From Nitrospirota bacterium (GTDB taxonomy: Bacteria > Nitrospirota > Thermodesulfovibrionia > Thermodesulfovibrionales > Dissulfurispiraceae), in assembly GCA_023476565.1 (NCBI GenBank), contig JAMCVZ010000017.1, positions 1 through 33,927 on the forward strand: a DNA stretch of 33,927 nt, in the 5' to 3' direction. A program made the translations under genes and the position numbers. A model generated the notes under the pieces. The model was not told the origin of the DNA. It searched no databases and worked only from the letters and a program-made list of their open reading frames with translations. Shown here piece after piece: positions 1 through 33,927 of the stretch; the stretch's first letter is position 1; every line of letters starts with the position of its first letter.

Positions 1-310
1 CCGGCTCGAAAGGCGACTTCCTGGTCCTCATCCTCTCGTGCTCGGAAAGCTCGATGAGATTATCCATATACCTGACAAATCTGCTCCTGAGCAGCTCATC
101 ATTGAGCATTTCCATCAGGGTCGGGCTTATCGACAAGGTCAGGCGGGGGCTGATCCTGTCGTTTACCATGCATTCAAGAATATCGATAAGCGGTATGTAC
201 GTCTCCCTGATGGCCTCGAACAGCCAAAACTCTTCGAGGGAATACTCATGTTCCGGGTGCCTTACATAAGGGAGATGGGCGTGAAGCAGGAGGATAAAGC
301 AACCGCTCAC
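1..310 (-). CDS. GH57 family glycoside hydrolase (branching-enzyme type), N-terminal part
   Basis: The reverse strand is open from a GTG at 310 to the left edge. It reads VSGCFILLLHAHLPYVRHPE, followed by an EEFWLFEAIRETYIPLI stretch and a SPTLMEML motif. The HAHLPYVRHPE signature and the following LFEAI..TYIPL block are typical of the N-terminus of GH57 1,4-alpha-glucan branching enzymes and related DUF1957 proteins, which act on glycogen-like alpha-glucan in the cytoplasm. Only about 103 codons are present; the catalytic Glu and Asp regions lie outside the window. The GTG start is chosen because family members begin a few residues before this motif and the upstream frame reads Arg-rich non-protein-like sequence. 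I see no strong Shine-Dalgarno. Confidence 0.85.
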   Translation of the reverse strand, partial: MSGCFILLLHAHLPYVRHPEHEYSLEEFWLFEAIRETYIPLIDILECMVNDRISPRLTLSISPTLMEMLNDELLRSRFVRYMDNLIELSEHERMRTRKSPFEP

Positions 311-597
311 GGCACTATGATCTTGCCGGAGCCTTTGACGACTCTGCCGAGTTCGGCGGGGAATAGAGAGCTTATGGTCTCTTCCAGGTCCGACGGACCT
401 GTTTTTGCCGCTCAGCCCGCAGCCTTTACTCTCTCAGTCAACCTGCAATCCATCAGCTATTATACTTAAATGAAAAATAGCAGGTAAAGGTAGCCATTCC
501 CCCATATCTATGGCAATTTACCATAGACTATGGAAAATAGTCCTGTTCTTCCAATCCATGTCAGGCAATTTTATCATTTAAATCAATGCCGCCAATC
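311..597. other. Intergenic region between divergent GH57 and signalling island
   Basis: About 450 bp separate the GH57 start (310) from the first island gene (760). I see no convincing coding sequence: the forward frame at 38-469 is the antisense shadow of the GH57 gene plus low-quality extension. The segment contains a perfect 7-bp inverted repeat and, further downstream, a sigma54-like promoter, both listed separately. Confidence 0.5.
507..527. promoter_or_regulatory. Inverted repeat, candidate activator site
   Basis: TCTATGG (507-513) and CCATAGA (521-527) form a perfect inverted repeat with a 7-bp spacer, and further partial copies of the same motif flank it. It lies about 85 bp upstream of the sigma54-like element at 598-613, a usual distance for an enhancer-binding protein site. 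Function is inferred only from symmetry and position. Confidence 0.35.
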
Positions 598-613
598 TGG
601 TATTTTTCTTGCT
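598..613 (+). promoter_or_regulatory. Candidate sigma54 (-24/-12) promoter
   Basis: TGGTATTTTTCTTGCT matches the GG-N10-GC core of sigma54 promoters (consensus TGGCAC-N5-TTGC). It lies about 150 bp upstream of the first gene of the signalling island. An NtrC-type activator is encoded at 18159-19511, but a link between the two is speculation. Confidence 0.45.
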
Positions 614-759
614 AAAGCTAATTATGCCTTATGGAATCTATATATTTATCGCTGAACAGCATTTCCTTACCTCACCACCCAATACACTCCGGCACATGGG
701 TGTTTATTTTAATATGCCATAAGCAGGCAGGTGAACTATTAACGGCAGAGAGGCAAAAC

Positions 760-1350
760 ATGAAGCAATTCAAGAGGATATTGAATCAACCATATCTCTT
801 TTTACAACTGAGAATGTTTATTATAGTGTTGCTGACCCTCATGTTTGCGGCATCCGGGAGCCGGCTGCTTGCTCAGCCGGGTCCCGGAACAATCAGGATA
901 GGGGGCACGGGCGGGGCACTAGGCACTATGCAGCAACTGGCCAAGGCTTTTAAAAAAACACATCCCGATGTAAATATCGTCCTTTTCCCGAGCCTGGGCA
1001 GCAGCGGCGGGATCAGTGCCGTACAGGAAGGCGCGCTTGATATTGCAATCAGCAGCCGTCCTTTGGACGATGCTGAACACAACCGGGGTCTCGTTGCAAT
1101 AGAATATGCGAAAACCCCTTTCGTATTTGTCATTTCGAGCAAGAGCAGTATAACAGGGCTCACCACCCGGCAGGCCGTTGAGATTTACGAGGGCGGGATG
1201 CAAAGCTGGCCCGACGGCAGCCCCATTCGGCTGGTAATGCGGCCTGAGAGAGATTCTGATACTGCTCTGCTTAAAAGCATGTCCGACGCCATGAAAAATG
1301 CCGTTCGAAAGCAGGACGTGATATTCTCATCCGGACAGGACACTGGGTGA
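760..1350 (+). CDS. PstS-like periplasmic substrate-binding protein, short
   Basis: A 196-residue protein. It has a basic N-terminus, a hydrophobic segment (about residues 17-36) ending near LLAQ that fits a signal peptide or anchor, then a phosphate-binding-protein-like domain with GGTGGALGTMQQLAKAF, SLGSSGGISAVQEGALDIAI and SSRPL. These are hallmarks of PstS-like binding domains used as sensor input modules. ATG 760 is chosen over the upstream ATG at 631 because AGAGG precedes it at good spacing and the signal peptide follows directly. The domain stops at ...SSGQDTG, whereas related domains continue roughly 60-80 residues with the second lobe return, so it appears C-terminally truncated. 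It abuts the next kinase with no gap, suggesting it feeds that kinase. Confidence 0.7.
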   Translation: MKQFKRILNQPYLFLQLRMFIIVLLTLMFAASGSRLLAQPGPGTIRIGGTGGALGTMQQLAKAFKKTHPDVNIVLFPSLGSSGGISAVQEGALDIAISSRPLDDAEHNRGLVAIEYAKTPFVFVISSKSSITGLTTRQAVEIYEGGMQSWPDGSPIRLVMRPERDSDTALLKSMSDAMKNAVRKQDVIFSSGQDTG

Positions 1351-3147
1351 ATGAGCCGCCGGACCATGCAAAAACCGGACATTAAATTAATTTCCATTAT
1401 AAACCGGATTGCATCCGGCGCGGCAGGTGTGGTCGCCATATTACTGCCCATAGGCTATTTCGCCATTGTATATCAATATGAAACCGCCTCTCTGGACACC
1501 GAGGTGGAAATTAATGCGTACATTATCACCCAGTTGATCAATAAGAATCCCGAAATGTGGCGGTTCGAACATGAAAGGCTGGCGGAGTTTATGGCACGGA
1601 GGCCAAACAAAGGCAATCCTGAAATCCGGCGCATTCTGGACAACAAGAACAATACCGTCGTTGAAAGCAGGGATAAGCTGAAAGCGCCTTTTGCAACACG
1701 AGCCGGCAATCTTATGGATTCCGGGAGGGTTGTCGGGAGCATTGAGATCAGCCGCTCTTTACGCCCGTTATTAATAAACACCGGCCTCATATCACTGTTA
1801 GGACTGCTGCTGGGTTCAGCGGTATTTTTTACTTTGCGCACCTTTCCCGCACGCGCTGAAAAAGCTTTGCGCCAATCGGAAGAGCGCTACCGGAGCCTTG
1901 TTGAAAATGCACGCGATGTCATCTATACAATATCCGCTGAAGGGACCATTGCCTCTCTGAACCCGGCATTTGAAGAGATCTCCGGCTGGGAGAAAAACGA
2001 GTGGCTCGGCAAGCACTTCACGCATATAATCCATCCCGCTGATTTACCCTTTGCGACAGAGGTATCCCATCGCGTCCTGAACGGGGAAACGCCACCGACA
2101 CATGAGCTGCGCATTCAATTGAGCTCCGGCGCATATCTGGTGGGTGAGTTCACGGTGACGCCTTTGATGCAGGACGGGAAAGTTGTCGGGATTCTGGGTA
2201 TTGCACGCGACATTACCGGCCGCAAGCTGTTCGAGCAGCAGCTTGAGAAAAAAAACAGGGAATTGGAGAGTGCTTATGAAGAGCTCAAGAAAGCCCAATC
2301 CCGCATTTTGCAGCAGGAGAAGATGGCATCCATAGGCCAATTGGCAGCAGGGGTGGCGCACGAGATCAACAACCCCACAGGATTCATAATGAGCAATCTC
2401 GGCTCCCTCCAGAAATATGCAGATAGATTATCCGAATTCATAACAGCCCAATCTGAAGCGCTCAGGGTATTATCGAATACGGTGGAAAAGGGTAACGGCA
2501 ATCTGTTGGCCGGGATAGAAGAGCTCAGGAAAACTCTAAAAATAAATTATATAGTGGAAGACACTAAAAATCTTATTAAAGAATCTCTTGATGGTACAGA
2601 CAGGATAAAAAGAATAGTGCGGGATTTAAAAAGCTTCTCACATACGGACGATGCGGCACACAAGATGGCCGACATAAATTCAGGCATGGAAAGCACGATA
2701 AATATCGTCTGGAATGAACTGAAATATAAAGCGTCGGTCAAAAAAGAGTTCGGGAATATACCCATGACCAAATGCAATCCCGGCCAGCTCAACCAGGTAT
2801 TTATGAACATCCTGGTCAACGCAGCCCATGCTATCGAAAAGCAGGGGGAGATCACGGTAAAAACCTGGCGTGAAGGTGAGCATATCCATATTTCCATTGC
2901 CGACACGGGCTGCGGCATCCCTGAAGATAAACTGGGCAAAATATTCGAACCTTTCTTCACCACCAAAGAGGTGGGCAAAGGGACAGGGCTCGGGCTGAGC
3001 ATAGCCTATGATATCGTGAAAAAACACAACGGCGAGATTAAGGTTGAGAGCGAAATCAATAAAGGAACGACTTTTATAGTAAGGATACCTCTTACAGAAA
3101 GGGAACAGCCCTATGGGGATATCAGAACATTTACAACACAGGGATAA
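1351..3147 (+). CDS. Membrane sensor histidine kinase with PAS domain
   Basis: 598 residues. The N-terminal transmembrane segment (about 20-40) is followed by a short periplasmic region and a second membrane segment (about 131-155). A PAS domain comes next (about 175-290, with SLVENARDVIYTIS and GILGIARDITGRK), then a coiled coil. The HisKA H-box has GQLAAGVAHEINNP with phospho-acceptor His337, and a long helical insert precedes the HATPase domain. ATPase motifs seen are N box NILVNAAHAI, G1 DTGCGIPEDK and G2 GTGLGL. The start directly follows the stop of the PstS-like gene; Met6 is an alternative. The 3' end overlaps the next gene by 35 bp. A 379-bp part of the ATPase domain is almost identical to the downstream kinase. 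Confidence 0.9.
   Translation: MSRRTMQKPDIKLISIINRIASGAAGVVAILLPIGYFAIVYQYETASLDTEVEINAYIITQLINKNPEMWRFEHERLAEFMARRPNKGNPEIRRILDNKNNTVVESRDKLKAPFATRAGNLMDSGRVVGSIEISRSLRPLLINTGLISLLGLLLGSAVFFTLRTFPARAEKALRQSEERYRSLVENARDVIYTISAEGTIASLNPAFEEISGWEKNEWLGKHFTHIIHPADLPFATEVSHRVLNGETPPTHELRIQLSSGAYLVGEFTVTPLMQDGKVVGILGIARDITGRKLFEQQLEKKNRELESAYEELKKAQSRILQQEKMASIGQLAAGVAHEINNPTGFIMSNLGSLQKYADRLSEFITAQSEALRVLSNTVEKGNGNLLAGIEELRKTLKINYIVEDTKNLIKESLDGTDRIKRIVRDLKSFSHTDDAAHKMADINSGMESTINIVWNELKYKASVKKEFGNIPMTKCNPGQLNQVFMNILVNAAHAIEKQGEITVKTWREGEHIHISIADTGCGIPEDKLGKIFEPFFTTKEVGKGTGLGLSIAYDIVKKHNGEIKVESEINKGTTFIVRIPLTEREQPYGDIRTFTTQG
2660..3038 (+). repeat. 379-bp near-identical block, copy 1 (HATPase domain)
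   Basis: Matches 4527-4905 at a constant offset of 1867 bp with one mismatch (A2686 versus C4553, Met to Leu). Homologous flanking kinase sequence, including the H-box, is clearly diverged at third codon positions, so identity is confined to this block. Confidence 0.97.
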
Positions 3148-4972
3148 CAGGGACAATGCAATAGTTCTTATAGCAGAGGACAACCCCGTGGATCCGGGCT
3201 TTTTAAGCGTATTGATATCCGGGTGTGGATATTCGTTTAAAGCCGCCCAAAATGGCAAGGAGGCCATAAGGCTGGCCAAAGAGATGAATCCAGACATTAT
3301 ACTTCTCGATATCCTCATGCCTGAGATAAACGGGATAGAGGCATGTAAAATACTAAAAGAGGATCCGGGAACCCGGCATATTCCTATTATAATGGTAACC
3401 ACCTTTGAGAATAGAGAGGCAAAGGTAAAATGCCTTGAGGCAGGAGCAAGTGATTTCCTGACAAAACCTGTAGATAAAACAGAGCTCCTGGTACGGATCA
3501 CAAATCTGTTACAGCTTAAAGGCTTTGAAGAGATTAAAAGCAAGAATGCCAGCCTCTCAGCTACAATTAAGGCTATCGAGATTGCAAAAAAGGAGTGGGA
3601 ACAAACCCTCGACTGTATCGATGATATAGTCATACTGACAGATGGAAAAGATACTATCATCAGATGCAATAGGGCATTAAAAAAATTTACAGGCAAGCCT
3701 TACGAAGAAATTATCGGCAGAAACTGGCCGGAGCTGTTTCTTGAGTATGATCTGGCGCCCGATAAAGCATATGAGCATGGCGTTGAACTCTTCCATAAGC
3801 CAACCGGGAAATGGCTGGTCTTCAATTTCTATCCCGCTAAAAGCAATATCAGCGATGAGATTGCAGGCACTGTAATATCAATAAGGGATTTTACCGAGCT
3901 GAAAATGGCCACAGAGGCGCTCGAGATAACAAATACGTCAATAGACAATGACAGAAAGGAACTCCAGTTCGCGCTCAGTGATATTTCCTTCATCTTACAG
4001 GAAGTCGAGAAAAATAAGGACCTTGCCGTCAGGTTTAAAGTGCCGGATAGCTCTACTTCAAATCCCATATACCAGATTGGCGAGCATTTCAACAACATGA
4101 TGAATATGCTTGAGGCAAAAAACAACCAATTAGAAAAAGCATATGCTGAGCTCAAAGCGGCCCAATCCAGGATTTTGCAGCAGGAGAAAATGGCATCCAT
4201 CGGCCAGCTTGCAGCAGGCGTTGCACATGAGATCAATAACCCGACGGGGTTTATAATGAGCAATCTCGGCTCACTTCAGAAGTATACCGGCAAACTCTCT
4301 GAATTTTTAAAAATACAATCAGAAGCAATCGAAGAGCTGTCCAGACATGCGGGTGGGAGCGCCGAGGCGGTACTGGGCAGAGTAAAAGAATTCAAACGCA
4401 CTCTGAAGATCGATTATGTTACGGATGATCTTGGAAATCTGATCAAAGAGTCTATCGACGGCACTGAGAGGGTGAAGAAGATCGTACAGGATCTAAAGAG
4501 ATTCTCCCATGTAGATGAATCTGAATACAAGATGGCCGACATAAATTCAGGCCTGGAAAGCACGATAAATATCGTCTGGAATGAACTGAAATATAAAGCG
4601 TCGGTCAAAAAAGAGTTCGGGAATATACCCATGACCAAATGCAATCCCGGCCAGCTCAACCAGGTATTTATGAACATCCTGGTCAACGCAGCCCATGCTA
4701 TCGAAAAGCAGGGGGAGATCACGGTAAAAACCTGGCGTGAAGGTGAGCATATCCATATTTCCATTGCCGACACGGGCTGCGGCATCCCTGAAGATAAACT
4801 GGGCAAAATATTCGAACCTTTCTTCACCACCAAAGAGGTGGGCAAAGGGACAGGGCTCGGGCTGAGCATAGCCTATGATATCGTGAAAAAACACAACGGC
4901 GAGATCACGGCCGTGAGTGAGACAGGAAAGGGCACAAAATTTACTATAAAAATTCCAATCGAGGAAGGATAG
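3113..4972 (+). CDS. REC-PAS-histidine kinase hybrid, soluble
   Basis: 619 residues with no membrane segment. An N-terminal receiver (about 17-135) has the acidic pair in IAEDN, phospho-acceptor Asp66 in LLDILMPE and Lys in TKPV. A PAS-like domain (about 155-265) follows, then a coiled coil, an H-box GQLAAGVAHEINNP with His372, and a HATPase domain with DTGCGIP and GTGLGL. REC first and kinase last suggests a relay member that is phosphorylated by another kinase and tunes its own output. ATG 3113 lies inside the upstream kinase gene and is preceded by AGGGAA, so translation is probably coupled. It contains the second copy of the near-identical ATPase block. Confidence 0.9.
   Translation: MGISEHLQHRDNRDNAIVLIAEDNPVDPGFLSVLISGCGYSFKAAQNGKEAIRLAKEMNPDIILLDILMPEINGIEACKILKEDPGTRHIPIIMVTTFENREAKVKCLEAGASDFLTKPVDKTELLVRITNLLQLKGFEEIKSKNASLSATIKAIEIAKKEWEQTLDCIDDIVILTDGKDTIIRCNRALKKFTGKPYEEIIGRNWPELFLEYDLAPDKAYEHGVELFHKPTGKWLVFNFYPAKSNISDEIAGTVISIRDFTELKMATEALEITNTSIDNDRKELQFALSDISFILQEVEKNKDLAVRFKVPDSSTSNPIYQIGEHFNNMMNMLEAKNNQLEKAYAELKAAQSRILQQEKMASIGQLAAGVAHEINNPTGFIMSNLGSLQKYTGKLSEFLKIQSEAIEELSRHAGGSAEAVLGRVKEFKRTLKIDYVTDDLGNLIKESIDGTERVKKIVQDLKRFSHVDESEYKMADINSGLESTINIVWNELKYKASVKKEFGNIPMTKCNPGQLNQVFMNILVNAAHAIEKQGEITVKTWREGEHIHISIADTGCGIPEDKLGKIFEPFFTTKEVGKGTGLGLSIAYDIVKKHNGEITAVSETGKGTKFTIKIPIEEG
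4527..4905 (+). repeat. 379-bp near-identical block, copy 2 (HATPase domain)
   Basis: Partner of 2660-3038; one mismatch in 379 bp. The reading frame is the same in both genes. Confidence 0.97.
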
Positions 4973-4974
4973 GC

Positions 4975-5799
4975 ATGGAAGAGGGAATTAAAATATTATG
5001 TGTAGATGATGAGCAGAACGTTCTCAATGCGCTCAGAAGGCTCTTTCTTGATAATGACTATGCAATCTTCTCTGCCGCCTCGGGACAGGAGGGCCTGAAT
5101 ATTCTTGCGCAGGAACATGCCCAAATAATCATTTCGGATTATCGCATGCCGGGCATGAACGGTGTCGAATTCCTCAAAGAGGTCTGCAAGCTCCGGCCTG
5201 ATACGGTCAGGATCGTACTGTCCGGATATGCCGATGCAGCAGCGATCGTATCCGCAGTCAACGAGGGCCAAATTTACAAATTCGTACCAAAGCCCTGGAA
5301 CGATGATGAGTTAAGAGTAACGGTTGCCAATGCGGTCGAAAGGTATTTTCTATATAAGAGGAACAGGGAGCTTGCCGCTGAACTCCAGGAAAAGAACGAG
5401 GCGCTTACAAAATTGAACAGCGAGTTGGAAAAGTTACTCGAAGAAAAATCATCCCACCTCGAGTTCAGAAGCAGGGTACTGGCTACACATCAAAATATCC
5501 TCAACTCGATACCTGTAGGGATTCTTGGAATCGACTTCAACAACACTATAGTCCTGTATAACTCCATCTGGGTTGATATAACGGGCAACAACTGGTATGC
5601 ATTAGGCCAGAATATCGATGATTCCATGCCACAGGATATAATTAATTTCATCGGAGAAGTAAGGGACAAACATAAGAGCGCCAAAAGCCTGGAGATAAAC
5701 GGCAATTATGGCAGGCTCCTGGGGGCTCTCATGGATTATGAACACAACCAGCAAGGCATCATCCTTGCTTTCATTTGTGAGGAGGGCATTTCATGTTGA
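4975..5799 (+). CDS. Response regulator with coiled coil and PAS-like C-terminus
   Basis: 274 residues. The RpfG-type receiver (about 5-120) has VDDE, phospho-acceptor Asp55 in ISDYRMPG and the conserved KPWNDDEL end. A long charged coiled coil (about 125-165) follows, then a PAS-like domain (about 170-270, with ILNSIPVGILGID) similar to the fold that precedes kinase domains, but no kinase, DNA-binding or HD-GYP domain. It may be an adaptor that passes REC state to a partner through the PAS or coiled coil. It starts 2 bp after the previous stop with GAAGGA upstream, and its end overlaps the next start by 7 bp. Confidence 0.85.
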   Translation: MEEGIKILCVDDEQNVLNALRRLFLDNDYAIFSAASGQEGLNILAQEHAQIIISDYRMPGMNGVEFLKEVCKLRPDTVRIVLSGYADAAAIVSAVNEGQIYKFVPKPWNDDELRVTVANAVERYFLYKRNRELAAELQEKNEALTKLNSELEKLLEEKSSHLEFRSRVLATHQNILNSIPVGILGIDFNNTIVLYNSIWVDITGNNWYALGQNIDDSMPQDIINFIGEVRDKHKSAKSLEINGNYGRLLGALMDYEHNQQGIILAFICEEGISC

Positions 5800-6731
5800 A
5801 TACTTTGCTATTAGTAGATGATGATCCCAATATCCTGAATTCCCTCAAGAGATTATTCTTGGGTGAGAATGTGAAGGTAACAACTGCCGCAAATGCCTAT
5901 GAGGCTATAGACATATTGAAAAACAATAAAATATCCGTTATTGTTTCCGATAATATTATGCCGGGCATGAACGGTGTCGAATTTCTCCAAAAGGCAAAGA
6001 ACCTTTCACCCGAAAGCGTCAGGATACTTATAACTGCCCACGCTGATTTCAATGCCGCGATAGATGCCATTAACAAAGGAGAGGTGTATAAGTTTGTTTC
6101 CAAACCCTGGGACGATAATGAGTTTAAAGATATAATTTTCAATGCACTCGACCGCCACAGGGTTGTCATGTCCCTCAAGAGGGCCGACGAAGCTACCCTG
6201 CGCTCTCTGGCTCAAACTATCGAGTTGAAAGACCCCTATACTAAAGGGCACTGCGACAGAGTCGCAAAATATACAGTCAAGCTGGCAGAGGCATTGGGCT
6301 TGTCGCATGAGGATCAGGAGCATATAAAATACGGCAGTTGGCTTCACGATTGCGGGAAAATCGGGGTTCCTGAATCGATCCTGAACCATAACGGCCCGCT
6401 TACTCCCGAGCAGATGGAAATAGTAAAAAACCACAGCAGATGGGGGGCGGATGTCGTGAGACTGGCACAGCTCCCCCAGGCAGTTATCAATATCATCCTT
6501 TATCATCACGAGCGGTTTGACGGGAAAGGCTACCCGGACGGATTGAAGGGCAAGGATATTCCGATTGAGGCACGGATAGCGACTGTAGCCGATGTTTATG
6601 ACGCGCTTACATCGGACCGTCCCTATCGAAACAGAATCTCCCATGAAAAGGCCAAGGAATTCCTGATTAATTTCAAGGGCCAGTTTTTCGATCCTGACAT
6701 TGTAGCTACCTTCGTCGAATTATTCAGGTGA
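5793..6731 (+). CDS. REC-HD-GYP c-di-GMP phosphodiesterase
   Basis: 312 residues. The N-terminal receiver has VDDD, Asp53 in VSDNIMPG and SKPWDD. The HD-GYP domain (about 135-310) is canonical: HD at 185-186 in LHDCGKIG, His214, HH at 238-239, GYP at 246-248 in DGKGYPDG, and the ADVYDALTSDRPYR tail. The family hydrolyses cyclic di-GMP, usually to GMP or pGpG, with a metal centre held by these His and Asp residues. Architecture equals RpfG. A strong GAGGAGGG ribosome-binding site lies inside the end of the preceding gene, so the two are likely co-translated. All expected catalytic motifs are visible. Confidence 0.93.
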   Translation: MLNTLLLVDDDPNILNSLKRLFLGENVKVTTAANAYEAIDILKNNKISVIVSDNIMPGMNGVEFLQKAKNLSPESVRILITAHADFNAAIDAINKGEVYKFVSKPWDDNEFKDIIFNALDRHRVVMSLKRADEATLRSLAQTIELKDPYTKGHCDRVAKYTVKLAEALGLSHEDQEHIKYGSWLHDCGKIGVPESILNHNGPLTPEQMEIVKNHSRWGADVVRLAQLPQAVINIILYHHERFDGKGYPDGLKGKDIPIEARIATVADVYDALTSDRPYRNRISHEKAKEFLINFKGQFFDPDIVATFVELFR

Positions 6732-6737
6732 GCTAAA

Positions 6738-8069
6738 ATGCTGAAAAATAACGACCAGGAGAATTTGAGAATTCTTTTTGTTGATGATGAAGAAGGAGTC
6801 CTCCGCTCTTTGCAGAGGTTGTTCATTGATGAGGATTTCGAGATATTTACGGCATCATCGGGAAAGGCAGGCCTCGATATCCTGAAGAGCAACAACATTG
6901 CGGTTATCGTCTCAGACCAGAGAATGCCCGAAATGAGCGGCGCAGAATTCCTCGAGAAGGCCGGGAAGCTGGCGCCGGACTCCGTAAGAATAGTTCTGAC
7001 GGGCTATGCCGACATAAATGCTGCAATGGATGCCATAAACAAAGGCGGCGCTTACAGGTACATTACAAAACCCTGGAATGATAATGACCTCATCATAACA
7101 GTACTCAACGCTGCAGAAAGATTCAAGCTGATAAAGGAAAACAGATATCTTACCGAGCTCACAAAAAAGCAGAATGAAGAGCTTAAAAAGTGGAGCTCGG
7201 AACTCGAAATTTACGTACAAAAGCAGACGATAGAGCTGACCAATCAGAACAAGGAGCTGAAGAGGCTTAATGAGAAATTGAGGAAGGACTTTAATGATTT
7301 CATTTTTGCCTTCTTCAATATCATTGAACTGAGAAACAAGGTATTGCACAGCCACTCCAGCAATGTCGCAAATATTGCATCAGTCATGGCCGGCAAGATG
7401 GGATTGAAAAGCTCGGAAATTGAGACCATAACCATCGCAGCCATGCTGCATGATATCGGAATGATAGGGCTGCCTGATATCGTGCTGCTGAAGAACTTTG
7501 ACGAGCTGACAGCCGACGAAACAGATGAATACCTCAAGCACCCCGTAAGAGGACAGGCCGCTATCGATCCCATAGAGGATTTGAGAGAGGCTGGAGGGCT
7601 CATAAGACATCATCACGAACGGCACAACGGCAAGGGATTTCCTGACAAGCTCAAGGGGCAGGCAATACCAGTCGGGTCGAGGATAATAGGCATTGCTGAT
7701 AAATTTGATCGGTTGATAACCCTGAGCCACGAAACTCACAATGTAGACAGCGCGCTGCAGAAAGTACACTCCCTGTCGGGTACGCAATTTGACCCGGACT
7801 TATATAAATTCCTCAACGAGGCGGCAAGGGAGCAGGCAGGCGCCGTTGCTCAGACATCCGATACCGTGCAGGTGGAATTAAGTCCCAAAGACTTGATGCC
7901 CGGCCTGGTTGTGGCCCGTGATTTAAGAAGTGGAACAGGCCTTTTGCTCCTCAGCAAAGGGATTGTCCTTAACAAGAAGAACATCGATACAATAAGAAGG
8001 TCGTATCATCTTGATCCGTCGAAGACAGGTGTTTTTGTCTGGACTAAAAGGCAAATGCAAAAGACATGA
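6738..8069 (+). CDS. REC-coiled coil-divergent HD-GYP protein
   Basis: 443 residues. The receiver has Asp60 in VSDQRMPE and TKPWND. A coiled coil (about 135-185) joins it to an HD-GYP-like domain (about 190-350). HD at 238-239 and HHH at 291-293 are kept, but the GYP motif reads GFP (300-302), the Lys of HDxGKxG is Met (HDIGMIG), and the ADVYDAL tail reads ADKFDRL. The C-terminal 90 residues are an extra domain (LSPKDLMPGLVVARDL) often seen at the end of REC-HD-GYP proteins. It may still bind metal and nucleotide, but activity is less certain than for its neighbour. It overlaps the next gene by 4 bp (ATGA). Confidence 0.85.
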   Translation: MLKNNDQENLRILFVDDEEGVLRSLQRLFIDEDFEIFTASSGKAGLDILKSNNIAVIVSDQRMPEMSGAEFLEKAGKLAPDSVRIVLTGYADINAAMDAINKGGAYRYITKPWNDNDLIITVLNAAERFKLIKENRYLTELTKKQNEELKKWSSELEIYVQKQTIELTNQNKELKRLNEKLRKDFNDFIFAFFNIIELRNKVLHSHSSNVANIASVMAGKMGLKSSEIETITIAAMLHDIGMIGLPDIVLLKNFDELTADETDEYLKHPVRGQAAIDPIEDLREAGGLIRHHHERHNGKGFPDKLKGQAIPVGSRIIGIADKFDRLITLSHETHNVDSALQKVHSLSGTQFDPDLYKFLNEAAREQAGAVAQTSDTVQVELSPKDLMPGLVVARDLRSGTGLLLLSKGIVLNKKNIDTIRRSYHLDPSKTGVFVWTKRQMQKT

Positions 8070-8719
8070 TTGAGTACGATGATTTAGAAAACAAAATGAT
8101 TCTGAAGCTCGTCTACTATGGGCCCGCGATGTCCGGCAAGACAACAAATTTATTACGGCTCCACGATATCGTTGCCATTGAAGGCAGGGGGGATTTGATG
8201 ATGCTTGATACGAAGGACGACCGGACGATATTTTTCGACCTCCTCCCCTTTTTCTTTATAGCTCCAGGCGGATTGAGAATAAAAGTAAAAGTCTATACGG
8301 TCCCGGGGCAGATCCGCCATGATGCAACCAGAAAAGCTGTTCTGGCAAGGGCTGATGGCATAGCCTTCATTGCGGATTCGCAGCTTTCAGAGACGACAAA
8401 CAATTTCGAGAGCTTCGGGGCGCTCGAGAAGAATCTTGCTTTCGTCGGCATCGATATTGAGAAAATACCCCTTGTCATACAATTCAACAAAAGGGATATG
8501 AAAGATATCGTACCGGAGGATGAAGTGCTGAGGCTCTGGGAGCAAGCCGGCATACCGGTAATCATGGCCTCCGCGCTTAACGGCTCCGGGGTACTTGAAA
8601 CATTCAGATGCCTTGCTGAGCGCACCTATGATTATATCGACAGCCGTTATGGACTTAAGGAAAAACACCAGGTAACAAAAGAAATGTTCATCAATGAGCT
8701 TACGGGGCAAGTTGCATAA
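8066..8719 (+). CDS. MglA-family small Ras-like GTPase
   Basis: 217 residues. P-loop GPAMSGKT at 19-26, a switch-II-like TVPGQ at 78-82 in the place of DxxG, and a guanine-specificity motif NKRD at 141-144. The GPAMSGKTTNL signature and TVPGQ are typical of the bacterial MglA group. Members of this group set cell polarity and control type IV pilus or gliding machinery in Myxococcus and Pseudomonas-like systems. No MglB/roadblock partner is visible in the window. Start and stop overlap the upstream gene by 4 bp. Placement between c-di-GMP enzymes and a pilus-type ATPase supports a motility or surface-behaviour role; this is inference. Confidence 0.9.
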   Translation: MIEYDDLENKMILKLVYYGPAMSGKTTNLLRLHDIVAIEGRGDLMMLDTKDDRTIFFDLLPFFFIAPGGLRIKVKVYTVPGQIRHDATRKAVLARADGIAFIADSQLSETTNNFESFGALEKNLAFVGIDIEKIPLVIQFNKRDMKDIVPEDEVLRLWEQAGIPVIMASALNGSGVLETFRCLAERTYDYIDSRYGLKEKHQVTKEMFINELTGQVA

Positions 8720-8734
8720 CCTTGAGGAGAAGGC

Positions 8735-10141
8735 ATGGGTCACGGTATGGAATCCAATGACAGGATAGATTTCTTTATTGGCTCTGAATTGCGGCTCGAG
8801 GCCATACTGAGCGCTCCCGATACAGCGCCCTTGCTAAAAGCTGTGGTTAAAGCCGGCGCCGAGTTTGCCTCTGTCGCCGATGAAAAAGGCCGCTTCCTCT
8901 GGACTGAAGGGGTTGTCCACAATCCTGAAGAACTGCAATCCCATACAGTCAAGAGGCTGGAGAAAGGAATCTTAAAAAAACCGGAGCCGTTGAAAAATTC
9001 CTGCTGTGATAAAGCAACCTGCCTTTTAGCCCCGCTCCTCCACGAGGGTGAGCCCATCGGGTTTCTTCTTGTCTATATTCTTGACATGCCGCATGAATCA
9101 TTTCTCTCAGGCCTTGTGGAAATTGCCCTGATGAGCCTCAATATTACGATAAAAAACAACGTCAAGCGCATACTTACTACGGAGCTGCACACAACAGTCG
9201 TCAACCGATCTTACGAGGAACTCCTCGGGATTAACAAGCAATTATCCGCTTCCGAGAGGAAATATAAAGAGCTGGCTGAGACCCTTGAAAAAAAGGTTGA
9301 GGAGAGGACTGCTGAGCTGAAAATTGCCCACACGAGACTTTTACAGCAGGAGAAGATGGCATCGATCGGGCAATTGGCTGCGGGCATTGCCCATGAAATC
9401 AACAATCCTATCGGATTCATTTACAGCAATCTCAACACCTTCAGGAGATATGCCGGCAACCTGGGGAAAATGCTTGAATTCTATCGCTCGTGTGTTAGGG
9501 GGCTGCCCGGGGGGGAACCCTTGCTCAAACAATCGGAGGCGCTTTACAGGAGCTTGAAGATCGATTTTATCATGAGCGATATAAACGATCTCGTGCAGCA
9601 GAGTATGGACGGTTCAGAACGGATAAGAAACATTGTGGCAGACTTAAAGGGCTTTTCGCATATAGATGAAACCGCCGGGGGGGAAATAGATATCAATGCA
9701 GAACTCGACAAGACCATCAGCGTCCTTGCGCATGAGGTCACGAATAAAGCGGCGAATATCATAAAGGACTACGGCCGGCTGCCGGCCTTCTATGGGAACC
9801 CGGATCTTATCTGCCAGGTCTTTTTAAACATCATCCTGAACGCCCTTCAGTCAAAGGACGATAACCCGACAATAAACATAAAGACAATGCGCAGCGGCAA
9901 TGCAATCACTATTTCCGTTGCCGACAACGGGAGGGGAATTCCTGATGACGTCCAGGGCCGCATTTTCGAGCCGTTCTTTACTACAAAGGATGTGGGCAAG
10001 GGCATGGGGATGGGGCTTCCTGTTTCTTATGATATTATAACTGCCCACGGGGGCAGCATCGAAGTGCAGAGCCAGGTCGGGAAGGGCTCGATCTTTATAA
10101 TCACACTGCCGTTGGGCAATAGCGGGCAATTGCGCTGTTAA
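8735..10141 (+). CDS. Soluble histidine kinase with GAF-like sensor
   Basis: 468 residues with no membrane segment. The N-terminal 150 residues ([20 protein letters not shown], then [17 protein letters not shown]) resemble a GAF-type sensor, and include a Cys-rich NSCCDKATC stretch. A coiled coil (about 165-205, [11 protein letters not shown]) leads to the H-box [14 protein letters not shown] with His220 and a HATPase domain with DNGRGIP and GKGMGMGLP. The G2 box carries Met where Thr or Leu is usual. The start at 8735 is chosen for GAGGAG six bases upstream; Met5 is an alternative. The H-box neighbourhood is closely related to the two upstream kinases. Confidence 0.88.
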
Positions 10142-10175
10142 GCGGTCAGGCTGTCGAACAGTTGACCGCCAGCTT
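10142..10175 (+). other. Hairpin directly after a kinase stop codon
   Basis: GCGGTCA (10142-10148) pairs perfectly with TGACCGC (10163-10169). An inner CTGT/ACAG stem closes a CGA loop. No T-run follows, so it is either a palindromic repeat or an intra-operon RNA stabiliser or attenuator, not a classical terminator. Confidence 0.6.
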
Positions 10176-10197
10176 AATTACTCGGCAAGGAGAGTAA

Positions 10198-11892
10198 ATG
10201 TCAAAATATGCCGACATCTTCAAGGCGGTAAGAAAAGATACAGCCGGAGATGAAATGGGAACTCACGAACTGCCGGGCTCCGGGGCCGACAGCAGGTTTA
10301 CTCTCCTCTTCATCGACGATGAGGAAAATGTTCTTCATGCCCTCAAACGCATCTTCCTTGAGGAGAACTATGAAATATTGACTGCGCAGTCAGGTGCAGA
10401 CGCCCTCAAGGTCATGGAAAGCACTGTGGTCCATCTGGTAATTTCAGATCATAAAATGCCGGGCATGCCCGGCTCCGAACTGCTCAAGGCCATAAAGGCC
10501 GGATGGCCTGAAACCATCAGGATTATGCTTACCGGCCATGCGGATATTCAGGCGATCATGGGGGCGGTTAACGAGGGTGCAGTCTATAAGTTCATCACCA
10601 AGCCGTGGAATGATGAGGACCTGCGCTTGACCGTAAGCATCGCCCTTCAGCAATATGCGCTCATTCAGGAAAACAAAAAACTCAAAGACCTTGCAAAACA
10701 GCAGCAGATAAAAATTAAAAATTATTCCAATCTATTCGATGAATACAGAGGCATTCTGGGGAACGTCCTCATAAAAGCCGGCATAATCACAAATGAGCAA
10801 TTCAACAGGGCTCAAAAAGAAAAACAGCCTGATGAGTTCATCGGCGATGCTATCGTACGTCTCGGGTTTGCCGCTGAATCAAAAATAGTCCAGACGCTTC
10901 AGAAGCATCAAAACCTCGATTCCATAGATCTTAAAGAGGTGCAGATAAACTCGAATATAGCCAAATTTCTTCCCCGGGAACTCTGCGAAAAAAACAGGCT
11001 GCTCCCCATAAAACTCGAGGGCAAAAACCTGACAATCGCCATGGCGGACCCCTCCGATATCCTGAAAATAGATAATATCTGCATGCTCACAGGGTTCAAG
11101 GTCATGCCGGTGGTTGCAGGGTCCTCCGAAATCATGGCCCAGCTTAGAAAGATATACGGGGGCAAGGGCGAGAGCGAGTCGGCACGCGAGCTCGATGATA
11201 CCCTGGCGCTTGAACCGATAGAGGAAATAGACATAGTCTTAGAGGATGAGGAGACGGATGCCGATATCCAGGAACTGATCAGTTCCTCAGGCATTCCCCC
11301 GATTGTAAGGATTGTAAATGCGATCATACTGGAGGCGCTGCGCTATCAGGCAAGCGATATCCATATTGAACCGAAGACCAAGTATACCATCATCAGATAC
11401 AGGATCGACGGGATGCTCCATACAAAGATCAAGATACCTTCAAACCTGCATCCTGCTACGATATCGAGAATAAAAATACTCGCAAAAATGGACATCTCCG
11501 AACGCCGCAAGCCCCAGGACGGAAGAATCACCATGAAAACAGGCATCAGAATCGTTGATGTGAGGGTATCAACCATGCCGACCATAAACGGAGAAAAGGT
11601 GGTCATGAGGATACTGGACAAGAACGCCTCCATCAAGCAAATCTCGGAACTGGGAGTGCTCAGCAATGACCTGAAAAAACTTGGAATTATCATCAAGAAA
11701 CCTCAGGGAATCCTGATATCGACAGGCCCCACCGGCAGCGGCAAGACGACGATGCTGTATTCCATCCTCTACGAGATGCTCAAATCAACCAAAAATTATG
11801 AGACAATCGAAGATCCGGTGGAATATTTCCTTGAAGATGCCAACCAGGTTTACGTGAAAGAGCGCATAGGCCTCTCCTTTGCGTCCTCCTGA
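10198..11892 (+). CDS. REC-PilB/GspE-type ATPase, prematurely stopped by duplication
   Basis: 564 residues as it stands. The receiver (about 33-150) has Asp84 in ISDHKMPG and TKPWND. A GspE/MshE-type N-domain (about 180-330, GNVLIKAGIITNEQF and RLGFAAESKIVQTL) may bind c-di-GMP in relatives. The T2SSE ATPase begins with IVRIVNAIILEAL..ASDIHIEP and Walker A GPTGSGKTT. The frame then meets the 11886/11887 duplication junction and stops after ...FASS, losing Walker B and the His box. Skipping the second repeat copy (joining 11886 to 12714) gives a continuous 808-residue REC-PilB ATPase. A good AAGGAG site precedes ATG 10198. Secretion ATPases of this family drive pilus extension or type II secretion. 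Confidence 0.85.
   Translation: MSKYADIFKAVRKDTAGDEMGTHELPGSGADSRFTLLFIDDEENVLHALKRIFLEENYEILTAQSGADALKVMESTVVHLVISDHKMPGMPGSELLKAIKAGWPETIRIMLTGHADIQAIMGAVNEGAVYKFITKPWNDEDLRLTVSIALQQYALIQENKKLKDLAKQQQIKIKNYSNLFDEYRGILGNVLIKAGIITNEQFNRAQKEKQPDEFIGDAIVRLGFAAESKIVQTLQKHQNLDSIDLKEVQINSNIAKFLPRELCEKNRLLPIKLEGKNLTIAMADPSDILKIDNICMLTGFKVMPVVAGSSEIMAQLRKIYGGKGESESARELDDTLALEPIEEIDIVLEDEETDADIQELISSSGIPPIVRIVNAIILEALRYQASDIHIEPKTKYTIIRYRIDGMLHTKIKIPSNLHPATISRIKILAKMDISERRKPQDGRITMKTGIRIVDVRVSTMPTINGEKVVMRILDKNASIKQISELGVLSNDLKKLGIIIKKPQGILISTGPTGSGKTTMLYSILYEMLKSTKNYETIEDPVEYFLEDANQVYVKERIGLSFASS
11060..11886 (+). repeat. 827-bp exact tandem duplication, copy 1
   Basis: Identical to 11887-12713 as far as I can compare. 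The junction reads GCGTCC followed by TCCTGAAA, where the single-copy order would be GCGTCC followed by GTATTA. 827 is not a multiple of three, so the downstream frame shifts. Confidence 0.95.
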
Positions 11893-12713
11893 AAATAGAT
11901 AATATCTGCATGCTCACAGGGTTCAAGGTCATGCCGGTGGTTGCAGGGTCCTCCGAAATCATGGCCCAGCTTAGAAAGATATACGGGGGCAAGGGCGAGA
12001 GCGAGTCGGCACGCGAGCTCGATGATACCCTGGCGCTTGAACCGATAGAGGAAATAGACATAGTCTTAGAGGATGAGGAGACGGATGCCGATATCCAGGA
12101 ACTGATCAGTTCCTCAGGCATTCCCCCGATTGTAAGGATTGTAAATGCGATCATACTGGAGGCGCTGCGCTATCAGGCAAGCGATATCCATATTGAACCG
12201 AAGACCAAGTATACCATCATCAGATACAGGATCGACGGGATGCTCCATACAAAGATCAAGATACCTTCAAACCTGCATCCTGCTACGATATCGAGAATAA
12301 AAATACTCGCAAAAATGGACATCTCCGAACGCCGCAAGCCCCAGGACGGAAGAATCACCATGAAAACAGGCATCAGAATCGTTGATGTGAGGGTATCAAC
12401 CATGCCGACCATAAACGGAGAAAAGGTGGTCATGAGGATACTGGACAAGAACGCCTCCATCAAGCAAATCTCGGAACTGGGAGTGCTCAGCAATGACCTG
12501 AAAAAACTTGGAATTATCATCAAGAAACCTCAGGGAATCCTGATATCGACAGGCCCCACCGGCAGCGGCAAGACGACGATGCTGTATTCCATCCTCTACG
12601 AGATGCTCAAATCAACCAAAAATTATGAGACAATCGAAGATCCGGTGGAATATTTCCTTGAAGATGCCAACCAGGTTTACGTGAAAGAGCGCATAGGCCT
12701 CTCCTTTGCGTCC
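11887..12713 (+). repeat. 827-bp exact tandem duplication, copy 2
   Basis: Second head-to-tail copy; offset 827 bp from copy 1. After its end at 12713 the gene continues with unique sequence encoding the rest of the ATPase. Confidence 0.95.
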
Positions 12714-13451
12714 GTATTAAGAGCAACGCTTCGCCAGGACCCTGATGTGATTCTTGTAGGCGAGATCCGTGATTCTGAGACAGCGGATGTGGCTTTTAAA
12801 GCCGCCCTTACGGGCCACATGGTCCTGACAAGCCTCCATACAAATAACACGGTGGCAACCATCACCCGTCTCATCGACATCGGCGTAAAGCCGTACCTTA
12901 TTTCATCGGCTATTGAAGGGATAATAGCCCAAAGATTAGTGCGCAAGACATGCCATTATTGCAAGACCACAGCAGTTCCTGACGAGAGCATTCTCAGCCT
13001 CCTTAAAATACCGAAAAACACCTTTGGAGAGGTGGCGGCCGGGAAGGGCTGCAGCAAGTGCAATAATACAGGATACCTCGGGCGGATCGGCCTGTTCGAG
13101 GTATTCATTATAAATGATGAATTCCGCCATCTTATAAACAGCGACTACAAGGAATCCGAACTTATGAATCTAGCAAGGGCCGGCGGCATGAAAACATTAA
13201 TAGACGACGGCATAGAGAAAGTGAAGTCGGGCATTACCACTCTTGACGAGTTATTAAGGGTAATCGGCCCCCCGACAAGATACGAAAGGGAATGCGAGAA
13301 TTGCGGCAATATAATCGATATGACATTTTTATTTTGCCCCTATTGCGGCATGTTTAAACATAATATATGCGCCAATTGCAAAATGCCCCTTGAAGAGGAA
13401 TGGAATATGTGCCCGTTCTGCGGAGCACATAGAGAAGTGGGCATTAAATAA
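11910..13451 (+). CDS. PilB/GspE-type ATPase part with C-terminal zinc ribbons
   Basis: 513 codons from an internal ATG without a visible ribosome-binding site, so independent translation is doubtful. This is probably the 3' part of the disrupted REC-PilB gene. It holds Walker A GPTGSGKTT, Asp box/Walker B DPDVILVGEIRD, His box TGHMVLTSLHTNN, and the usual four-Cys zinc site (CHYC and CSKC, followed by GYLGRIGLFEVF). After the normal family end it adds about 55 residues with CENC, CPYC, CANC and CPFC pairs, that is, two zinc ribbons. GspE/PilB proteins normally lack this tail. Removing the duplicated copy restores one continuous gene from 10198. Confidence 0.8.
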   Translation: MLTGFKVMPVVAGSSEIMAQLRKIYGGKGESESARELDDTLALEPIEEIDIVLEDEETDADIQELISSSGIPPIVRIVNAIILEALRYQASDIHIEPKTKYTIIRYRIDGMLHTKIKIPSNLHPATISRIKILAKMDISERRKPQDGRITMKTGIRIVDVRVSTMPTINGEKVVMRILDKNASIKQISELGVLSNDLKKLGIIIKKPQGILISTGPTGSGKTTMLYSILYEMLKSTKNYETIEDPVEYFLEDANQVYVKERIGLSFASVLRATLRQDPDVILVGEIRDSETADVAFKAALTGHMVLTSLHTNNTVATITRLIDIGVKPYLISSAIEGIIAQRLVRKTCHYCKTTAVPDESILSLLKIPKNTFGEVAAGKGCSKCNNTGYLGRIGLFEVFIINDEFRHLINSDYKESELMNLARAGGMKTLIDDGIEKVKSGITTLDELLRVIGPPTRYERECENCGNIIDMTFLFCPYCGMFKHNICANCKMPLEEEWNMCPFCGAHREVGIK

Positions 13452-13479
13452 CCATTGTTTGTGACACGGGGAGGTAGCG

Positions 13480-14040
13480 ATGGCCGAAGACAGCATACTG
13501 ATAGTAGATGATGAGCCGAACGTAATTGCCGCCATAAAAAGAATTTTTATACATGAGCCCTATGAGATATTCTCCGGCGGGAGCGCATCGGAAGGCATGG
13601 AAGTCCTCAGGACTCATCCCGTCAAAGTGGTTATATCCGACGAAAGAATGCCGGGAATAACAGGCTCCGAATTCCTGTCAAGAGTGCGTCGTGACTTCCC
13701 GGGTGCAATAAGGATCATGTTGACAGGCCATGCCAGCATAACCACCGCCATGAAAGCGGTAAACGAGGGCGAAATATACAGGTTCCTTACAAAGCCCTGG
13801 GATGATATCGAGCTCAGACTTACTGTACAGACCGCACTTGACAAGTACAACCTGGAAGAGGAGAACAGGAGACTCTTGAAAATAGTCAGACAGCAGGCAT
13901 TAAATCTGAAATTGATCGAGAGGCAATTCCCGGGCATTACAAAACTCGACCGTAGTGAAGACGGCAAGATCACGCTGCCGGACATATCGGAGGATGAGAT
14001 GTCGGAGATCATTGCCCAATGCGAGCGGGATTATATCTGA
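13480..14040 (+). CDS. Receiver protein with short helical tail
   Basis: 186 residues. The receiver (about 5-120) has VDDE, phospho-acceptor Asp54 in ISDERMPG and TKPWDD, the same RpfG-like subfamily as the RECs upstream. The tail (125-186) is helical and acidic with no recognisable output domain. It could be a phosphate sink, a shuttle in the relay, or a protein-binding switch for the ATPase encoded just before it. A GGGGAGGT ribosome-binding site precedes the start by a short spacer, and a 28-bp gap separates it from the ATPase gene, so it is the last gene of the island. Confidence 0.85.
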   Translation: MAEDSILIVDDEPNVIAAIKRIFIHEPYEIFSGGSASEGMEVLRTHPVKVVISDERMPGITGSEFLSRVRRDFPGAIRIMLTGHASITTAMKAVNEGEIYRFLTKPWDDIELRLTVQTALDKYNLEEENRRLLKIVRQQALNLKLIERQFPGITKLDRSEDGKITLPDISEDEMSEIIAQCERDYI

Positions 14041-14042
14041 TG

Positions 14043-14071
14043 TTGACAAAAAATTCAACTTTAGGTATTCT
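14043..14071 (+). promoter_or_regulatory. Sigma70-type promoter for rho
   Basis: TTGACA (14043-14048), a 17-bp spacer and TATTCT (14066-14071) form a near-consensus housekeeping promoter starting 2 bp after the end of the signalling island. Transcription would start near 14078, giving a leader of about 220 nt before the rho start codon. Confidence 0.75.
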
Positions 14072-14081
14072 AATAAAAGGA

Positions 14082-14179
14082 TTTAGCCCCTTTCACCTTC
14101 GGGCAAAAATAATTCTTTCTAAAGGGCTTAAAAGCAATATCCTCAAAGCATTCTAAATATCCCCCCTGAATCAGGGATA
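14082..14179 (+). promoter_or_regulatory. Structured rho leader, two hairpins
   Basis: TTTAGCCCCTTT (14082-14093) can pair with AAAGGGCTTAAA (14121-14132). A second hairpin uses TATCCC (14158-14163) and GGGATA (14174-14179) with inner TGA/TCA. Rho is autoregulated by leader attenuation in Escherichia coli; a similar role here is inference. Confidence 0.4.
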
Positions 14180-14297
14180 CGCCATAGAGAGACAAATAAT
14201 AAAGGCAACAGCCAGATAAAAATGAATCCCACGGCTTTTAGTGCAGCTATAAAGCTTTAAACTATCTATCATGAAAACCCAGAGAGGAAAAAAGAGC

Positions 14298-15560
14298 ATG
14301 GAAAATTACATTTCAATTTCAGAATTGAAAGAAAAAACCATCGACGAGCTTGCCCATTTCGCTAAAGAACTGAATGTCGATGGCGCGACCGGCATGAGAA
14401 AGCAGGACCTTATATTCGCCATCCTTCAGGCGCAGGCGGAAAAGGCCGGCAGTGTCTATGGGGCCGGTGTTTTAGAGATTCTCCCCGACGGCTTCGGATT
14501 TCTGCGTTCTCCGGATTACAGCTACCTGCCGAGCCCGGATGATATATACGTGTCACCATCGCAAATCAGGCGCTTTACGCTCAGGACGGGTGATTATGTC
14601 TCAGGACAGATACGGCCCCCGAAGGAGAATGAAAGGTACTTCGCCCTTCTGAAAGTCGAAAGCATAAACAATGAGTCCCCGGAGCACAATGTAAGCCGCC
14701 CGCTGTTCGATAACCTTACCCCTTATTATCCTACGGAAAAGATAAACCTCGAATATGAGGGGGGTGATTACTCCATGAGGGTCATGGACCTCTCAACTCC
14801 CATAGGAAAAGGGCAGCGCGGCCTGGTTGTGGCGGCGCCGAGGACCGGCAAAACAATGCTCCTCCAGTCGATTGCGAAGGCCATCAAGAAAAACCATAAG
14901 GAGATACACCTTATAATACTGCTCATCGATGAAAGGCCTGAAGAGGTCACCGACTGGAAAAGACAGGTGAGCACCGCTGAGATCATAAGCTCTACATTCG
15001 ATGAGCCCCCGCAGAGGCACTGTCAGGTTTCCGAGATGGTTATTGAAAGGGCAAAGCGCCAGGTGGAGGCAAAAAAAGATGTCGTGATTCTCCTCGACAG
15101 CATAACCAGGCTGGCGAGGGCTTATAACACGATAACGCCCACCAGCGGAAAAGTGCTGTCAGGCGGACTGGATGCCAACGCCCTTCAGAGGCCCAAGAGA
15201 TTCTTCGGCACAGCACGAAGCATCGAAGAGGGAGGCAGTCTCACCATACTCGCAACAGCGCTCGTAGATACCGGCAGCAGAATGGATGACGTCATTTTCG
15301 AGGAGTTTAAAGGAACGGGCAACATGGAGCTCCACCTCGACCGGAAGCTCGTTGACAAGAGGATATTCCCGAGCATCGACATCAACTCTTCAGGGACCAG
15401 AAAAGAGGAGCTTCTTGTCGATAAGGACGTCCTGAACAAGATGTGGATACTCAGAAAAGTCCTGAATCCTTTGAGCACCGTGGAAAGCGTGGAGTTCCTG
15501 CTCAGCAAGCTCAAAGGGACAAAGAGCAACAGAGAATTCCTGGAGATGATGAATAAATAA
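14298..15560 (+). CDS. rho: Transcription termination factor Rho
   Basis: 420 residues from ATG 14298. Domain order: N-terminal helical [17 protein letters not shown] with [12 protein letters not shown]; the cold-shock RNA-binding domain with [20 protein letters not shown] and [13 protein letters not shown]; then the RecA-like helicase with Walker [26 protein letters not shown]-type motif and Walker [18 protein letters not shown]. Rho is the hexameric RNA-dependent helicase that ends transcription. ATG 14298 is preferred to 14271 because GAGAGG lies upstream and family members start just before the LKEKTIDEL block. No insertion domain is present. It has its own promoter and long leader. Confidence 0.98.
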
Positions 15561-15564
15561 CAAC

Positions 15565-15655
15565 CGTCGCCGGTCTACGGTCAGCAGTCAACAGTCTTTC
15601 TCATCGAAGCCGATTCGCATATGCAAAGCCTGACTGCCGACCGCCGGCCGGCGAC
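15565..15655. repeat. Heptamer-built palindromic element (GGTCAGC type)
   Basis: The left arm runs in 7-bp steps GGTCTAC, GGTCAGC, AGTCAAC from 15572. The right arm is GCCTGAC, TGCCGAC, CGCCGGC, CGGCGAC (15628-15655). The outer 25 bp of each arm are largely complementary. It sits between rho and the thioesterase gene and could act as a transcript-end structure. Same architecture as the other heptamer elements in the window. Confidence 0.6.
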
Positions 15656-15666
15656 TAAGGACCGAT

Positions 15667-16056
15667 TTGCTTCTTGAGGACAACAAGTACTGCTTTGTAT
15701 GCGGCAAAAGCAACCCGTATGGATTAAAGCTGTCTTTCAGCTACGCAGACGGGAAGATATCATCCGAATTCACCCCCGCCCCAATGCATCAGGGATACAA
15801 GGATATAACCCACGGCGGGATAATAGCGTCCATTCTCGACGAGGCGATGATACAGGCTGCCCTGTCGGAAGGGATAACGCCTGTTACCGCGGAAATAAAC
15901 GTGAGGTTCAGGAAACCCCTGGCAATGGACAGGAAGACAGTTGTAGAAGCGGAAATAACGAAGAAGGGATCCAGGCTTCTGGAGGCGCGCTCGCGGCTCT
16001 TGGACTCCGCTGACGGCGCCGTCATAGCCGAGGCAAACGCCAAGCTCATACGATGA
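15667..16056 (+). CDS. Hotdog-fold thioesterase (PaaI/YigI type)
   Basis: 129 residues from TTG with AAGGA five bases upstream. Motifs YCFVCGKSNPYGLKL, then HQGYKDITHGGIIASILDEAM and VTAEINVRFRKPL, are those of single-domain PaaI-like acyl-CoA thioesterases. The HGGIIASILDEA helix carries the usual active-site region with the acidic residue in LDE. The substrate cannot be read from sequence. Its stop overlaps the start of the sensor kinase by 4 bp, so it is cotranscribed and probably co-translated with that kinase, an unusual pairing. Confidence 0.85.
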   Translation: MLLEDNKYCFVCGKSNPYGLKLSFSYADGKISSEFTPAPMHQGYKDITHGGIIASILDEAMIQAALSEGITPVTAEINVRFRKPLAMDRKTVVEAEITKKGSRLLEARSRLLDSADGAVIAEANAKLIR

Positions 16057-18089
16057 AAGGCTACCTGATAATCATCGGCACGCTCATTGTTGTGATTTCC
16101 GGCCTAATCACCTTAAACATATTTTTCCAGCAATCGCTCCAGATGGAAATAGCGGAGCAGTTCAACAAACAGCAACTCCTGCTCTCACGGTCCATTGCCG
16201 ACAATATAAGCGCATATCTCTATTTTGTGAAAGAAGACGTCCTGCATATCTCCCGTATGCTGTCCAATACGGATATTACTGCCGGAAAAAATTTCGACTG
16301 GCTGAAAAATGATGCTCTGAGGAAGAAGGGGATAATTAATACCACTATCGGTATCCTGAATGCCGGGGGCGACATAATCTTTTTTGAAGGGAACAGAGAT
16401 ATGGTGAAGCCTGTGGCCCCTGATATAGTGAAGCAAGCAAAACACGTGGCATCCGGGGATATAGCTATAAGAGAAGAAATCCCGTCCACTGTATACATAC
16501 TGTCTCCCGTATACAGACAAAACAATATGATTGGGGTGATCTTCCTGTCGATCAGGATACATGACATAGCGAATCACTTCGTCAGCAGCATAAAATCCGG
16601 CAGCAGGGGATATGCATGGATGATGGACAAAAGCGGGACGCTCCTCTACCACCCGACCCAGCCGGGAATGGTGGGCGGGAATATCTATAAGGCGGACGCC
16701 ACCTGCTTCAAATGCCATATGAGCTTTGACCTCGAAAAAAGGATCATTGAGGGCAGGGCGGACAGCTTCGGCAGGTATATCGCCCCATCCGGCGAGGATA
16801 AGATTATTGCCTTCTCGACCGCCGCCATCGACAACCTCTCATGGATAATCGCGGTGTCATCGCCCTATTCCGAGGTGACCCGCACCACAAAACACAGCAT
16901 GGAACTCTACTCCTACCTTATCGTGTCCATTTTTATAACAACGAGCATCGTTTCAGCCATACTCATTGTCTTCAACAAAAAGAGGATCAAGGCTGAAGAG
17001 GTAGCGAGCCGGAAGGAAGAGCTCGAAAAGTATGCGGTCGAGCTTGAAGAGCGGGTAAGCGAGAGGACGTCCGAGCTGGCAAGCGAGAAGGAAAAACTGA
17101 ACACCATAGTCAGCGCCATAGGCGGCGGCATTGTCCTGATCAGCAAAGCAGGCACAATCCAGTGGGCGAACCAGATGATGACCGACATGGCCGGCATGGA
17201 TATCACCGGGAAGTCCTGCGAGGACCTCTGCCCGGACTGCAATGCATCGGAAACGTTCGCCAAGGATAGTATCGATACCATAATCGTATCCAACCTTTTC
17301 GGGCAGAAGGACAAATACTTCCAGATCACCACGGCGCCGGTAACAGGAGAAGGCGGCGAGGTCCACGGCTATATAAGGCTTATACAGGACGTAACGGAAA
17401 TAAAGAAGATGGAAGAGCAGATCATCCATTCCGAAAAGCTCGCCTCAATAGGAAGGCTGGCCGCAGGAATCGCCCATGAAATAGGCAACCCGCTTACCTC
17501 CATATTTTCTTTTGTCCAGATACTCAGGGAGATGGAGGTGGAGGAGTTCAAGAAAGAGAGCCTCGAGACCATCTATTTCCATATAAACAGGATCTCGGAG
17601 ATCCTGAAGCAACTTTCGGGGTTCTCAAAAATGCCTGCCGGAGAGCCGAAGAAATGCGCCGTCAATGATGTGCTAGATACCTCCATAAACCTGATACAGT
17701 ACGATAAAAAGGCCAAGGCGATATCAATTGTCAAGGAACTTTCCCCCTCCCTGCCGGAGGTTGTCGTTGACGGCAACCAGTTGTCCCAGGTCTTTGTTAA
17801 TCTCACCCTGAACGCAATAGATGCCATGCCTGACGGCGGCACCCTCACCGTAAGAAGCATGACAAAGGGAAATGATATAATTATACATTTCCAGGATACG
17901 GGGACAGGCATCCCGAAGGAAGATCTCAATAAAATATTCGACCCCTTCTATACGACTAAAGAAAAGGGCACCGGCCTGGGGCTGGCCGTAAGTTATAATA
18001 TAGTTAAAAAAATGAACGGAACGCTGTCTGTTGAAAGCGATATCGGCACAGGGAGTGTCTTTACCATTACAATACCGTACAAAAATTAA
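16053..18089 (+). CDS. Cache-domain sensor histidine kinase with CXXCH motif
   Basis: 678 residues. A transmembrane segment (about 4-24) is followed by a large periplasmic double-Cache-like domain (about 30-285, ending in WIIAVSSPYSEV) and a second membrane segment (about 289-311). The periplasmic part contains CFKCH at 218-222, a covalent heme c attachment motif. A cytoplasmic coiled coil and a PAS domain (about 345-455) with Cys389, Cys393 and Cys396 follow. The H-box is [14 protein letters not shown] with His475, and the HATPase has DTGTGIPKED and GTGLGLAVS. The GNP H-box and gene order mark it as the partner of the NtrC-type regulator downstream. Its stop codon lies in an AT-rich repeat. 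Confidence 0.9.
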   Translation: MKGYLIIIGTLIVVISGLITLNIFFQQSLQMEIAEQFNKQQLLLSRSIADNISAYLYFVKEDVLHISRMLSNTDITAGKNFDWLKNDALRKKGIINTTIGILNAGGDIIFFEGNRDMVKPVAPDIVKQAKHVASGDIAIREEIPSTVYILSPVYRQNNMIGVIFLSIRIHDIANHFVSSIKSGSRGYAWMMDKSGTLLYHPTQPGMVGGNIYKADATCFKCHMSFDLEKRIIEGRADSFGRYIAPSGEDKIIAFSTAAIDNLSWIIAVSSPYSEVTRTTKHSMELYSYLIVSIFITTSIVSAILIVFNKKRIKAEEVASRKEELEKYAVELEERVSERTSELASEKEKLNTIVSAIGGGIVLISKAGTIQWANQMMTDMAGMDITGKSCEDLCPDCNASETFAKDSIDTIIVSNLFGQKDKYFQITTAPVTGEGGEVHGYIRLIQDVTEIKKMEEQIIHSEKLASIGRLAAGIAHEIGNPLTSIFSFVQILREMEVEEFKKESLETIYFHINRISEILKQLSGFSKMPAGEPKKCAVNDVLDTSINLIQYDKKAKAISIVKELSPSLPEVVVDGNQLSQVFVNLTLNAIDAMPDGGTLTVRSMTKGNDIIIHFQDTGTGIPKEDLNKIFDPFYTTKEKGTGLGLAVSYNIVKKMNGTLSVESDIGTGSVFTITIPYKN

Positions 18090-18158
18090 AATGCAAAATT
18101 TAAAAATATGGAATCCCTTAATTTTAAATTTTTCTTTTTTGCTTTTTGAATTCAATTT
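18082..18158. repeat. AT-rich inverted repeat between kinase and regulator
   Basis: An A-rich left half (units such as AAAATTA, AAATGCA, AAATTTA) and a T-rich right half (TTAAATT, TTTCTTT, TTTGCTT) form an imperfect inverted repeat. The kinase stop TAA (18087-18089) is inside it, and it runs up to the regulator start codon. The 7-bp periodicity is weaker here than in the other elements. Confidence 0.45.
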
Positions 18159-19511
18159 ATGAAACCGAAGATACTCATAGTTGATGATGAGCCCGACATA
18201 GGCAAGGCCCTCACGTTCCTGCTCAAAAAGGAGGATTACGCGGCAACCCCGGTGACCAGCGGGGAAGACGCCCTGGAAAAACTGAAGGAAGAGAGCTTCG
18301 ATATCGTCCTTACCGATCTTAAGATGGGCAAAGTCGACGGCATGGCCGTCCTGGAAAAAGTGAAGGAGATGAGCCCTGAGACGGCAGTCATAATGATGAC
18401 CGCATTTGCCTCGGTCGAGTCCGCAATCGAGGCGATGAAAAAAGGGGCTGTCGATTATATCGTCAAACCGTTCCTCAATGAGGGAATACGCCTTACCATT
18501 AAAAAGGTTCTGGAGCAGAAGACGATAGTCAAAGAGAACCTTGCGCTCAAGCAGCAAATCAGCCAGCATATGGGATGCAAGGAATTCATCGCGAACTCCG
18601 AAGCAATGTTAAAGATAGTCGAAACCCTTGAAAAGGTAATCCCTACAAAAAGCAATATTCTCATTCTGGGCGAGAGCGGAGTGGGCAAGGGCCTTATAGC
18701 CGAGGTCATCCACTGCAACAGCCCGCGGCGGGACAAGCCGTTCATATCGATCAACTGCTCTGCAATACCTGAAGGACTTCTGGAGTCGGAGCTCTTCGGG
18801 TACAAGAGGGGCGCGTTTACGGGTGCGGCGGCCGATAAATTAGGGCTCATCCCCCTCGCCCACCAGGGCACATTCTTTCTGGATGAGATAGGCGATATGC
18901 CCGTCAATCTTCAGGCAAAACTTCTGAAGATACTCGAGACCGGAGAAGTCTATCCCCTGGGGGACACAAAACCCAGGCTCGTCGATGTCAGGCTCATATC
19001 CGCAACCAATGCAGATATTGAAAATAAAGTGAAAGAGGGGAAATTCAGGGAAGACCTCTACTGGAGATTGAACGTAATCGAGATAAAAATACCGCCGCTG
19101 CGCGAGAGGAAAGACGATATTGAAATCCTCGCCAGGCACTTTATCAGAAAATTCGCCGATGAACACAAAAAAAATATCGTGGGATTCGACAAACAGGCTT
19201 TCTCCTCATTGCTTGAGTACTCGTGGCCCGGCAATATACGCGAACTGAGCAATGTCATCGAGAGGGCGGTGGTTCTCACGGAAAGCGCCTCCATAACCCT
19301 CGATGATCTTCCGGACAAGCTGAAGAGGGCCGGGCACGAAAAAGAGAACTCCTCCACACTCAAGGGTTATCTCAATGATTTCGAAAAAAACCTGCTCTCG
19401 AAGATGTACGCTGCCCATAACAAGAACAAAGATGAAACTGCAAGGGCTTTGGGAATAGATCTCGCAACGCTCTACAGGAAGTTCAAGAAATACGGGATCG
19501 AGGCCGAATGA
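18159..19511 (+). CDS. NtrC-family sigma54-dependent response regulator
   Basis: 450 residues. The receiver (about 4-118) has VDDEPD and phospho-acceptor Asp53 in LTDLKMGKVDG, with GK where MP is usual, and VKPF. The AAA+ domain (about 135-370) has Walker A GESGVGKG (usually GESGTGKE), the sigma54-contact loop GAFTGA, Walker B GTFFLDEIGD and the arginine-finger helix SWPGNIREL. The C-terminal Fis-type helix-turn-helix ends DETARALGIDLATLYRKFKKYGI. It activates sigma54 promoters when phosphorylated, most likely by the kinase at 16053. No clear ribosome-binding site is seen because repeat sequence lies just upstream. Confidence 0.93.
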   Translation: MKPKILIVDDEPDIGKALTFLLKKEDYAATPVTSGEDALEKLKEESFDIVLTDLKMGKVDGMAVLEKVKEMSPETAVIMMTAFASVESAIEAMKKGAVDYIVKPFLNEGIRLTIKKVLEQKTIVKENLALKQQISQHMGCKEFIANSEAMLKIVETLEKVIPTKSNILILGESGVGKGLIAEVIHCNSPRRDKPFISINCSAIPEGLLESELFGYKRGAFTGAAADKLGLIPLAHQGTFFLDEIGDMPVNLQAKLLKILETGEVYPLGDTKPRLVDVRLISATNADIENKVKEGKFREDLYWRLNVIEIKIPPLRERKDDIEILARHFIRKFADEHKKNIVGFDKQAFSSLLEYSWPGNIRELSNVIERAVVLTESASITLDDLPDKLKRAGHEKENSSTLKGYLNDFEKNLLSKMYAAHNKNKDETARALGIDLATLYRKFKKYGIEAE

Positions 19512-19795
19512 AAAAGGCTTTCTATATCGGCCTTATTGCGGGCGGAATCCTCGGTATTGCAGTGGCCCTGAGCATGGATATACTCCTGGGGAAGAGTCTC
19601 GGCGGAGGGTGGAGCGAGGCGGTCGCCCATGATCTCAACAGCCTGTTCAAAACCAGTCTGTCACAAACAAACATCATAGTAATCGCAGGCGTTGCAGTCG
19701 TAGTCGGAATTATCGGCGCTTTCGGCGCAATCGTTGGCGGAATATTCAGCGTTATGATCGCCCGCCTTTTTGCAATGCTGACGAAAGAGAAGTAG
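19508..19795 (+). CDS. Small two-helix membrane protein
   Basis: 95 residues. Two hydrophobic glycine-rich segments (about 5-30, GLIAGGILGIAVALSMDILL, and about 57-87, IVIAGVAVVVGIIGAFGAIVG) are joined by a polar loop of about 25 residues. I do not recognise a family. It overlaps the sigma54 regulator by 4 bp (ATGA), so it is the last gene of the thioesterase-kinase-regulator operon and may be a membrane partner or target of that system. Confidence 0.65.
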   Translation: MKKAFYIGLIAGGILGIAVALSMDILLGKSLGGGWSEAVAHDLNSLFKTSLSQTNIIVIAGVAVVVGIIGAFGAIVGGIFSVMIARLFAMLTKEK

Positions 19796-19910
19796 GGAAT
19801 AAAAAGCGGGATGTCAGGGGGTCGGCCTGTTCCTGTTTTAAGTTCCGGTTTGACTGCTTCCTGGTTCATCATGCAGGGTAAAAGCAACCCGGGGAGTAAA
19901 GATAGCCGGC

Positions 19911-20102
19911 TTATTCCCCGAGGGTTATCGCTTCAACAGGACAATTTTCTTCCGCAGCTTCGCAGCAGCCTACGAATTCGCACGCTTCCGGATCTACCAC
20001 TTCTGATTTTTCCGTGTCCTCATTCACATGGAATACGGCAGGGCATATTTCCTCGCATCTTCCGCAGCCGATGCATTTTTCTTCATCAACCGTTACGTTC
20101 AT
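19911..20102 (-). CDS. Single-cluster-type ferredoxin
   Basis: 63 residues starting MNVTVDEEKC. The motif CIGCGRCEEICP gives C-x2-C-x2-C-x3-C-P, and a distal ENCPVEAI supplies the fourth ligand of one [4Fe-4S] cluster, as in Desulfovibrio-type ferredoxins. Extra cysteines (CEFVGCC) are present in the second half where a second cluster was lost in this class. It is a small soluble electron carrier. The start at 20102 is chosen over upstream in-frame Mets because GAGGAG precedes it, and it overlaps the upstream gene stop by 4 bp, so the two proteins are made together. Confidence 0.9.
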   Translation of the reverse strand: MNVTVDEEKCIGCGRCEEICPAVFHVNEDTEKSEVVDPEACEFVGCCEAAEENCPVEAITLGE

Positions 20103-21037
20103 AACTCCTCTATGATCATTGCCGCCAGTAAAGGGAGCATTATTTCGTGGTGTCCTGTCAGAGCAAAACACCGGCCCTTTGTCATTGTGGGCCTGCGCAG
20201 GACGTTCTCGCGGGGCCTGTAGTGCTGGATAAAATCCATATTCACTGTTGTAAATTCCTCAACCTTGTGCCCGAGGTTCCTTGCCGTTGTGAGCGCTTTT
20301 AAAAAAACCTCGGGAAGCATGACAGCAGAGCCGAGATTAATGTAAACGCCGCCCTCAAGATCGGCAACCACAGAGGTGAAAAGCCTGAAATCGCTGAGGC
20401 TTCCCTCTCCGATACAGCCGCCGTCAGCCTCGGGATGCATGTGAATGATATCAGCGCCTATCCCGACATGAACGGTCAGGGGGATATCAAGCCTGTACCC
20501 CTCCCTGAAAATGCTCTTCTCTTTAAAAGGGAAATCGGAGGAGTGGATAAATTCGCCCATCGAGCAGCCGATGCCGCTGCCTTCCTTTACACCGCTCGCA
20601 ATCGCATTATTTATCATCTTCCCTGTTTCCTCACCCATGCCGAACGCGCCGGTGCACAGTTCGCGCGCAACATCCTCGGATGTCTGTCCCATATAAGAAA
20701 TCTCGAAGTCATGTATTATGCATGCGCCGTTGGCGGCTATCGCTGTAATCACACCCTTCTGCATCAGGTCGATAATCACGGGCGAGAGGCCGACCTTTAT
20801 GGAATGGGCGCCCATGCCGAGTACCACCGGCCTCTTGTTCCTGTGCGCATTCACAACGGCCTGCACAACGTATTTCAAGTCCCCTGCCGCAAGGAAACCG
20901 GGCAACCCGTTTGCAAATTCCCTGAAGGTATTTCCCTTTTTGTGCAGCAGCGCCGATTTGTCGATGGAAACCTTGCTGGTCCTGCTTTTAATCGAGTAGG
21001 TTTTAAGCCTGCTTAAGTCTATGGGCTTATACTTCAT
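20099..21037 (-). CDS. Conserved protein of unknown function, possibly deoxyhypusine-synthase-like
   Basis: 312 residues from the second Met (MKYKPIDLSRL); a start at 21055 would add six residues but would fall inside an inverted repeat. Conserved-looking blocks are MGAHSIKVGLSPVIIDLM, ANGACIIHDFEISYMGQTSEDV, HVGIGADIIHMHPEADGG and INLGSAVMLPEVFLKAL. I recall similar proteins annotated as hypothetical in several anaerobes, and the GANG/HDFE style suggests an NAD-binding fold related to the deoxyhypusine synthase group, but I am not certain. Translational coupling to a ferredoxin suggests a redox role. No signal peptide or membrane segment. Confidence 0.7.
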   Translation of the reverse strand: MKYKPIDLSRLKTYSIKSRTSKVSIDKSALLHKKGNTFREFANGLPGFLAAGDLKYVVQAVVNAHRNKRPVVLGMGAHSIKVGLSPVIIDLMQKGVITAIAANGACIIHDFEISYMGQTSEDVARELCTGAFGMGEETGKMINNAIASGVKEGSGIGCSMGEFIHSSDFPFKEKSIFREGYRLDIPLTVHVGIGADIIHMHPEADGGCIGEGSLSDFRLFTSVVADLEGGVYINLGSAVMLPEVFLKALTTARNLGHKVEEFTTVNMDFIQHYRPRENVLRRPTMTKGRCFALTGHHEIMLPLLAAMIIEEL

Positions 21038-21049
21038 AACTTTCAATTT

Positions 21050-21087
21050 TAGCATAAAATATTGATTTTCTGTCAGGTTTTATGCTA
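21050..21087. promoter_or_regulatory. Perfect 10-bp inverted repeat in divergent promoter region
   Basis: TAGCATAAAA (21050-21059) and TTTTATGCTA (21078-21087) flank an 18-bp spacer in the region between the unknown gene (-) and rpsT (+). Position and symmetry fit an operator for the leftward gene. Confidence 0.4.
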
Positions 21088-21091
21088 TCTT
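21062..21091 (+). promoter_or_regulatory. Candidate sigma70 promoter for rpsT
   Basis: TTGATT (21062-21067), 18-bp spacer, TATCTT (21086-21091). It would give a leader of about 95 nt before rpsT. A modest match only. Confidence 0.35.
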
Positions 21092-21191
21092 TTAAGTCAC
21101 GGGTAGTAATTAAGTCATTGAGCAAGTAGAGTTTTTATTTGATGATAGAGCACTCAACGGCTAAATAATTCAAATATGTGGAGGAAGACAA

Positions 21192-21491
21192 TTGGCAGCT
21201 AAATCAGCACCGAAGAAGAACCTTTCAGCCATAAAAAAAGTCCGTCAGGCTGAAAAACAGAAGATGCTCAACCAATCAGTGCAAACAAGCATAAAAACCC
21301 ACACGAAAAAGCTGGAAGCAGCGTTATCGTCGAAGGACAAGGGAGAGGCCGGCGCTGCAGCTAAAAAGGCCGTCAGCATTATAAGCAAAGCTGCTTCCAA
21401 GGGAATTATTCACAAGAACACTGCGTCGAGAAAGATATCGAGGATTGTAAAGAAGGTAAACACTGCCTTCAGTGAGGGTGCGGCCGGTTAG
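21192..21491 (+). CDS. rpsT: 30S ribosomal protein S20
   Basis: 99 residues from a TTG start, with GGAGG eight bases upstream. A lysine- and alanine-rich helical protein with KKVRQAEKQKMLNQSV, an internal KTHTKKLEAAL helix and the C-terminal KGIIHKNTASRKISRIVKKVN block diagnostic of S20, which binds 16S rRNA early in small-subunit assembly. A non-ATG start is common for rpsT in several bacteria and goes with autoregulation; here that is inference. It converges on holA with a 4-bp tail-to-tail overlap. Confidence 0.96.
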   Translation: MAAKSAPKKNLSAIKKVRQAEKQKMLNQSVQTSIKTHTKKLEAALSSKDKGEAGAAAKKAVSIISKAASKGIIHKNTASRKISRIVKKVNTAFSEGAAG

Positions 21492-22414
21492 GCTGTTTTG
21501 CTTCTGCCGGCAAGCCGGAGCAGCTTGAAGAGCAGGCTTTCTATCACGAACTTGTGCGATGATTTGATATCTGCATCCGCCTCGTGCAATAACCTGAAGA
21601 CTTCAAAACTTCCCGAAGATGCCTTTCCTGAAGCTTTATGCGGAGCAGCATATCCGGAATACTGCCTGGAATACTGGTAGTTTATCGCGCCGAGCAGCAT
21701 CTGGGGGTCCTGGGTCCTGATGACATTCTCAAGCATGCTGAACACTTCCCGGGCATCCTTTCGTTTCAGGGCATCTATGAGATCAAAGGCGTTATAGTCG
21801 GCCCCTGAATAAATCATTCCTTTAATGTCATCCTTGTCGATCGCCTTTGAGGTGTCTATGCATGACAGTTTCTCTATCTCTGCATAGAGCATCCCGAGGT
21901 CTGTTCCGACAGAATTAATCAGGTGCTCCATCGCCTGGTCGGTAAGAGTTATTCCCTTCTTTTCTGTATTCATCTTTATCCACAAGGGGATCTCCCTTTC
22001 CGGAATGCTCAGGGCAATAGCATGCACATTCTTGAGGGTAGCCGGGTCAAACAGCTTCGGAGATGCGCCTTCGTGGAGCATTACGAGAAGGGAGGCCGGC
22101 GACGGGTCTGCCAGGTAGCCTTCCAGCTTCCTTGCATCCGCTTTCGCGAGTTTCTGGATATTCTTGATTACAACGGTCCTCCTATCCGACAGGAACGGCA
22201 GTGTGTTTAAAATATCTATTATCTGCTCCATGGGCGTATTGTCATCAGGCGATTTAATATCGTATACGTCGAAGTTGAACACGTCGGCAGCGTTATGCCG
22301 GCTCTTTACGGCTGACAACGCCTCATACAGCAGGAAATCTTCGGAGGAGTGGAAGAGATACACGGGGGACAGCAGCCCCTTTGAGAGTTCCTGTTGAAAC
22401 TGTTTGATGCTCAT
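21488..22414 (-). CDS. holA: DNA polymerase III delta subunit
   Basis: 308 residues. The N-terminal VYLFHSSEDFLLYEALSAV and FNFDVYDIKS, then LNTLPFLSDRRTVVIKN and ASLLVMLHEGASPK, match HolA, the clamp-loader subunit that opens the beta clamp. Middle and C-terminal FDLIDALKRKDAREVFSMLENV and a final LRLAGRSK helix fit the collar domain. Its ATG overlaps the lptE stop by 4 bp. leuS-lptE-holA is the same order as in Escherichia coli, which supports all three calls. Confidence 0.92.
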   Translation of the reverse strand: MSIKQFQQELSKGLLSPVYLFHSSEDFLLYEALSAVKSRHNAADVFNFDVYDIKSPDDNTPMEQIIDILNTLPFLSDRRTVVIKNIQKLAKADARKLEGYLADPSPASLLVMLHEGASPKLFDPATLKNVHAIALSIPEREIPLWIKMNTEKKGITLTDQAMEHLINSVGTDLGMLYAEIEKLSCIDTSKAIDKDDIKGMIYSGADYNAFDLIDALKRKDAREVFSMLENVIRTQDPQMLLGAINYQYSRQYSGYAAPHKASGKASSGSFEVFRLLHEADADIKSSHKFVIESLLFKLLRLAGRSKTA

Positions 22415-23730
22415 TTTTTTACCGGGGGCTCCGATGCAGGCTTTTTATGCAGCTTCGCAAGCTCATCGGGATATGCTTCCTCCAGGAGCTGCCTGTTAAG
22501 GCGGACACGGTCCGTGCCTTTCGGGTTTTGCCTGATCAGTTCCCGGGTATTCTCAGACAGCATCACCGATGCAAAGCGCTCCTCATTAAAAAGGGAGGGG
22601 CCCTGAAGCAGAGTATTCAATTCCTTGATAAGAGCATTCTTAAGCGGCTCCAATGCCTTTTCGGACGGGTTGTATTTATCAACGAGCCGATAGGCAGCCG
22701 GAGAGAGCTGCTCCCTGATATACCGCGATAAAGAGTCTTTAGGCTCCTGGAGCTTGAGCGCCAGGCTGCCCGGGTCCTTGATATCTTTAATGGTAAACAG
22801 GATGTGCGATGAAGCGAGAGTTACTATCTCATCGGGGTACGCCTCTTCCAGCAGCAGCCTGTTCAGGCGCGTGCGCTCCACGCCCCGCGGGTCCTGCCTG
22901 ATCAATTGCCGGGTATCATCTGTCAGGTCTATATGCGCAAATCTCCGCTCATTGTAAAAGGATGGTTTCTGAAGTACGGCATTCAACTCGCCGGCCAGGG
23001 TATTTTTAAGCGAATCGGACGGATATTCAAACCTGTCATAGTCATCTACGAGCTTGCGTGAATCATAAGAAAGTTCCTCCCTGATATACCGCGATACAGG
23101 ATCTTTGGGCTCCTGGAGCTTGAGCGCCAGGCTGCCCGCATCCTTTATGTCAGCAGCGCTGAGGGACAGGTAAGCGAAATTCCTGGCAATATTATAGGTA
23201 ATCTGCCTTACTACCTCCTGGGACAGGTTCTTTAACGCGCTTATCGTCGAGAGCTCTTTCTGAGCAAGAACGCTCTCGAGCCTGCCCGTAGAACCGAAAT
23301 AGGTGACAAAAGGGCTGTTTGCAATAAGCGGAACAGAACGGTTGCTTTCCTTATCAATAAGCCGGAAACCAGCTTTGATGACTACTTCATATTGCGCTGC
23401 CACCAAGGATTGCTCAGCCACCGGCTTTAATTCAAACCCGGATATTTCTCCTTCGAGGACGTACCTCGACCGGCCGACACGGAAGCCGTACTCGGCAAAG
23501 GTCTCTGCGAGCACCCGGTTGAAATTGTCCTGCAATTTAGGCTCAAGTGATTTATTATCGATACGGCCGACCATTATGGTATCAAAAGGCAGATCGGCCC
23601 TTGTCTGGAGCGTATAACCGCAACCGGTCAAGTAACAAGTAACGAGTAGCAAGTAACCAGTTAATGCTGCTTTGCGAAAATGCCTGTGATGGTTGTTTTT
23701 TACTGTTAAAGCCAAAGCGTTATTTACCAT
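22411..23730 (-). CDS. lptE: LPS-assembly lipoprotein LptE with duplicated C-terminal domain
   Basis: 439 residues, more than twice the usual LptE length. A signal peptide ends at lipobox LTGC (Cys37). The LptE domain (38-190) has GCGYTLQTRADLPFDTIMVGRIDNKS and DNFNRVLAETFAEYGF, typical of the lipoprotein that plugs LptD and delivers LPS to the outer surface. Residues about 195-301 and 317-423 are two copies of an extra domain (IKDAGSLALKLQEPKD to LLEEAYPDE) of unknown function. The hydrophobic core of the signal peptide is encoded by a heptamer repeat arm. Position between leuS and holA confirms the identity of the N-terminal part. Confidence 0.85.
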   Translation of the reverse strand: MVNNALALTVKNNHHRHFRKAALTGYLLLVTCYLTGCGYTLQTRADLPFDTIMVGRIDNKSLEPKLQDNFNRVLAETFAEYGFRVGRSRYVLEGEISGFELKPVAEQSLVAAQYEVVIKAGFRLIDKESNRSVPLIANSPFVTYFGSTGRLESVLAQKELSTISALKNLSQEVVRQITYNIARNFAYLSLSAADIKDAGSLALKLQEPKDPVSRYIREELSYDSRKLVDDYDRFEYPSDSLKNTLAGELNAVLQKPSFYNERRFAHIDLTDDTRQLIRQDPRGVERTRLNRLLLEEAYPDEIVTLASSHILFTIKDIKDPGSLALKLQEPKDSLSRYIREQLSPAAYRLVDKYNPSEKALEPLKNALIKELNTLLQGPSLFNEERFASVMLSENTRELIRQNPKGTDRVRLNRQLLEEAYPDELAKLHKKPASEPPVKK

Positions 23731-23807
23731 TTTTTACCGTCTTTATTTATCCTTATTTCTCTCTTATCGCCTTTTTCTCGTTACTCGTTACTGATTGCTT
23801 GTTACTA
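23630..23807. repeat. Heptamer palindromic element (TAACGAG type) at leuS end/lptE start
   Basis: The left arm 23630-23660 is AAG plus four 7-mers (TAACAAG, TAACGAG, TAGCAAG, TAACCAG). The right arm 23777-23807 is CTCGTTA, CTCGTTA, CTGATTG, CTTGTTA, CTA. Both arms are 31 bp and inverted relative to each other; the loop is 116 bp and contains the lptE start codon. The right arm supplies the leuS stop codon and the left arm encodes the lptE signal-peptide core. Confidence 0.8.
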
Positions 23808-26379
23808 TATTTACGAGCCTGCCCTTTACCACAACGACCTTCCTGATCTGTTTGCCGTTTATTATTTCTTTTACCTTTGCATCATCAAGCGACCTCTGTT
23901 GTGCCTCCCCGTCGGACAGCCCTGCAGGCACGACTATCCTGGCCCTCAGCTTACCGTTGACCTGTACGACAAGCTCGAGCTCCTCTTCTTTTGCAAGGGT
24001 TTCGTTCCATGCAGGCCACGGGTGCTCGAAAATGCTGTCCTTTTCGCCGATAGCGCCCCATAATTCCTCGGCGATATGCGGGGCAAAAGGGGCGAGCATC
24101 ATCAGGGTGTTTTTAATCGCGAAGTGCAGCGCCGGCCAATCTTCTTCGGCCTCAGGATTAAAGGACGAGATGTCATTGACCAATTCCATGAGCGCTGCAA
24201 TTGCCGTGTTAAGGTGATAATCCTTTTCGATATCGTCAGTAACCTTTCTTATCGTCTGGTGGGTTTTCCGCAACAACAGTAACGAGTGACGAGTAACGAG
24301 TGACGAGTCTCCGAAATTATCATCTTTTAACTCACTACGTGCTACTCGTAATTTGTCGCTGTTCTTATAGATGATTCCCCATACACGGTTTAAGAACCTG
24401 TAGGCGCCCTCCACCCCCTTGTCAGACCACTCAAGGTCTCTTTCGGGTGGTGCGGCGAAAAGGGAAAACAGCCGCATGGTATCTGCGCCGTATTTATTTA
24501 TGAGGACGTCGGGATCGATAACATTCCTCTTTGATTTGGACATTTTCTCGACCCTGCCCAGTTCCACAGGCCTCCCGCAGAGAGTGCATTTCTCATTTCT
24601 TGCCTCTTCGGGGAAGAGCCAGCCGTGTTCCGGACATTTCAATGTCTCTTTGGTCACCATCCCCTGGGTGAGCAGGTTTTTGAACGGCTCACCGTATTCG
24701 AGCACGCCCAGATCCTTCAGCACCCTGGTAAAAAACCTTGAGTAGAGGAGATGCAGCACCGCATGCTCAATGCCGCCGATATACTGGTCAACGGGCATCC
24801 AGTAATCAATATTCCCCTTGTCCATGGGATTCTCGTCTTTCTTTGAGCAGTACCTGACAAAATACCATGAGGAATCCACGAAAGTGTCCATGGTATCTGT
24901 CTCCCGCCGTGCTTTGCCGGAACACTTCGGGCATTTTACGTTGAGAAACGCATCGGATTCCAGAAGAGGCGAACCCCCTTTGCCGGTAAATTTGACATCC
25001 ACAGGCAATATGACAGGGAGGTCTTTTTCCGGTACGGGAACGACCCCGCACCGCTCGCAGTAGATTATCGGGATAGGCGTTCCCCAGTATCTCTGCCGCG
25101 ATATGCCCCAATCTCTGAGCTTATAATTAACGGTCCTCTTTCCAAGGCCTTTCTCTTCTACATATTTGCCTATTTCCTGCTTTGCCTCGCTGCTCCTTAA
25201 ACCGCTGAACCGCCCTGAGTTGATAAGTGTCCCCTCATCCTCAAACGCCCGGGGCGGTTCGGAAGTTCGGAAGTCTTTTTCTTCTGTGCTTTCGCCCTTC
25301 TGCTCTTCTGCACTCTTCTCCGGGACAATAACAACCTTTATAGGGAGGTTGTATTCTTTTGCAAAATCAAAGTCCCTCTGGTCATGGGCTGGGACAGACA
25401 TGATAGCGCCTGTGCCGTATTCCATCAGGACAAAATTAGCCGCATATATGGGTATCTTCCGGTTTGTCAGCGGGTTGATGGCATAATGGCCCGTAAACAG
25501 TCCTGCTTTCTCCTCAACCTTCCCGTATTTCTCTTTTATGATGTCCAGCTTGCCTTTATCCTCAACCAGCCTTTCAGCCATCGTATGTCCGGGCGCAATG
25601 CACATAAAGGTTACGCCGAACAGGGTATCGGGCCTTGTAGTGAATATTCTCAATTTTTCATCCAGGCCCTCGATTGGGAAATCCACCTCGACGCCCTCGC
25701 TTTTCCCTATCCAGTGCTTCTGCATGAGAACGACCCTTTCAGGCCACCCGGCCAGCTTATCGCAGTCCTGGAGCAGTTCTTCTGCATAATGCGTAATCTT
25801 GAAAAACCACTGCTCAAGCTCTTTCTGAATGACAACGGAATCGCACCGCCAGCATTTGCCGTCGGGCACCTGCTCGTTGGCAAGCACCGTGGCGCAGGAG
25901 GGGCACCAGTTTACAAACGAGGATTTCCGGTAGGCCAGGCCCCTTTCAAGGAGCTTCAGGAAGAACCACTGGTTCCAGCGGTAATACTCAGGGTTGCAGG
26001 TGGTCACCTCCCTGTCCCAGGCGTAGCTCAGCCCCATGCGGTCAAGCTGCTTTCTCATGAAGTCTATATTCTCATGCGTCCACTGCGCCGGATGCACGCC
26101 GTGCTTTATGGCGGCATTCTCCGCAGGCAGGCCGAAGGCGTCCCATCCCATCGGATGCAGGACATTAAGGCCGCGCATCTTTTTGTACCGCGCAATGACA
26201 TCGCCGATGGCGTAGTTCCGGACATGTCCCATATGGATCTTCCCGGATGGATACGGGAACATCTCGAGACAATAAAACTTTTCTTGCGATGTATCCGTTT
26301 CCGTCCTGTTGAGCCCTCTTTCAGCCCAGTATTTCTGCCGTTTCAGTTCTATTTCATGAAAATCGTATTTCTCTTTCAT
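23788..26379 (-). CDS. leuS: Leucyl-tRNA synthetase
   Basis: 863 residues. Class I signature HMGH in [15 protein letters not shown], zinc-type CxxC pairs (CPSC, CWRC), the CP1 editing domain with [12 protein letters not shown] and [15 protein letters not shown], the [11 protein letters not shown] block, and KMSKSKRN. The C-terminus ends [14 protein letters not shown] and [13 protein letters not shown]. It charges tRNA-Leu and edits mischarged products. Two low-complexity inserts are repeat-derived: about residues 356-374 inside the editing domain (octamer element) and about 673-701 at the start of the anticodon-binding region (heptamer element). The last residues (VTSNQ) and stop also come from a heptamer arm. 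The frame is intact across all three. Confidence 0.97.
24277..24361. repeat. Heptamer palindromic element inserted in frame in leuS
   Basis: The left arm 24277-24307 is CAG followed by TAACGAG, TGACGAG, TAACGAG, TGACGAG. The right arm 24331-24361 is the diverged inverse (CTCACTA, CGTGCTA, CTCGTAA, TTTGTCG, CTG). Arms 31 bp, loop 23 bp. Translated on the minus strand it gives [11 protein letters not shown], a linker, then [10 protein letters not shown]. Confidence 0.9.
25258..25313. repeat. Octamer repeat element inserted in frame in leuS
   Basis: TTCGGAAG occurs twice in tandem (25258-25273). After a short T-rich spacer there are 8-bp units CTTCTGTG, CTTTCGCC, CTTCTGCT, CTTCTGCA (25281-25312). 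On the coding strand it yields the charged stretch [19 protein letters not shown] within the editing domain. Confidence 0.8.
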
Positions 26380-26385
26380 ATACCC

Positions 26386-27096
26386 TCAAAATTTAATCCC
26401 CAGGTCAGGAAACAGGCCTGCCAGTTGTCCCATCCTGTTGGTCAAAAGCATGATGCCGAATGCGATCAGGATCAGACCGTTCACGATCATTATCCATCTC
26501 ATAAACCGGTAAATTTTCTTTGTATAGCTTAAAAACACATTGACGGCAAGGGTCGCCAGAATAAAAGGTATGGCAAGCCCCAGCGAATATACGGACAGGA
26601 GCTTCAATCCATAAGAGGCCGATGCCTGCGAGCTTGCATAGATCAGGATGGTCCCGAGTATCGGGCCTATGCAGGGGGTCCATCCGGCAGCAAAGCTCAT
26701 CCCTATGAGGAATGCGCCTGCGTAACCTGCCGGCCCCTTGTCCAGATGAAATCTCTTCTCCTTCATGAGGAAATCAAGTTTAACAAAACCGGCGATAAAA
26801 AGACCGAAGACAATAGTAAGGATTCCGCCTGCTATTCTCAGGTAATCCTGATATTTTATAAACAGACCCCCGATCAATGATGAAGAGGCGCCCAGCGATA
26901 TGAAGATCGTCGAAAAGCCCAGGACGAACGCGATGGTATTGCCCATGGCCTTTGACAGGCGGGGAGCTGACTTAAGCTCATCGAGGGACAATCCCGTTAT
27001 GAATGAAACATAAGCGGGGACAAGAGGCAATACGCACGGGGACAGGAACGATAAAACACCTGCCAGAAACGCCAGCGGAAAAGAAATATCTTTCAT
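26386..27096 (-). CDS. ccdA: CcdA-type thiol-disulfide transmembrane protein
   Basis: 236 residues with six hydrophobic segments. The paired redox cysteines lie in LSPCVLPLVPAY (first helix) and WTPCIGPILG (fourth helix), the signature of CcdA/DsbD-like proteins that carry electrons from cytoplasmic thioredoxin to the periplasm, mainly for cytochrome c maturation. A GGAGAG ribosome-binding site precedes ATG 27096. It ends 6 bp before leuS. c-type heme handling would fit the CXXCH sensor kinase elsewhere in the window, but no cytochrome gene is adjacent. Confidence 0.92.
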   Translation of the reverse strand: MKDISFPLAFLAGVLSFLSPCVLPLVPAYVSFITGLSLDELKSAPRLSKAMGNTIAFVLGFSTIFISLGASSSLIGGLFIKYQDYLRIAGGILTIVFGLFIAGFVKLDFLMKEKRFHLDKGPAGYAGAFLIGMSFAAGWTPCIGPILGTILIYASSQASASYGLKLLSVYSLGLAIPFILATLAVNVFLSYTKKIYRFMRWIMIVNGLILIAFGIMLLTNRMGQLAGLFPDLGIKF

Positions 27097-27130
27097 CGGG
27101 TACTCTCCGTAACCCGCAACCGGTTTTTAA

Positions 27131-27610
27131 TCATCGCGCACACTCTCCTGTATCTCCTTTAATCTTCTCGACAGCGTGGGGGATAACATCGAGGATCACC
27201 TCAAGGTTCTCCCTTACCGCTTTCGGGCTGCCCGGCAGGTTTATTATGAGCGTCCGCCCCTTTACTCCGGCAACCGCCCTTGAAAGCATCGACCTGTTCG
27301 TTTTTTTCAACCCCTCCCTCCTCATTGTCTCGGCAATACCGGGAATCTCCCTCTCAATGACATCAAGCGTTGCCTCGGGGGTCACATCCCTCGGCGAGAG
27401 CCCGGTGCCTCCTGTGGTGAGGATGAGGTCGACTTTATTGATATACTCAAGGAGCCGGTCCCTTATCAAATCCCTTTCGTCGGGCAATATATCATAATGC
27501 TTCACATCGGCTATCCCTTTAAGCGCTTCGGCAATCGCAGGACCGCTTTTGTCCTCCCGCTCTCCCCTGGAACCTTTATCGCTCAATGTAAGCACTGCAA
27601 CGGTAATCAT
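27131..27610 (-). CDS. mog: Molybdopterin adenylyltransferase / MoaB-Mog family
   Basis: 159 residues. The MoCF-binding fold motifs are VAVLTLSDKGSRGERED, LILTTGGTGLSPRDVTPEAT and the C-terminal LINLPGSPKAVRENLEVI. Mog adenylates molybdopterin before metal insertion; the MoaB subgroup is hard to separate by eye. The start is ATG 27610, but upstream bases belong to a heptamer repeat and show no Shine-Dalgarno. It follows a MOSC-domain gene, a pairing often seen in molybdenum cofactor loci. Confidence 0.9.
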   Translation of the reverse strand: MITVAVLTLSDKGSRGEREDKSGPAIAEALKGIADVKHYDILPDERDLIRDRLLEYINKVDLILTTGGTGLSPRDVTPEATLDVIEREIPGIAETMRREGLKKTNRSMLSRAVAGVKGRTLIINLPGSPKAVRENLEVILDVIPHAVEKIKGDTGECAR

Positions 27611-27612
27611 AA

Positions 27613-27692
27613 AAATGGGAAATAGGAAACGGGAAATAGGAAATGGAGAGTGTTTTTATTTCTCATTTCTCATTTCTCATTTCTTACTTCTA
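27613..27692. repeat. Heptamer palindromic element (AAATRGG type)
   Basis: The left arm has five exact 7-bp steps, AAATGGG, AAATAGG, AAACGGG, AAATAGG, AAATGGA (27613-27647). There is a 10-bp loop. The right arm has five steps, mostly ATTTCTC (27658-27692). It contains the stop codon of the MOSC gene and occupies the ribosome-binding region of mog. Confidence 0.85.
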
Positions 27693-28116
27693 TCGTGTCC
27701 CCTTTCCTGATCCTGCCGCCTTTGAGGATCTTTATAAAAATACCCTCTTTCGGCATAACGCAGTCCCCTGCCTGATAATATATGGCGCACCGGTTATGGC
27801 ATTCCTTGCCGATCTGGCTCACCTCTCCGATAACATCGCTGCCGATGCTCAGCTTTGTCCCGAGAGGCAGCGAAATCAGATCAAGACCTTCGGTTGTTAT
27901 ATTTTCCGCAAAGTCGCCCGGTTTCACATCAAGCCCCTTCTCCTGCATCTTCTTTATACTCTCAAGCGCCAGGAGGCTTACCTGCCTGTGCCACCCGGAC
28001 GATGCATGGGCATCTCCCTCAAGGCCGCAATTCTCATTGATGACCACTTCATCAACGGGTTTTTTCCTTACACCCTTTTTCTCGCTGATATTTATGGAAA
28101 TAATGTTTCCCGCCAT
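27670..28116 (-). CDS. MOSC domain protein
   Basis: 148 residues from ATG 28116, chosen for the GGGG run eight bases upstream; a GTG at 28125 would add three residues. Motifs: VINENCGLEGDAHASSGWHRQVSLLA, PGDFAENITTEGLDL, LGTKLSIG and the conserved cysteine in GKECHNRCAIYY. MOSC domains occur in molybdenum cofactor sulfurases and YiiM-like proteins and carry sulfur to metal-sulfur clusters. Stand-alone MOSC proteins of this length usually sit beside Mog or MoaC genes, as here. The C-terminal residues and stop are encoded by a heptamer element. Confidence 0.9.
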   Translation of the reverse strand: MAGNIISINISEKKGVRKKPVDEVVINENCGLEGDAHASSGWHRQVSLLALESIKKMQEKGLDVKPGDFAENITTEGLDLISLPLGTKLSIGSDVIGEVSQIGKECHNRCAIYYQAGDCVMPKEGIFIKILKGGRIRKGDTIEVRNEK

Positions 28117-28171
28117 CCTGCACACCCCAAAGTTTGATATCTCTTAAAATAACACAAAATTTTCAAAAATA

Positions 28172-29425
<1,254 letters not shown>

Positions 29426-29455
29426 TTAAAATTAACATCTAAAGGAGAACCGGTA

Positions 29456-30364
29456 ATGAAAAAAACACTGTTGATATTCTTTGCGTTTGTCTTTTTGGTT
29501 TCCTGCTCGAAAGGCGGCGGGACAAAAGGCAACTATGTAGTAAAAATAGACGACACCACTATCTCACAGGAAGATGCCCAGGCTGAAATGAACTCACTTC
29601 CCGATATGGCGAAGCAGTTTTTCCAGGGACCTGAGGGTACGGCAAAATTTATTGATGAGCTCGTGAAAAAAGAGATGCTCTACCTCGAGGCCAAAAAGAG
29701 GGGATTGGACAAAGACAAGGAGTTCCAGAAGAGGGTCGAGGAATTCAAGAAAATATCACTTATCAACTCGCTCCTTATGAAGGAAATAGAAAAGAACGCA
29801 AAAGTGACAGACAAGGACATAAAGGACTTTTACGACGGCCATAAGGACGACTTCACCATAAACAGCCAGGTAAAGGTAAGCCAGATAGTCGTTAAAACAG
29901 AAGACGAAGTGAAAAAAGTACAGGACAGGCTTAAGGCAGGCGAGGACTTTGGAAAGGTTGCCGCCGCTATGTCTGCGGATAAAGCCTCTGCAAAGTCGGG
30001 CGGCAGCCTCGGCTCTTTCAAAAAGGGTGAGCTCTCTCCCGAACTTGAGGACACAGTGTTCAGGCTCAAAAAAGGCGAGGTGAGCATGCCTTTAAAATTA
30101 AAAGACGGCCTGCACATCCTTAAAGTAACGGATGCAAAAGGCTCGGTTGTTGAGTTCGAGAAAGTAAAAGGCCTCATCGCCCAGAGGCTGACCGCTGAAA
30201 AGCAGAGAGCGAGTTTTGAAAAATTCATTGAAGGGCTGAAAAAGAATTACAAGGTCGACATAAACAAGGATGCGGTTGCAAAGCTTGCAGCCGCGCCATC
30301 GGCTCCTGCTGACAAACAAGCGCCGGCAGCACCCGTACAGGCCCCTGCACCGGCAAAAAAATAA
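29456..30364 (+). CDS. PpiC-type peptidyl-prolyl isomerase lipoprotein
   Basis: 302 residues. The signal peptide ends at lipobox LVSC (Cys17). A SurA/PrsA-like N-terminal chaperone region (about 25-130, TISQEDAQAEM and FIDELVKKEMLYLEAKKRGL) precedes a parvulin domain (about 132-225) with VKVSQIVVKTEDEV, GGSLGSFKKGELSPELEDTVF and DGLHILKVTD. A C-terminal helix and an Ala-Pro-rich tail finish the protein. It likely helps fold outer-membrane or periplasmic proteins. AAAGGAGA precedes the ATG. It is transcribed away from mnmA and followed by a strong hairpin terminator, so it is probably monocistronic. Confidence 0.93.
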   Translation: MKKTLLIFFAFVFLVSCSKGGGTKGNYVVKIDDTTISQEDAQAEMNSLPDMAKQFFQGPEGTAKFIDELVKKEMLYLEAKKRGLDKDKEFQKRVEEFKKISLINSLLMKEIEKNAKVTDKDIKDFYDGHKDDFTINSQVKVSQIVVKTEDEVKKVQDRLKAGEDFGKVAAAMSADKASAKSGGSLGSFKKGELSPELEDTVFRLKKGEVSMPLKLKDGLHILKVTDAKGSVVEFEKVKGLIAQRLTAEKQRASFEKFIEGLKKNYKVDINKDAVAKLAAAPSAPADKQAPAAPVQAPAPAKK

Positions 30365-30378
30365 CACTGAAGAGCAAG

Positions 30379-30416
30379 AAAAGCGGCGGCCCGGGAGGAA
30401 CCTCCCGGGCCGCTTT
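30379..30416 (+). terminator. Terminator hairpin after the PpiC-type gene
   Basis: GGCCCGGGAGG and CCTCCCGGGCC pair perfectly around a short AA loop, extended by AAAGC/GCTTT with a small bulge. A short T-run follows. It lies 15 bp after the stop codon at 30364. Confidence 0.8.
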
Positions 30417-30420
30417 CAAT

Positions 30421-30777
30421 GGTTGGACATAAAAGTTTAGCCCTGACCTCTCCCTGTCACTTTCACCTGCAAGCAGCGGTTTCAAAAACACTTAACTTCC
30501 GTCGATTTTTCCGGCAACCTGCATTTTCCATTTTTGTATGCCCAGCCTTTGTGATATATTAAAGAGGGATTTTGCAGTCTTTGTCAGACAGGCAGACAGG
30601 GAGAAAATCCGTGAAAGATACAATCTGGAAATATACTCTGCGTGACCCTCTCCCTGAATTATATAAAGTTGTCAGGCGTAAATGGAGAGCTTTTCGTTGC
30701 CTTTAACGGCAGGAACAAGGCTACACTGAGGCAAAGAGGTTAGTTGCGCGTATAATGACATTTGCCGTTTCCACCTC
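30421..30777. other. Non-coding stretch with possible gene remnant
   Basis: No intact gene is seen. A protein-like stretch (IKLSGVNGELFVAFNGRNKATLRQRG then stop) can be read on the plus strand around 30660-30741. A different frame from GTG 30611 with GGGAG upstream codes for 31 residues. This may be a decayed gene with a frameshift, but I cannot name the family. Confidence 0.3.
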
Positions 30778-30811
30778 TAAAAAAAATTCCCCCTGCTGCT
30801 GCAAGGGGAAT
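30778..30811 (-). terminator. Rho-independent terminator of the cold-shock gene
   Basis: On the minus strand ATTCCCC and GGGGGAAT flank a short TGCAGCAGCA-like loop and are followed by eight T residues. Classical hairpin plus T-run just after the csp stop codon. Confidence 0.88.
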
Positions 30812-30823
30812 CTAATCAGTCAA

Positions 30824-31024
30824 TTAGAGCTTTACTACATTGATTGCCTTGGGGCCTTTCGGTCCCTTTTCGGTATCAAAGCTGACTTTGTCGCCCTCGG
30901 CAAGGGACTTGAATCCGTTGCCTTGAATGGAAGAATGGTGGACAAATACATCACTGCCGTCTTCGCTTGTAATAAAGCCAAAACCCTTGGAGTCGTTGAA
31001 CCACTTCACTGTACCATTAGCCAT
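30824..31024 (-). CDS. csp: Cold-shock domain protein
   Basis: 66 residues starting [21 protein letters not shown]1 KGFGFI and RNP2 DVFVHHSSI are complete, and the end is [11 protein letters not shown]. It is a single OB-fold RNA chaperone of the CspA family. ATG 31024 is chosen because AAGGAGG lies at ideal spacing; the longer upstream frame is not part of the family. It has its own terminator downstream, and a second terminator separates it from mnmE upstream, so it is a separate transcript. Confidence 0.96.
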
Positions 31025-31073
31025 GTCTTTTACCTCCTTATGAAAAACTAAAGTTCCAGAAACTGTCGCCCTA

Positions 31074-31109
31074 ATAAAAAAGGCCACAAAGCTAAAAGTC
31101 TTTGTGGTC
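31074..31109 (-). terminator. Terminator after mnmE, upstream of csp
   Basis: CCACAAAG (31084-31091) and CTTTGTGG (31100-31107) form a perfect 8-bp stem with an 8-nt loop. On the minus strand a run of T follows. It lies between mnmE and csp and could also act as an attenuator in a csp leader. Confidence 0.8.
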
Positions 31110-31275
31110 TTACCATTTCAAAAACTCTGAAACTCCAATTGAAGAATAACACGTTTGAGGATAATGAATCAACATATATTATCTTTATATCCATTCAGAT
31201 AGGTCGCCTCAAAAAAAATATAATCTGCCGGCGCTTAATGAGTTGCATTACAGCCCTCCGCACTTCCGGGCTGAC

Positions 31276-32655
31276 CTATTTCCCGATGCAGAATTCGCTG
31301 AATATCCTGTTCAGGATATCTTCGGTGGTAACCATTCCGACAATTGTGCCAAGGGCATCGAGCGACTCCCTCAGGGAGATTGCGGTAACCTCAAGGGGAA
31401 CTCCCCTTTTAAACGCTTCCCCGGCCTCTTCCAAAGCTGCCGAAGCACTATCTATGGACTGTTTATGCCTCATGTTTGTTATCAGGAGGTCTTCGGTATC
31501 ATGGGCGTTGGCGGATGAGATGCACAGGGTATAAATTTTATCTTTCAGACCGTCGATCCCCTCGCCTTTCAAAGCCGAAGCCCTTACAGAATCAATGCTG
31601 CAATCAGGAAGCCTGAAATCAGATGATTCCCTATCGCATTTATTAACCAGCAGTATAGTTCTTTTATGCTTCACTTTGTCGAGCAGTTCACAGTCAGCCT
31701 CATCAATCGGCCTGCTTGCGTCAACAACTGCAATGATGATATCCGCCCCTTCCATGGCCTTAAGACTCCTTTTGACGCCTTCCATTTCCGCCAGGTTATG
31801 CGTATCCCTTATCCCCGCCGTATCCATAATGCGCAGGGGCAGGCCGTTTATATTCAGGTAATCTTCTATCACGTCCCTTGTTGTGCCCGGCATGTCCGTA
31901 ACTATGGCCCTGTCTTTTTCGAGCAGTGCGTTGAGGAGGGATGATTTCCCGACATTCGGCTTTCCGACGATGGCGGCAGAAACCCCTTCGCGGAAGAAGC
32001 GCCCCTCATCATATCCTTTCGAGAGGGTCAGGAGTTCTGTTTGAATCTCGTTCATGGAAGTGATAATTTCATCCTTTACAGTAAGCTCCGGCTCATCATC
32101 GGGGAAATCGATGCAAGCCTCTATATGCACGCAGATATCGGTAATTCTGTCCCGCAGGCCTGTTATCCTTCCTGAAAGCCGTCCTTCGAGCTGCTGGAGC
32201 GCCAACCGCTCTGCCTGGTCCGTCCTGGCCTTTATGATGTCAATGACCGCTTCTGCCTGCGAGAGGTCCATTCTGCCGTTTAGAAAGGCCCGTTTTGTGA
32301 ATTCGCCGGGCTCTGCAAGCCGTGCGCCTTCTCTTAAAAGAATTTTGAGCGTGGCGCTGAGCGGAAGCATTCCCCCGTGGCAGTTGATCTCAACCACGTC
32401 CTCCATCGTATAGGTCCTGGGCGCCCTCATAACCGTGACCAGCACTTCATCGATTCTCGCGGCACGGGCGGGATCAACGATAAAGCCGTATGTTACAGTG
32501 TGGGTCCCCCTGTCTCTCAGCCTCTTGCCTTTGGGAGAGGAAAAGACCTTATCCGCGATGCTGACGGCATCCCTGCCGCTCAGGCGCACAATCCCTATGC
32601 CGCCTTCGCCCCTGGGGGTGGATATTGCTGCAATTGTATCGTCCGGAGAATTCAT
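31276..32655 (-). CDS. mnmE: tRNA modification GTPase MnmE
   Basis: 459 residues. The N-terminal tetrahydrofolate-binding domain has TIAAISTPRGEGGIGIVRLSG and VVEINCHGG. The G domain has P-loop GKPNVGKSS, switch GTTRDVIED, DTAG and NKCD, and the C-terminus ends CIGK with the catalytic cysteine. With MnmG it adds the 5-substituent to U34, the same base that MnmA thiolates, so two enzymes of one wobble modification are 2-3 kb apart. All expected motifs are present. An IS-derived element sits 46 bp upstream of its start and may have replaced its native promoter region. Confidence 0.97.
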   Translation of the reverse strand: MNSPDDTIAAISTPRGEGGIGIVRLSGRDAVSIADKVFSSPKGKRLRDRGTHTVTYGFIVDPARAARIDEVLVTVMRAPRTYTMEDVVEINCHGGMLPLSATLKILLREGARLAEPGEFTKRAFLNGRMDLSQAEAVIDIIKARTDQAERLALQQLEGRLSGRITGLRDRITDICVHIEACIDFPDDEPELTVKDEIITSMNEIQTELLTLSKGYDEGRFFREGVSAAIVGKPNVGKSSLLNALLEKDRAIVTDMPGTTRDVIEDYLNINGLPLRIMDTAGIRDTHNLAEMEGVKRSLKAMEGADIIIAVVDASRPIDEADCELLDKVKHKRTILLVNKCDRESSDFRLPDCSIDSVRASALKGEGIDGLKDKIYTLCISSANAHDTEDLLITNMRHKQSIDSASAALEEAGEAFKRGVPLEVTAISLRESLDALGTIVGMVTTEDILNRIFSEFCIGK

Positions 32656-32723
32656 AGGTTTCTCTTAATTATAATATATCAGGGGATGAAAGCGGGCAAA
32701 GCCATAATCCGTAGACAACAAGA

Positions 32724-32803
32724 GAGCACCTCTGGGAAACGGCTTGATACACGTGCAGTGGCAAGCCATAATTGATTTAGGAACAATCACCCAGGAGGTG
32801 CTC
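32724..32803 (+). promoter_or_regulatory. Hairpin sequestering the transposase ribosome-binding site
   Basis: GAGCACCTC (32724-32732) is the exact inverse of GAGGTGCTC (32795-32803), which contains the AGGAGG site for ATG 32807. An inner GGCTTG/CAAGCC stem (32741-32746, 32762-32767) extends it. Such structures block translation from read-through transcripts entering an IS. Confidence 0.6.
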
Positions 32804-32806
32804 AAG

Positions 32807-33097
32807 ATGAGTGTACCACACGGGATACTGCCATTCAAGCTCATAGCAGATACTTCTCAAAGCATCGTGACATCATTTGCCGGACTGCCGCTGGTGGTGG
32901 AGACGGTGAGGGCAATGAGGATTCCTCAGCTTGTAAACAGGCATGTGAAAGTGAAGCAGCGGGATAGCGGCAAGTACACGGAGAGTGATTATGTGGAGAG
33001 CTTTATCAGCTTATTAGCCTCAGGCGGAGAGTGCTTGGATGATATGGAGAGGATACGTGCAGACAGGGCGGTACTGTGGAGAAAGTGCATGACGTGA
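32807..33097 (+). pseudogene. IS1380-type transposase, N-terminal fragment
   Basis: About 96 residues from ATG 32807, with AGGAGG upstream. MSVPHGILPFKL, FAGLPLVVETVRAM and SDYVESFISLLASGGECLDDMERIRAD are the N-terminal features of IS1380 transposases. The frame leaves homology near 33070, at the internal deletion, and stops at 33097. The DDE catalytic core is absent. Confidence 0.8.
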
Positions 33098-33393
33098 TGA
33101 AGAATGATCTTGGCGGAAGTGTGATGCCCTGCGGCAGATTTGGTGCGAATGCGGCATGGTGGAGACTGAACTGTATTACGTATAATGTAATGTCCATAAT
33201 GAAGAGAAAGGCACTGCCTCAGAGGTGGTAGAGCTATCGCATGAAAGCACTGAGATATTGGTTGATTGGGGTGGCGGGCCGGCTAATACGGACAGGGCGA
33301 CAGCTCTCTATGCGCTCTTGCGGATCACCCGATATAGTGAATATTTATGCGGAAGCACGAAGAAAGCTTTTTGCTTTGGCAAAGGGGGCCTGA
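33073..33393 (+). pseudogene. IS1380-type transposase, C-terminal fragment
   Basis: A second frame reads VEKVHDVMKNDLGG, then MPCGRFGANAAWWRLN and later YRMKALRYWLIGVAGRLIR, the C-terminal blocks of IS1380 transposases. It is fused out of frame to the N-fragment and carries an in-frame TAG at 33229-33231 before its natural end at 33393. Confidence 0.75.
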
Positions 33394-33637
33394 TGCCGTT
33401 TCATCTCCTTTGGTGATGTCTCTTGCGGCTCTCACTGCTTGTAGGCAGTGACGGTGACGCTCGTGCCCAAATGCGTTTTTGTCTGTTCTTGAGCGCAAAA
33501 AACCGCATCAAAAACCAGCGGTAAAGTATCAAGTTGCTGCTAAACAGCTTCATGCTGTGGGATAACAGACCACTTCAGCTTAGATGGCTACGGATTATGG
33601 ACATAACCACACTTCTTATACTACCGCCGGCATCTGC

Positions 33638-33643
33638 TATAAT
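33638..33643 (+). promoter_or_regulatory. Consensus -10 box ahead of the MOSC stub
   Basis: TATAAT, 6 bp before the ATG of the truncated MOSC gene. No good -35 at standard spacing. It suggests the gene once had its own promoter. Confidence 0.35.
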
Positions 33644-33649
33644 TTATAA

Positions 33650-33718
33650 ATGATAATCGAATCGCTCGCTATCGGGCTGCCGAAGAAAGAGATATTCAAT
33701 GATAAAGAGATTGGGTAA
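33650..33718 (+). pseudogene. Truncated MOSC-domain (YiiM-like) gene start
   Basis: 22 residues, MIIESLAIGLPKKEIFNDKE, then IG and stop. The IxSxxIGLPKxxxxNxKE pattern is the N-terminus of YiiM-like MOSC proteins. The frame ends where the GGGGTAAAG repeat begins, so repeat insertion or recombination seems to have removed the rest. Confidence 0.5.
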
Positions 33719-33755
33719 AGGGGGTAAAGGGGACGTAAAGGGGGTAAAGGGGACG
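33716..33755. repeat. 20-bp exact tandem duplication
   Basis: The unit TAAAGGGGGTAAAGGGGACG occurs twice head to tail (33716-33735 and 33736-33755), leading directly into the REP-like palindrome. Confidence 0.9.
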
Positions 33756-33816
33756 GTTCTATTTATTCTCTTTCCCCCACCTTTTCTTCTTTTCATCATT
33801 TAAATAGAACCGTCCC
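33750..33816. repeat. REP-like palindrome (GGGACGGTTCTATTTA)
   Basis: GGGACGGTTCTATTTA (33750-33765) and TAAATAGAACCGTCCC (33801-33816) are perfect 16-bp inverted arms around a 35-bp pyrimidine-rich spacer. I recall this arm sequence beside REP-associated (Y1) transposases in several genomes. None is visible here before the window ends. Confidence 0.75.
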
Positions 33817-33927
33817 AACACTGTTCGGCATAGCACTTGCTTGTCTTGTACGAAATTAACAAAAGGTCTCTACGTGTGCAGGAAAAAGGAATACTCCGGA
33901 AAAGATGAAATGAGCGATAAGAGGAAG

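Follow-up and report, generated by a model that had tools for sequence, protein, structure and literature searches.

Known inputs that tune pilus assembly motors are c-di-GMP, PilZ/FimX, and response regulators acting in trans. Two described systems come closest on the side of two-component control. Synechocystis has a response regulator, PixE, that acts in trans by binding PilB1 (PMC7690835), and PixE-PilB1 and FimX-PilB control have in common that a REC (receiver) protein acts on the pilus extension ATPase (PMC7690835, PMC11656802). Small GTPases provide a second line of control. SofG, a Group 1 GTPase of Myxococcus, works without MglB and positions PilB/PilT (PMC4316618), and MglA together with SgmX is reported to stimulate pilus formation (PMC7519303). 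Operons that combine a histidine kinase with an MglA GTPase are known as well, namely the actinobacterial conservons, which consist of a histidine kinase, a Roadblock protein, a protein of unknown function, and MglA (PMC4316618).

The locus described here lies in a window of 33,927 nucleotides, corresponding to contig C45 of a Nitrospirota assembly of 2.67 Mb and 96% completeness. The locus appears to hold a self-contained control cassette whose output is a PilB/GspE-class assembly motor used as a response regulator, switched by a kinase and probably positioned by MglA; a rough probability of 0.55 is assigned to this reading. While PixE-PilB1 and FimX-PilB control operate in trans, the REC domain is here part of the motor. 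The conservons differ in another way: their MglA belongs to Group 2, has a Roadblock partner, and comes without a response regulator, whereas this block contains six RECs and a motor ATPase.

From the ATG of the first gene at 760 to the end of the last gene at 14040, all genes lie on the forward strand and are separated by gaps of -35 to +56 bp, which agrees with the same-strand arrangement with short gaps and overlaps claimed in the preliminary description. The gene order is a binding protein (PBP), HK1, REC-HK2, REC-PAS, two REC-HD-GYP proteins, MglA, HK3, a REC-MshEN-T2SSE ATPase, and a short REC protein. Pfam recovered all of the parts that the preliminary description had listed, i.e., three kinases, six REC domains, two HD-GYP domains, an MglA-like GTPase, and the REC-MshEN-T2SSE protein. 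The PBP gene (760-1350, in a frame that opens at 631) encodes a PstS/PBP-like periplasmic-type binding protein that matches Pfam PBP_like_2 at 3e-22 over profile positions 7-151 of 267. Its C-terminal part, which is present in locus L086, is missing from the window, and L086 is the only relative locus in which a PBP gene adjoins HK1. The binding protein is probably an input for HK1. Its stop codon is followed immediately, in frame, by the ATG of HK1 (1348-1353).

HK1 (1351-3147) is a histidine kinase with a PAS domain, a HATPase_c match of 8e-29, and two segments found by hydrophobic-segment prediction. It is followed by RHK2 (3113-4972), a REC-PAS-histidine kinase recognized by Pfam Response_reg and HATPase_c. 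The next gene (4975-5799) encodes a KPWN-type REC with a PAS-like C-terminal region; Pfam gives the REC only, and the PAS-like part was read from the sequence. Further downstream, a short REC protein of the KPWD type (13480-14040) closes the block and carries a C-terminal tail that is conserved among relatives. The acceptor Asp and the Lys are present in all RECs of the block. Five of these RECs had been proposed to form one KPWN-type group, and they do form a KPWN/KPWD set with 37-53% mutual identity; with the hybrid-kinase REC and an NtrC-type REC, they share only 23-34% identity. The catalytic ends of HK1 and RHK2 share an exact 352-bp identity (2687-3038 and 4554-4905) whose flanks are ~46-84% identical, and less past the 3' end, and either gene conversion or a chimera may account for it. 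A 113-bp exact block also lies between two tandem kinases in L057, an independent MAG locus. Beyond the block come a rho gene, a dCache histidine kinase, and an NtrC-type regulator (14271-19511), in an order shared by the closest relatives (L021, L022, L042, and L057). An imperfect 84-bp direct repeat (87%) occurs within an LptE-like ORF at 22702-22785 and 23068-23151.

Is the block a working unit? A search through the ATPase found 80 relative loci, and the positional counts below take only those loci that have enough flank. HK3 lies just upstream of the ATPase in 69 of 75 loci, MglA is kept beside it in 63 of 69, and the short REC follows it in 54 of 58. An HD-GYP gene is present upstream in 46/58 loci, REC-PAS within 7 kb upstream in 46/55, and a further kinase in 51/53. 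When pairwise distances are compared between ATPase, MglA, HK3, and short REC, they are correlated with r 0.73-0.91, as against at most 0.27 in permutations. In other words, rather than being conserved in no relative, the gene set recurs in 80 loci with correlated divergence and belongs together, as had been proposed. Kinase and REC paralogues are abundant and vary upstream, and on that ground ordinary two-component paralogues might simply have piled up side by side without forming a working unit. This explanation is very improbable and already largely refuted, given that the MglA-HK3-ATPase-REC order is found in two phyla with correlated divergence. The Desulfatitalea loci L132 and L133 keep REC-PAS, MglA, HK3, ATPase, and short REC, with no HD-GYP detected, and these five genes are therefore taken as the core of the cassette.

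Relatives of the ATPase come from Thermodesulfovibrionales/Nitrospirota and Desulfobacterota, above all from the Geobacter group. The cassette was carried by 21 of 176 sampled genomes of the window's own order and 26 of 396 of Nitrospirota, by 57 of 141 in the order of Geotalea (Geobacter group), and by 13 of 194 in the Desulfobacterota order of Desulfatitalea. Its distribution is patchy, as most genomes with pili lack the cassette. ATPase and MglA are both present in the named isolates Geotalea toluenoxydans, Oryzomonas japonica, Geobacter argillaceus, and Geothermobacter hydrogeniphilus. Because the tree has some open forks and phylum labels are mixed among the MAGs, no claim of transfer between phyla is made.

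The preliminary description missed that the motor ATPase is split into two ORFs in the assembly. The first (10198-11892) contains Pfam REC (37-145), MshEN (240-324), and T2SSE profile positions 6-202 of 370, and the second (11910-13451) contains the full T2SSE core (profile 6-370), a tetracysteine, and a C-terminal double zinc ribbon (DZR). The split results from an 827-bp unit that occurs twice, exactly and head to tail (11060-11886 and 11887-12713). Because 827 is not a multiple of 3, the reading frame is shifted and the first ORF ends at 11892. An arrangement of two tandem motors was dismissed: 268 residues of the first ORF recur at 100% identity in the second, which then continues, so there is one gene. 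When one copy of the unit is removed, the ATPase frame is 808 aa, matching the roughly 810 aa of relatives. Nearly all relatives have a single ORF of about 800-850 aa; gene copies lying at the end of a contig deviate, as do a few unusual loci, L128 and L130 among them.

An exact, frame-breaking duplication would also fit a real mutation that inactivated the motor in this population and left a decaying pseudo-cassette, and the PBP ORF is short too. This possibility is doubtful, because a 416-kb sample of the MAG, window included, contains five exact head-to-tail duplications, three of which break reading frames. None was found in 1.35 Mb of relative loci, for which the chance at the MAG's rate is ~1e-7. 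The four further duplications and their absence from the relatives make an assembly artefact the most likely origin of the 827-bp repeat, with copy 2 as the probable artefact. The other four lie at C67:52667-53275, C30:9904-10555, C30:11809-12133, and C5:15489-15655 of the same assembly, and two of them yield a longer ORF once reduced to one copy.

The ATPase is thus treated as one gene, and every full-length relative shows the fusion of REC with a PilB/GspE-class ATPase. The T2SSE match of 1e-127 places the protein in the PilB/GspE superfamily. In a fold search, PilB, PilF, and GspE came first at about 45-47% identity and PilT reached only 21-24%, which points to a motor of the assembly class. 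It shares the core fold, Walker A, acidic and His boxes, tetracysteine, and an MshEN-like N-terminal region with PilB/PilF (G. metallireducens 5tsh and T. thermophilus 5oiu). Unlike PilB/PilF, it has an N-terminal REC with a long helix and, in most cases, a C-terminal double zinc ribbon; furthermore, it stays below the equivalog cut-off and has no pilus genes alongside. Three intact orthologues scored 559, 563, and 585 bits against the PilB cut-off of 675.65 (TIGR02538). The core fold is likewise shared with GspE, but intact orthologues scored only 542-556 bits against the GspE cut-off of 630.25 (TIGR02533), and no gsp operon is found around the gene. In a small tree, the REC-ATPases stand apart from PilB/GspE paralogues and form one clade in 77% of bootstrap trees.

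Walker A, the acidic box, the His box, and the tetracysteine (CxxC...CxxC) are invariant in 48 ATPase orthologues. So are D40, D41, D84, T112, and K135 of the REC domain (numbered as in the L056 orthologue), in which D84 is the acceptor; the domain therefore has the acceptor Asp, acidic pair, Thr, and Lys of a functional response regulator. With the fusion universal in full-length relatives and these residues invariant, the earlier proposal that phosphorylation would switch the motor is a reasonable one. A structure model predicts a helix of 41 residues (139-179) that connects REC with the MshEN region. For the whole protein this model has a mean pLDDT of 72.8 and a pTM of 0.41, so its placement of domains, including that of REC on the hexamer, is not reliable.

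Which machinery does the motor serve? As the preliminary description stated, the block contains no pilin, PilC, or PilT gene, and no GspF or secretin gene was found in it either. Among the 80 loci, no additional gene family is conserved around the block. A cassette without platform, prepilin, and PilT genes must act on machinery encoded elsewhere, and such machinery is present: T2SSF (PilC/GspF-type) loci lie on three contigs of the genome, which also encodes PilT-like ATPases and 16 prepilin-type proteins. This fits the earlier suggestion that the ATPase depends on components encoded outside the block.

The machine could be T2SS-like rather than a pilus, in which case the cassette would control secretion, for example of surface proteins, on kinase input. 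The score of the GspE model is close to that of the PilB model (544 versus 559 bits for L056, 509 versus 488 for the window ORF), the block kinases match NCBIfam T2SS_HK below its cut-off, and the genome has several T2SSF loci. A secretion role is nevertheless judged unlikely, as the PilB model scores higher on intact orthologues, PilB and PilF top the structural matches, and the partners known for GTPases of the MglA type are motility machines. A different possibility is that the REC-ATPase does not drive assembly and instead occupies the platform, where, depending on phosphorylation, it would compete with the housekeeping PilB/GspE or serve it as a signalling subunit. Other PilB/GspE-class ATPases are encoded in the genome, on branches apart from the REC-ATPases, and a signalling function of PilB has been reported in M. 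xanthus (PMC5544727). However, all motor residues are invariant and a pure blocker would not need them, so such a role seems rather improbable.

The GTPase of the block (8066-8719) has M. xanthus MglA as its best solved match (2e-42), and no second MglA was found in the genome. Group 1 MglA proteins are recognized by an Arg beside the G2 Thr and by TVPGQ in G3 (PMC4316618). The block MglA carries this signature, and both DRT and TVPGQ are conserved at 90% or more in 62 orthologues. No Roadblock/LC7 protein (MglB, PF03259) was found in this genome or in 15 same-family genomes tested, so the GTPase does not form an MglA/MglB GTPase-GAP module here; Geobacter-group carriers have Roadblock proteins elsewhere in the genome. 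The intrinsic Arg and TVPGQ are shared with MglA/SofG of Myxococcus xanthus, and SofG is by analogy the nearest functional parallel. Unlike MglA/SofG, the block MglA shares its operon with genes for two-component proteins and a motor ATPase, in a genome without a Roadblock protein.

HK3 (8735-10141; HATPase_c 6e-25) adjoins the ATPase gene, has a conserved H-box, and has no predicted membrane segment. In a model with a pLDDT of 84.5, its N-terminal 100 residues form a small alpha/beta domain; the N-terminal domain region is at 8747-9190. Could this domain stand in for MglB? A Roadblock-like domain that replaces the missing MglB would let the kinase read MglA-GTP and phosphorylate the motor REC, with no c-di-GMP binding. 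Matches to Robl_LC7 are weak (2 of 41 members, best E 0.011), the hhalign match to Roadblock is weak as well (probability 34.5 over 24 columns), and the PhoR sensor 3cwf competes with them at E 0.003; fold searches with whole HK3 were filled by kinase cores and barely probed this domain. The idea is a speculative one with low odds. If it is true, GTPase polarity and phosphorelay would converge on one ATPase hexamer.

A direct effect of c-di-GMP on the motor through MshEN was also considered. MshEN domains that bind c-di-GMP have two 24-residue motifs, RLGxx..G..L...L..Q or a relaxed form, and perfect conservation of the motif may not be required for binding (PMC5013675). None of 78 REC-ATPase orthologues matched even the relaxed pattern, and the first Arg is missing in both halves. 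The positive control for this comparison, made with paralogues, is weak: three of the PilB-class proteins tested match one relaxed copy. A direct effect through MshEN is therefore not supported, and with the motif lost, the HD-GYP proteins more likely act on other receptors. HD-GYP protein 1 (5793-6731; HD_5 7e-37 plus REC) has full HD and HHExxxGxGYP motifs. In protein 2 (6738-8069; HD_5 4e-33; NCBIfam NF053512 at 479 bits, above the cut-off of 400), GFP replaces GYP, as in most of its relatives.

How might the cassette work? A block kinase, most likely the adjacent HK3, would phosphorylate the ATPase REC at Asp84. Pairing of RECs may then be relayed via the 41-residue helix to the MshEN ring, switching the assembly or activity of the hexamer, which would act on an inner-membrane platform encoded elsewhere, of the type IV pilus or T2SS-like kind. 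MglA-GTP may place or recruit the motor, by analogy with what SofG does for PilB/PilT in Myxococcus. In parallel, the two REC-HD-GYP proteins would lower c-di-GMP, and the short REC may be a phosphate sink or partner. For this scheme, we infer the phosphotransfer partner, the sign of regulation, the MglA-motor contact, and the identity of the machine.

Each part of the cassette is already known. A search of open-access papers, with subscription papers outside its scope, found no description of a REC-T2SSE fusion or of the cassette; the REC-motor fusion and the conserved joint cassette are thus not met in that literature. The conserved cassette in many Nitrospirota and Geobacter-like bacteria looks like a real, unstudied control of a surface motor. 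A motor with a receiver of its own, encoded across two phyla in one operon with its kinase and MglA, would take phosphorylation signals directly. The routes by which two-component signalling and small-GTPase polarity act on pili would then become testable in Geobacter-type and Nitrospirota bacteria, for which contact with surfaces matters.
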